A stretch of DNA of 64,000 nucleotides from Romanomermis culicivorax (taxonomy: Eukaryota; Nematoda; Enoplea; Mermithida; Mermithidae), in the NCBI GenBank assembly GCA_963922205.1, contig CAWUHX010000385.1, positions 62,001 through 126,000 on the forward strand, read 5' to 3'. Positions 1 through 64,000 of this stretch are shown here, piece after piece. Under the pieces are notes generated by a model. The model did not search any database, was not told the origin of the DNA, and was given only the letters and a program-made list of their open reading frames with translations. The number at the start of each line of letters is the position of its first letter. Position 1 is the stretch's first letter. The position numbers were made by a program, and so were the translations under genes.

Positions 1-155
1 TTGTATACTGCTTGTCCTGAAGAAGTTATGAGTCAAACTAAAGTTAAATTCTGAATTTTTCGATGTTGTATAAGATACGAATCTGCATATTCTGCTTCAG
101 ATATTAATATTCAATTTGGAAAGAAGAAGTTTATTGCAATACTCAACTGAGGATA

Positions 156-413
156 TTGTTCAAGATAGCACACCATCTTTTAAATCTGGAATTTGGACAA
201 ATGACGAGTTGCTTGGCAAGCGATCATGGAAATGAAAAAGTTACCATTCCACGTCTATTGGGGCCGAAAAAAAAGCACACGACCATTTTCAATAATTTTA
301 AGGCACCACTGTACCCGATGCCGTTCACAAAATTGATTTTCAGATTCAACAAAAAGGCGTGTTACACGGAATCTATCAGATACCAAGAAACTAGACAAGT
401 AAAGTTATTCTAA
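156..413 (+). pseudogene. Possible paralogous exon fragment
   Basis: The open frame contains a PLYPMPFTK stretch near 310-340. It matches the PLYPIPFTK stretch of the 323-aa protein encoded on the minus strand at 4328-6387, and a few preceding residues (NFKA against KFIA) also align. I see no start, splice structure or wider similarity that would make a complete gene. It is either an exon of a paralogue that continues beyond the left edge or a duplicated remnant. No function can be assigned. Confidence 0.25.
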
Positions 414-1550
414 TTTATAATATTATGGTATTCTAATGTTCGAATATTGTCAGAATAGGCACTGAAGGTCTGTTCTTCGAACTAAAATCTTTATCTTTTC
501 ATGATCATTCACAGCAGTATTGTTTTCAGTTTTCTCTGCAGTTTCGCAAATAACCAATTGTAGTTTCTGAAAAATTAAAATTCTGCTCCTTAATTAAATT
601 TAAACTAATAACAATAAGTATACGGTATTTGTATAAAATTAATTAAAATCAGTATTTTTGATTTTTCGGAATTTATCAAACAAAAATCCACAAATATACA
701 CAAAATTTATTGATTTATCAGGGTAATCTAAAATGAGAAAAATTCGAATTAACACGGAACTGTGGAAAATGATAAAAAAGTAAATTTTCTATCGGAAGCA
801 AAAGGCTGGAATGTCAGATCTGCTCTGGTAACTAGGCATAACTTTCAGGTAAAACGTCTTTTTAGACCGAAGTGAAGTTCTAAGCTTCGTTTTTTGAGAA
901 TGAATGAATCTGATTTTCTCGACAATTGATTTTTGTCAATTTCGTGATTTCCTAAAACTTCAAACTCTGACAATAGACTCATACCACCTTCTGTAATTTG
1001 GCCCCAGATACTCAAAACAGTCCGCGTTACAACTTTTTTTGTTTACTTGGTAGTATGATCCAGAATTCAATGAACAGATAGTTGCTTATAAGACCCTAAA
1101 TGCATCAGCTGACATGCACAATGTAGCCAAATAAAACGAAAGGCATGTAAAGCCAAATACAAAATTATGTTCATCCGATTTCATGAGATTTCGAAGCCAT
1201 TCGATAAACTTGCGATTTGAAAATCTTATTGTTCAGCGTGAATGTCGTTAGAAGGAAAATGAACTAACAATAATATAAAAATTAAAATGATAACCTATAA
1301 TCAATCTAAATTTTGTGAAGAGTTGCGGGACAAAATCGTTCTAATTTTTAAATTACTAGGTAATCGTAATAAGGTCCAGTGAATTATCATTTTAAAAACT
1401 TCAACAGTATCCTGAGAATTGAATAGAATAGGCGATTGGTTTTCAATAAATTTTAACAGCAGAATGATAGAATGCTGTGAATTTTCACATCTAGGCAGAT
1501 ACTGTAACTAGAATCGTGTTGTTTGAATTTGGCATATTTCGGCAAACATT
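414..1550. other. No gene recognised
   Basis: AT-rich sequence with short broken frames only. I found no RNA gene, tandem array or element end here. Confidence 0.5.
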
Positions 1551-1613
1551 TGTACGTGTTCATCGTGGCCCATGTACATTCATCGTGGCCCATGTACATT
1601 CATCGTGGCCCAT
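1551..1613. repeat. 20-bp tandem repeat, three copies
   Basis: The unit CATCGTGGCCCATGTACATT starts at 1561, 1581 and 1601; the third copy is broken after CATCGTGGCCCAT, and a degenerate half-unit lies to the left. It sits about 50 bp upstream of a candidate exon. Confidence 0.85.
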
Positions 1614-1659
1614 CATGCTACTTTCTGAGGAGTGATAGCTGATTATTTTTGTTTTACAG

Positions 1660-2447
1660 AAGGAAACAAGTTCGACTGCCTCGAGATGTGGATCAAAGAG
1701 TCAATCGAAATGGCAAAAAGCACCCCTTTTACAGTAAGTCTACAAAAATGAGCAATATTGCTTGAAATCTGTTTGAAAATGATGGTGTGCTCCATTACAT
1801 TCAGTTAGACTTTCTTCTATTGCATCGGCTATGCTACAACCTTTCAGGAATTTTTGCTGGTTGCATTAAAAATTTTTAGGTGCAGCACAAATGACTATGA
1901 GGTTGTTTTTGAAAAAGGCACAAATACTGACTTCAAAATTGTTCGAGAAAATTGAATTTTTTTACTCAAAAAAATTCTGGGAATTAATTCTAAATGGCTG
2001 TTGATAAAGACAACAATCGACAATAGTATATTTGATGCTTTCCTTGTTGAAAAAATGAACAAAAAGTAAGAAGAACATCAAGCTGGAAATACTTCCCATG
2101 AATTCCCCTTTACTAGATTTCGCAAATGACAAAAACGAAATTCTTGTTCTCTCTTTTAATATACCAAAACTTTTTCTTGATTTTTCAATTTCAGAGATTC
2201 AAAGTGTGACATTCCCGAAATCAGTGACGAGCAGTCGCAGAAATACACTAGCATTGTTGGATCGGGACTGAAGACACGAGGCTGTATAAAATCGTATTCA
2301 GTAAAGGATCCGATGCGTATTGGGTTCGATCGTCAGATGCCTTATAGAGCCAAGGTTAAAGTGGTACTCTTCGAACAAGCAAGGAAAGTCGCTTTTGTTT
2401 GTGTATCGCCACCGAAAATGTCGACTAACAACTATAGTTTTTTCTAG
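1660..2447 (+). CDS. Hypothetical gene fragment, last two candidate exons
   Basis: Two candidate exons fit together in phase. Exon A is 1660-1733, after an acceptor TTTTACAG and before a donor GTAAGT, and ends in phase 2. Exon B starts at 2195 after TTTCAG and stays open in the matching frame to a stop at 2445-2447. The joined product is Ser/Lys/Gln-rich in exon A and then contains several cysteines. I do not recognise a family. No upstream exon or start codon was found, and exon B could instead use the GTTAAA donor near 2357. Support is only splice-site quality and phase agreement, so this may be chance. Confidence 0.3.
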
Positions 2448-3044
2448 AAATGGTGCTCTAAATATTTAAATTTTGACCATCGGTCCATGATACGTTGAAT
2501 TTTGTTTCAAAAATTGGCTTTTACGCATTGACTGCTTTAAAGGCTGCTAGTACCCTTCCACGATTCCATAACTGTTTTTACTAATCAATAACCCCAAATT
2601 GTTCAATCAAGTATTTTATAGCAGAAAAGCTTTTAGTAAACGATTCTGACGACAGAGAAAATTATCTTCGTTTTCCGATACAACGCGTATTTTATTAAAA
2701 ACCAAACTGTAAAATACAATAGTGTGTTATAGTCCATTACTTTCCGAATGAATCTGGTCATCCAAAATCGTCCACAAAAATACAGATGGATGTCGTGATT
2801 ATGCATCGTAAGCCGATCTCTTTTTTTTCAAGAGTCGACAAAAGACTCTTTTGGAAAAAATAACCATAGTAACTGACCTCAGCTAATGAAAACGACAGTA
2901 TATTGTGCCTTTATGAACGATGGAATTATGCCAGAAACTATTTTTCATGCAGTGTCATTTGAAAATGATCGTTCATGTATGCTCTGAAAATTCAGCTACT
3001 GTCAATTTTTGTATGAGTCAGACCTTGAATTCCACGCAATATAA

Positions 3045-3695
3045 GAAAATCAAGATTCCATCGGGAAAAAAATTAAGATTAGAGGCACATCAAATGATGA
3101 AAATTTCTGAAACTATAGCCAATCAAAGGCGTTGGTTCTCCTCTTATTACACGGCAACCCTTCAAAGTGGATTTTTGAGGTCACAACTTGCTAGCGGAAA
3201 GCGCCTTTGGTTTTCATCGGGGCTGACAGGGGTGGGGTTACTTTCACGGGGAATCTGATTGACATATTGGTTTTTCATAAATTTTTAATTTCCTAGGTTT
3301 TTCAGGAAAATGTCAAAAATGCCTGTTTTCCATCCAAAATGTAGTAATTTCGGAAAAGGATCCAAATTATGGTTTCTTTGTAGGGTTCCTGAGCATGTAG
3401 GCAACGGCTTTAGAACAGCCAACAGAGCCCAAAATTGTGATTATTTTCCGCAATTACTGTCTTTTGGGTGAAAAACAAACATTTTTGAAGTTTTCTCGGA
3501 AAATAATTTTTTTGGAAAACCAATATGTCATCAGATTCCCCGTGCAAAATAACTCCCCACCTGCGACCGTCCGTAAAAACCAAGGTTGCCTTCCGTCAGC
3601 AAGCCGTGACCTCAGAAATCTGCCTGGAAAGGTTTCCGTGTATAGTTTCAGAAATTTTCATCCTTTGATGTGCCGCCCATCTTGATTTTGTTCAA
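3045..3695. repeat. Foldback (hairpin) repeat, ~650 bp
   Basis: The segment 3050-3275 is repeated as an imperfect reverse complement at 3480-3690. Shared blocks include GATGAAAATTTCTGAAACTA against its complement near 3640-3665, and GGGGAATCTGATTGACATATT against its complement near 3522-3543. The arms are about 200-225 bp, with a ~200-bp loop. The open frames at 2920-3258 and 3437-3685 are the two arms read through and are not genes. Confidence 0.75.
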
Positions 3696-4327
3696 AATGA
3701 GATCTTGATTTTTTCAAGATATCTTCTTGATTTTTTTCAATGTTATCTTGAGCTATATCTCAGTTTCTGGGGATTATACCAAAAATGTTTTCGTATTGTA
3801 GGTAATTTTTTTGAATCCAGTTCTGGTTTTTCGAAAAATAGTTCGATTTGCTACCGAAATTCAGGAAAAGGTTCAATACTTTCGAGGGATCGGGAATACA
3901 ATTTTATTCATCATTCGGGACATCAAAAATATTATTTTATTCAGTATTCGGGATATTCAGGCGAATAATGCATTGGTTCGATGAAACGGGAATTTTACTC
4001 AAGGGATGTTCAGGGACTAAGGACACAATCGAATTTTTAGGTAACAAAGAAATACGAACCTGTAACGGGGAACCACGGTTTTTGTGGGTTCCATGTATCA
4101 TGTTTGACAGTTTCAGAAGAATGTGACGATGCTCCTTGGAACAACTCTGCAAACACTTTTGATGATTACATGATTTTCGATTAATAACCCCAAAAACCAA
4201 TGATCGACGAACACATTGCTGGAAAACGAAATTCTATTGCAAAAAACATTCGTCTAATAGATAAATCAACTTTAATGATAAACTAATAGACAAATTGAAC
4301 AATGGAATTGCTCCAAATCACAAAATT

Positions 4328-6387
4328 TTAGGTATCACGGCGGCACAATTTGCATGTAATGTTGAACGGCTTGTAAACGTAAGAAACCGGCGAAATGTGC
4401 ATGGTAATTTTGGACGAAAATGATTCTGCGCCGCGTTGTTGTTCGACGCTCAAATTCGAAGTTTTGATCGTCAAACCGACCGTAGCGAAATTGACGCGCT
4501 GCGGCTCGGCCGAGCGCGAAATTTTCACTGTAGCTTTGTAAGGCGGCATGGTAAAATTTCGATTTTGAATGAACGAGCTGGTCATAATTTGGTCAGAGGT
4601 AGTGGCTAAAACAAAAAATGATGAGCAAGTACACTTTTCGAGATTTACACTCAAGATTACTGTAGTACGTTGACGGAAGAAAACTTCACGGATAATTAAT
4701 CGAAGTCTCTTTGAAAAATGAAACACGCAGTCATTTTCACGATGAATGTCAGAACTTCAAATTCGGAACCAGGAGAGTGGAACCAGAGACTAATGAAGAA
4801 TCTATTGCATGAAAAATCCTACAATCGAATCGTGACCACGGACAATGAAGTTCTGAATTCTATATTTACGTTCGGTAGGAGAAAATTATTTTATAATCTG
4901 TTTTGCCTGAAATGTTTCCAACTAATAAAACTGGAAAGTAATTAGTACTAATTAATATATTTGAAACTTTTTGCTGAACTATATATCGCATAGGACTGGA
5001 AATTCGCGACCAAACCCCAACAATCTCTGATGATTTTTTTGAACAAAAATTCTACAGTAAAAGCTTGATACGTAGTAGTGATCGGTGAGCCCCGTTTTTA
5101 TTCAAACTCACTAATGAAACTTTTACCAAAACTCGTTTGAACTTTGGTCGTTCGTGCCGTCAACGTAGGAAAGGAAGGTTTTTCATAAGGGCGATCGACC
5201 GCGGTTTCGTCGAAAGAAAAAGAGGGCGGTGGAATCATTTTTCGATTTTTATCATTCACAACTGTCGACGTCAAAAATTTGACTCGCGACGTCCTACGAT
5301 CTTCGCAAACGAATGAGGGACTGAAATGAAAAAAATGATTCAGGAAGCAACACATCGGCCTGTTTGAGAAAATCAGCCCAATTGGTCACAAAATTTTTTT
5401 AGCACAAATGTAAAACCATTCTGAGTTAAATTTTCGGAGTTGGAAATTTTTTAAATTTTACCTCTGATTGAAAGCATTTTCACACATGACAGGTTCACTA
5501 ACGGACGTTGAATGATTTGATGCCGCGGAAAAGCTGACAGTGCGAAGAACCTGAATAAAACTACTAAATTTATGTTTTCGTACAGACAATGGAGAATTAA
5601 AAAAAAAGTTATCTGGTCATATCTACATTCCTTATTTTCGTAGTGAGATTTTGCAGCTACATATATAGCCAATCAGATTTTTTTCTTTAAGGTCAAGTCA
5701 GAGAGACCAATTATACAGTCAATCAAGTGATAAAATTTGTGCCTTCCGAAAAAAATTCCTGGCAACAGGGCTGCAGCTAATCATCGATAGTTCTTAAAAT
5801 TGAAGCATAAAAAGAAAATGATTCTAAGACAATATTTTCTTTCTTCCATATTTAAAATCATATTCTGATTTCGCAGGAAAAAATCACCTCATCAGTTGTT
5901 TTTTCTTCGATTACTCTATCGGTGACATTCGACGAAGGAAATCTGCATCCGGAAAACGATTTGTCGCCAACTACTTTTGTAAAAGGAATTGGATACAAAG
6001 GAGCTATGAATTTGAAAATTGGACTTCCAGAAGTAACTGGATAATCGGCATGATTTTCTTTAGGACATTCTCCAACCTTCATAAAATCTTCCAACCGTTT
6101 TTCTTCGGAAAGACGCACGATTTCGGTTTCGGTCGATGAGATGACTGTCTCATTTTTCAATTTGCCGTATTTCTAAAGTACGATGGAGTAAAAGTCTTGA
6201 AGTCCAATTAAATTTCTCAATTCACCTCTGAATTGATCTGTTCGTTGTGAAAACCATCGTCTACTGATGACATGACGTCTTTTAATGAGAAAATCCGAGT
6301 TTCTAGGGGCACAAAACCTGAAAAATAAAATCTATCATCAGACGTTTTCAATGATGTCACCGGTTTACTTATAACTTCTTCATTCAT
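4328..6387 (-). CDS. Unrecognised 323-aa protein, six exons
   Basis: Exons, read on the minus strand, are 6387-6369 (start ATG), 6317-6226, 6172-5888, 5550-5462, 5320-5112 and 4605-4328 (stop). Every junction is GT..AG and the phases (1, 0, 0, 2, 1) agree, giving exactly 324 codons including stop. Introns are 51, 53, 337, 141 and 506 bp. The product has no signal peptide or membrane segment. It is Ser/Thr-rich in the middle, contains a PLYPIPFTK stretch in exon 3, and ends with a short CKLCRRDT tail. I do not recognise a domain. A downstream ATG in exon 2 could be an alternative start if the 19-bp first exon is wrong. A related PLYPMPFTK fragment lies on the other strand near 320, suggesting a small lineage-specific family. 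Confidence 0.6.
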
Positions 6388-6629
6388 ACAATGATCGAGA
6401 CTCCAGTACAGTTAGATAAGGACTACTTACAGTTTTTAACTGTTTACAGCGATATATGGAACGAAAAACCCACGAGGGAGGGTATCTACTGTGCAACTGT
6501 AAATTCACATGTCATGCCATAGTTGCATTCAATAGCACACACAAATGGAGTAATGTTACAACAAATAAATTTTACAAGGTATGAGTTCTGACAAGCTGAC
6601 TATGAAATTTTCATTGCAGAATCAATCAT

Positions 6630-8090
6630 TACCTAGTCATAGGTGGTGTGATAGCGTCAACCTGTAATATACTTGGCCCCAAATTTCATGTCCCCCCTTT
6701 AGAGCGAAAACGGTAAGAGCTAGAACCTTTGGGTTTTTTCATAATTTCGGGCATAGAGGTAAACTATGGGGTGCCTTTTGTCATTTCGCCTCTATCTGCA
6801 AGTGGTGCTCGGAGGGGCCCCAAAAACATGCAAAAAATGCACTTTTTAAGGCCCCTCCCAGTTCCACCTTGCCCAGCAATGGGTGTGCCATATCCAACCT
6901 CCATACTTCGGCCTAAGCATCACGGGGGTGCAATGTCAAATGTGATTTTTTATTTTTTTAAAATATAGCCTCAATTCATTTATATGATTGTCCAAAGTCC
7001 CGAGAACCGCGAAATTTGTCAATTTTGTTATATAAACTTAACGGCTTCAAAAAAAAATAATTTTTGGCAGCATTATGCACTACGGTGCCCAAATTTTTTG
7101 CAGTTTCAATTGAACCGGTAAGCCTTATTGGGATTTTTAGGATGCCACGGTTTTCGATCATGAGGAATCAAATGGACATGGTCACTTTACACAAATAATC
7201 ATCCCGGATGTAACCAAGCGTAACAAGCATATTTTTGTTGTTTTTGGTGGGAGGAGTTTTCGATCGAATTGAATTCAACGGATGCAGTCACTTTACACAA
7301 AATAATCATCATTGATGTAAATGAGGGTATTCCTGTGAATTTTTGGAAGAAGGGTCTTTCGATCATTGGGAATTCGATGGACGCAGTCACTTTACACCAA
7401 AAAATTATTGTCGGTGTGAATAAGCGTATTTCCGTGACCTTTTGGAGTAAGAAGTTTTCGACCATATGGGAATTCGATAAACGCGGTCACTTTGCAAAAA
7501 AAAGATCTTGAGTGTAAACAAGCGTATTTTCGTGATACTTTTGTGGAAGGGGTTTTCGACCCAGGGGGAATTTAATGAATGCGATCACTTTACAAAAAAA
7601 TTATCCCGGGTGCAAACAATCGTATTTTTGTGATTTTTTGTGGAAGGGGTTTACGATCACAGTGTATTCAATGAATGCAGGCACTTTACACAAAAAGTTA
7701 TATTGAGTATATACAAATGTATTTCTGCGATTTTCGGGGGAAGAGGTTTCTGACCATAAGGAGTTTCATGGATGCAGTCACTTTACACAAAAAAATTATC
7801 CGGGGTGTAAACAAATGTATTTTCAGGATTTTTAGGTGGAAAAAATTTTCGACTGCGGGAATTTAGTGAATGCGGTCACTTTACGCAAAAAAATTATCCC
7901 AGATATAAAAGAGCGTATTTTCGTGATTTCTAGATGAAAGTGGTTTTCGACTGCAAGGATTTCAATGGATGCGGTCACTTTACACAAAAAATTGTCTTTT
8001 GTGTTAACAAAGGTATTTCTGCGATGTTTGGGCCGAGGATTCTTGACCATTGGTGGGGAATTCAACAGATATGGTCACTTTACGTTCTGT
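6630..8090. mobile_element. Minisatellite-bearing repeat element, copy A
   Basis: A conserved head (AGGTGG.G.GATAGCGTCAACCT, 6636-6660, then a block with GGTAAGAGCTAGAACC) is followed after ~500 bp by about ten tandem units of ~97 bp. Each unit has a G-C-rich mark, (T)GCAGTCACTTTACAC, at 7187, 7286, 7386, 7480, 7579, 7676, 7776, 7872, 7972 and 8071, followed by an A-run and GTAAACAAGCGTATTT. The same head and units recur at 27862-28845 and, inverted, at 55640-56490. No transposase frame is present, so it is presumably non-autonomous. The exact ends are not visible to me. The overlapping open frames are periodic readings of the array. Confidence 0.7.
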
Positions 8091-8266
8091 TTGCAACGTG
8101 TTTTACCATCCAGTTTACACATCTTTTACTTTTACCGAAAGTGAGAATTATTAGTTTTAAGATTGTTTTTTGTGGTTTCTTTGATGTGGAGATGACCAAA
8201 TTTAAAACTTCAATGTGCTTCTATGAAGGTTTTTATACATGGTTGAGGCCCACTGAAAAGAGGTGG

Positions 8267-10164
8267 ACTAGTTTATTAGAAAATGCCCCGATGGGGCAGA
8301 AAAAAGAATATACTTGCTTGGATAGTTGCCAAGCTAGAAAAAGGATTGAACTAGATTTTTGAGAACTTGAGCTAAAGTTTGAAAATACACCTTTGAAATA
8401 TTGTATTTTTATTCTTTCTCATTAAAAAATTTTTCATGTCCGTGGAAAATTATATTCTGCAGCTGAGTGCATCAGCACACTCACCAACCATTGACGCAGA
8501 TGGGGTGGGGGAGTAAACTCAACCATTGAGAGTCTGGATACACCCTGCTGGCCTCTGGAAAAACTCAATTGGTTACCCCTAGACTTATTCAATATCTAAA
8601 AACATAAAAAAATATGTTTTTTGACAGGAATTAGTAAAAATCGAAAATCTTTTGCAAAATTCATTTTTTTCTTTTTAATCTCCCTCTCGAAAATTCTTCT
8701 CATGCGTCTCTAGTTTCAACGATACATGTGTAGCTCTGAACTTTGGGGGAAGAGTGGTAACAGAAGGAGTGGATCCGTGTTCTTTGAGACAAAATCCCAA
8801 AAAGTTTCTGTTTTTCATAGAGGAAAAGACTTCCAATTCCAAAATTCTGGGTCCCCCATATAACCCCACACATTTATGCTTCCAACTGCACTGAGCTTTA
8901 ACAGATGGAAAAAAAATTTAAAATTCAAAAATAAGGTTGACTTGAACAAATATGGCATTTGCATTCAACAGGCGCTTTACATACATGTAACGGAGCCCCG
9001 AGGTCTGGGGGGGGGGGGGGGGTTGGGCCACTTTTTTTGGGCTGGGGGTCAGTAATGCCCAAAATTTTGGGGGGGGAGGGGTCTCTGAAGGAAAAAAATC
9101 GATTTTTTCACAAAAAGTCCGAAAAACAGTTCAAAAAATAATAATTTTTGTCTAAAAAATGATAAAAAATGTATTTATGGCGCGAAATTGACGTTTTTGA
9201 CCATTTTTTGTTCAAAAATTGACATTTTTCATCAAAAAATTGACATTTTTCCGACCAAAAGTATGGGGGTCCCTAGGGCTACCCTATGGCTAGCCATAGG
9301 ATTGGAAAATCCTGGGGGGCGGTCGCCCAACGGTTAGCCATATGGTTGACGATTTCTGGGGGGAGGGTTCCCATAGCACTTTCCCCCCAATTACATGTAT
9401 GCTTTATGTATACTCTTTGTTCAATGTGACATACAATTCAATGCAGAGGTTGATCAAGAAGGACTATAATACGCTGAGATTTCATGGCATAGAGCAAAGC
9501 AAGTTTTCCCACCACATTAACAGAGATAGAGATGAGTAATTAGCGAATAGTGTTTCATATGAGGGTGCCTGATACAATTCTGTTTCATGTAAAATCAAAC
9601 ATGCATCTATTTAGAGACATAAGTTCGGCGGTAACAATTGTGTCAAAGTAGCATGTGCATTGCTGAAACAAAACTTTTCAAAGTCATGTTTGTATGCTTC
9701 ATCCTGTTGCCCTGTTCGCAGGTTTGTAATCACAGGCATAAGTTGAAAAAAACAAAATGACAATAATGTGTCAGTCACTCACTATTTTTCAGCCAGAGTT
9801 AGAGGCATATATGCGGATCAGTCCGGCCTTACAATGCTGTATTGCTATTGTTTTAGCATTTCTGCACATTTGAGTGAAGTCAACCAGTAGCTTGCATTTA
9901 ATTTTCATCCAGAAAAATTTTTCTGTGGTTGATACAATGTTATGGGAGGACCAAATGCACGAAGCTGCGGAATATACTTTTCCACGGACATGAAAAATTT
10001 TTTAATGAGAAAGAATAAAAATACAATATTACAAAAGTGGATTTTACGAACTTTTACTCAAGTTCTCAAAAATCTAGTTCAATCCTTTTTGTAGCTTGGC
10101 AACTATCCAAGCAAGTATATTCTTCTTTTTTCTGCCCCATCGGGGCATTTTCTAATAAACTAGT
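8267..10164. mobile_element. Non-autonomous DNA transposon with ~200-bp terminal inverted repeats
   Basis: The segment 8267-8465 returns as a close reverse complement at 9963-10164. The outer ends are ACTAGTTTATTAGAAAATGC and its complement. ACTAGT is itself palindromic, so the target duplication is ambiguous: TA or CTAG are both possible. The ~1.5-kb interior has no intact transposase frame. It holds G-rich and low-complexity stretches, including a G run near 9008. The TIR layout fits a cut-and-paste MITE-like element; the superfamily is not determined. Confidence 0.75.
8990..9385. repeat. G-rich low-complexity block
   Basis: Long G runs (9008-9022, 9071-9080) are followed by several spaced copies of a TTGACATTTTT / TTTTTGACCATTTTT motif and by a palindromic GGCTAGCC region near 9285-9300. 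It lies inside the TIR element at 8267-10164. Similar G-rich text near 61300-61450 and 63630-63940 suggests a dispersed repeat. Confidence 0.45.
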
Positions 10165-11289
10165 GCGTATATAGTTGAACACGTACTTGTGTACTTCTGA
10201 TCCGAAATCAGGAAAATCAATGCTCCAGAATTCTGATGTACAAGATAGAAAATTTGAAGGTGATCAAACTTTTACCTTTTAATATGAATTTTGTTCTTAT
10301 CTGAATTATTGTAGACATGTTTTTTTTATTAGCGCGTTGCTAATAAATTTGGACCTGTGCTAATGAAAATTTTAGTCGTGCTAGAAAAAAGTAATACAAA
10401 TTAAGGAAAGTTAGTGGCTGTGCTAACGGGACTTGTGCTAAAAAAGACCCCGATTCTAGATATGTCGTTCAATTGTTGATTTTCCGGATAAATTCAGTTT
10501 TAAAGTTCGCAAAATTATGATTCATACGGTTTTTAGGGGTAGTGAAGTCATCCGTGCTAAAATGTCCGGTACTAGTCCGTGCCATATACAATGAACCCGG
10601 CGCCTGGGACACACCTAATTTTTTGACTCTTATATTCTTATTGATTCAGAGCAATCGAGGAGACTGTAAAGCGGAGGTCCCCAAGGTCAAAATTTTCAGG
10701 TATAGGGGTAAAATTGAAAATTTTCGGGGGTAGTGTAGCTAAATGTCCACTAAACACGTCATTTTGTCCCAAAATTGAGCAACCAGTGGTCAATTTTAAG
10801 GACTTTAGGTAGGGGTAATACTCCCCTCATACCCCTCCCCATGGGGTAGTCTGCTGTAAAGAATACAAACACACGTCAAAAAATTTTGACGTAACAGGAA
10901 CGATGGGAATAAAGGAAAAACTGACACATTGAGCTACAATAATCATCCTAAAACTATATAACATTCTAGAATAGACTGCCAATTACAAGAATGTGAAAAA
11001 TTCAAACTAGATTTTTGAATTTTGTGTTTTTTTGCTAGAAGTTTCTGGGCCTTATAATGAAATATAAAACCACACACATTCGTAGAATAAAATACATGAA
11101 CCAAAAATTACGAAAAAACTGATCGGTGTAATCTTCAAACCAACAATTTGCCTCGATAAAGCTTACATTTTATACTAATTTTAGAAAATATTGTCCGTGT
11201 TTACTCCTCAATTACGAATGCTCAATAGAAGACACATTTTTAGAAGCTACAATAAATTTATTAGAATTGTAGAAGTTCGTCCTGACACT
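10165..11289. other. No gene recognised
   Basis: Intergenic sequence between the TIR element and the 3' end of the PH-domain gene. It is AT-rich, with short broken frames and a few GGGGTA-type stretches near 10720-10850. No RNA gene or array was seen. Confidence 0.5.
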
Positions 11290-12793
11290 TCAATGCAAAG
11301 CCTTACTCGAATCTGTGGGCGTACTAGTTTTCGCTTGCGCCGTTTGACCGGCGTCGTCCGGAAAATCCAAGCCTAAGCGTTTTCGTAAAACGTCTCGTTT
11401 TTCGAGCAGCATTTCGCCTAAACGTTGCAATTTTCTTTCGTAAGCTTGACTCACGTTTTCTTCACTAGCCGTAGTGATTTTCGATTCAGGTGATTGAGAA
11501 AAGTCTAAATCTTCCAACAAAAATTGAGCGCTCGAACACGGCTTTTCAAATGATCTACAGATGAAAAACTGGATGTATCAAAGGTACCTTTCATAAAGCA
11601 ATATTTTTACTCGGAATCTCCGGCGTCAGCGGCCACTGCATCTTCACTCTGAAATTCGTCTTGTTCGAAATAAGTCGTAGGGTTAATGAAAATTTCGTCA
11701 TCGGTGTCGTCGTCTTGCTGAAGAAAAATATCAGAGAAACTCGATGAGAAAATCATTTGGCTAAATACAAAATTTACAGAAATCTCACCAACCTTGCGGT
11801 AAGACTGTTTCAGCGGCTCGAGCCAATAAGCCATCTCTTTCTGATTGGCGAAATATAGTCGTATTTTACGCTGAGTAAGAGATAAAAAATAATGATCTAG
11901 TTCAAATTTTCTGGCTGAAATCGAGTAACTTTACAAAACTTTCGATAAAATTGTAGTAATGCTCGGCATTCGAATGAAAAACGAAAAATGTACTAATCTG
12001 CGGAAATCATAAGTGGAAAAAATTACCCCAGACTTGTCCGTAATTTCTATAGATAACGGCCATTTTCCTCGGTTTTTCGTTTTGACGACGCCGTTTCGAT
12101 TTCCGCCGTGGTAAATATCGAGAGCGGCTGCTTTTCGGACGTTCCAATGTACGGCACTCTTGGAATTTAAGGCATGCTAAACAATACCGATGATACTTAG
12201 CAAAAGTTTCGGTATCCGCGTATAATAGTGTAATGTTTGAAATGTGGGGTGTAATTTGTAAGCTTCGTACATAGTCATACAATTAATTAAACAAGGCGAA
12301 AACGCATGAATAATGAAGAAAAAAATGGAAAAACAAACAGGAAAAATTTTCAGGCGATATACCTTCGGGCTAACAGAACATTTCAAACAGATCCAGTTTA
12401 CGTTTTTTCTGAGATTTTTGCCAATAGCTATTGAACTGATGGTATAACTACACTTACACGCTGTGACTTCGTAAAAATTCGGAATTTAAGAGCAAAATTT
12501 ACATATAATTACATAATCCAAGAAGCCCTTAAACTGACCTGACTCTTGGCAACAATTAATTCGTCATTTTTCAACTGGCAATATCGTTTAGCGGCGATTT
12601 TCCGCGATAAGAAAAATCGATTGCCGCAAATTTCGACGAAGAGCGCACTGCGGACGGGATGGGCGGAAAAGTTTTCCTCTTCATCCGGATGGGAGTAATC
12701 GTCGTCGACGTCGTCCGTCGAATTGTTGAACGAGGAATTCCACGATTTTCGGAATTTGGCGCCAATTTCGCGCAATTTTTTGATTTTCACCAT
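11290..12793 (-). CDS. PH-domain and coiled-coil protein (AFAP1-like?), model incomplete
   Basis: Candidate exons on the minus strand are 12793-12544 (start), 12427-12363, about 12282-12034, 11997-11935, 11870-11793, 11717-11611 and 11554-11290 (stop). The last four join cleanly (phases 0, 0, 2). The N-terminal part has a PH-like strand pattern (KRYCQLKNDELIV, then WICLKCSVSPK, then DTETFAKYHRYCLACLKF). A second PH-like end reads IRLYFANQKEMAYWLEPLKQ. An acidic Asp/Glu linker follows, then a coiled coil (YERKLQRLGEMLLEKRDVLRKR). Two PH-like units followed by a LLxKRxxLRxRL coiled coil recall actin-filament-associated proteins of the AFAP1 family, which is inference. The junction between the second and third exons does not keep phase with canonical sites, and the next intron would be only 36 bp. 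These sites are either misread or damaged. Confidence 0.5.
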
Positions 12794-13886
12794 TTTCGGG
12801 AACGTTTAGAACTAGTAGAGGCGCTGCAGAAAGTAAACTAGTTAATTTTCAGTTATGGTTGTAAAGTTGAGCAGCGTAAACTAATGAGGCAGTAAACTGC
12901 AAATGCAAATTTGTAATCTTTTCCTTACATAACAGGTGAAATTGCAAGCTAACATCGATTACACAGTTTTCCAACTTATTAGAAGAAATTTATTAAGTAC
13001 TGTATAGTCAAAATTGTACATGAAACAAATTCACACTAAAAAGTTGAAAATTTGAATTTTTCGGTTTCAAATTCCTCTCAGTCTGTTTTTCAATATACTT
13101 TGAAATAACAAAATTGAAACGCAAGCACTATTTCTATTCTATGAGTTTCTGCTAAGCCATTTGTCGCCTGACTGAAATTTTGTGAGGATGCTTCTAAATC
13201 GAAAAATGACACAAATACTGTATTCAAAATCAAGACTTCACAGATCTGCAGCTGTATAGCATGCGTTGTCTAGCAGAAAATTACAAAAATATAGAATAGC
13301 ACTTTCTTTTCAAGATGGCATCTTAACTTTTTTCAAGATTATTTACGAAAAAAATTGCTCCGCACCTCAACGAATGTTGAACATCGAAAAACTGTTCTTT
13401 AATCTTGAAATTTCTTGAAATTTTCACAAATTCGCACGGAAAAACAGAATTTTTATAAGGTGATAACGAATTTTCCCGGATGGTAACGGATTTTTAAAAT
13501 GATCTTCTTGTATTACCTAAATTCTGACTCCGGTAAATATTACGGAAAATTCTAGTTCACCTGTTATTCCAAATGATTACTGTAGACCATGTGAAATAAA
13601 TAGATGCGCAAATTTGTGAACTTTAAAACTAAATTTTCTAACAATGAGAAGAACAATGGAGTAACCGATTTTTTGTACCTTTGAGATGAGCATAGAATAT
13701 CGACTTTGAATCTGTTATATTTTTTCTGAACTGCTTGTTAATAGTAAAATTGGAAAGTAAGTATACTATTTAATTTTTCTGAACCGTAACGACTGAGACT
13801 TCGCAAATGCACTCAGTTAACCTCTAATAATTTATTGAGCGAAAAATGCAATATTAAAAGTTTTGTGTAAAATTTTGACGATAATA
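12794..13886. other. Intergenic, possible upstream region of two divergent genes
   Basis: AT-rich sequence between the starts of the minus-strand PH-domain gene and the plus-strand UGT. No coding or RNA signal was recognised. It would hold the promoters of both genes, but I cannot point to a specific motif. Confidence 0.45.
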
Positions 13887-14128
13887 CTATAGAATGTTTT
13901 TTTAATTGCTACCAAATATTAAAACTGGAAATCAAGTACAATTTCAAGTTCTTGAAAGTTTATAATGAACGACGGCTCACAGGACGTGAAATTTGAAAGC
14001 ATTCTCAGCATATTCAATTTTTCGAGTAAAAAATCATACTGTAAACGTTTCGTGTCAGTGATTTTAACGACAATACAAAGTTTTGTCGTTTTTCAATTTA
14101 GAAGCACTTTATGAAAAATAGACTGTAG
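13887..14128. mobile_element. MITE, CTATAGTCTGTTTTT family (diverged copy)
   Basis: The left end CTATAGAATGTTTTTTT and the right end AAAAATAGACTGTAG are the family's terminal inverted repeats with a few changes. The length of ~240 bp matches the other copies. It lies just upstream of the UGT first exon. Confidence 0.6.
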
Positions 14129-14480
14129 TAGTAATGGTAGTAATAGAAAGTAAAATAAAAAACGAAAAAATAAAACAAAAGAAACAGCAAACTCCCAGCA
14201 TCGCATTTATGCTCGAAGATTTGATGGTTATGACACAACAGTTATTTCATCATCAAAGTCAAAGCTGGAAACAAATCCAGTTTTCTTTATCAGCTCACAT
14301 CCAGTTTTTCTCGGTTATAATGTGCAATTTTCATTCTGTTCTAGTTTATGTCTTTCAATCAGTGTCCTTCCTTATCTCCAGGTAATAATTTTTTGCCTGG
14401 AATATTATTTTCCTACCCCGTATACGTCAAACTATTTCGTGCCAATCATTTTTCATTATCTATCTGCGTATGACTATGAA

Positions 14481-17400
14481 ATGTCTTTAGTCATTCATTT
14501 ATTTTGCTCGATATTATTACTGTGGTCAAATGCGGAAAAGATTGACCGAAAGTACAACATTTTGTTCGTAAATGCACCAGGAAGCGACAGTCACAGGAAA
14601 TCCATGTATCCACTGGCCAGGAAATTGGGTAAATTTTTCACCATTGTGGAAGCGATGGATTCTATATGGTCTGTTTTTCTTCAAATCTTTTTCTTCAAAA
14701 ATGCTTTTTTCAAAATATTTTCAATTTTTTTTTCAAACGTTTTTCTTAAAAATTCTTCAAATGCTTCTAAATAATGAAAGTGGAATGCAAGTGGTATTTC
14801 ATACTTTCACGATTTTCTGATGATATGCCATTTATAGGAGTATAGACTCTTGAGCATACTGAACTAAGGCTTGACAATTCTTCAAGTAAAAAATCTTACA
14901 GTAAAGGCTTTGTGTGAACGACTTCGAAGGCAATACTTGTTTTTTGTTATTCTCCAATTTATAGGCACTGTATAAAAAACAGACGATGGAGAAGTTCCTT
15001 ACACATTGCTCCATAACTCCTGAAAAATCCCAATGTATAACGTAGCCGCATCAGGCTGTTCTCCCCACAGTGTTCCATCGAGACTCGTTGGCATATCACA
15101 ACTAGACCTCTTTTGTGAAAGTGTTTTTCATCACACAACCGATGTCTTTTATTTTTCATATATTTACTTGTCTGACGCTAAGACACAATTCTGTATGATA
15201 TGTGTCTGTTTGAGTCGGAATATTCTCATGTGAGCGATTGTCGAGTGAGCGATTCCCAAGTGAGCGAATTCGGGAGTGAACGAATTCCCAATTGAGCGAT
15301 TCTCATGTGAGCGATACCCATTTGGAGACAATGCGTATTAGAAATGACAACTTGTAATGTGTTGTTTCATGAGCAAAAAAGAAAAAAGTAGACGACAAGA
15401 AAAAAGAAAATGAAAGAAAGTAGAGACAAAAGATGAAAATGCAAAAACACACATAAAGGAAAACAAAATTGCAACACACAGAACGAAATAAAAAAGAAAT
15501 ACAAACGAATAAAAATATAAGGTAAAGAAGGAAAATGTGAAGAAAATGTTATTGCATTCTCTATTGCTCGTTTGGAATCGCTCAATGGAGAATTCGCTCA
15601 TTTGGGAATCGCTCACTCGGGAATCGCTCACTCGGAGATAGACTGTTTGAGCCTATATGTCGGATTCCCACGTCGGCGCAGGGAGTTGGAAGGGATTTGA
15701 CCTCACCCGGATAGGTGTTCGATACCACACAGTGATTTTCAACGCCAGCGGGAGTTTTCCATCCAAAATGCAACAAACTGGGTATCGGTCGATAGAGCTC
15801 CTTATCTATCCAAAAACATAATTTAAAATACTGTATCTCCATTTTTCATTTTCATTGGTGTCTGAAGTTTAGTTGAAAGTTAATCAACTCCACCAGATTT
15901 CATTTCCCTTGCCCCAAGGTTTGGTACCCCTGGAGTCAACGGTAATTATTATCAATATGACTATCACAATCCATGGACTTGAACCTGAAACAAAAGCCGT
16001 GAAGACATTCAAAGGCTTTTCCTATCTTCTTCAGCACATGCTCTTCAGTAGAATTAATGTGAGAGGTATACATGGTGTTTTGTAACATTGAACGCTCAAA
16101 GTCTCAAACAACTGCTCCAACTGCTACTCGGTGAAGTGAGGAACTGAAAGTGTCTTATATTGTTGCCTTCTAAGATTCTGAAAAAATTGAGTCTGTTTTC
16201 AAAACGCCTGCAAATAATACACAAACAGAATTTTTTTCAAAATCGTTCATTGGGCGTACTTATTGCAGAATTTTCACAATAAAGTTTTAGAAGATTTGGT
16301 TAACAAGTTTCCAGTTTTCCAGAAAATACTACAAAAATAATGATATAATACAATATAATTTTGCAGCAGAGGAACAATTTCCTATATGGCATCATCATGT
16401 CTTAGACATCTCTTCAAGACTGGAAACGATATGTCTCAAGACAAGTATTAAGACAGTGTTAAAAATGGGTTTCAGATCAACTTGTCAGATTTTGATTGAT
16501 GCTTGCACTTACTTGGTCAAAAGATCATCGCTTTTTGAGGTCAGTTGGGGCATCACGTGACTCTGCTAGTTGACGGCATTGAAGGTGTCACCAAGAAACC
16601 GGACGCCAAAGAATTGGAGTTCGTCGAAGCGGAATATTTATGGATCAAGGTGCCGGCCGAATGGGTCGAAAGTCGCACGGGCAATTTCGACAATATAGTT
16701 TGGACGGTCGATCATTCTAGCCCCATCGGAATGATATTCCCTTGGAAAATGTTCAGTGAATTTACAGCATTCTATATGGAGCAAAGTAGGCCGGAGATCG
16801 AATCGAAATTGCTCAATAAACGATGGGATTTGGTTATGGTCGACGCCCTTTTCACGCCGTTTGGTATTTTAATCGGTCTGCTGACCAATTCGACCATGGC
16901 TAGCGTCCATACGACAGGTATATTTTTCCTGTACCGAAAATTTATGACCTTGATATGCAATGGAATTATATAGGCTGGTCAGACCTCGACTTGGCGAGGG
17001 CGTTTGATAGAGTTTATATCCATGTATGTACGGTCTATTCCCAAGCGAGCGATTCCCAACTGAGCGATTGTCAGTTGAGCGAGAGCGATTCCCAAGTGTG
17101 TGATTCCCAATTGAGCGAATTCCCAAATTAGCGAATTCCCAATTGAGCGACTCTTGTGATCGATTCCCATGTGAGCCATTCCCCATTGAGCGAATTCCCA
17201 ATAGGGCGATTCCAAACGAGCGATATATATTGTAAAATCACTTTCTTTAAATTTTATTTCTTTACCTTATATTTTTCTTTGTGTATATTTCTTTTTTCTT
17301 TCGTCCCGTGTGTTGCTTATGTTTTCGTTTATGTATGTTTTTGCATTTTTGTCTTGCTTTCATTCATTTTCTTTTTTCTTGTCATATACTTTTTTCTTTT

Positions 17401-20400
17401 TTGCACATGAAACAATACTTTACAAGTTGTCATTATTAATAAGCGTTGTCTCCCATATAATTCTTACACTATTCGGCACGCTCTATTTCTTATATAATTT
17501 TGTCTTTTGTCATTTTTTCTTCATTCTCACCTACTTTCCATCTTAGCTTTTTTGCTTTTACTTCTTTATCTTTTTCTCTTTCTATTCTCCTCTTTTTTTG
17601 TTCTTTTTTTCACATTAGTCTTTCTTTATTTCGTTGCTGCTTTCTTTATCTTGCTTCTTCTTTCTTGTCACTTTTTCATGTTTTTTCTTTTTCTGATGCT
17701 TTTCCACATATTTTCACTCATTCTTAACGTCTTTATTTTTGTCGACGTTTCCTTTCTCTTGATGTTTTGTTTCCTCCAACATTCTATTGTTTATATTTTT
17801 TATGAACATTTTCACATCGAACTGTGCAAGAAATATACGGAAGACTAGGATTATTTAAAATGACGACTTGTAGTGTATCGTATCAACAGCAAAAAAAGAA
17901 AAAATTAGATGACAAGAACGAAGAAAATGAAAAAAGCACAGACAAAAGATGAACATACATAAACGAAAACATAAACGATACACACAGGAAACGGAAGAAA
18001 AAAGAAATATATACAAAGAAAGATATGAGGTAAAGAAGAACGGTATGAAGAAATTGCTATTACACTCTTGATAACTCGTTTGAAATCGCCCAATTGGGAA
18101 TTTGCTCATTTGGGAAATTGCTCAATTGGGAATCGCTCACATGGGAATCGCTCAATTGGGAATTCGCCAATGGTGAATTCGCTCATTTAGGAATTCGCTC
18201 ATTTAGGAATTCGCTCACTTCGGAATCCGCTCACTTGGGAATCGATCACTTGGGAATCGATCGCTTGAGAATCGCTCACTTGCGAATCGCCCGCATGAGA
18301 ATACCCGGTATGTACAGCACAAAAATTTTGGTGAAAGATCAGTCAAGAATTGTTTTCCAAATGTACTCAGAGCTTAGTCATAATTGATCAAAATGCTTAA
18401 AAACTTCGTTTTAATGTTTCTCAATGTGCTCTTTCAGTGCCAGTAGAAAAAGATGAACATCTTCTGACATTTTTATACGACATCTTCAAATTCTCATGAA
18501 AAAATGCGAAAAATCCCCAAACAAATGAAAATTATGCTAGAGGTCAGCCAAGATTCTGCTCGAGCTGAGGACAAGAACATGTATGTTGATAACCCAACCA
18601 GGAAGTGTTTGATTCAAGCTTACACAAATCTTTCGAAGCGAACAAAAACTTTTTTGCAAAATGCAGTAAATTGGGCATCAATCGATAGAGATCAATCCAA
18701 AAACATGAGTTAAAATGCTACGTTTATTTGAAGTGATTAATACTTGGGAATAATTTGATTGACCTCTCCCAGATTTTTTTGCCGCTGAGATATGTGGCTG
18801 GGACTGGAATTTCCATGAAGGTCAAGTTCGAAATCTGAATAGTTCTGGGTTGACGCAAGAAAATTCTCGATCTTCAGTAGTGGTTAACTTTTGTTTTATA
18901 CTCCATTCATTTTGAAGTGATCGATGCAGCGATCCCATGAAAGTAAGTTTAATATGGAAAAAGAGCTAATAAATTTATTACTGTAGTTTAGGAGAAAAAA
19001 TTTTCGTCAGTGAGCGGCAACCAGAGCAACTGAAAATTTTTTTCAATATCCTGGTTAATTGGTTCAAATTTCCCTAGTAGCATTCAGGTGTCGACGCAGT
19101 TCTGTGAAGATAAACAGTGAATAAGGATGATGTATATAAATGATTTTAGACTTTTCCATTCTCGCGAAGAAATTTCGCGTTTTTCTACAATATAGAATCT
19201 TCAAAACTGCCGTATCAAACTAAACCTACCTTTTTGGTGTTAAAATGGCTATAGTCTATCGATTTGGATCTCAAATGGACGAACAAGAAGTTATTGCAAA
19301 TTGTATGAGTCATTTTTTCGGTATTTTGCCTGATTGTTCAGCATTAATTTTCATGTTGTTATATTGTCAAGATTGTATCACTTTGCGTTAATAATCATTC
19401 TATGCAGAATTTTTTTGACTAATATGAAGCAAAAAAGTATATCGCAATGTAACAGAAGTTGTCGAGAAAATATTCCAAGCACTTTTTTAAAATCATTTTT
19501 CACCCTAATGATGGGTCGTTCGAAAAATACTTACCGTGAAAATACCAAAGAAATACTCTAAATTCATCAATAGAGCACTGCAGTCCGATTATTATTGGTG
19601 ATATCTATAGTTTGTTTTTTATAAAATGCTTCTAAATTCAATAATGACCAAAATCCTAACTGTTGTAAAAATTGTTTACAGAAAGCTTTTGCTGCAAGAT
19701 TTTTCATTCAAAAACTCATTAAAAAATTGTCTGATTGAGTTTTAAGTCCTTTGTGACTCATAGTTTAGCCAGAAATCGTAGAAATATGAAATAGTACTTG
19801 TTTTCCATTTTTATAATTCAGAAACATTAAAGGAAAAACAGACTATATATTTAAATCGCTTTGATGTTCAAAATTGTATGCAGAAAATTTTTGGCCAACC
19901 CACGTATAAAAACTGGATTTCCATGAACTTTTACACAAATGAAGTATTCTAGTTATTCAGTAATCAGCACGTAGGGACTATGGGAAGAAAAACCACGCTC
20001 AGAAATCTGGAAGTTAAAAAATTGAAGACAATGGAGAAAAATATCCGTTCGGAAAGGTGACTTCTTTGTATGATCTTTGTAGCATACGAATAAATCAAGT
20101 TGAAGTTTGAGACACCCTGTTTCTGGTACTGACTCCAAATTGTTGGGCATCAATCGATTGCTGTCGTAAAACCGCCATTGCAAAATTCAGCATTTTCTTT
20201 TTTGACGAACTTTTTGTTGCTTCAAAGTTTAGATTGACTTCGCCGCACGAAATTTTTAATTTATGTAAACTTGTTAGCCCAATTTTTACGAGTGATCTCT
20301 TAGACATGGTGTCAAAAAAAGAACAAGGTTCTGAATTCACAAAAAAACTCATAGATCATCGGTTGATTAGCTTAGGTGGTTGATAAGTTTTCTGTACAGT

Positions 20401-23400
20401 AAAACACTTACGATGAAATTTTGTTGTTTTATAATGAAAATTTTTAAATCCTATGTGAAAAAGCCTGGAGCATCTATAAAATTTTGAATGCTGCAACATC
20501 AATAAAATGTATAAAATCTTACTGACCACTAGTGAGAATTACTGTAACTGTCATAAGGTGTATACTGAAACAAAATTGTAATGTATCTGTGACATATTTT
20601 GCTGACGTCAAAACTTTCACTAATACTGCGTGATTTTTTGTTTAGCTGTGTCGAATGCCGACGGTTTTCGACGACCAATGCCCAATGCCTGGTCCTACTA
20701 CCCCACATTATTCATGCCGACGCCGCAATACGATCATAGAAAATTTTTCGATCGCTTCAATTCTTTTTGCACGGATTTGAGCCAACTGTTCGTCTATAAT
20801 ATGCTAGTAGATTCTATCCTTTATTGGCATCATTCCAAACATCATAAGGATATTAGTTCTTATACATTGGATCATCGATCGGAAATATTGCTGGTCGGTT
20901 TCCCGACTACGTTGGATTACGAACGTCCCAGGGCGCGCGACATGACGCCCTTTGTGGGTTCCTGCAAGCAGCGGAAAACAACGGTCGAAATCGAGGATGC
21001 TGAAATTCGGAAAATGGTCGAAGATCCGGCGTCCAAAGGGACGATTGTTATAGCTTTCGGGCATATGGTCACATGGAAAATGGCTCCGGAAATCGTCAAA
21101 AAAAGTTTCGTCGAGGCGTTGAACATGTTGAAAGATTACAGGGTCATATGGCAGTATTCGGAAGATGTGGAAAGTCTGAAAGTTGGGAATCACGTGAAAT
21201 GTATGCCCTGGATACCGCAGGTAAAATTGTAGACGGACATTAGACATCTGACAGGGGATGTTCTCCAAGTGTAAATTATAAAATCATAGGTGTTATAGGT
21301 AGTCTCAACCCAAGTGAGTGATTACCAAGTGAGCGATTCCCTACTGAGCGATTCCCAAATGAGTGATTTCCAACTGACCGATTCTAAATTGAGCGATTCC
21401 CGATTGAGCGGATTCCTAAGTGAGCGCATTCCCAATTGAGCGATTCGCATGTCAACGATTCCCAGTTTAGCGAATTCCCAAGTGAGCGAGTTCTCAATTG
21501 AGAGATTCCCATGTGAGCGATTCTCGATTGAGCAAATTCCGGGATGATCGAATTCTCAATTGGGCGATTCCAAACGACCAATAAAGAATGCATTAACATG
21601 TTCTTCAAATTTTCCTTCTTTACCTTATATTTTTCTTTACCTTATATTTACCTTATATTTTTCTTTTTATATTTTCTTTACCTTATATTTTTCTCTTTTT
21701 TATTTGGTTCGGTGTGTTGCAATTATGTTTTCGTTTATCTTTTTGCATTTTTATCTGTTGTCTCTGCTTTCTTTCATTTTATTTTTTCTTGTCATCTACT
21801 TTTTTCTGTTTTGCTCATGAAACAATGCATTACAAGTTGTCATTTTTAATGAGCATTGTCTCCAAATATAATTGTTATACTATTCGGCACGCTCTATTTC
21901 CTATTTAATTTTACCATTTGTGATTTTTTCTTCATTCTTATCTACTTTTCATCTTAGTTTTTTGCTTTTACTTCTTTATCTTCATCTTTTTCTATTCTCC
22001 CAATTCTTTCTTTCTTTACATTATTTTTTCTTTCTTCCTTGCTGCTTTCTCTATCTTGCTTTTTCTTTCTTGTCACTTTTTTCATGCTTTTTTCTTTTTC
22101 TTATGCTTTTCCACCTACTTTTACATATTCTTAATGTCTCCATTTTTGTTGACGTTTCGTTTCTCTTGATGTTTTCTTTCTCCCTGCTTTCTTTTGTTTA
22201 AATTTCTAATAAAGATTTTCACATTCACAACGATGAAAGACTCAAGCATGCTGAAATATTCAAGAATTATACGGGAGACTACGGTTGTGTAAGATGACAA
22301 CTTGTAATGTATTGTATCATGAACAAAAAAGAAAAACTTAGATAACAAGAAGGAATAACATCATGGAGAGCACAGACAAAAGATGAAAACGTAAAAACAT
22401 GCATAAACGAAAACATGAGCAATACACACAGAAAACGAAATAAAGAAGAAATACGCACAGAGAAAAATATAAAGTAAAAAAGAAAAATTTTGAAGAAAGT
22501 GTTATCACATTTTCGATCGCTCGTTTGGAATCGCCCAATTGAGAATTCGCTCATTTGGGAATTCGCTCATTTGGGAATTCACTCAATTGGGAATCGCTTA
22601 CATGGGAATCGCTCACTTGAGAATCGCTCACTTGGAATGGCTCATATGAGAATACCCCTTATAGGGCATTCGATAGCTCCCAACAACCTGACACTGATTA
22701 TTTTTGCCCATGAACCTCCTTTACACTGAAATTAGCACAACTGTGTTAGATTATCGAACCAATACCTGATCTCAGTAACTATAGCAGATGAGTGGAAAGC
22801 CACATAAGAAGTTTTTCAGTCTGATTCAGTCTGATGAAGAAATCTGATTTCGGACACTTTCCGATCTGTGAGCTCCTGAACTTCATCAAATTCAGAACTG
22901 CTTATATCATAGGGTATTAGAGATGAACGCTCTTCTAATGGACATTATTGTAATGCTGACAGTTATTCGTCTATGCATGTCTCAGCATCTTTTCTCGCTA
23001 TAGACATCAGCTATAGACGAACTTACTACTGTTGATCCCATTTATACAAATTTTTATGTAAATATGACGTATGGGCAAAAAATGCGCGCCTGGACATCAG
23101 AGTGCGGTGCTTAGGTTTAGGATTAGGCTTAAGCCGTAGGCATACTTAGCCGCAACGGGCGAAAAAGTCTGCGGCTCGCACACTTTTTTGCGGTTTTCAA
23201 AAATTGCGACCCGCAAGTCACCCGCAAAACCGCAATGCGGTTGCGGTTGGCAACCCGCAACCGCATTGCGGTTTAGTGCGGCTTATCGACCCGCAAAGAG
23301 TTCTCGAGTGGAGTACTTTTTGCGGTTCTGGCAGCCGCACTTGATACAGTATATGCCGTTTCGCGCTGAATAACACTGAATACCTGATCTTTATCAACTA

Positions 23401-26066
23401 GAAAACTCAATTATTTCCAGAATTTGCTTTGTCCAGTGTTTTTTTCTGCAAAGGAATCTTTTGAGGAGAAAAATTCGGGAACAAAGAATAAAATTTATGC
23501 AAAGTTCTCATTGTCGAAAAAATTTTCGGGAATCGGAAACGGAAAAGATGTATTTTGGTGAATACTGTTTTTCCCGCCGGCTTTTTCGTCAAATGGCGAT
23601 AGCGGTAAAAATTTTTTCCCCAATTTTCTCAAAGTCTTTTTTCGCTTAAAAATGCTCATAGACGGTTTATTTTAGTGTTTTTAAGCTTTTAAAACATGAT
23701 GTTTTTAGGGCGGTTGATTTTTTCCACATGAGAACCGAACCCAAAATTTTTTTCATTTTCCAAAAATTTTCCCCATTTTTAAAAACGTTTATAATGTGCC
23801 TACCTACGGATGCTTTTTCATGCAATTAGGAGCATACCCAAGCATTTTGACGCTTTTGGATTCGGAAACCTACAACCTTGCATCTCTTAAGTAATTTCCG
23901 GTTCGAAATTGCGGTTAACTATGCTTACAATTGCGGTTTTCCGGTTCCGCATTTTTGCGGAACCGCGGGAAAGTATGCCATTGTAAGAGCCGCAACCGAC
24001 CCGCAATTGCGGGCCGCGAAATTTGCGGCCGCAAAAAAACCGGTCAAGTATGCCTACGGCTTTAGGCGTAGGCTTAGGCTTAGACACTAGAAAACGGACG
24101 GTGCTCTAATGTCCAGGCGCTCTAATGTCCGGGAGCCCAAAAAATGTTAGTGCAATTACTCGCATGCTTATAGCTTATCGAGTGCAATATAAAATGTCAA
24201 TATTTGGAATTTACACCAGAAGACCTTCCCGCGTGAGTAGTTATTTGAATTCATAATATCTGGTATCTGATTCATGATCGCAATGATATTCTTGTTCAAC
24301 CTGTGTTCATTTTAGATATAATTATTCATATTTTTTACCAGTGTTTCTTTATTCAATTTTTTTTAATTATTAATTTATTCGATTTTTTGACCCTTTTTAT
24401 TATAACTTTTTATTATTCTACTTTAATTGTTCAATTTTCAGTGTCACATTCTTTTTTCTGTGCTTTTTCGTTTCTTGTTCCCTGTGGTCTTGATTCATTG
24501 TTCCCGTTTATTATTCTTTTCTTCGGCGGTCAATTTTCCAATTTTCCTTTTGATTTTTCATATTCCCGATTATAGATTGATTTCGCTTCAACTCCTTTTT
24601 GCATTAGTTTTTGCTTTCTTGTAATGGGGAAGACCAATTTTTTTTCTGAATCTGATCTGATCGCTAAACTTAAGCAATACGATTCCGATTCCAGAAGTTG
24701 AAAATTTGTTTAGGAATAATAGTGCAAGTGAATTATCGAATAATTTTTCAAATGGCGTTTCAGACAATATAAAGATCTTGAACAACCGATCCTGATTTCT
24801 ATTCAGAACAAACTTTTAATAATAATCAATGATCTGCAGAGATTTTTTGACCTTCATCCCTCCCAAACTAAGAAGGTAATTTTTTGGACTGTCGAAAATT
24901 ATGTAAAAACAAGCGAGCGGTGTATATTTTTAGATTCTTGTATCGAAAAATGTAATGAGCTTCGTTACGTTAAGACCACCAAACTTCAAATTCGAAATGA
25001 TCATTTGTGCCGATTTCGTTCTTGCAACTATAAACCGGGTGCGCAAGTTTTAATATTCTTTTTTTTAACTTTCTTCCAAAAAACGAAGAAAATCCATTTC
25101 TAGGTAAATTTCGTCGATTGGTCAATCCTGATCCGCCACACATTATGGGAATCTTTTTTCATCATTTTGTGGATGTCAGATTGTTAATTTCAGGAAAAAG
25201 TGCGGCTTTAAAAATAATTCTCTAAACGCTGGTCAATTTTCACCACGGTCTGAACCCTCTACATTTAAGGGTTAAATGTTGCCTAGAGAGAACTGTTTCA
25301 TGCGATCATGTATTTCATCGAGCTTTTGCCAAAATCAAGATCTAAATTTTTGTATCTCTATCATAGACTGAGTTAGAAGGTCTCAAAGTTTTGTTGCTAT
25401 TATTGCCTCCTCGATTCACTTTGTATGTTTGTTGAAGAACTAATCTGAATGCCGACGAGAGATCCTGTCCCATACGATTACATTGTCGGGTATCATTCGA
25501 TAAATCTCGACGACTTATTTTCAAAAACATTGTTTCTGTATTTGAATAATTCCGTACAACTTCGTACTTCTTAGGAAGCGCTACTCGTTCATCCAAAAAC
25601 CAAACTTTTCATCAGCCACGGTGGTCTGAAAAGCATTACCGAAACCATCTGCGCCGGAGTTCCGGCCCTCGTAATCCCATTTTTCGCCGAACAAATCCGG
25701 AACGCTCATTTATTGGTTAAACATGGATCGGGCGTTGTTTTGAACAAATTCAATTTGACGTCGAACAGTATTTTCGCCGAATCTAGTCGAATTTTGAGCG
25801 ATTCGAATTTTAGTCGAAATATTCAAAAATTAAAAAATTATTTCAACGATCAACCGTTACCGACCATCGACAATGGCGCTTTTTGGACGGAATTTGTGAT
25901 TAGGCATCAAAATGATCGAAATTTCCGCAAATTCTTTCGATTACATGAAACGAACATGTCTTGGATAGAATTATTCATGATCGATATTTTTGTATTCTTT
26001 TTTATCATTCCCTTTTTTAGTACGTTCTTTATTGTCAGACTTGTGCGCAAAACTTTAAGATTTTAG
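14481..26066 (+). CDS. UDP-glucuronosyl/glucosyltransferase (UGT), four exons, 530 aa
   Basis: Exons are 14481-14628, 16540-16917, 20646-21220 and 25575-26066 (stop TAG). Phases 1, 1 and 0 agree and give 531 codons including stop, the usual UGT length. The start chosen gives a signal peptide (MSLVIHLFCSILLLWSNA). The acceptor TTTTTGAG at 16539 was preferred because it keeps the frame and yields RKLGQLGHHVTLL, as expected for the N-terminal domain. Exon 3 carries the inter-domain part and the motif CMPWIPQ. Exon 4 holds the UDP-sugar signature (ISHGGLKSITE, GVPALVIPFFAEQIRNA) and ends with a membrane helix (IDIFVFFFIIPFFSTFFIV) and a short basic tail. UGTs transfer a sugar from a UDP-sugar to small lipophilic molecules in the endoplasmic reticulum, commonly in detoxification. 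All three introns are inflated by repeats listed separately. Confidence 0.92.
14661..14992. repeat. Degenerate MITE-like repeat in UGT intron 1
   Basis: The left end has GGTCTGTTTTTCTTCAAA and the right end has GCACTGTATAAAAAACAGAC, resembling diverged termini of the CTATAGTCTG MITE family. The interior carries extra T-rich sequence. The pairing of these two ends is uncertain. Confidence 0.35.
15219..15650. mobile_element. Foldback family 1, short copy in UGT intron 1
   Basis: A left array of 15-16-bp units (GAGCGATTCCCAAGT type, 15222-15325) faces an inverted right array (TCGCTCACTCGGGAATCGCTCA type, 15567-15640). Between them is ~220 bp of A/G-rich sequence that corresponds to one arm of the longer copies at 17036-18306 and 21301-22658. 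The outer end TATTCTCATGTGAGCG matches the outer ends of the other copies. It appears to be an internally deleted member. Confidence 0.7.
17036..18306. mobile_element. Foldback family 1, ~1.27 kb copy in UGT intron 2
   Basis: The left end is a tandem array of 15-16-bp units with a GAGCGATTCCCAA core (17038-17222). It is followed by a T/C-rich arm (TTTACCTTATATTTTTCTTT). The right end is the mirror image: an A/G-rich arm (17880-18060) and then an array of GGGAATCGCTCA units (18085-18300). The whole can fold on itself. The membrane-like open frames inside (for example 17507-17848) come from the T-rich arm and are not proteins. The element begins about 120 bp after the donor of UGT exon 2. Confidence 0.85.
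19605..19847. mobile_element. MITE, CTATAGTCTGTTTTT family, in UGT intron 2
   Basis: The left end is CTATAGTTTGTTTTTTATAAAA and the right end AAGGAAAAACAGACTATA. At ~243 bp the length fits the family. Confidence 0.7.
21301..22658. mobile_element. Foldback family 1, ~1.36 kb copy in UGT intron 3
   Basis: It has the same architecture as 17036-18306: a left array of GAGCGATTCCCAA units (21305-21575), a T/C-rich arm with repeats of CTTTACCTTATATTTTTC, an inverted A/G-rich arm (22270-22500) and a right array of GGGAATCGCTCA units (22515-22645). The right terminus CTCATATGAGAATACCC matches the termini at 18295 and 30105. It starts about 80 bp after the donor of UGT exon 3. Confidence 0.85.
23084..24121. 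mobile_element. CCGCAA-rich element with terminal inverted repeats, in UGT intron 3
   Basis: The left end GCGCCTGGACATCAGAG (from 23086) mirrors the right end CTCTAATGTCCAGGCGC (24104-24120). Further in, TTAGGCTTAAGCCGTAGGCATACTT (in two parts) mirrors AAGTATGCCTACGGCTTTAGG. The interior is full of CCGCAA/TTGCGG motifs, including a perfect-looking palindrome around 23235-23275, and is clearly more GC-rich than its surroundings. No intact transposase frame was seen, so it is presumably non-autonomous. Confidence 0.75.
24122..25574. other. Remainder of UGT intron 3
   Basis: AT-rich intron sequence. Broken frames around 24630-25100 contain Cys-spaced stretches that could be remnants of a transposon protein, but I cannot identify one. 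Confidence 0.4.
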
Positions 26067-27528
26067 GTCTGAATTTACTAACAAGACCGATTCATTGAAA
26101 TTTGTGGCTTTTTGTAGCGACTGTGGGCTAGTCCAGCGTGGTTGGATTTTAATATTTTGTCCTTTTCCCGATATTTTGAATATTTCGGCCGAAGAACTCA
26201 CCAGGCTTCCAAATAAAATGAGTTGGTTCGAAAATTGTTTATGATGTCAACCACTATTGTCTATTTAATCTGAAGTGATGTAGGCAGGGAAAGCCGGAAA
26301 AATAGGTTCAACTTGATACGCGACTTTCACTCAGTGGAAAATCTTATACTGTAGGAAAATGATAAATTTCTTCATTCGACCGGGAAAAATCAAAATCATT
26401 GAAAAACGTTGCGGTCACTATGGATTTGTACAGAACTGCGTCGGCACTGGAGCGTGTTATATTTTAAATAAGTGAGGGGTTAAGGATCCCTCAGGCCATT
26501 ATCTGTCCTAGTCCATGAGTAGGAAGAGAAAAAAATCGGCAGGAGAGATAGCCAGGGATCGACCTTAATGCATGGGCTTTCAAACGCCCGACGCTTAGCC
26601 GAAATGAATGAGAACGAGAAGCTACTAAAACCGAATAGTGAAACCCGAATTGGTAAAAATTCGGTTTCTTACTTTGAGCTAAGCTTAACAGCTACTTTAG
26701 AATAGGAGCAGTGGTCTATCAATTTGACCAAAATGAAAAGTAAGGACACTCAAGGCCCTGTTGTACTTCAACGCGAGGTACCACGCGCCATCGCTTGTCC
26801 TATTGTCCTATTCATACTAAAAAACGCCACCTGGAAAGAATGAATAGATTTTTCTAATTTTTGCGTTTTCAAAGTTCAAGTCAAACGAAATTTTCGAACA
26901 ACTCATGTGTTAGAAAACTGAAATATATTGTTGCTATAACATATTGATGCACACTACATCTGTATATGCAGTTCAATCATATTTTTTACATGAATTGTGC
27001 ATTATGACACTTTTCAAGTATTATTTTATCATGCCTCGTAATAATACATGCACAACATAGAAATTCTGAGGGACTCAGTCAGTACAAGTAGCATGTTTCT
27101 CTAACGTCCAAGCAGCATGTTTTTTAACCTATATTAGCCAAATATACGTGAAATTATTTGCGTGGATAGCATTTTTTAATGTTTTAACGCTACTTCTTTG
27201 AATCAAGTATGCTTCGTTTAGAGAGATCGTTCAACTACGGTATCATTTTCATTCTTATGATGACTTTCTCTTCTCTCTTGATCATTTTTTCGTTCGTCAT
27301 CTTCTCAATCATTGTTGGGCGGTGTCAGATCTGCTGGGGGATCGATACCCCCAACCTCTCCCCGCTCCATTTTGAAAAAATTCATCCAAAATTCTGAAAA
27401 ATCCATGATGGACAAGTTTTGTCCATGCACTCAGAAATTTTCCCCGTGAAGTTTTTTCTGTAATTTTATCCCAGAGGTATGATTAATAACGTTTTCAGAA
27501 ACAGACATTCAGAAGTATTGGAAATATG
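26067..27528. other. No gene recognised
   Basis: Intergenic sequence downstream of the UGT. It presumably contains the UGT 3' untranslated region. No other feature was supported. Confidence 0.45.
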
Positions 27529-27740
27529 TATAGTTCGTTTTTATAAAATGTTTGTAATTTGAAAAGTGGACCAAAAAATTCGACCGCCCTCAAAGTCATT
27601 TACACAAACCGTTTATTGAAGGATTTTTGGAGTGAAAAATTCGTGAGGATTGGTTGAACCTCTGTAATTTATAGAAATGTAGACTGATACTTGCTCTCCA
27701 CTTTTTCATTTACAAGCATTTCTAGAAAAAGAGACTATAG
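27529..27740. mobile_element. MITE, CTATAGTCTGTTTTT family
   Basis: The left end is TATAGTTCGTTTTTATAAAA and the right end TTCTAGAAAAAGAGACTATAG. At ~212 bp it is slightly shorter than other copies. Confidence 0.65.
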
Positions 27741-27861
27741 GTTGTGTTGTAATTGCATAATTTACAATAGAGATATGAATGTGGAAAAATTATTAAAATG
27801 CAAATTAGGTGTAAACACGTTTCTACGCTCTGATGTTGTCTTAGCATATTTTTTGAGTCAC

Positions 27862-28845
27862 AGGTGGCGCGGTAGCGTCAACCTATAATATACTTGGCCC
27901 CTGAAATCTGACTAACCCCCCTAGAGCAAAAACGGTTTTAGATAGAGGCATGAGGTTTTTTGCATAATATCCGCCATGTGGGCAAACATATGGGTGGCAA
28001 AGGTCATTGGGGTCTATAATCGAATGGAGCTGGTGGGGCGCCAAAAACATGCAAAAAAACGGCCTTTTTTAAAGCCAGCAGGTTCCTCAATGGGTATGTA
28101 TCCCTGGACCTTGATACTTTTACCCGTGCATCTATGAAGAGTCCACTCGAAGCGCTTTTTTCATTTTTTGAAAATACTGATTTGGTCAAATTATGAGTGA
28201 CCAAAGTTCGAGAAAATCTCCTTCGTTTGGGTTCAAAAAAGCATTTTTTTGGTGAAAAGACGTAGTGTTATCTGATTATCCTGAGTGTAAACAAATGTAT
28301 TTCAATGGTCTTATTGGGAAAGGACGTTTCGACTATAGGAATTCATTGGATGCGGTCGCTTTACACAAAAAACTATCCCGGTGTAAACAATTGTGTTTTC
28401 GTGATTTTTTGAGGAAGGGGCCTTCGACCACGGGGTATTCAATGAATGCAGCCACTTTACACCAAAAATTTATCCCGGCTGTAAACAAGCGTACTTTTGT
28501 GGATTTTTTTGGTAGAAGGGGTTTTCGACCGCGGAAAATTCAATGGATGCGGTCACTTAACACAAAAAAATATCACGATTGTAAAAAAGCGTGTTTTCAA
28601 GATTTTTTGGTACAAACGGTTTTCTACCGCAGGGAATTCGATGGATGCAGTATCTTTACACAAAAAAATATCCCGGGTGTAAACAAGCGTATTTTCAAGA
28701 TTTTTGGTGCGAGGAGTGTTTGACGGCGGGGAATTCAATAGCAGTCACTTTACACCAAAAAACTATCCCGGCTGTAAACAAATGTGTCTTTTCGGCATTT
28801 TTTGATTGAAGTAGTTTCCGACAAATAAATTATGTCCCGAGCAAA
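27862..28845. mobile_element. Minisatellite-bearing repeat element, copy B
   Basis: The head AGGTGGCGCGGTAGCGTCAACC (27862 onward, in part) matches copy A at 6636. It is followed by about five or six ~97-bp units with the (T)GCGGTCACTTTACAC mark at 28350, 28448, 28548, 28646 and 28740. The open frames in this stretch are periodic readings of the array. Confidence 0.7.
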
Positions 28846-28909
28846 ATTATTTTGTAAAAAACGAGTAAAACTGTTAGATCGTTAGATCTTAAGAGTTGCA
28901 TCAAAACTG

Positions 28910-29108
28910 CTATAGTCTGTTTTTTATAAAATACTTACAAATAAAAAAGTGACAGAAATCAGTACTGTTATCAAAATCTTAGGTCATTGTGCACACAAAT
29001 TTCCAGTCCTATATGATATATTTTTTATCAGCAAATCGTGAAAATCTGATATACTACTTGCTTTCCACTTTCATTTTTTAGAGGCATTTCAAGAAAAATA
29101 GGCTATAG
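28910..29108. mobile_element. MITE, CTATAGTCTGTTTTT family
   Basis: The left end CTATAGTCTGTTTTTTATAA and right end CAAGAAAAATAGGCTATAG are inverted repeats. The interior shares CAAATTTCCAGTCCTATATG and GAAAATCTGATATACTACTT with the copies at 29654 and 47512. Confidence 0.8.
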
Positions 29109-29653
29109 ATTCAGGATCCGACGAGATAACTGTTCTACTCTCTAAAATTGTACAGAAGTTTTGTGAAACCATTAGATTTCATTAAAATGTAAAAAATTTT
29201 AATAAAATCGATACTATAGTTGCTGACTGTGGTGGTCGGTTGTCCTGCATTCTTGGGAAAATTTTGAAAAACGCCTGAGGGTCATAGAATCTAACGATTT
29301 AACGGTTTTACTCATTTTTTACAAAATTTTCAGGAAATATTCTGCCTGGGACACATTTTTTATGTATTCGGAACACATTTTTTGATGTTTGCCTATTGTT
29401 TTCGGGACACGTTTTTCAATTTTTTGTGACATGTTTCTTTACAAAACGCATAGAATATCGTGTATACGGTTGCACGCATTTTTCTCATACGCCTTCATCG
29501 GCATCGTGTTGAAATGACTCAAAATTTTTTCCATTCCAAGTTGAAATCATTTGAAAACTGCAGAGTAGAAATGGTAGATTACCAGGAAAATTTTCATTTG
29601 GTATCTTCCCAGGAAGTGAACATAGAAGCTTCTAAAATGTCGGAAAGTGCGTT

Positions 29654-29903
29654 CTATAATCTGTTTTTTATAAAATGCTTCCAAATAGAAAAGTGACACA
29701 AATCAATCCTGTTATCAAAATCGTTTACATAGAGCTCTTACTGTAAAACTTTTCACTTGAAAAATTGTTGAAGGTTAGGTGATTATGCTCACAAATTTCC
29801 AGTCCTATATAATATATTGTTTATCAGCAAATCGTGAAAATCTGAAATACTACTTGCTTTCCAATTTCATTATTTAGAAGAATTTCAAGAAAAACAGACT
29901 ATA
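29654..29903. mobile_element. MITE, CTATAGTCTGTTTTT family
   Basis: The left end is CTATAATCTGTTTTTTATAA and the right end CAAGAAAAACAGACTATA. The interior is nearly the same as the copy at 47512-47751 (TTTACATAGAGCTCTTACTG). Its right end abuts a truncated foldback family 1 copy. Confidence 0.8.
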
Positions 29904-30112
29904 AAAACATACATAAACGAAAAAATGAGCAATACACACAGAAAACGAAAGAAAAAAATACGTACAAAGAAACAAATACAGTAAGGAAGGAAATTTTGAA
30001 GAAAGTTATTGCATTCTCGATCACTCGTTGGGAATCGCCCAATTATGAATTCGCTCAATTGGGAATCGCTCACATGGGAATCGCTCACTTGGGAATGGCT
30101 CACATGAGAGTA
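29904..30112. mobile_element. Foldback family 1, truncated right half
   Basis: A/G-rich arm sequence (ACATAAACGAAAAAATGAGC) is followed by an array of GGGAATCGCTCA units and the terminus CACATGAGAGTACCC. Only one arm is present, directly next to the MITE at 29654-29903. Confidence 0.75.
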
Positions 30113-30654
30113 CCCTCATTCTTACAGTAGCTGTGAAAGTAATATAATCGTCATTCAAATGTGTTTTTAAAACTAGATAAATGTCCAGTCAATAAAGTTA
30201 GGATGCGCCCTTCCAAAACATTATAAGAAAAAACATAATTCGAAGTCCTGATGAATTTTCATTGATCTAGATTTGATGGTCTTTGAATGAAGTGCTTCAA
30301 ATGAAAAATCGAAAACGTCGAAAATTTTCATTAAATGCTGGAAATCGGGTGATTACAGAAAAACAGCGAGAGGTATTCGGAAAGTCACTATCACTTGCTC
30401 TATTTTCGTCTTAATTTTATCGTTCCATTCAAATACGGAAAAACTCGACTTACTAATATATTATAGAGGTGGAATATTTCCATCGTTGCACATTCGATTC
30501 TATTTTTCTTTATTCAGGAAAAAATCAATATGGCAGTTTTTTGATATTCAACCTTTTTAGGTGCTGTGAAATTTTTCCTGGATTGGAAAACAAACAATAA
30601 TTCTCAAAAAATTAAAACACGGGCGATGTGTAAAAGTGATGCAATCAATTGCTC

Positions 30655-31775
30655 AGATGGCACGGCGTGTCCCCAATACAGCGAAACCCACAACAGCGAA
30701 ACTCAAAATAGCGAGACTCAAAACAGCGATTCTATTTACAGCGAAGTCTCAATACAGCGATTCTCATTACAGCGAAGTTTCAATACAGCGATTCTCAATA
30801 CAGCGAAATCTCAATACGGCAATTCTCAAAAGAGCGAATCTCAATAACAGCGAATACTAAAAATTTCTATGCATCAGAGTAAAAGCGCACAATATGCAAA
30901 TCATCTAAATTAAAATCGTTTTTGATGGTTGAGATAGTCTATTTTTAGTTGCATTTGGCCATCTGAATTTCACATGCTTTTGTGCTGCAGTTGCGGTTGG
31001 TATGCACGAACGGACCATTCCAAAATCACGAAAAAATTTCTGTGAGAAAAACATTTTTCTGAAACTTTGAAAAAAAACAAAAGCAAAAAATTATCACAAT
31101 GATTTCCAATGAAAGTTGTTTTGTATGCAGCGTAATTGCATTGCAAAAAAAATTAAATTGATGGAATAGATAAAATAAAATAAACAAGTAAAATGAAATG
31201 AATAAAATAATTAAGCAGTAAAGGCAGAACAAAAAACGAATGATAAAGACATGAGAAGTAAAATAATGTAGTAAAAAGTAGATAAAAAATAGAACAAAAG
31301 TACACAACCTGAAAAAAATATACAAGAGGTAGCACAAAATCAGAATATTAAAAGAAGTAAATCGATAAAGGAAAAAAGAAACAAAAAACATGCATATGGA
31401 TATGTTAATAATAAACAAACAAGAATAAAAAGGTGTAATGTCGTGAAAACACATGCTATAAAGCCATGTCAGAAATCTGGCGATTGGTGCCAAAATGTAT
31501 GTCAAACGACATCCACCAGATCCAAGAGGAGGACCAAATGGACCATGTCCCAAAACGTCTGCCCCGCCCAATCTAAATTTTTCCATTCTAAAAATAACTG
31601 TTTTGAAAATTTATTATTTTGAGAATCTGTTCTGATACTTCACTGTTTTGAGAATCGCTGTATTGAGACTTCGCTTAATTGAGAATCGCTGTATTGAGAT
31701 TCGCTGTTTTGAGACTTCGCTGAATTGAGAATCACTGTATTGAGTTTCGCTGAATAGGGGTGAAACCGATGGCAC
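30655..31775. mobile_element. Foldback family 2, copy A (~1.1 kb)
   Basis: The left array of 15-16-bp units (ACAGCGATTCTCAAA / ACAGCGAAGTCTCAAT, 30678-30850) faces an inverted right array (GAGAATCGCTGTATT, 31620-31760). The ends carry GCGTGTCCCCAATACAGCG and CGCTGAATAGGGGTGAAACC. The middle has an A/T-rich purine-biased stretch (31150-31440) and a block with CCACCAGATCC and GTCCCAAAACG. The same parts, in reverse order, occur at 58075-59050. The 186-aa membrane-like frame on the minus strand is a read-through of the AT-rich middle. Confidence 0.8.
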
Positions 31776-31999
31776 CACCAGTTTTCATGGGTCGAAATTT
31801 CCGTGTTATATTTGAGTCCAAGAATGACAAAGTACACTAAAGATTGGAAACAAAATATGGGAAGCAATAATTCACAGAGCAGGAAGTTCGGTATATTTAA
31901 TGATGTAAGTAATCAGACGAAAATGACTAGTAAAGTGTAAATTTACAAAAAAACTAACGCCAGGACTATGTTCACAATGCGGTGCGAATTGATTATTCG

Positions 32000-34900
32000 T
32001 CACATGAATTGACTCGCAGCTCCTTTGGCGCCTGGCCCCGCTGGCTGTGGCGATGACGCGGGTCCGCCCACATAGGCGCTGGAGACCGCCTTAGTTCCTG
32101 TCGGCTGTGGTGTTCCGAGGGCTCCACTTACGAAAAGGCTGGATATGCCATGAGATGGGGCTGGCGGCGCGGAGACAACGGCATCTGAAAGGGTAAATTA
32201 TATCAGAAAACTCGGCCAATATTTTTCGCATTTTTAGAGATCAAATGGACAGAGGGTATTACAAGAAATTGATGCCATTTTAAAGCCTATCCTAAAGCCC
32301 AATAAGGGGCACCAAGTTTGTTCGTATTTCATAACTTCAAACGGGTGTCCTATGAACTTTACTTTAAATGATATTGAGGATAATTTTCCCATTTTATTAT
32401 GATGTAGTTTTGTCGAATACTGCAGCTTTCTTAGATGAAAACATTTCGGCATATTTGAATTGTGTGCAGATGTCCCGACGTTTTCGATCGGATAGATAGC
32501 GCCGAAAACCAACTGGTATCAACCTTCACGGGTCGATGAAATGTGCCCCCGCCCGTAAAAGTTTGTTTTTTCACAACCTCGAAAAATGCAAGAAACGTAA
32601 ACTGAGTTTAGGAGAAGCCCAGTAATGAGACAGAAATCAATCATGCTTTATAATTTGAACCAGGGCAACAAAAATCGTATTTATTTTGATTTGAAAACAG
32701 GTATAACTAACCAACAATTTGGATTTTTCAGACAACACCTTAGAACTAATAGTTTTGCTCAGAATTCTCACAAATTACCGTAGTTGTGAAATAGAGCTGA
32801 CGCCATAGTCTGAGACTTGGCGGGAGAGCAACTGAAAACAAACATCTGATTTTTTGAACCCATTGTTTGAAAATTGGAAATATTTTCAGAGACTGAAAAG
32901 AGATTTTACAATTATAATCGATGCAGCGTTCGCAGTTACGGTAAACGCAGCCTTACTATAGAGCAAGAAATCAATTTTGATACCCTTGAAATGGTTGAAA
33001 AGGGTGATCATCAAATAGTCCATTTCACCAAATAAAAATTTATCGAACAGAACCAATGAATGAAGTACAAGTTTATCATTGAATGTCCATTTCCCAGTGG
33101 TCTAAACCAATGAATCGATGTGAAGCTTACCAAAATTCATTTGGTTCTCTATGGACATGGCAGGTTTCTGGAACACTAGAGCAGTAAGATGCTGTGCAAT
33201 TATCTGCTTCATCTGTCACGCTTAAAAATACCAGTGCAAAACAATATGATCAGCGTAGAAACTAAATTTTCATGAAGAAAAAGCATCATATTTTTCCAAA
33301 AGATCTGTAAAATTTTGTGCTTTTCATACTGAAATGATAACACTTTCATGCACACCAACTACATCGGGCGGGTGATGGAAGTAGCACTAAAGGCTTTCAC
33401 GCGCCTAAGACCACAGGCCATGCAGAACCCTTCCAGCTGGATAATCAAAAACGTACTATTTCGAGAAAATCGAAAAAGTCAACACAATTCCGAGCTGAAA
33501 ACAGGAAACTGAAATACAAAAATCAAACAGTGAGCTCAATAATTCGGTTTCTATTATGACCAGCACAGTTGCTCAGTATAGGTATAGTTTAGAAACGCTT
33601 GATCTGATTAATATTTCGAAGAATCCCAAAACCTACATTGACTTGATCTAATTCGTCATTGAAAATGTCTAATCATCTTTTGGCTCATCGTTACAATGAG
33701 CAAGAAAAAGAAAATTCTGAAGAAATACGTTTTAAAGCACCTGCTAATCGATCCAAACTCTCCAAACAACGCTAGAACTGCTGCATCATCAGGAATTATG
33801 CTAATTGCGAATATGTTGATTTTTCTCCAGATTCATTGCTTGACTAAACAGCACATTTTTGAGATTAAACTCACGCCTTGTAAGGCGAGTACACGTTGAT
33901 AACGAGTTTAGATGTTGAAGACAGCTCTGTGGAATCATATGTACATAAAGTTCAAGCTAAATCAAATGGAAAATTGGAAATTCATCCATCAAAACTTGTA
34001 AGATTGCAATAAAAAATTCTCAAACTTACTGTATTGAACGGTAGTTTTCGGCTGACCCATGTATGCGCTGGCGCCTCCCATTCCTTGCCCTGTCGGCGTT
34101 GTAGCAACTCCGGGTGATCCCATGTACGTGCTGGGTCCGACTGGTGACCCCATGTAGGCGCTAGGAGCGCCTATTCCTTGTGTGGGCCTTGCGCCGATTC
34201 CGGGTGAACCCATGTAGGCGCTGGGTCCGGCTGGTGATCCCATGTAGGCGCTAGGAGCGCCTATTCCTTGCGTGGGCGTCGTGCCAACTCCGGGCGATCC
34301 CATGTAGGCGCTGGGAGCGCCTATTCCTTGCGTGGGCGTCGTGCCAACTCCGGGCGATCCCATGTAGGCGCTAGGAACGCCTGTTCCTTGTGCGGGCGTC
34401 GAGCTGCAAACACCGGGTGATCCCATATAGGCGCTAGCTGCGACTGGCGATGCCATGTAGGCGCTGGGAGCGCCTATTCCTTGCGTGGGCGTCGTGCCAA
34501 CTCCGGGCGATCCCATGTAGGCGCTGGGAGCGCCTATTCCTTGTGCGGGTGGCGTGCTGCAAACACCGGGTGAGCCCATATAAGCGCTTGGTGCGATTGG
34601 CGATGCCATGTAGGCACTAGGAACGCCTATTCCTTGTGCGGGCGTTGTGCCAACCGCGGGCGTTCCCATATAGGCGCTCGGTGCACCTGAAATAGAAGTT
34701 CGTCTAAAACAGCACGTAATCCACGGAATGCTCACTCATACTGTCTTTCAGTAAGACAGTGGATCCAGTAACAAACCTTCATTCAACTATGGGTGTAATG
34801 CATACATGTTCCGTTTCTTACCCATCATCGGTTGACCCATGTACGCACCCGGGGCTGCTCCAACGTTGGCGGGCGGGCTGGCAATTACGTTTGAACCGCC

Positions 34901-35132
34901 CATGTAGGCACTGGCGGAACCAGGCGTTGGCAACTGTGAATAAAGGGAGTATATGTGCGGCTTGTTAAAAATATAAGATATAGGAAGTCGTTTGAGTAGA
35001 AGCATGCCGGTGAAGTAATCACTGAGATACCCTGTACCATGGACTTACTCTTTGTCCAATATAGGCGCTGGGAGGCGGCATCGGAGCATTAGGGTTTGTC
35101 ATGTAAACGCTGGCGGGTATTTTCTTCGACAT
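32000..35132 (-). CDS. SAYMG-repeat protein, four exons, 345 aa
   Basis: Exons on the minus strand are 35132-35049 (ATG), 34933-34822, 34686-34030 and 32184-32000 (stop TGA). Phases 0, 1 and 1 agree and give 346 codons including stop. The protein is almost entirely low-complexity: about 18 copies of (P/A)SAYMG or close variants (SAYMA, STYMG, SVYM, SAYVG), spaced by Gly/Pro/Thr/Val-rich linkers such as SPGVGTTPTQGIGAP. The large exon 3 is a DNA-level tandem array of roughly 60-bp units. There is no signal peptide or membrane segment. I do not recognise the family. A disordered, repetitive structural or phase-separating protein is possible but speculative. The conserved Tyr at every repeat is striking. 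Confidence 0.7.
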
Positions 35133-35589
35133 TTTTCAATATTGGCGTCGCTCACGATTAAGTGGGATTGATATGCGGCTATAGTCACGGCTTGTGTGGT
35201 CTTGATTTGGAGGAACACTAGCTTCAGTAAGGTTCGCAGAGCGATGAGAAAATCCGACCGTACGGCTCGCTCCGAAAAGTGTAAATGACGATGGGCAACA
35301 AGTTGGAAATAATAATAAGAAAGCTGCATTGTAAACAGGGAAATTTCGTAAAATTCTTCTAATGTCTGTCTTACATTTGCTGCAGACTGCTTTGCTCAAA
35401 AATTAATAGTTTAGTTTAGTAAGCTCGGAAATTTCTGTCTACGTGATTTATGGCTTTTAAAAAATTGTATAAATATGGAATGGAACATCCCCACCTTTAT
35501 TATTTATAAGCTTTTCAAGAAAAACAGACTAGGAAGGTGCCAAACTAGACGCAGCAAAAACCTTTAGACCTTTTTGTATCTGGAGGTCC

Positions 35590-35900
35590 TACTAAATCCG
35601 GGGCCGGTTTCTCGAAGCTGACGAAAATTTCGTCAGCGAAGTAAGTTCGTCAGCGAAATTCTCCAATTCGTTAACGAAATTTCGGGAACCATATTTTTTG
35701 GATTTCCTAGAGCTTTCGAACCATTTTTAATTTGTTTACGGAATCTCGTCGATGGTTTCACCAATGAACTTTGGTTCGTTGACGAATTGATGATTGTGAT
35801 TTGCAGTAACAAAAAGGCTTTCAATTTTGCTGATTATCGAAGTGTATTTTAATTTTTTTTGTTTCTTCGTATATTTGCATTTGCATTGCGTCCAATTAGA
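35590..35900. repeat. Dispersed repeat, copy left of the LTR element
   Basis: This segment has several GTCAGCGAAATT/GTTAACGAAATTTC motifs and then CAATGAACTTTGGTTCGT, TTTGCAGTAA and TTTCTTCG blocks. A diverged direct copy with the same block order lies at 45655-45910, on the other side of the LTR element. Confidence 0.5.
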
Positions 35901-35983
35901 AGTAGCATCGGGATCAGCATTCCTTTGTGAAAATGAAATGTAAAATTTTTAGTGGATTCTAAGAAACTAATTTGATGACAACT

Positions 35984-35987
35984 GCAC
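35984..35987. repeat. Target-site duplication, left (GCAC)
   Basis: The four bases just before the 5' LTR are repeated just after the 3' LTR at 45260-45263, as expected from integrase-mediated insertion. Confidence 0.85.
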
Positions 35988-36871
35988 TGTAACGTACCTG
36001 CTAAAGCAGTACTGTAAACATGTAGTATACTGTACATAACAGACATTTATTAGATATTACTTTATTTTCACATTTTATCGTCTCAAGGATGTCTGGGATT
36101 CACACCCAAACATTCCTACAAAATTACGTGAAGTACTTTATTTTGATCCGTTCACACCCCGGTAGCCCAATTAAGATGCCCTAATTAATCTGCGCAAACG
36201 GCAGCTGTTCCCCTAGAACCCACACTAAACTACACATTCCACAGCTACCGTAATCCCCCGTAAAAATCGTAAACAACACCTGCACACAGTAAAATGCGTA
36301 GAAGCCCCGCCGTACAGTAGTCTCAAGTGTAACAGTAGCGGCGGCCCCACAAAACATGTGTATACAGAGAAACCGATACAGGAAGCATGCACAGAAGCAC
36401 AGAGGTGTGGCCAAGCCCACCGTAGAAAGCAAGCAAAGCACAGAAAGCATACCGTACTAGAAAAGCACTAGAGAGGCGTAACTAAGTAAGCATAGAAAGC
36501 GTAGCCGGAAACGACGATTGGCGGAAGAAGATGGACAGAAGCTCGACCTCCCGCAGCGTCCAGGGAGTGGCCAAAATCGCCGCATAAAAGAAGAAGCAAA
36601 GCGTGATTTTGATCATTATATTCTGATTCTTATTCTTGTGTTTTTCCGCGCTCGCCCCGTCTTTATACATTTGCAAGCGGCCGACTATTCGAAAGCATTT
36701 AAACCGAGGCCCCCATCCGTTTTTATTCGAAGCGCGTTTTATTTGTCGACGTTCAAGCGACCGTCGAATTACCCGTTGTTTGTTGTAGCCGTTCGTCCCA
36801 TCCCGTTATTGCCCTCGCCGTAACGCCGTTGGTTGAGAAGTAAAGTACCTCACTCAAAACTGGTCGTTACA
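35988..36871 (+). repeat. 5' long terminal repeat, 884 bp
   Basis: It begins TGTAACGTACC and ends GGTCGTTACA, giving a 7-bp terminal inverted repeat (TGTAACG/CGTTACA). It matches 44376-45259 at a constant offset of 8388 bp without indels, and I saw no mismatches where I compared. The short open frames inside it occur in both LTRs and are not taken as genes. Confidence 0.95.
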
Positions 36872-36877
36872 TATTTT

Positions 36878-36895
36878 TGGTGACCGTACCGTTAC
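36878..36895 (+). promoter_or_regulatory. Candidate primer-binding site
   Basis: TGGTGACCGTACCGTTAC starts six bases after the 5' LTR. The leading TGG would pair with the CCA end of a tRNA. I could not identify which tRNA. Confidence 0.5.
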
Positions 36896-37114
36896 GTTAA
36901 CCAGTGGAACTCCCTGCCCCCAATCAGGTGTACTCTTATCCGGGCATTTAGAAGCATTAGTAATACAGTAGTAATCATTTCCTACAGTAAGACAGTATTC
37001 GCATTAAGCAAACTGGAAACCCCCTCCAACGAGACATTAAGCGATACATTTAAACGAATACAGCGTGAAGCAAAAATTGAAGCATTTAAGCAGAAATCCC
37101 ATCGTAAACCAAGA

Positions 37115-38858
37115 ATGACCCACCAAACGCAAGATCATTTAGGAGAAATCGTTAGAGAACAGATAAACGATTTATTTTCAGAACATTTTCGTACCCTACG
37201 CACACAATTGAATCAGAATACAGTAAACCCTACCCTAATAGACGATCTAAGAACAGCAAACATTCGTAATAACATGGCAAACAATTTCTACGCGAAACCT
37301 ACAGTATTCACGGGCGGCGTGACCCAACATTTTGGTGAATGGAACAAAAGATTAGAACAATTCATGGCACTCCAAGGCATGAAAGATACAGACGTACAGT
37401 TAAAGTTGGCATGTTTAGAAATTCATTTAGGAGGAGCCGCATTAGCAAAGTTCAAAAGTTTAGCAAATTCCGAAAACCCTCCCCACACATACGAGCAGTA
37501 TAAAGTCGCATTACAGACATTTTTCCCAAACAATAGAGATAATGAGCTACATCAACAATTCTTACGCGAAAGAAAACAAAAGCGTTCAGAAACAGTAACG
37601 GAATTCTTATTTGATCTAGAACATCTCGCAACCCTCGCCTACCCTAACTTTAACACAGACGCACGAGAAATGATCATAAAACCCCTCTTTGTAGAAGGCA
37701 TGCAAAACGAAATCAGGGAAGCAATTAAGTATAGAAGGTTCGCGACTCTAAAAGAAATGTCAGACGAAGCAGCTTACATTGAACAGCAAATTCTTAGAAA
37801 TGAGTTAAAATCTAACGTCCTTCCCTTCATACCCCCAAAACCCGAACCCATCTTTTCACTAACCAAAAATACAGACCAACAGGATCTTTTGCATCAGTTA
37901 GAACAGCAAGTAAAAGATTTACAGTTGCAGATCAAACAAAAACCTCAACCCCCACAACAAAGTAACTACAACAATTTCGGTAACAACACTTACAGTAGGA
38001 ATAATGCTTACAGGAACAATACCACCCCCAGGCAACCCACATGCTTCCAGTGTGGACAAATCGGACACGTAGCTCGTAATTGTAAATCAGTAGGCACCCG
38101 AAAATCATGTGCAATCTGTTTCCGTAATAATCACAGTACACGTGATTGTAAAAGCCCATGCATCCACTGCTCCCAAACAGGACATAGATCAGATAACTGC
38201 CCTTCAAAACCCCACTCCAATTTTCAATGTTTTATATGCAAGCAGAGAGGTCATACAAGCAGGTATTGCCCAAATCAGCAAAGTCGTAATATTCAAAATT
38301 GCATTGAGTACAGGCAACCCCAACCCCTCAGGGACATTGATGATCCCGCATTTTACTCAAAATTACCCGCCATAACTAACGGCCCTCAGACTACTTTAGG
38401 AACTATCATGCCCAACACCCACCGCCGCAGTGACGAATACGTCCTTAATCTGGACGTGCCCGATTGGTGCGCCATGTTACCACCCCCCACGCCTGAAGCC
38501 GAAAAAATCGAAAAATCGCCGCCCACCATCCCCGTAGGCTACAAGATCCCCCGAAAGCAAGACACAACGCCGCCCACCGCCCCCGAAACCCCGTCGAAAA
38601 CAGGTCGCAACTTGTTATCCCTCCTCCATGGCCTGACCCCTGCACCCTACCAATTTCGCCCCCGCCAAACATTGCTACCGACCCCAACAAGTAAGCAAGT
38701 CCAAACCCCATCCCATAACTCAACTTCTAAAGTTTTACAGACCGTTCAGATTTCAAACCGGCCACCCCCCCAGCCCAAAATCGCAAAACGACAACACCAA
38801 AAACCGCCACGCCAAATCGAGCAGAACGAAAAAACACAGTACCCCGCCGCCTCCAATA
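37115..38858 (+). other. Gag portion of the polyprotein
   Basis: The N-terminal ~240 residues have the retrotransposon Gag capsid pattern (WNKRLEQFMALQGM, then LKLACLEIHLGGAAL, then FLRERKQKRSETVTEF). A Gln-rich spacer follows, then four zinc knuckles with intact CCHC residues at 310-323, 332-345, 349-362 and 372-385. The remaining ~200 residues are Pro/Thr/Lys-rich and of unknown role. Four knuckles is more than the one or two usual in Ty3/gypsy Gag. Confidence 0.85.
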
Positions 38859-41800
38859 AAACAGTACATTGGCCATTGTATTGTATTTTTCTTTGTATAA
38901 TAATCCCCACATCGTGTAGTGCCCAATTTCAGATGTGTGGAACTTCATTGAGCGGTCACTCAGTCAGCATACCAAAACTTGTATCATGCATGCCCCCTTC
39001 CACAGTAGACAAACCCGTACAAACATTTGGAAAAATCTATATCCCCTCCACTAAGCCCCACATTACAGACGCATACAAATGCAGTGTTCGCAAACGCAAA
39101 ATTTGTACTAATACAGGATTTTTTGGATCAAAAGGTATTGTCTTCGACCAAACCGAAATGCAAAATCTAACCCCACATGTTTGTAAGGCAATCGTTATAG
39201 ACAAAGAACACAACGGTCAAAAATTGTACGAAACCCAACCAGGATTTTGGTCAACAAATAACTCCTTAAGCGTAGAATACACATGGTGTTGTACAGACCA
39301 TTGTACCTCAGTCACTAACGTCATCATAGAAATAGGACAAATAGCATCTTGGAATGGAAAATCTATGACAGGTACATTAGGCGACCTAGGGTCATGCAAA
39401 CCGACATCAGGTCATTGTGTCACAGCCGACGGATCTATTATCTGGAATGAAACAGCATTTGAAAACTTATGCCCTTTCCAATACAAAAATACACATCCCA
39501 TAAAACTCACGCCAACCCACATGATAATAGAAGAACTACAAGGTGCATTCTCGGTTAAAAATACAGTTTTTTCGAACCCCAATTGCCCAGAAATCCAAGA
39601 TAGCATTCTAACCGAACAAGGCATTATTGTACAATTAGACAAAAACACACCACATCGTAATGCATTTTTAACCCCAAAAACCAACGAAACTCATACTACA
39701 CTATACGATTTCGATGATTTTGAACCCATCAATGCAAAACTAAACTATCTAGCAGACAAAATACAGGAATTCGAAATTCAAAATTTCAAAAACGTATGGA
39801 ATGAATTATGCAGACAGGCACAGCGTCACCTTGATCTCGTATGGCAAATCTTGCGTCTTGATGCAACCCTTGGAGCGCGTGCATTCCTACAGCGAACCGA
39901 CATCATAGCAGAATTTACAGGAGAAGCCCTCACAGTCTGGCCTTGTAAACAAGTAAATGCATCTAAAATCTTTTACAACCACAAAATCAACCAAACATGC
40001 TACAAACTTTTGCCCATTCTCGTAGGAACTGAACTCATGTTTTCAAATCCAGGAGGCAACGATTTGACCCCTTTTTCACAAACAGTTGACTGCCATCACA
40101 TGCATGTAGCCCTTTACAAACAGAATAATACATGGGTCAGTGAAACAGGATCCCCGCATGTCACAAATTTACCTTTAGAAATCGTCTGGAACCAAAATTT
40201 CTCCCTTTTTCATTTTAATACACCCGCCATTTTTCATGATCAACTTGCAACTATTTCAACCAACTTACTCTTTTTGAAACAATACATTTACAAAACTCAC
40301 ACACTCGAAAACATTGTCAAGAAACTCGTCAATTACACCGCCCAAATGTCTCTCAATTCCGATACAGTTTACAACATGATCTCAGGCACTGGTCAAGCAC
40401 TCGGAAATACACTCTCTGGCGCCGGTCAAGGCATAGAACATGTAATAACCGGTACCACCCAAAGTCTCACGGACGGATTAAACAATTTACTCAAAGGACC
40501 CCTGCAAATCATTATCAATCTCGCCGTTATTACTGTAGTTATTGCAGGCGTCTTTTATACGTTTCTCGTTCTTCGAAAATATTTCCCCTCTCCAAAGCGT
40601 CATGCCACAAACGAACATGCATACGAAATACCATCAAACAACAGACATTTACATGAGACCATTCCCCCATCATTCGGCCATGCTCTCTTAGAATTAGCTA
40701 ATCGTCGTGGGGCACAAACACAGCAGAAATACGTCCTTGTCGATATCGATACCCCCCGAACTCCTGCAATCGAACTCATTAATCAAATTCAGCAATCTGC
40801 ATCAAATAAGCCACCCCAAAACGTACCTGAGAAACATACCCCTCATATTCCAATCACACTTAACGGCAAATTAATGACAAAAGGCATGATTGACACTGGT
40901 GCAGTTTACTCACTCATTGATTCCCGAATCGCTCAAATCCTACAGTTAGACATGAAACCCCCGCTAGTCCAAGCCAAAGCAGCAAATAATCTCCCGATTC
41001 ACTTTGTAGGAACCACTTTTGTCACGGTGACAGCCCAAACAATCCAGGAAACAATCATGGTCCATGTCCAAAAAGATTGCACAGCAGACATCCTCCTAGG
41101 CAAAAACTTTCTCAGTCGATTTTCGGAATACACTATCAACAATCAAAAATCACAGGTCAAATTTGGCAATGTTATACTACCTTGTGATGGCCTAGAATAT
41201 AGCCCTCTTTCAACTCGTGATGGAACTTATTTGGACGAAAAATTAGAATTACCACCCCGTACAGTAACCGAATTTACTGTCCCCTTGCCCAAATCGTACT
41301 TACAGGTCAAACAGCTTGAATTCACCCCAAAACCCAAACAGAATCCCAAAGTCCATTTCGCAGCTTGTATCTCGGAAAATCAAAACAGTCGCATACGCAT
41401 ATCGGTCCTAAACACACAAGAAACAGCCCAAATTCTTTACCCTGGAACATGCATTGGTACAGTCTCCTGTTACATCCCGAAACAAAATACTCCCGCTAAC
41501 GTAACCCCTTCCACGCAAAACCAGCCCAACCGTTTTGATACATTCACATGGTTAAAAGAAAACGTCAATTTAACCTCGAGTGACCTCACAGAAGCAGAAA
41601 AAATGCAACTCCTACGCGCCCTATCGAAGTACCCTGCATTATATGCTAAATCCAAAATGGATGTAGGTAGAACCACCCTCGTTTCACATACAATTGACAC
41701 CAATGGCTCCCAACCCGTACGTAGACAACTTTACCGGACTTCCCCAAAAGAAAAGCAAATCATACAAGCAGAAGTTGAGCAACTCGCAGCAGCAGGTGTC

Positions 41801-44344
41801 ATAAGCCAAAGCAATTCCCCATGGTGTACCAACACAGTTTTAGTTCCCAAAAAAGATGGAGGCCATCGTTTATGCATTGATTTTCGAGGCCTCAACAAAG
41901 TCACCAAAAAAGATACCTACCCCTTGCCCCGAATAGACGAAATTCTAGACACCCTACGTGGAATGAAATATTTTACGTCCCTTGACCAATCCAATGCATA
42001 CTATTCCATTCCCATAGCACAAGCAGATAGAGAAAAAACGGCCTTTAACTGCTCAGCCGGCCAATATCAATTCAATTACCTCCCTTTTGGACTCACCAAT
42101 GCCCCAGCCACATTCCAAAGGTTAATGGATGTTATCCTCTCAGGTCTGCAATGGAACACATGCCTTGTGTATCTCGACGATGTTTTGGTATTCGCAGACT
42201 CCCATGCCCAAATGCTGGAACGTTTAGACACTATTCTTGCCCGATTCTCACAAGCAGGCCTTAAGCTAAACATACAAAAATGCAAATTCTGCCAGCCCCA
42301 AGTCCAATACTTAGGCCACGTCATTTCCCAGCAAGGCATTTCACCAGATCCCCATAAGGTACAGGCCATTTATGACATACCCACACCCAAAAGCTCAAAA
42401 GAAGTTAAGTCATTCCTTGGCCTACCCTCATATTATCGCAGATTCATCCCAAATTGCTCCCAAGTTTCTAGCCCACTCACATCGCTACTCAAAAAGAATT
42501 CCGAATTTTCCTGGGGCCCTGAACAGCAAAACGCATTCACTAAACTCAAAGAATTACTCATCCATGCCCCAATACTACAGCATCCCGATTTCACAAAACC
42601 ATTTATTCTGCAAACTGACGCCTCAAAACTCGGAATCGGCGCCATTCTCAGTCAGCTAGATAGTAAAGGTCAGGATCGCCCCATTGCTTTTGGGAGCCGC
42701 ACATTGAAACCCGCAGAACGCAACTATCCGATCACTGAGTTGGAAACCCTTGCAGTAGTCGAATTTGTCAAGTATTTCCGCCCTTATCTTTTCCAGCAAC
42801 ATGTTATTGTACACACTGACCACACAGCAGTTCAGGCAGTCTTACAAAAGGAAAACCCGTCCCCTCGCATTGCCCGTTGGGGATTAGCCCTCTCCGGTAT
42901 TCAGCTAGACATTCGACCTAAGAAAGGCACTGCTAACCGCAACGCAGATGCAGTTTCTCGATTCCCCTCGCAAGCAGCAAAGCAATCCTTTGATATTGAG
43001 CAATTAGAAACCCGCCCCGAAATATCAACTATCCATTCAGTTTTGGAAGCCGAAGCAACTGAACAAGAAGAGCAACAGAAAAACTTTGCCGAACTCCAAC
43101 GCACTGATCCAACTGTCAAAAGTATTTTAGCAAAAATCGCCCAAAAACACCCCCTCACTCTGATCAAATTCGCAGTACATCAAAACATTCTCTTCCGTAT
43201 AGTCGACAAACAGGCAAAACTATACATTCCCAAGTCCCAAGTCCAGCATCTCATCGCCTCGCATCATGACAGCAAGTTCACAGGTCATTTTGCGGCCAGG
43301 AAAACTTTACACTTGCTCAGACAGAAATACTTTTGGCCTCAAATGAGCCGTGATGTCAAACGTTACTGCAAAACCTGTCACCCATGCCAGACACAGAAAG
43401 CTCTTAGACACAAAGTGCATGCAAACTTGGTACCAATTCAGCCAACTGGCCCATTTGATCGAGTCGGTGTTGATTGCATGGGACCGTTACCCCTCACTGA
43501 AGACGGCAACCGATTCATTGTCGTTTTCATCGATTACTTCACAAAGTATGTAGAGGCATTCCCGACCCCCGACATCACTGCAGCAACTATTGCCAAGCTA
43601 TTCGTAACCAAAATTGTTTGTCGTCATGGGTCCCCAAAAATCATCCATTGTGATCGTGGCACCGATTTCGTATCCGATCTCTTCTCACGGATCACCAGTT
43701 TATGCAACACTCAGAAAATTCACACTACCCCATATCATCCCATTGCCAATGGAGAAGTTGAGCGTTGTAACCAAACCTTAGCCACCCGTATCCGCATGTA
43801 CATCAATTCAAATCACACTGATTGGGATACTTATCTCCCGTACGCCGTTTTTTCGATCAACATTCACAAAAATGATAGCACATCATATCCCCCATTTGAA
43901 TTACTCCACGGTAGACAAGCTAATCTTCCGTCAGACGCAGCTTTAAATTTTTTCCCCACGTCCTACATGGTTGATTTAGACGATTACGCCCTTCGTGTAA
44001 AATCGCATTTTACAGAGGCACTCTCAACCGTGCAGAAAAGTTTGCAAAAAGCCCAAGCCCATTACACCCGTCAGTATAACAAGCATGCTCAGAACATACA
44101 TTACAAAGCAGGTGATCTTATTCTATACAAAAATCATTCGTGTAAACAAGGGCTGACTCCCAAATTCCTCCCTCGCCAAAACGGACCCTATACAGTCACA
44201 AATTTCATGTACCCCAACGTTACACTCAAACACCCCCATAAGAATATTACATTTACGGTGCATGTAAACGAGACAACCCCTTTCTACCCTCGGAAAGCAG
44301 CTAACGAGTCTACCCCCACCCTTCCTCAACCTCGAAAGCCTTGA
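37115..44344 (+). CDS. Gag-Env-like-Pol polyprotein, 2409 aa
   Basis: One ATG-to-stop ORF fills nearly the whole internal region. Domains in order: Gag capsid-like region (about 30-240); four CX2CX4HX4C zinc knuckles (310-385); a Pro-rich linker; a hydrophobic signal-like segment (586-603); a Cys-rich, N-glycosylation-rich ectodomain (about 605-1125); a transmembrane helix (1132-1153) with a basic tail; an aspartic protease (IDTGA, D1260; DILLGKNFL); a reverse transcriptase (YLDD, 1686-1689); RNase H (TDAS, D1835; then E and D motifs); and an integrase with an HHCC zinc site (H2050/51, H2058, C2085, C2088) and DD35E triad D2120, D2180, E2216, followed by a GPY motif. There is no internal stop or frameshift. 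How Env-like and Pol products are made from one frame is unknown. All catalytic residues seem intact. Confidence 0.93.
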   Translation: MTHQTQDHLGEIVREQINDLFSEHFRTLRTQLNQNTVNPTLIDDLRTANIRNNMANNFYAKPTVFTGGVTQHFGEWNKRLEQFMALQGMKDTDVQLKLACLEIHLGGAALAKFKSLANSENPPHTYEQYKVALQTFFPNNRDNELHQQFLRERKQKRSETVTEFLFDLEHLATLAYPNFNTDAREMIIKPLFVEGMQNEIREAIKYRRFATLKEMSDEAAYIEQQILRNELKSNVLPFIPPKPEPIFSLTKNTDQQDLLHQLEQQVKDLQLQIKQKPQPPQQSNYNNFGNNTYSRNNAYRNNTTPRQPTCFQCGQIGHVARNCKSVGTRKSCAICFRNNHSTRDCKSPCIHCSQTGHRSDNCPSKPHSNFQCFICKQRGHTSRYCPNQQSRNIQNCIEYRQPQPLRDIDDPAFYSKLPAITNGPQTTLGTIMPNTHRRSDEYVLNLDVPDWCAMLPPPTPEAEKIEKSPPTIPVGYKIPRKQDTTPPTAPETPSKTGRNLLSLLHGLTPAPYQFRPRQTLLPTPTSKQVQTPSHNSTSKVLQTVQISNRPPPQPKIAKRQHQKPPRQIEQNEKTQYPAASNKTVHWPLYCIFLCIIIPTSCSAQFQMCGTSLSGHSVSIPKLVSCMPPSTVDKPVQTFGKIYIPSTKPHITDAYKCSVRKRKICTNTGFFGSKGIVFDQTEMQNLTPHVCKAIVIDKEHNGQKLYETQPGFWSTNNSLSVEYTWCCTDHCTSVTNVIIEIGQIASWNGKSMTGTLGDLGSCKPTSGHCVTADGSIIWNETAFENLCPFQYKNTHPIKLTPTHMIIEELQGAFSVKNTVFSNPNCPEIQDSILTEQGIIVQLDKNTPHRNAFLTPKTNETHTTLYDFDDFEPINAKLNYLADKIQEFEIQNFKNVWNELCRQAQRHLDLVWQILRLDATLGARAFLQRTDIIAEFTGEALTVWPCKQVNASKIFYNHKINQTCYKLLPILVGTELMFSNPGGNDLTPFSQTVDCHHMHVALYKQNNTWVSETGSPHVTNLPLEIVWNQNFSLFHFNTPAIFHDQLATISTNLLFLKQYIYKTHTLENIVKKLVNYTAQMSLNSDTVYNMISGTGQALGNTLSGAGQGIEHVITGTTQSLTDGLNNLLKGPLQIIINLAVITVVIAGVFYTFLVLRKYFPSPKRHATNEHAYEIPSNNRHLHETIPPSFGHALLELANRRGAQTQQKYVLVDIDTPRTPAIELINQIQQSASNKPPQNVPEKHTPHIPITLNGKLMTKGMIDTGAVYSLIDSRIAQILQLDMKPPLVQAKAANNLPIHFVGTTFVTVTAQTIQETIMVHVQKDCTADILLGKNFLSRFSEYTINNQKSQVKFGNVILPCDGLEYSPLSTRDGTYLDEKLELPPRTVTEFTVPLPKSYLQVKQLEFTPKPKQNPKVHFAACISENQNSRIRISVLNTQETAQILYPGTCIGTVSCYIPKQNTPANVTPSTQNQPNRFDTFTWLKENVNLTSSDLTEAEKMQLLRALSKYPALYAKSKMDVGRTTLVSHTIDTNGSQPVRRQLYRTSPKEKQIIQAEVEQLAAAGVISQSNSPWCTNTVLVPKKDGGHRLCIDFRGLNKVTKKDTYPLPRIDEILDTLRGMKYFTSLDQSNAYYSIPIAQADREKTAFNCSAGQYQFNYLPFGLTNAPATFQRLMDVILSGLQWNTCLVYLDDVLVFADSHAQMLERLDTILARFSQAGLKLNIQKCKFCQPQVQYLGHVISQQGISPDPHKVQAIYDIPTPKSSKEVKSFLGLPSYYRRFIPNCSQVSSPLTSLLKKNSEFSWGPEQQNAFTKLKELLIHAPILQHPDFTKPFILQTDASKLGIGAILSQLDSKGQDRPIAFGSRTLKPAERNYPITELETLAVVEFVKYFRPYLFQQHVIVHTDHTAVQAVLQKENPSPRIARWGLALSGIQLDIRPKKGTANRNADAVSRFPSQAAKQSFDIEQLETRPEISTIHSVLEAEATEQEEQQKNFAELQRTDPTVKSILAKIAQKHPLTLIKFAVHQNILFRIVDKQAKLYIPKSQVQHLIASHHDSKFTGHFAARKTLHLLRQKYFWPQMSRDVKRYCKTCHPCQTQKALRHKVHANLVPIQPTGPFDRVGVDCMGPLPLTEDGNRFIVVFIDYFTKYVEAFPTPDITAATIAKLFVTKIVCRHGSPKIIHCDRGTDFVSDLFSRITSLCNTQKIHTTPYHPIANGEVERCNQTLATRIRMYINSNHTDWDTYLPYAVFSINIHKNDSTSYPPFELLHGRQANLPSDAALNFFPTSYMVDLDDYALRVKSHFTEALSTVQKSLQKAQAHYTRQYNKHAQNIHYKAGDLILYKNHSCKQGLTPKFLPRQNGPYTVTNFMYPNVTLKHPHKNITFTVHVNETTPFYPRKAANESTPTLPQPRKP
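38859..40660 (+). other. Envelope-like glycoprotein portion of the polyprotein
   Basis: It starts with a hydrophobic leader at residues 586-603 ending in a plausible signal-peptidase site (SCSA/Q). The ectodomain has about twenty cysteines and at least eight N-X-S/T sites. It also contains a helical segment, LNYLADKIQEFEIQNFKNVW, followed by a Cys and an R-x-FLQRTDI stretch. A Gly/Ser/Thr-rich membrane-proximal stretch precedes a single membrane helix at 1132-1153. The helix plus Cys plus DIxAxFxGEAL pattern reminds me of glycoproteins of chuvirus/mononegavirus type (class III fusion proteins), which some invertebrate retroelements have captured; this is a family impression, not a search result. 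It could also be a distinct captured glycoprotein. No clear furin site was identified. Confidence 0.7.
40840..44344 (+). other. Pol portion: protease, reverse transcriptase, RNase H, integrase
   Basis: The protease has its DTG triad at D1260 and the second LLG motif about 60 residues later. The reverse transcriptase shows LCIDFRGLNKVTKKDTYPLP, LPFGLTNAPATFQ and YLDD. RNase H shows TDASKLGIGA, ELETLAVVEF, HTDH and NADAVSRF. The integrase has its zinc site, the D-D-35-E triad and a GPYTV motif. No chromodomain was seen. These enzymes convert the RNA into DNA and integrate it. Confidence 0.93.
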
Positions 44345-44362
44345 ACGAGGACGTTCAACTCC

Positions 44363-44375
44363 GGAAGGAGGGAAA
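44363..44375 (+). promoter_or_regulatory. Polypurine tract
   Basis: GGAAGGAGGGAAA abuts the 3' LTR, 18 bp after the ORF stop. This is the expected plus-strand primer position. Confidence 0.9.
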
Positions 44376-45259
44376 TGTAACGTACCTGCTAAAGCAGTAC
44401 TGTAAACATGTAGTATACTGTACATAACAGACATTTATTAGATATTACTTTATTTTCACATTTTATCGTCTCAAGGATGTCTGGGATTCACACCCAAACA
44501 TTCCTACAAAATTACGTGAAGTACTTTATTTTGATCCGTTCACACCCCGGTAGCCCAATTAAGATGCCCTAATTAATCTGCGCAAACGGCAGCTGTTCCC
44601 CTAGAACCCACACTAAACTACACATTCCACAGCTACCGTAATCCCCCGTAAAAATCGTAAACAACACCTGCACACAGTAAAATGCGTAGAAGCCCCGCCG
44701 TACAGTAGTCTCAAGTGTAACAGTAGCGGCGGCCCCACAAAACATGTGTATACAGAGAAACCGATACAGGAAGCATGCACAGAAGCACAGAGGTGTGGCC
44801 AAGCCCACCGTAGAAAGCAAGCAAAGCACAGAAAGCATACCGTACTAGAAAAGCACTAGAGAGGCGTAACTAAGTAAGCATAGAAAGCGTAGCCGGAAAC
44901 GACGATTGGCGGAAGAAGATGGACAGAAGCTCGACCTCCCGCAGCGTCCAGGGAGTGGCCAAAATCGCCGCATAAAAGAAGAAGCAAAGCGTGATTTTGA
45001 TCATTATATTCTGATTCTTATTCTTGTGTTTTTCCGCGCTCGCCCCGTCTTTATACATTTGCAAGCGGCCGACTATTCGAAAGCATTTAAACCGAGGCCC
45101 CCATCCGTTTTTATTCGAAGCGCGTTTTATTTGTCGACGTTCAAGCGACCGTCGAATTACCCGTTGTTTGTTGTAGCCGTTCGTCCCATCCCGTTATTGC
45201 CCTCGCCGTAACGCCGTTGGTTGAGAAGTAAAGTACCTCACTCAAAACTGGTCGTTACA
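44376..45259 (+). repeat. 3' long terminal repeat, 884 bp
   Basis: Copy of 35988-36871, with the same TGTAACG...CGTTACA ends. It is flanked on the right by GCAC. Confidence 0.95.
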
Positions 45260-45263
45260 GCAC
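45260..45263. repeat. Target-site duplication, right (GCAC)
   Basis: Matches 35984-35987 on the other side of the element. Confidence 0.85.
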
Positions 45264-46535
45264 AATTCATAGTTTCCTCATCTCAATCTCATCCTCAATT
45301 TTCCTCATCTCCCTTGACTGCCCATGACCCACCACTTTGCTTAAGCTTATGAAATAATGTTCGCTTACTGTTCTGCTTTAAAAATATGTCCCAAAAGAAA
45401 AAATACTGTCGCGTTTTCGAAAGAAGAGGATGAAAAAAATAAAATGAAAGAGGACGAAAAAATAATATGAAAAAAATAAAAAAAGGAACAAAATTGTTGA
45501 AGTACATTAAAACATTGAAACATAAAAAACAAAAAAATTACAAAACTAATCAATCAATACATTTGAATAATTAAGGAGGAATATTGATTTTCGTCCTACA
45601 CTTTGTACAATAAAAAATGGTTATTATGTAGTTAGATAGGTTCGAACCTGCCTAGTTTTTTTCGTCAACAAGCTAAAAATTTTGACAGGAAAATATTTGG
45701 GGTGCTTTGGGAAACTCGAAGCCACATCTCGTCGAAAAAATGGAGAATTTTTTTTTTATTCGTCAATGAACTTTGGTTCGTGTTTGCAGTAATATAAACG
45801 GTTTTGATTTTTCTGGTTAGTCAATATAATTACTGTATTTTGAAATTTTTTTAGTTCTTCGTTTCTTCATTTATTCGCCAAATTTTTTTCCTCCAATGAG
45901 ATCTTATGAGGGAAGAAATTTGGGAATGAGGAAAAAACCAAAAAAAGCCTGTCGGCAGGAGTCGCTTTGAAGTGGCCCCGAAATATTATGTATCTCTGCT
46001 ATAGATCATAATGTAATATAAAGATTTGTAACAAATTAAAGCTGGCTCATAAATTAGCAGACTATAAAAGAAATATTACAGTAATGTGAACAGCCCGGCC
46101 CAAAACGTGATAGTTTTTGAAAAAAGGAAAAGACTAAGGAAGACAAAAAAGGAAAAGAAACTATATAGAAATAAAAAAGTACTAAACAGAAACTGAAATG
46201 CAAAAAAAAACATAAGCGAATGTAAAATAATAAGGGAAATGGTGGATAGAATGAAACGGAAAAATGTGTGGAAACAAAAGTGGAGAAACAAACAGAAATA
46301 ACACAATATGAAAATAAAACGGAAAAGCAGTGAGACATAGAATTGTGTGATTCAAAATGATGAGAAAGGAAGAGGAAGAAACTGAAACAGAGGAAAGAAT
46401 GAGAGGAAAACAAAATAAATGTTATACAGAAAATAAGGGAAAGGGAATAAGAAAATGATTTTTTAGTGTCCACATCATTTCACTTATGTAAGGTTTTCAT
46501 AATGTTATCACACCATGTACTGTTGATTTTATGAT
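45264..46535. repeat. Purine-biased repeat-rich intergenic region
   Basis: It includes a diverged direct copy (45655-45910) of the repeat at 35590-35900 and two strongly A/G-rich stretches (45370-45560 and 46110-46460). Their minus-strand frames look like membrane proteins but are compositional artefacts. No gene was recognised. Confidence 0.5.
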
Positions 46536-46539
46536 TTGA

Positions 46540-46720
46540 ATCATAGGTGGCGCGATAGCGTCAACCTATAATATGCTGGGCCGCCAAATTTCATGTCCCC
46601 TCTCTAGCGCCAAAACGGTAAGAGCTAGAACCTTCGGTTTTTTTGATAATTTCGGGCATAGGGGCAAACTATGAGTGCCTTTTGTCGTTTCACCTCACCT
46701 TGAAATGGTCCGCTATGTTC
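46540..46720. mobile_element. Minisatellite-bearing element, head fragment only
   Basis: AGGTGGCGCGATAGCGTCAACC and GGTAAGAGCTAGAACCTTCGG match the head of copy A at 6636-6735. The tandem units are absent, so this is a truncated copy or a solo head. Confidence 0.65.
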
Positions 46721-47184
46721 GGTCGTGTGCGTGCCTGTCACAATTACGATAGGCACCAAAATCGGCAGAAACACACTACAACAAATGCTGTTTGACAAAT
46801 TTGTTCTTGTTCGCCGCTCACATGACGAAAAAATTTTTCATTGATTACAGTGACAACTTTATTGATCTTTTTCCGTATAACCTACTTTCATGAGACCGCC
46901 GCATCGATCATTGCAAAATGAAATGGAGCATAGAACCGACTCTTGACTTCTGAATCTCTAGACGTGCACCACTGAAACTCTAGAAAGACTCTTTAAGCAG
47001 GAGACCAATATGGTATCAATTTCTGAACGACGAATCAAATATTTTGATGCTTCTTTCGTTCCGATAGAATTATCAATAGACAATACAAAAGGACGAAGTA
47101 AATTAGAGGTAGACATATATGAGCTGGACTAGCACAAGTATCAAAACAACTCCACAATCGGTTGTTAGTAGATATACAAAAAAA

Positions 47185-50100
47185 CTATAAATAATAGGAA
47201 TACATGGCAAACACTGCGCCTAACGCACCCGTAACGGTTAAAATGGCGAAAACGCAGATCAGAACCAAAGCGGTCGTTCCCGGTACAGTCGAAGGGGCGT
47301 GACGCATTGTTACTGGAGCGTTCGTAGCCCTTTCATTTGCCGGTCGTACGGCCGATTCTTGGCCGTAATCGTCACCTAGGTCTCCGAAAAGTACCTAAGA
47401 TTATTCGAGTGTTAGATGCTGTTAAATTATCATTTGAATTTGCACGAAGTTAGATAACAAAAAAAAACAAAAAGTTACAATTGCATGCAAAACAGTAAAA
47501 ATGGCCAGCAACTATAGTCTGCTTTTTATAAAATGCTTACAAATAGAAAAGTGACACAAATCAGTACTGTCTTCAAAATCGTTTACATAGAGCTCTTGCC
47601 GTAAAATTTTTCACTCGAAAAATTGTTGAAGGTGAGGCCAGTACGCTCACAAATTTCCGATCCTATATGATATACTGTTTATTAGAATCTGAAATACTAC
47701 TTGCTTTCCACTTGAATTATTTAGAAGCATTTCATGAAAAACAGACTATAGAATGAAAACTCTGTTATACAGGAATAAAAAGAAAAACCACATTTAAAAA
47801 AATGGTTGCATCGCAGACAACCATTGATTGCAGTTGAGTGTAATGTTTACTCATACAGTATACCAGGATTCTACTTGTGGCCACCAAATAAATCGGTCGT
47901 ACCTTCAGAAACATGGAAAATCAAACCGGCTGAACAGTTAATCTCTTGCTTCTTAGCTGAAGTCGATTCCACAGGATTTGCAGATCTCGAAAATGCAACA
48001 AGGGACATATGATTTGCATCCACAAAAATGATACCAACACAAAGTTGTGATAATCTTGATCGATGCCTGTTTATTTTGAGTTAAAATGCGAAATTTCAAT
48101 TAATTTCTGGAACTTCAGTTATTCTATGAATCCGTATCAAAATTAACATGATTTTGATGCGGAAAAAATTGGTAAACCCTGTTGAACAAGCTTGCTCGTC
48201 TCCATTTTTTTCATTACTGATAAAAATGAAAATAAATGTTTTGAGCGATGAATTCCGAATTTTGAACGACACTAGGTCTGAAATCGGAATTAACATAAGT
48301 CAGGAAACGTATCACAAAAAATTGTATTCGTGCTTTTTACTTTTATCAAATATTCTCAAAAAAGTTTTGATATAATTCGTTGCAGATCAGATCAATCAGT
48401 GTTGAAATAAAAAATACATAATCCATAGATATGGATAGTAAACTCCGTATGAAAACTTCAAGTTATCAGAATTTCGGAATTCACACTCACGAAAATTGAT
48501 AGAATATGCTCTTGTGAAAAATATTCTCATTCAAAAGTGAGGCTCCCGTATCTTATCTGAATTTAAGGACATGAAAATTTCTGGGCCGTAACTTTGACCA
48601 GAGAAACTCGGTCGTTCAGACAGAAATTTTATGATTACAATGAAAATTTCAGATCAATTTTGCGAAATTTCGGATGCAAAAGCGTACGTTAGAATATCAG
48701 ATTCCGTATCCCTTAAATGCATTGCTGTTATATTTTATTACAACTCACCTTCGTCGGAGGGCACAATGGTAAATTTGAGCAATAAATACTTTCGGTTAGT
48801 TTGCAACCGGTTCGGACTCTTTGATCGTCAAACCGATGTCGCATTCTAAACGGCTGACTGCTGCGTCCCAAATAGTCGGCGTCTTCCGAACGGCAACTGG
48901 CCGAACAGGGACCCCAGGATGACCAAGGCGGTAAAACTTCGTCGCACTTTTTTCGACATTCCGAAAGGGGGCATGGTTTCATCGATCGAATCATCGACTC
49001 GCATCCAATCGCGCCATTGTTTACTTGAATACGATCTTCGAAGTAGAGGCAAGTCAATTTCTTCTGAAGCAAAGGAATTTGTATTAGAACAAAATTTTGA
49101 ACAGATCATTCCGTTTGCTGTCTTTTTTCTCACATTTTTGGTCTATCTTCCTTTCTGTCCTCCTGCGAACAAAAGCAACAAATTTTTATGCTGAAGGAAA
49201 ATCAAGTAAAACAGAAATCAAAGACCATGGAAAAGACTACTCCATTGTGACAAGAAGGAATAGAGATGTTCCTGCTTCACTTTTTTAAGTTTTGTAGTTT
49301 CGGTTTTGAAAAAACTCTTGATTTCGCTTTTGAAGCGTTGACACAAAATGTTCTAGCTTGCCTTAATAAAAAATAATCTTCTAAATAGAAAACTTGTATG
49401 AAATTTGGCCGCATCAAGCTTTTGATGATCATTCTACCTGAAAAATCAGTCCACCTGTCAACTTTAACAGAAACGAGTTTCAGTTATTTATATTATTGGT
49501 ATGAAAATGATTGGAAGTTTAAAACATGACATAAGCTAAAAAATGAAGACTGATGGATATCGTGGTTCAAGTGAACAAAAGTAATTCACTCAATACCCAG
49601 AAAATGGAAAACTATACTAATAAATATCAAACAAAAAAGGAGTGATGTAGAATTTAGGCCAATTGTCTTCATGAAAATCAAAATACTAGAATTTTAAAAA
49701 ATTTAATCATCCATCAATTTCAAACTCCAAAAGAACAAGAAAAATGGCAAACAACTCTAAAGATTAACGAAGAAGAATTTAATAAATCATGGAAGGTAAT
49801 CTATCAATTAGGTTTGAGTAATAAACATAAAATCTGCAATGTAAAATTTTACATGACATACTAGTTACACCACAATTACTTGTAAAATATGAAACTGAAT
49901 AATGTTATCAATGAGCTGAGCAGGATGACTTTATCCACATTTTTATGAGATGTTATGAAGTGCAAGAATTCTAGCCAAATATGAGAAAACTCATTCAACA
50001 AAAATTAAAAATAGATGTTGAATTTTCCGATAAAATAATCTTATTTGGCTACTACAACAGAGGAACTAAAATTACAAACACTGCCATCAATCGAATCATA

Positions 50101-53100
50101 CATATATAGCGTGAGCCAAAAAAACGCTACCGATACTGACTCTCATAGCCTTCAAACGGGTGAAGCTTTTTTAATGCGGTTTCCTGCCGTCGATAGATAA
50201 AACATCTGGCATAAAAACGACAGTTTCAGGCAGAACATTCGAACATTGACTGACTAAAATCACAGATACTAAACGTGGATTTTTTGGAAATGAAAAATCG
50301 ACAAAAATTGACAATATCGACATGTTTTACAGCAGAAAAGTACAATAGATCCAATCATAAGAACCATATAACAGCTGCAAACTACAAGAGAGCCGTTTTA
50401 GTGTGTCCTACTTTCTGTTTCACCAATAATTTTAATCGTTTTTCGATCTGGTCAATGACAGAATCGATTTTGCTTTAATTTTGCTTTTTTCCAATTTCAA
50501 AACAAAAGCCCTTGATTTTGGCGAAATTTTGCCCATATCGAAACAAGAAATTGGTGACTTTAAATTACGTGTAAATTACAGATCTGTGTGATTTTTATAC
50601 TATTATTGTGTGTAAATAGCTTTACAAATTTTTTTTCACAATAGGACACTTTTTACTTTGATTTCACAACTTTTACTTTTTGAAAAATGACCACTTTCAC
50701 TAAATTTCTGTTTGTACAGTGACCATAAATGTTAGGAGCATTAAATTTGGCCCTTGTAACAGAGACAAACAGGGCATTATAATGCAGCATCCGCATTATA
50801 AAAGCTTCATTCGTTCAAAAGTTACGGAAACCAGCACCAGTCGCCTTTTTTTGACTCATCCTGTACAAAGAAAGAAGTGAAGAAAAATCCCTACATATGA
50901 CGCGCTTTAAAAATTTTCTCACTTTAGAGGCCAACATTAGTAAAAACGATGAAATGATAAGAGAAACGTTAAAACTAATAAATGAAAAAGTTATGAACTA
51001 ATTCTTTGTTACCTTCTTTTTAAACTCAAATACAGGCAATGCAACATCCAATATTCGAATTTTGTTCCAGTGCCTTCCAATTCCTACTTTTAGATTTTTT
51101 TTGTATTATTATTTCCCAATAAACACTAAAAAAATTTTTTTGATGCTAGAACTTTTAAAATCGGATGTGTTGTTAAATCAAACTCAAATTTTTAGGACAG
51201 AATTTTTTCAAGTGTAAATTCTGAAAGTGTGCGTTCTGTTTGCAAATGTCGATTTAGTATTCAAATTCTGTTTTGTTTTCCAATTACAAGCATCAGTTCT
51301 TGGAATAAACTCTAGCAAGAATGAAATGCCTGAAATCGAAAAATACCATCAAAAATTTTGGTTTCGGTTCTACAATTCTCAGTCCTACGACTTCGGTTTT
51401 GGAAAAAATGGGGATTTCGAAGGCTTCGGTTAACCGAACATGCCTAAAAAATCAGTTCCATGAATTCGCCTTTATTTTTCGAACAAAATCCTATAAAACC
51501 CTCTCTTTGGTTTAAAAAATGTGAGCAACGTACCAATAAAAGGATATAAATGCGATCTGCAAAAGTACTTACTTGATTTTTATGCATCACTTTCTGAAAA
51601 TGGCACGGTCTGTTGATCGTGCGATAAGTACACTCAAGTTTGGTCGCGCTTCCTGTCGTTACAATGCCCTCCGCTTGGTCGACGAATTCCCTGAATATTT
51701 CGGGCACCTCCGCATCGTACAGGGTTTTTTCGTAATCGGTCCAATTCTCTTTGCCCACATTCCAATGATCAAATTTACCTACAAAATGTACAAATTTAAG
51801 AAATGAATAATTGAAAAATGTTTACGGAATCCGAAGATAGTGAAAAAATTCGGAAAGGACGAGTGAAATTGTCGATGACTGATACAAAATCATACCTACT
51901 GCTTAAATCAATTTTCATTGCCACATTAAAAGTGCTAAAAAATCAAGTTAAAATCGCGAACGTAATTTTAAGATTTCACAAAAAAAATAAAAAAGTTAGA
52001 TTCACAAAGATGAAATCACCTTGATTGCAAAAAATTTGTGATGTGAAGTTTTTGATGACTCACAGTGAATTTCACATACGTTTTACGACAAAATCAAGCG
52101 AACCTTATCGGATTACGTGAATAATTTTTTATCAGCTAAAAAATATGATCACTTGTAGACTTTCTGATCGATTCGATAGTCGAAGAAACATCTCGGTCCA
52201 CCATTGGAATTTCTGGAACTAGGGTACCATCGCATCCTTCGAACGGGCATGGTGTCGAAATATCCGATTCGGGATCATGTTTCGATTGACGGGAGTCGCG
52301 GCAGATTTGTTCAGGGCACGCGACCCAGTAAATGAAGTTCTTGCACTTCGGTTTCAGACCCACCAGCTTCGAAGTTATTCGCATTAGCTTTCGGCATCCG
52401 TAATCCGTGCCCTGACATCCCTTAATCGTGACCGGTTTGGAATATTGACAGTCCACTAAAGCGTGGCCGACTTCGGGAAATGTCTGACCCAAATCGTTTT
52501 GGCACAAGGAAGGCGGCGAGCACAATTCCATATAATCCAAATCTTCGCAGCGTATACGATCTCCGGGGACCACTAGACGATTCATCTTTTGGCATTTGCC
52601 GTGTATGGTAAAACAGTGCTGCGACTCTTCGACTGTGTAAGTACAGTTTGCATCTGCCATGGAAACAAAGACGCTATGAGATTATTATGCACGTGGAAAC
52701 GTGTCTCAACAAACTTTGATTCAAGTTGAGGCGTCTGTCAGTTTCGAAAATAAGGAAACATTGGCAAAATTTGAAATATGTTATTTCAAACCACAAAATT
52801 TAACGTGGAAACCACTGTGGAGCGGATATTACATTTTTTCTGTGGGATCGCGTGCTGTTTTCTGACTGATTCGCGCTTAGATCATTCAAAACTTTAACAT
52901 ATTAACGTAATTTTCCAAAAATTTGCAGCGTTAATAGAAGAACATCAAAAGCACGCAACTTAATCGCATTCAGTAAGTAAAACACCGCTTTTGGTGAAAA
53001 AAATTCTTGCAGAAATTATCAACTTGGAACTCAGTGACAAGTTAAAGATCTGGATGTGACGATAATTGCTACACTAGGAAATTATGCTCATCCGCTCAAA

Positions 53101-56100
53101 TTTCCTAAAACGCTCTTTTACTGCTAGCCTGGCCTGACATAACTGAACAAACTCTAGAGATCAATCTAGTACTAGTTAGTTGGTTCCAAAATCGCCTTCA
53201 TGGTTGCCAAGGCCAAATTAGGGTAGGAAACCGGACGCTAGTGGATTTATCTCATAGAAAACAGACACGATGCCATCAAATCTGATTTATTTCAGAGTCT
53301 ATACTTTTAATGCGTTAGTATAAAAAAACAGCGTCAAGCTGTTGAAGGTAATACTCATTTTTTAATACTGTCAACTGGTCATTCAATCAAATTAACCCAG
53401 ACATAAACTTTGATTGAATGTTGGGAACAAGCTCATCTGGTATTGAAGTTACCTCATATGGTTTCGAGTTACTTCCAGTTGAACCTATTGTCCATCTGTG
53501 TGGCCTGACCTTTTTTGTGTAGTTTCAAAAGTAAAGACGTACCCACCCAACAAAGGGGTATATCATCATTACAAGTAACGGAGCTCTGGAGTCTGGAAAG
53601 ATCAGACGGACTTTTAATGGATGGGGTCATCGATCGTCGAAAATTTATCCGATAACGGTTTAGCAAAAAACATTAAACATTGTCCAAAAGACCATAAAAG
53701 TTCGTCTTTGTGGCGCAAGTGCCAAAAAATCGACATTTTTTGACCATTTTTTTGACTTTTTATTCTAAAAAGGTCCAGAAGAACAGTTACTCTGAAATGA
53801 TAGTTGATCTCACGACGAAGGGTTTCAAAGCGTAAATTCTGAAATCATACGTTGCATGCGATAGCTGACAACAACCTGAGTAATGTTATACCGACCACTG
53901 ACCACTTTTGCCGATAGGACAACGCTGAACTAAACTTTGCATTACTGAACCAAAAAATCGAGAGTCCAGCAAATAAATGATCTCAGAAACTATGTGGGGA
54001 AGTTGAAATTCGTATTCGTTACTCGCGCCATTTCCGATCGGCAGACTCTGAGCTTTTTCACGGTTCAGAACTTTGTATTTCAGGGGTAGTTGAGTGAGCT
54101 AACAAATTTTCAGTAATATGTTACGCATAGTTTACCAGAAAATCTTTAAAATGTGCAATACTGCTTCCTTTTCTAATATTATTATTTGCAAGCATTTTAA
54201 GAAAGAGACTGCGTAGGATTCACAACACAATTATCTGATTAATGCAGATTCATTGTTCATCAGTTACTGACATCGGCTTTGTAGACCACATTCATGCAAA
54301 TTAAAGAGAAATGGTCTATGGGTAAAATGATTAATCCCCCATTACTTGCATGAATACTATGAATTTGCACATCTGGAGACCTTCTCTCGTCAAGCACATT
54401 GAGTCGGATTAATGGGATCGTGGTTGGGTCCGACTAATTTGGGTCGTGGGAAGTGGGGAGGAGACTCCCATTGCGGTCGGATCGGAACCAGTGCCCATAT
54501 ATTAGTATTCGGCACCTTCGGTTACCCTCAACTCGAAAAATTTGGCAAAAATAGATTTTTGGGAAAATTTCCTAAATTTTCACCAAAAATTAGGCTTTTT
54601 GGGATTTTGTAAAAGTTGGTTACCTCAAGAATTTTCGGATTTACTCACCAACCTACCGTTCACAAGTATGTTTGACCCTCACTTCTGTCTGAACAAAATC
54701 ATGAGCATCCTAAATATATACCAAATCCATTGGAACACACTCATGGATTTTAACCAACAGCGATCAGCTCACCGGGGCCGATTTTTACTTTCCAACGTTG
54801 GTCACTTTCGTCCACCATCGGAGTTTTGGGAATTTGATCACCACATCGTTCGGCCGGGCACGGTCCCGTAAGATTGAAGCGGAAACATTGCCGATCGTTT
54901 AATCGAGGTTCGTAATCTTTGACTCTTAGACATTGACCTTTTACAAGAACGCACGACCGTCGTTCGACCGCCAAATAATTGCAATCGAAATCGGGCTCCA
55001 ATTGCTCTACAGCGAAAGGAATTTTTTGACTGTCAATGCATTCTTGTTCTTCGCACGGAATTTCGGGCTTTTGTTCGGGGCATAGAATAGAATCGATGCG
55101 AGGACTTAGGGTCAATTTTCGACTGCACTTTGTTTTATTCCGATCAAATACGCACCGACGGCCATGGGTGACGAAGTATCTACACTCTGGACGGAGTACA
55201 AGGCCGGGTATACCTAAAAAATATGGAGAAAATGGTTGTGACAAAACTTCAGAGAGCTGTGACAAGTAAAAAAATAAAGCCCCACCTGAAGATAACATGC
55301 TACAGCAAGACAAAAGCTGAGATTTCCTATTTCTACACATTTTTTTCGAAATTTGTCTCCCTGAAATTTTTTCAAAATTGAGCATGCAGTTTTCAGGAAT
55401 GGCAACAATAAGACGGTGGTCTGCCACTCTGTATACGCAATTCATTTTGAAACGATCGATGCAGCCAGGTAGCAATCAAACTTTTATTCAAAATTATGGC
55501 AGGCTCATTGAATCTATTCAATGAATTTTCCCTTCATGATGAATAGCCCTTGATGATCACTCCTTTCAATCGTTTCAAGATTATCGAAACCGATTTCCTG
55601 ATGTCTAATGGCTGCCGAATCTCCGACACCTGTATCCATTGAATTCCCCTCAGTCGAAAACCCATTCCCCAAAAATTCCAGAAATACATTTGTTTACACT
55701 CATGATAATTTTTTTATGTAAAATGATCGCGTCCATTGAATTCTCTTTGGTCAAAAACCCCTTCTATCAAAACACAATGAAAATACGCTTGTTTACACCC
55801 GGATAACTTTTTTGTGTAAGGTGACCACATCCGTTGAATTCTCCGCAGTCGAGAACCCCTTCCCCAAGAAGAGCACGGAAATACTTTTGTTTTATACACA
55901 GGATAATTTTTCGTGTAAAGTGACCGCGTCTGAACTCGTCGCGGTTGAAAACCCCATACACCAAAAAATCGCGGAGATACGTGTGCTTACACTCAATATA
56001 ATTTTTTGTGTAACCCATGCTCGAAAACCCTTGCACCCTGGAAATCCCAATAACACTACTGGTTAAATTGAAACTGCAAAAAATTCTGACACCGTAGTGC

Positions 56101-56717
56101 ATTATACTGGAAAAAATTATTTTTTTGAAGCTATGCTTTATATAAGTACTTAACAAAATTGTAGAATTTTGGTGGTTTTCGGGACTTCGGGCCATGGTAT
56201 AATTGGATTGAGACCTTATTTTCAAAAAAGAAAAAAGTCTAATCTGTGGGACACCGGATAGATGTATGGGGCGAAGTATCCAGCTCGGGGATTAAAAACC
56301 CCAAAAAGGCCTTTTTTGCATGTTTTTGGGGCACCACCGAGCACCAATTTCAGATAGATGTCAAATGACCACGTGCACATCGCAGTTTGTCCCTGAGCCC
56401 GAAATTATGAAAAGCCCAAGGTTCTAGCTCTTACCTTTTGGGCTCTCGAGGGGAGACGCGAGCTTGGAGGTCCAAGCGCCACCTGATGGATGGAGTATAG
56501 TAGTACATGAATTTGCGGATTTTTTTGTCAGTAGCATGAAAGCAGAAAGTAAGTTAGGTTTAGTCAACGCATGGAAAAAGCTACCAAATTCCATATTCAA
56601 GCCCTCATCCTGACTTTCATTCCGGTCTTCGGTTTGATCCCTTGACACGGCAAGGACGCCGCAAATTAGCAGCCATAGAAATAATATCATCGGAGAATCG
56701 AAACAAACCGACCGCAT
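47185..56717 (-). CDS. Cys-rich modular type I membrane protein with thrombospondin-type motif, six exons, 601 aa
   Basis: Exons on the minus strand are 56717-56585 (start), 55213-54773, 52653-52153, 51778-51573, 49063-48749 and 47394-47185 (stop). Phases 1, 1, 1, 0 and 0 agree, giving 602 codons including stop. Exon 1 encodes a signal peptide (MILFLWLLICGVLAVS). Exons 2-5 encode about five repeats of a ~95-residue module: C-x-Y...C...G-x-C...C...CP-x-x-x-C, with exon 3 starting at ANCTYTVEESQHC. Exon 5 ends with PPWSSWGPCSASC, typical of thrombospondin type 1 repeats. Exon 6 encodes a single membrane helix (ALVLICVFAILTVTGALGAV) and a five-residue tail. It should sit at the cell surface with a disulfide-rich ectodomain. 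The exact exon 1 donor is uncertain (A/GTCAGG 33 bp upstream is an alternative in the same phase). I cannot name the orthologue. Confidence 0.75.
47512..47751. mobile_element. MITE, CTATAGTCTG family, in the last intron of the Cys-rich gene
   Basis: The left end is CTATAGTCTGCTTTTTATAA and the right end CATGAAAAACAGACTATAG. The interior is close to the copy at 29654-29903. Confidence 0.8.
49700..51003 (+). pseudogene. Decayed non-LTR retrotransposon (LINE) ORF2 C-terminus
   Basis: The frame from about 49735 reads WQTTL...FNKSWKVIYQLGLSNKHKI and later HIFMRCYEVQEF and IILFGYYN. This is the pattern of the region after the reverse transcriptase in LINE proteins (W..iy.l...n.k..., then H.f..C...q.F). 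Stops and a frameshift interrupt it near 49860-49980. A further fragment (FKNFLTLEANISKNDEM) follows at 50905-50950, after a DNA element inserted at 50109-50863. It is nonfunctional and lies in an intron of the minus-strand Cys-rich gene. Confidence 0.5.
50109..50863. mobile_element. Mariner-like non-autonomous element, 755 bp, TA-flanked
   Basis: The left end GCGTGAGCCAAAAAAACGC mirrors the right end (complement CAGGATGAGTCAAAAAAAGGCG, in part). The similarity extends ~75 bp inward through a GTGAAGCTTTTTTAATGCGG block and its counterpart ATGAAGCTTTTATAATGCGG. TA lies on both sides (50107-50108, 50864-50865). It interrupts a LINE remnant whose coding pattern resumes beyond it. No transposase was seen. 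Confidence 0.7.
52660..54410. other. Large intron stretch without recognised feature
   Basis: Most of the intron between exons 2 and 3 of the Cys-rich gene. It is AT-rich, with a TTTTTTGACCATTTTTTTGAC motif near 53735 like that near 9200, and a weak MITE-like right end near 54190. No gene was seen. Confidence 0.45.
55640..56490. mobile_element. Minisatellite-bearing repeat element, copy C (inverted)
   Basis: Reverse-complement units with the TGTAAAGTGACCGCG mark occur at about 55720, 55815 and 55915, and a further one near 56005. The head, in reverse, ends near 56486 (GGTCCAAGCGCCACCT). It lies in intron 1 of the Cys-rich membrane protein gene, and the head almost touches exon 1. Confidence 0.65.
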
Positions 56718-58070
56718 GACGCGACGAAAATCTTAAAAATGATCGATTGTAAGATTAATTGTAACCTGTGATGAGAAGTGTAAAGTATGAATTATAAGCG
56801 GCTTTAAGTAAACCTCCACCATGGCCTATTTAATTCAAAATGATAGACGAGCGAAAACCAAAAAGGAAAGGCCAAAATCATTGGAAAAATATAACGCTCA
56901 CCCACTGTCGACTTGGGAAGAATTGCATCGATACATGAGAAATTTAGACCACTTAACCAGATTATTGAAGAAAATTCTCAGCAGTTGTGTATGCCGCTCG
57001 CTGACGAAAAAATTCTTTCAATGATTACAGTAATAAGTCTATTATTTTTTTAGGTATTGAACTTACGTTCATGCGATCGTTGTATCGACCATTTTGAAAT
57101 GAAAGAAGTAATAAAACAAACCCGCTGCTCCGTAAGTCATGCGCATATCGTAAACCAAATTTCATTTTTTAAAGTTGTGATTCTATAGGTACAATCAATC
57201 TCAGAAAAAAGGCTGATTTGCACACCACCGTTTGTTTACTATTTGCTAGAGCATCATCTTTTTTCTCTTCGAGGCACATTTGGGAAAAGTGGAGCATAGA
57301 GTGATTTGTTTTTCGAGTAGGATTCGGTTCTAATTCCGAAGAGTGGTAAACTATAGAAAATCGACCACAAATTTTTTACATAAGTCATTACAGGTAAATA
57401 TAGAGAGCTTACTCATATGGCTTATTGGTTAAAGTTGACGTGAAAAATCACATTTTTTTAAATTTCTAATGAAACGCAAAAATACAAGCATTATTATTCA
57501 TTTCCTGCTTAATCATTTTTCATATGGGACTAGGCACCGAACGTCTTTTTCGCCAATTTTTCAAGAAAAAATCATCAGTAAAAGTTTTGTTTATGAGACT
57601 TGACTGCGGTAGTACTTTTTCTTCTATAATTTTTTAATTTACAAGCACTTTGTATTTTGCGCGCCAGAACCTCGTAGCCAGAGACCTTTAGCCTATCCGT
57701 AAAATCCGTAGGAATATTTTTTTATCTTTCTTTACAAAAAAATAATCTCTCGCCACGCCGTTCCCAGTATGGCGCGAAAAATTTTATCTTTTTTAACCAG
57801 TTTTGCATAGTAAAATCAATGGTTGGTCGAACGGTTTTGCGTTGTGACCACTCTTATGTCCGGTATCTCAAAGTTTTACGGTTCGTCGGACAACTGACGT
57901 CGAAATTAGCATCATTCTAATCGTATTATTGCTTTACAGTCGGATGTAAAAGTCAGATCAAAAAAAGCACAAACACTTATGATCTGAAAATTTAAAAAAA
58001 ATTTTCTGGTGGATTCTCTCGACTATATTTTTTAAAATTGGTTACCTTTTCCAAAAACAAAAAATTGGAT
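56718..58070. other. No gene recognised
   Basis: Region upstream of the Cys-rich gene. A block near 57000-57115 (GACGAAAAAATTCTTTCAATG, in part) has a diverged counterpart near 46835-46930, so it is at least partly repeat. The promoter of the Cys-rich gene should lie near 56720-56900, but no motif is convincing. Confidence 0.4.
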
Positions 58071-58074
58071 TGGT

Positions 58075-59050
58075 TTCATTCAAGGTTTTACCCCTATTCA
58101 GTGAAACACACAACAGCGAAACTCAAAATAGCGAGATTCAATACAGTGATTCTCAAAACAGCGATGTCTCAAAACAGCGATTATCAATACAGCGAAGTCT
58201 CATTACAACGATTCTCAAAACAGCGACGTCTCAATACAACGATTCTCAATACTAATAGTCTCAATATAGCGATCCTCAAAGCAGTGATTCTCAATACAGC
58301 GAAGTCTCAAGACGGCGATTCTCAAAACAGCGTAGTTTCAGAACAGATTCTCAAAATAGCGAATTTTCAACAAAGTTATCTTCAGGATGGAAAAATGGAG
58401 TTGGGCGGGCTAGACGTTTTGGCGCATGGCTTATTTGATCCTCCATTTCGATCTGGTAGATGTTGGTTGTCACACATTTTGGCAGTGATCACCAGATTTC
58501 TGACGTTGTGACTCTATAGCACGTGTTTTCACATTAGTTATTTATTTGGCTTTGTTTATTATTTATACATATCTAATGCATGTTTTTTATTTTTTCCTTT
58601 ATTGACTTACTCCCTTTTATACTCTCCTTATTTTGAACCACTGTTTGTTTAATTTTTTCAGCATATGTACTTCTGGTCTATTTTCTACGTTTTCCCACTT
58701 TTATTACATTATTTTACTTTTCATTTCTTTATTTCGCCTTTTCTGCTTAATTAATTTATCCATTTCATCTTACTTGTTTATTTCGTTTTTCTTTATTCAA
58801 CTAATTTAAATTTTTTGCGATTAAGCTCCATTCGAAACAACTTTAACCAAGAATCCTTATAATTCTTTGCTTACGCCTTTTCAAAAGTTTCTCTGACAGA
58901 TACTTTTTTGTGATTTTAGAATGATCCGTTCGTGCATACCTACCGCAACTGCAGTACAAAAGCATGATGAACTCAGATGATCAAATGAAACTATCTAAAT
59001 ATTCCGACTTTTGAGTTCCGCTGTCTTGGGGACACGCCTCTGGCTTTGTG
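58075..59050. mobile_element. Foldback family 2, copy B (reverse orientation to copy A)
   Basis: An array of ACAGCGATTCTCAAA / ACAGCGAAGTCTCAAT units (58098-58375) is followed by a block that is the reverse complement of 31440-31590 (GACGTTTTGG.GCATGG; AGATTTCTGACGT). Then come the AT-rich middle and a short second array ending in CGCTGTCTTGGGGACACGCC (59017-59036). One array is long and the other almost lost. The 157-aa open frame here reads the array and is not a gene. Confidence 0.8.
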
Positions 59051-59328
59051 ACTCTCAAACATTTCACGAAAAATACTGTAAATCAATAGTGCAAAATAAA
59101 TCTCTTATTCACAATAATAACAATATAATCTGTAGTAACTTCGTCGAATATCGTAATCACGGTTTACAAATAATATAATCAACAGTGTCAACGTGAGGCA
59201 GCTTAAAAACCATTGATATGTAAACAAAATTTGGTCGGAAGATGGCAGATAGCGAAGTAAAATTTTGATAACGTCCATATAAAACAAACCGGTACACGAA
59301 AAAATACGCGAAAGTATAAAATTGAGCT

Positions 59329-59792
59329 TTAGGATTTGCACTTGTAAAAAACGAAACAACCAGATGCAAACAACAATGAAAATAGAATGGGTTTCGCAAA
59401 TATTCCAACAGAACAATTTGAAATCGATCCTTGAAAAATATCCTTCAAAAAAGTGAATTTGCACATCAGATTCTTTACTTTTCGTACATTCATAACTGGT
59501 TTCGATTCGGTAAAAATGTTGTTGTTCACAATATCCATCAGCAATCGATTTTGATCGATAAGTTCGTCAATTTTCATACATTTTTCATTCAACTGCTTCC
59601 GCAAAAGATCGTTTTCGCGTCGTAATCCGTCTAAATGCAGATCTTTCTCGGATAATGAAAATTTTAATTTGTCGATTTTTTTATTTTTTGAAGCCGCTTT
59701 CGCATTTAAATCCCGTAAAGCGTGAGCACCGACGTCGAAAATGCTGCAACAGCTTGACGTCGACAATGACGAAACGTTCATCATGGGACTTT
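59329..59792 (-). CDS. Coiled-coil protein exon with C-terminal hydrophobic segment
   Basis: The exon opens after an acceptor TGTTTCAG at 59793 and reads to a stop at 59329-59331. The first ATG is at 59784. The product has a Ser/Cys-rich start, then a clear heptad coiled coil (LRRENDLLRKQLNEKCMKID), then a hydrophobic stretch ending four residues before the stop (PILFSLLFASGCFVFYKCKS). That layout would suit a tail-anchored membrane protein. An alternative is a 36-bp in-frame intron (GTAAAG..TTGAAG) that would remove twelve residues. No upstream exon was found, so the gene may be incomplete here. Family not recognised. Confidence 0.5.
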
Positions 59793-61240
59793 CTGAAACA
59801 TGAGTTAAAAATTTAAATATGGAACAAGATTAATGCTGGGTTATGACAGGTGTTCTTGCTGGTTGAAAACTTAAAATTTTTAATTGATTCATTGATTGAA
59901 TTTCGATTGTTTGTTTTTGGTCAAAATTAATTCATTTTTGACCATTGACAGCATTATCCAACCCCATTGTCAATCTTCAGAGTTGTTAATATATTAAAAA
60001 TAATAGAAAAGTGAAATTTCTGAGTTTAAAGTCAATTTCAATCGGACATGGCGAAATGATTGTAAAACCCAGATGCGTACTAACTCAGCTATTAAAGTTT
60101 TCACGAGTAAAAAGTCATAAGTAAATAAATTTTTCGGGCACTTAATGGAAAATGGGTACCCCACCCCACAAATTTGGATTCTAAGATCCCCTAACGGACT
60201 GGAGGTCGTACAGGTACGCAAGCAACCATGAATTAGGGTTCTACAACCAGCAGTCATTGTCCTATGCTGATGGTCATCCAATCATTTTCGAAATGCAGAC
60301 TTAATGTTCACGCTAGGAAATGATGAAAGGCAAGACTTTTTGAGGACCGCAAAAAGATTTTTAAAAAATAATTAAGGAGCAGAAAAGCTTTGATGTTCGT
60401 CATAAACGTCAAAAGATGATACAGAACAATCAAACATTTATCGAGAACATGTTGATTTTTAAAAGCTATAAGCATATGCAAGGACAAAATTTTCTAATCG
60501 CGCACTAGAAATAATAAGAGGATTATAAATTATTTTTTTTAGTATTTTCGGATCTTTCCCCATTTGGGGAAAACAATTTTGGGGGTTGGACATGGAAAAG
60601 ATCCATTTTAGTGCATTTAGGAAGGTCAAAATTTCAAAATTTTCTAGCGCTTCGCGCTGGTTATAACTAATAATCATTATTTTTTATTATTTAGCTCAGA
60701 CGCGGCTTTCAGCATGTCTACCCTCACTTATAATTTAATCTTTCATTGTTTTTATCATTTCAGACGTGCCATCTGAGGTTTTAGTGGGCGATCTTCAATA
60801 TTTCATCTTGATACTTAATGAAGATCTGCATTTTTTCATTGACACGTTTTTTAAGACAGGTCAACACGTAAATTTCTTGAAGCGATTGTTCCTTCCCAAA
60901 CGTTAATTAATTCAAAAGCTTCGTGGACGGTAGTTTCCAGAAAATTTTATTTACTCATAGCTTTTCAGCCAAATTTACGAAAGTTTACCAATGAACACTG
61001 GTTTTAAAATTATACTAAGTTCTATAACTTTCGATTTTTCATCAGAAAATTCGAATTAATTTTTGAAATAAATTTCGAAAAATTGATTTTCCAGCGTTGT
61101 AGAATGTCAATACCCCCAAAAAATTTTCGGCGCTTCGCGCTGTAAAGGTTAACATGTTCTTTGAGCTTCCATTAGTCAACATAGAGATCTGACCAGTTGG
61201 GAGGAGGCAAATCCAAAATTGTGAGATGGTGGTCTCCAAA
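59793..61240. other. No gene recognised; dispersed GCGCTTCGCGCT motifs
   Basis: AT-rich sequence. AAATTTTC.(A)GCGCTTCGCGCTG occurs at about 60635-60660 and again at about 61120-61142, a short palindrome in the same context, suggesting two copies of a repeat. No coding signal was seen. Confidence 0.4.
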
Positions 61241-61249
61241 TTTCGATTT

Positions 61250-61465
61250 TTCTGGTGAGGAGAGGGTCAAAAAAATCCCGAAAAGTGGAAAAAATTTTGA
61301 AAATTTTCCCAAGAAAGGCTAAAATACTATTTTTTCCAAATTTTTTCCGAATTTAGAGTTGACCAAGTTTGTGGAAGGGGGGGGGGGGGGTTCGACATTT
61401 CGACATTTAGTATAGGCTTCGACCAAGTTGGGGGTCCCCCCAATCCCCTCCCAATTACAGGTATG
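61250..61465. repeat. G-rich dispersed repeat, copy 1
   Basis: GAAAATTTTCCCAAGAAAGG, CTATTTTTTCCAAATTTTTTCC and a long G run (61377-61390), followed by TTGGGGGTCCCCCC. The same blocks in the same order occur at 63700-63830. Confidence 0.55.
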
Positions 61466-63629
61466 TTTGGAGTCTAATTTTACAGGCATTGTGGAAATGG
61501 AACAAATTTTCCAGAGACTATCCAAGAAGAGCACTTTGAATTGCACAAGGAATCGATTGTCAAGGCTTCTACGCATAATCTGTAATTGGGGACAGTGTTT
61601 GCAAAAACCAAACTTTTGAAATTTAGACTTTGTGGTTTTTTAGTGGTTTTTTGAGTTTTCTATTGTTTTTTCCGGTTTAATTCTTTAGAATGTCTGGTAC
61701 ATCAAAATAACTATGTAAAAAACTGCTGGAAGCTCTCTCTATCATCTTTGACTAGTTGGGGAGCCTTAAAATGGCAGTTAGTAGTATTAATTTTATCGGG
61801 TGTCATTACTTTATGCTATAGGAAATCCCTATTATAACAATAGAAATACAGTAATAGCAGGTACATAAGAAAGGAATGATGAGTGAAGAACATAAGAGAA
61901 GTAAAAATGGAACAGAGCATGCGATATGTAAAAAGGAAATTCAAGAAAAAAGAAGAAAAATGACAAATAAATGGAAATATATAATACGTAATGTACATAA
62001 CGTAATCAAAACTCATAAGAAATCAATCAAAAAATTGTATCAATGCATCACATATATATATGTATAGGAAAGCTGAAATGACACAACTTTTAAGTATACC
62101 GTTTTTGATAAGAGGGTTTCAAATTGATAGATTATTACACACAAACTGCAGTTGATAGTCACACATAAGACATTTCAGATGTTTCCAAATTTTTGCTTTT
62201 CAAACCTGTCGGCGAGCTTTAACTAAAGCAAATGGGTCTTATTATTATACTAGTCTCGCTTGCATGATGGATACATAGCCTATCAATTGATTTATACATA
62301 TTTTGCGTAAGATTTTTTTCTACTTATAGCAGGGACGTCAAGTAACATAAAAACGAGCCACTCAAAAGCTCTTCTCACTGTTAACCTACAGTATACATTC
62401 ATTTAAAATATTGAACATATAGGATCCAATCGAGCTTATAGCTGATCTGTATAAAATTTTATAATTGTTGTCTACTTTATATTTTGAAATTTCGAGCTAT
62501 GAAAATTTGAAGCCTTACTGTAACAATGAATTCAGAATATTAAACTCAATTACATTTTATAAAGTTTTGATGATGATATGGATCAATGGATGTCATCCCG
62601 TATGGTCAAATCGGAATACACTCTACGAAAGACTTAGCGTCTAATTTTTTGTGTGAGTATAAAAAACTCGACTCATGTACTAAATGTGTGCTTGGATTAT
62701 GGATACATAGAATATCGATTATTTTATAATCATCTTTTGTGTACAAATGTATCATAAAAATACGACTTTTTATACTTTGTAGTAAAGTCAGTCCAACTAA
62801 ATGAATTGTTTTGTGCATTCAGATAGACACCAATATATCTCTAGAACATTGAATAATGTGGGAAAACAGTTTCCCAGTGATTTTGGAAAAAAACCAAAAA
62901 ATCAGAGATTTTCCAATTTTTTGTTTTTTTTTCACGTGGATTTTGGTGCGCATAAAAGAGATATAGTAATACCAATCCGCGTACCCGATAGGACTCTGGA
63001 CGCGAAGTACCTTTGAAGCGAAAGCAATATCCATCAAAACGCAATTTGGGTTTTCATTGAGGCATATCAAAGAAAGAACTTGCTTCAAAATGATACATTT
63101 TCATTTCTGACATAGTTATGTGTGACCGAAGCTTGTTTGACTTGCCCCCGATTTTATCTGCTGTTGATGCATAATCTTTATAGCCGAAATCTAACGTAAT
63201 CTTATAATTTACAAAACTTCTTTCCATGTTCACTTTAAAAAGCATGTGATAGTTTATTCGATAGTATTTTTAATTCTCTATCGTTGCATAGAATAAAAAA
63301 GTTGAAATAATGATCGAGTCCAATGTAAAATGTCGAAAACTAAATGACATTAGTTCAACTCTAATCCATTATAGGAATACTGACTCAATTAAGAAAACTT
63401 CTTTGACTTTGTCAAAAATTTGTTTATCTTTAATTTGAGCCATAAATCACGAAAAATAGACGACTACAACAGAAGTTTTATGCTCTAGAGAAAATAACGG
63501 GTTACTGTAGATTATAATTTTCGATAGATTCGCACCTTTTCAGACAATTTTTCCCAAGTTTTATTCGTTTTGTTTGAACTTACGTGTTTCAAAAAACGAA
63601 AAAACTAAAAAACAAAAGATTTGTCAACC
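61466..63629. other. No gene recognised
   Basis: AT-rich sequence with short frames. A TATA-rich stretch lies near 62050. Nothing supports a gene or RNA. Confidence 0.45.
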
Positions 63630-64000
63630 CTAATAGTGGATGGGGTTGGGGGTCCCAAAATTCTCAAAAATTTTGGGGGTAGGGTCGGAAAAACATCAAA
63701 AAAGTCGAAAAAACGTTTCAAAAATTTTCCCAAAAAGGCCAAAAAGCTATTTTTTCCATAATTTTTCCGAGTTTAGGAGGGGGGTTGGGTACACACATGT
63801 AATTGGAGGGAGGTTGGTTGGGGGACCCCCACCCCAATCATGATCGAACCCTATACCCAAATGTCGGAACCCCACCCCCAACTTGGTCAACCACCCAACT
63901 CCCCCCCAAACACGGCAAAATTGAAAAAAATTAGAAAAAAAGTGACTTTTTTTTAGCCTTTTTTGAGAAAATTTTCAAAATTTTTTCGACTTTTTTTGGG
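63630..64000. repeat. G-rich dispersed repeat, copy 2
   Basis: AAAAATTTTCCCAAAAAGGC and CTATTTTTTCCATAATTTTTCC repeat the blocks of 61290-61350. They are bracketed by GGGGTTGGGGGTCCC-type text and its reverse complement (CCCCACCCCCAACTTGG), so the unit may be palindromic overall. It runs to the window edge. Confidence 0.5.

What the first reader, a model, noticed from the sequence alone, without database searches (positions are those of the whole stretch)
37115..44344. Envelope-like glycoprotein sits between Gag and protease in one uninterrupted retroelement ORF
A single 2409-codon frame reads Gag zinc knuckles (residues 310-385), a signal-like leader (586-603), a Cys-rich glycosylated ectodomain, one membrane helix (1132-1153), then protease, reverse transcriptase, RNase H and integrase. 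In known env-bearing Ty3/gypsy and BEL elements and in retroviruses, env follows pol. The order here is unusual, and I know of no standard element class with it. It also implies that translation yields a polytopic Gag-Env-Pol precursor, with Pol on the cytosolic side after the membrane helix.
Basis: partly seen in the sequence, partly recalled or inferred. Interest (0 to 1): 0.92.

Follow-up and report, generated by a model that had tools for sequence, protein, structure and literature searches.

The report
Retroelement with envelope before its polymerase
A many-copy, recently active retrovirus-like element carries a viral-type membrane-fusion glycoprotein in the middle of its single long protein, between capsid and enzymes, although the reference description of its family puts the envelope last.

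Summary
The 2409-codon frame (37115-44344) lies between identical 884-bp LTRs with a 4-bp target duplication. It reads Gag, four zinc knuckles, signal-like leader, fusion glycoprotein, one membrane helix, protease, RT, RNase H, integrase. The middle domain matches PF24664 Monjiviricetes_fusion (E 6e-19, 67.8 bits, cut-off 27) and no Gag or Pol family.

It is not an assembly join. All 76 scored env places in the genome are 97-100% identical; 39 of 76 lie in stop-to-stop frames of at least 2409 codons. Ten of ten further copies checked, all with long frames, have exact 4-bp duplications and LTR identity of at least 99.4%. Of 20 copies chosen by the non-coding leader, 19 keep full env behind gag and 17 run on through protease and RT. 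Env is about as constrained as PR-RT (pN/pS 0.080 against 0.068). A metagenomic relative has the same env-protease-RT-RNase H order.

Best reading: a Ty3/gypsy-type element whose Gag-Env-Pol precursor threads the ER membrane. Translation and processing are inferred. ICTV places Metaviridae env downstream of integrase, so this is a new variant of a known kind.

The parts
35984..35987 (.). target-site duplication GCAC, 5' side
35988..36871 (+). 5' LTR, 884 bp, TG...CA
   Evidence: identical to the 3' LTR over 884 bp
36872..37114 (+). leader, 243 nt, no ATG; one GTAAG donor-like site at 36987
   Evidence: genomic copies
37115..44344 (+). single open frame, 2409 codons, Gag-Env-Pol
   Evidence: read in four pieces
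37421..37642 (+). Gag capsid region (PF03732 Retrotrans_gag, residues 103-176)
   Evidence: E 1.8e-05
38042..38269 (+). four CCHC zinc knuckles, residues 310-385
38691..38740 (+). candidate 50-nt intron GTAAGC...TTTTACAG; splicing would end Gag just before env (hypothesis)
   Evidence: 50-nt spacing in 29 of 30 env-ranked copies (window included) and 17 of 20 leader-chosen copies; 34% of 300 shuffles also hold such a pair
38870..38926 (+). internal signal-like leader, residues about 586-604; no Met between residues 454 and 607
38867..40597 (+). envelope-like domain, residues 585-1161, class III-type fusion glycoprotein by sequence profile
39680..40222 (+). core match to PF24664 Monjiviricetes_fusion, residues 856-1036
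   Evidence: E 6.2e-19
40508..40573 (+). transmembrane helix, residues about 1132-1153
   Evidence: strongest hydropathy window
40850..41119 (+). aspartic protease (PF13975), residues 1246-1335
   Evidence: E 2.3e-08
41843..42325 (+). reverse transcriptase (PF00078), residues 1577-1737
   Evidence: E 4.7e-39
42512..42895 (+). RNase H (PF17919/PF17917), residues 1800-1927
43226..43402 (+). integrase zinc-binding H2C2 (PF17921)
43463..43741 (+). integrase core (PF00665)
44180..44191 (+). NGPY, a GPY/F-type motif near the integrase C-terminus
   Evidence: that the motif marks Metaviridae integrase is in the section read
44363..44375 (+). polypurine tract
44376..45259 (+). 3' LTR, 884 bp
45260..45263 (.). 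target-site duplication GCAC, 3' side

Best explanation
This is a young, many-copy, Ty3/gypsy-type LTR retroelement (or endogenous retrovirus) that carries a class III-type fusion glycoprotein of the Monjiviricetes (chuvirus-like) family between Gag and protease, all in one frame. Shown: the anatomy, many separate insertions, strong constraint on env, and a diverged relative with the same env-protease-RT-RNase H order. Inferred: one Gag-Env-Pol precursor is translated. Gag is made in the cytosol; the internal signal sequence after Gag takes the ribosome to the ER; Env enters the lumen and signal peptidase cuts behind the leader; the helix at 1132-1153 stops transfer, so protease, RT and integrase are made on the cytosolic side. 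The element's protease then frees Gag and the enzymes. Capsid, then glycoprotein, then enzymes is the layout of flavivirus polyproteins (recalled comparison) and would tie Gag and Pol to the membrane that carries Env.
For: Anatomy and domains. Glycoprotein: PF24664 67.8 bits, cut-off 27; of 9 solved chains at E up to 10 the best 8 are herpesvirus gB (7 so named, one named ORF8), E 0.0038-0.038. Copies: 76 of 76 scored (4212 first-look candidates) at 97-100% identity, 75 of 76 without a stop in env, 39 of 76 in stop-to-stop frames of at least 2409 codons; 10 of 10 chosen copies with 4-bp TSDs and LTR identity 0.9944-1.0. Chosen by non-coding leader: 19 of 20 with full env behind gag, 17 on through PR-RT; env pN/pS 0.080, PR-RT 0.068. 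Same order elsewhere: P0008, env 41% and PR-RT 42% identical and colinear, RNase H behind; all 16 Cys of its env piece are shared. No Met between 454 and 607 in the window copy; 24 of 30 env-ranked copies have none in the 60 codons before env or its first 20, so Env lacks a start codon ahead of its leader.
Against: No RNA, protein or topology data. The signal peptide was judged by hydropathy only. P0008's listed frame starts inside env without a leader, so a gag in front of it, in the same frame, is not shown. One sequence of env found no solved structure even at E 10, the gB matches need a lax limit (none below 0.001), and the AlphaFold model was poor (pLDDT 39.5), so the class III fold rests on sequence profiles. 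Sequons are not enriched. Six of 30 copies do hold a Met near the leader. How Gag would be made in excess over Pol is unexplained under this model alone.
Confidence: 0.65

Rival explanations
1. Splicing sets the product ratio. Removing a 50-nt intron (38691-38740) shifts the frame and ends Gag just before env, so spliced RNA gives Gag only and unspliced RNA gives Gag-Env-Pol. This can be true together with the best explanation.
For: GTAAGC...TTTTACAG at 50 nt in 29 of 30 env-ranked copies and GTAAG...TTTTACAG at 50 nt in 17 of 20 leader-chosen copies; donor and acceptor letters nearly invariant over 30 copies. The spliced frame stops after 39 codons in 15 and 37 codons in 12 of 30 copies, that is just before env. 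The barley element BARE is described as having distinct RNA pools despite one ORF (title and abstract start).
Against: 34% of 300 shuffles hold at least one such pair. Synonymous variation there is low but not extreme (about rank 390 of 1563 windows). In 2 of 30 copies the spliced frame would run into env. The search for intron-less genomic copies did not complete.
Confidence: 0.2
2. Env is normally made from a spliced RNA that joins the gag start or another exon to env, as in retroviruses, and the uninterrupted Gag-Env-Pol frame is incidental.
For: A donor-like GTAAG at 36987 in the leader and the acceptor-like TTTTACAG ending at 38740 upstream of env.
Against: The leader has no ATG, and from 38741 there is no ATG in any frame until 38933, behind the signal sequence. 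No stop ends Env before Pol, so such a product would still be Env-Pol.
Confidence: 0.15
3. The middle region is not an envelope but a Gag or Pol domain or a captured host gene.
For: Sequons are at chance level; no single-sequence match to a solved structure.
Against: Only viral fusion glycoprotein families match in Pfam at E up to 10; gB-type chains lead the profile search; signal-like and membrane stretches at the expected ends.
Confidence: 0.03
4. Assembly join or one-copy rearrangement.
For: None found.
Against:: many copies on many contigs with target duplications; a relative elsewhere.
Confidence: 0.01

Closest known systems
Metaviridae (Ty3/gypsy), including errantiviruses
   Same: LTRs, 4-bp TSD, CCHC Gag, PR-RT-RH-IN order, GPY/F-type motif; Ty3-G polyprotein (7q5b) is the best solved match for RNase H-integrase and second for RT (the first, 4ol8, is named only RT/RNase H and is Ty3's by recall). 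Gypsy elements with type III fusion glycoproteins are known in mosquitoes (passages in PMC13172572)
   Different: ICTV states that env lies downstream of integrase (whole text); here it lies before protease
Atlas virus (hookworm Belpaoviridae, PMC9094657)
   Same: one uninterrupted polyprotein that includes Env, in a nematode (passages)
   Different: order Gag-Pol-Env, class II phlebovirus-like Env, BEL/Pao polymerase
Anakin (mosquito BEL/Pao with chuvirus glycoprotein, PMC7642597)
   Same: chuvirus-type glycoprotein captured by an LTR element (passages)
   Different: BEL/Pao, mosquito host; the passage on earlier BEL/Pao env genes (Roo, Tas, Cer7) puts them downstream of the polyprotein; Anakin's own order was not in the passages seen
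Cer1 of C. elegans (PMC10309623)
   Same: nematode Ty3/gypsy-related element without a stop between gag and pol (passages)
Tas of Ascaris
   Same: env weakly similar to herpesvirus gB according to PMC9094657 (passage); PMC7642597 instead calls it phlebovirus-derived (passage)
   Different: BEL/Pao element, env downstream of the polyprotein (passage)
Flavivirus polyproteins (recalled)
   Same: capsid, internal signal, glycoproteins, then enzymes in one frame
   Different: no relation by sequence was tested; no reverse transcription

Membership tests
Ty3/gypsy LTR retrotransposon (Metaviridae) | flanking LTRs, TG...CA ends, 4-6 bp TSD, polypurine tract | tested here: met
Ty3/gypsy LTR retrotransposon (Metaviridae) | Pol order PR-RT-RH-IN with Ty3-like sequence | tested here: met
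Ty3/gypsy LTR retrotransposon (Metaviridae) | RT tree places it inside the family | not tested
   no tree with reference RTs was built; only the similarities
Ty3/gypsy LTR retrotransposon (Metaviridae) | tRNA primer-binding site behind the 5' LTR | tested here: inconclusive
   TGG six bases behind the LTR; no tRNA gene in the window to compare
env-bearing Metaviridae as described by ICTV | env downstream of integrase | tested here: not met
   env at residues 585-1161, before protease
Monjiviricetes fusion glycoprotein (PF24664) | profile match above curated cut-off | tested here: met
   67.8 bits against 27
Class III fusion glycoprotein | class III fold | tested here: inconclusive
   gB matches weak, E 0.0038-0.038, PF00606 15.9 bits below its cut-off of 43; AF2 model too poor
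functional retroviral envelope | mediates entry or fusion | not testable with these tools
   constraint only: pN/pS 0.080
flavivirus-like polyprotein topology | internal signal and stop-transfer helix used co-translationally | not testable with these tools
   hydropathy peaks at 590 and 1132

The most novel reading that the evidence does not exclude
A separate, long-lived lineage of retrovirus-like elements has the gene order gag-env-pol and makes its virion proteins as a flavivirus-style membrane-threaded polyprotein. Gag and Pol are both delivered, tethered, to the membrane that carries Env, so that capsid, envelope and enzymes assemble from one molecule.
Probability: 0.4. Interest if true: 0.88.

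Novelty: new variant of a known kind. Interest (0 to 1): 0.76.

Why it matters
Env after pol is the stated order for env-bearing Metaviridae. A successful, constrained, many-copy lineage with env before protease shows that the order is not required. It offers a natural test of how Gag, Env and Pol ratios and topology can be set without a separate env start. That gypsy elements carry type III fusion glycoproteins is already known (passages in PMC13172572); the position and the single frame are what is new here, as far as the papers seen tell.

Tried and rejected
Assembly join: rejected. Gag or Pol domain in the middle: rejected. Structure prediction of env: model too poor, so no fold search was run. 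Viral contigs and genome-contig scans with env: none; with PR-RT: none in viral contigs, one locus in genome contigs, L051, which holds a 101-residue RT match at its end and no env match. phages by protein: none. Widening the env protein search with an alignment returned P0005-P0007 again and nothing new, so no named RNA-virus glycoprotein was reached. Sequon enrichment: not significant. Leader RNA fold: not more stable than shuffles. No RNA family and no tRNA in the window. Troyka: not this; it has no env, CG...CG ends and 3-bp TSD (abstract, one section). pN/pS: one search is void (minus-strand copies not turned); one search is biased because copies were ranked by env score; one search is the one to use, and its gag value (0.44) is unreliable because of indels. 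Precise loss of the candidate intron was not seen in the copies (3 of 20 and 1 of 30 lack the motif pair and were not examined further).

Selection of copies: the ten copies were picked from the env-ranked list and all have long frames. Of the 40 leader matches, which include the window, 20 were fetched; by their places 8 of these 20 are also in the list and 12 are not. Rows dropped: one search left out L004, L014, L027; one search left out L059 and, for PR-RT, two more rows.

Full report
WHAT IS THERE. The frame at 37115-44344 is 2409 codons from an ATG. It lies inside a complete LTR element: two 884-bp LTRs at 35988-36871 and 44376-45259 without a difference and with TG...CA ends, a GCAC duplication on both sides and a 13-base purine tract at 44363-44375. 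The 243-nt leader holds no ATG. I read the frame in four pieces. Pfam gives, in order: Retrotrans_gag (E 1.8e-05); zf-CCHC (E 9.5e-10); PF24664 Monjiviricetes_fusion (E 6.2e-19); gag-asp_proteas (E 2.3e-08); RVT_1 (E 4.7e-39); RNase H (E 5.6e-39 and 1.5e-37); integrase H2C2 (E 1.2e-21) and rve (E 8.1e-09). Four zinc knuckles start at residues 310, 332, 349 and 372. Of the hydropathy windows listed for the four pieces, two stand out, at 1132 (2.41) and 590 (1.59); the rest are 1.09 or lower.

WHAT THE MIDDLE DOMAIN IS. PF24664 scores 67.8 bits against a curated cut-off of 27; PF00606 (herpesvirus gB) also appears, below its cut-off (15.9 against 43). A profile of five relatives against solved structures returned nine chains at E up to 10. 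The best eight (E 0.0038 to 0.038) are herpesvirus glycoprotein B, seven so named and one named ORF8 (gB by recall); the ninth is a ribosomal protein. None passes the default limit of 0.001. That PF24664 and gB proteins are both class III is partly recalled. The single sequence gave no solved match at E 10 and the AlphaFold model was poor (pLDDT 39.5), so the fold itself is not shown. Potential N-glycosylation sites are at chance level (8 against 6.0, p about 0.25).

IT IS NOT A JOIN. In the window's own genome (359 Mb, 595 contigs) the env piece matched all 76 scored places of 4212 first-look candidates, at 97-100% identity; 75 of 76 have no stop in env and 39 of 76 lie in a stop-to-stop frame of at least 2409 codons. 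For ten copies picked from this list, all with long frames, the LTR stretches were fetched: 10 of 10 have exact 4-bp duplications and LTR-LTR identity of 0.9944 to 1.0. These are separate, recent insertions. To avoid choosing copies by their env, I searched with the non-coding leader (40 scored of 1085 candidates, the window among them) and fetched 20 of them. All 20 hold the gag end; 19 of 20 hold the full env behind it and one (L059) matches only 332 env bases; 17 of 20 run on through the whole PR-RT piece, L060 through 1183 and L057 through 238 of 1500 bases.

SELECTION. Over 19 of these copies and the window, env has pS 0.111, pN 0.0089, ratio 0.080; PR-RT (17 copies and the window) has 0.068. 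The gag end is far looser (0.44, inflated by indels). Some copies are decaying: one of the 19 has an env stop and five have env indels. Among 15 long-frame copies ranked by env score the ratios are 0.053 for env, 0.067 for PR-RT and 0.213 for gag. Env is thus held about as tightly as the polymerase during the element's spread. The ratios are plain pairwise counts without correction for relatedness.

THE ORDER IS SHARED BY A DISTANT RELATIVE. A search with env plus PR-RT, scoring env only, found one protein, P0008, a 1424-residue frame on a 6278-bp metagenome contig (only the 7996 candidates sharing most words were scored). It reads env, protease, RT, RNase H. Its env is 41% identical over 567 columns and its PR-RT 42% over 616, colinear and including part of the linker behind the membrane helix; all 16 cysteines of its env piece are shared. 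Equal divergence in both parts suggests that the order was inherited together and not assembled twice. Its listed frame starts inside env, so a gag in front is not shown. Other env relatives are a Romanomermis culicivorax protein (52% identical over half the query), a protein filed under a gammaproteobacterial MAG and a JGI protein. No call names the host; a nematode, perhaps a mermithid, is my inference from the Romanomermis match.

HOW IT MOST LIKELY WORKS. Residues 455 to 606 hold no Met in the window copy, and 24 of 30 env-ranked copies have none in the 60 codons before env or its first 20. Env therefore lacks a start codon ahead of its leader, and no stop separates it from Pol. The simplest reading is one Gag-Env-Pol precursor: Gag in the cytosol, an internal signal, Env in the ER lumen, a stop-transfer helix, Pol in the cytosol; signal peptidase and the element's protease do the cutting. 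Flavivirus polyproteins have this layout (recalled). The anatomy is shown; translation, topology and cleavage are inferred. A 50-nt candidate intron in the gag tail would end Gag just before env and so give Gag alone. It is kept in 29 of 30 and 17 of 20 copies, but 34% of 300 shuffles hold such a pair and synonymous sites there are not exceptionally quiet, so it remains a hypothesis.

AGAINST WHAT IS KNOWN. The ICTV Metaviridae profile (whole text) says that Env, where present, lies downstream of integrase. Atlas virus, a hookworm Belpaoviridae element, is the nearest precedent for a single Env-containing polyprotein, 2828 residues, in the order Gag-Pol-Env (passages). Anakin is a BEL/Pao element with a chuvirus glycoprotein (passages). 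A survey of Jingchuvirales glycoproteins in genomes saw two in Nematoda and Gypsy fragments beside such glycoproteins in insects, but no clear capture by Gypsy or Copia (passages). Later work states that mosquito gypsy elements, BEL elements and RNA viruses share type III fusion glycoproteins (passages in PMC13172572), so the kind of envelope is not new for gypsy. Drosophila MDG1 elements carry a small fusogen-like ORF upstream of gag (passages), so fusogen genes outside the 3' position are known, but not of this kind. A full-text search for 'gag-env-pol' found no paper; other searches showed none with this order among the titles and abstract starts listed. Chary and Hayashi 2025 on envelope-carrying elements in animals is not held, so a mention there cannot be excluded.

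VERDICT. Observation confirmed, interpretation supported, mechanism plausible but untested. A new variant of a known kind: a Ty3/gypsy-type element plus a known glycoprotein family, in an order that the family's reference description does not have.

Noticed in passing
33989-34735 (-): 248-codon frame made of tandem repeats (units around GAPSAYMGSPGVGTTPTQGI) in a GC-rich stretch just upstream of the element.
   Followed up: no
14322-14774 and 20630-21232 (+): Exon-like frames that look by eye like a UDP-glucuronosyltransferase gene; not searched.
   Followed up: no
52136-52660 and 54750-55475 (-): Two cysteine-rich frames that look by eye like related secreted host proteins; not searched.
   Followed up: no
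7222-8018, 28338-28781, 55634-55925: Dispersed tandem arrays with a unit of about 98 bp; the units look related by eye.
   Followed up: no
L001-L030, gag 3' end: The gag tail is more variable than env or PR-RT (pN/pS 0.213 in 15 long-frame copies against 0.053 and 0.067); that set was ranked by env score.
   Followed up: partly
LTRs of ten copies (L031-L050): LTR length varies between copies (870 to 905 bp) while the two LTRs of a copy agree to within 3 bases, which suggests subfamilies.
   Followed up: no
36987 (+): A GTAAG donor-like site in the ATG-free leader; its use is unknown.
   Followed up: no
38001-44000: The element's coding strand is strongly rich in A and C (GC skew -0.27 to -0.30), unlike its surroundings.
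   Followed up: no
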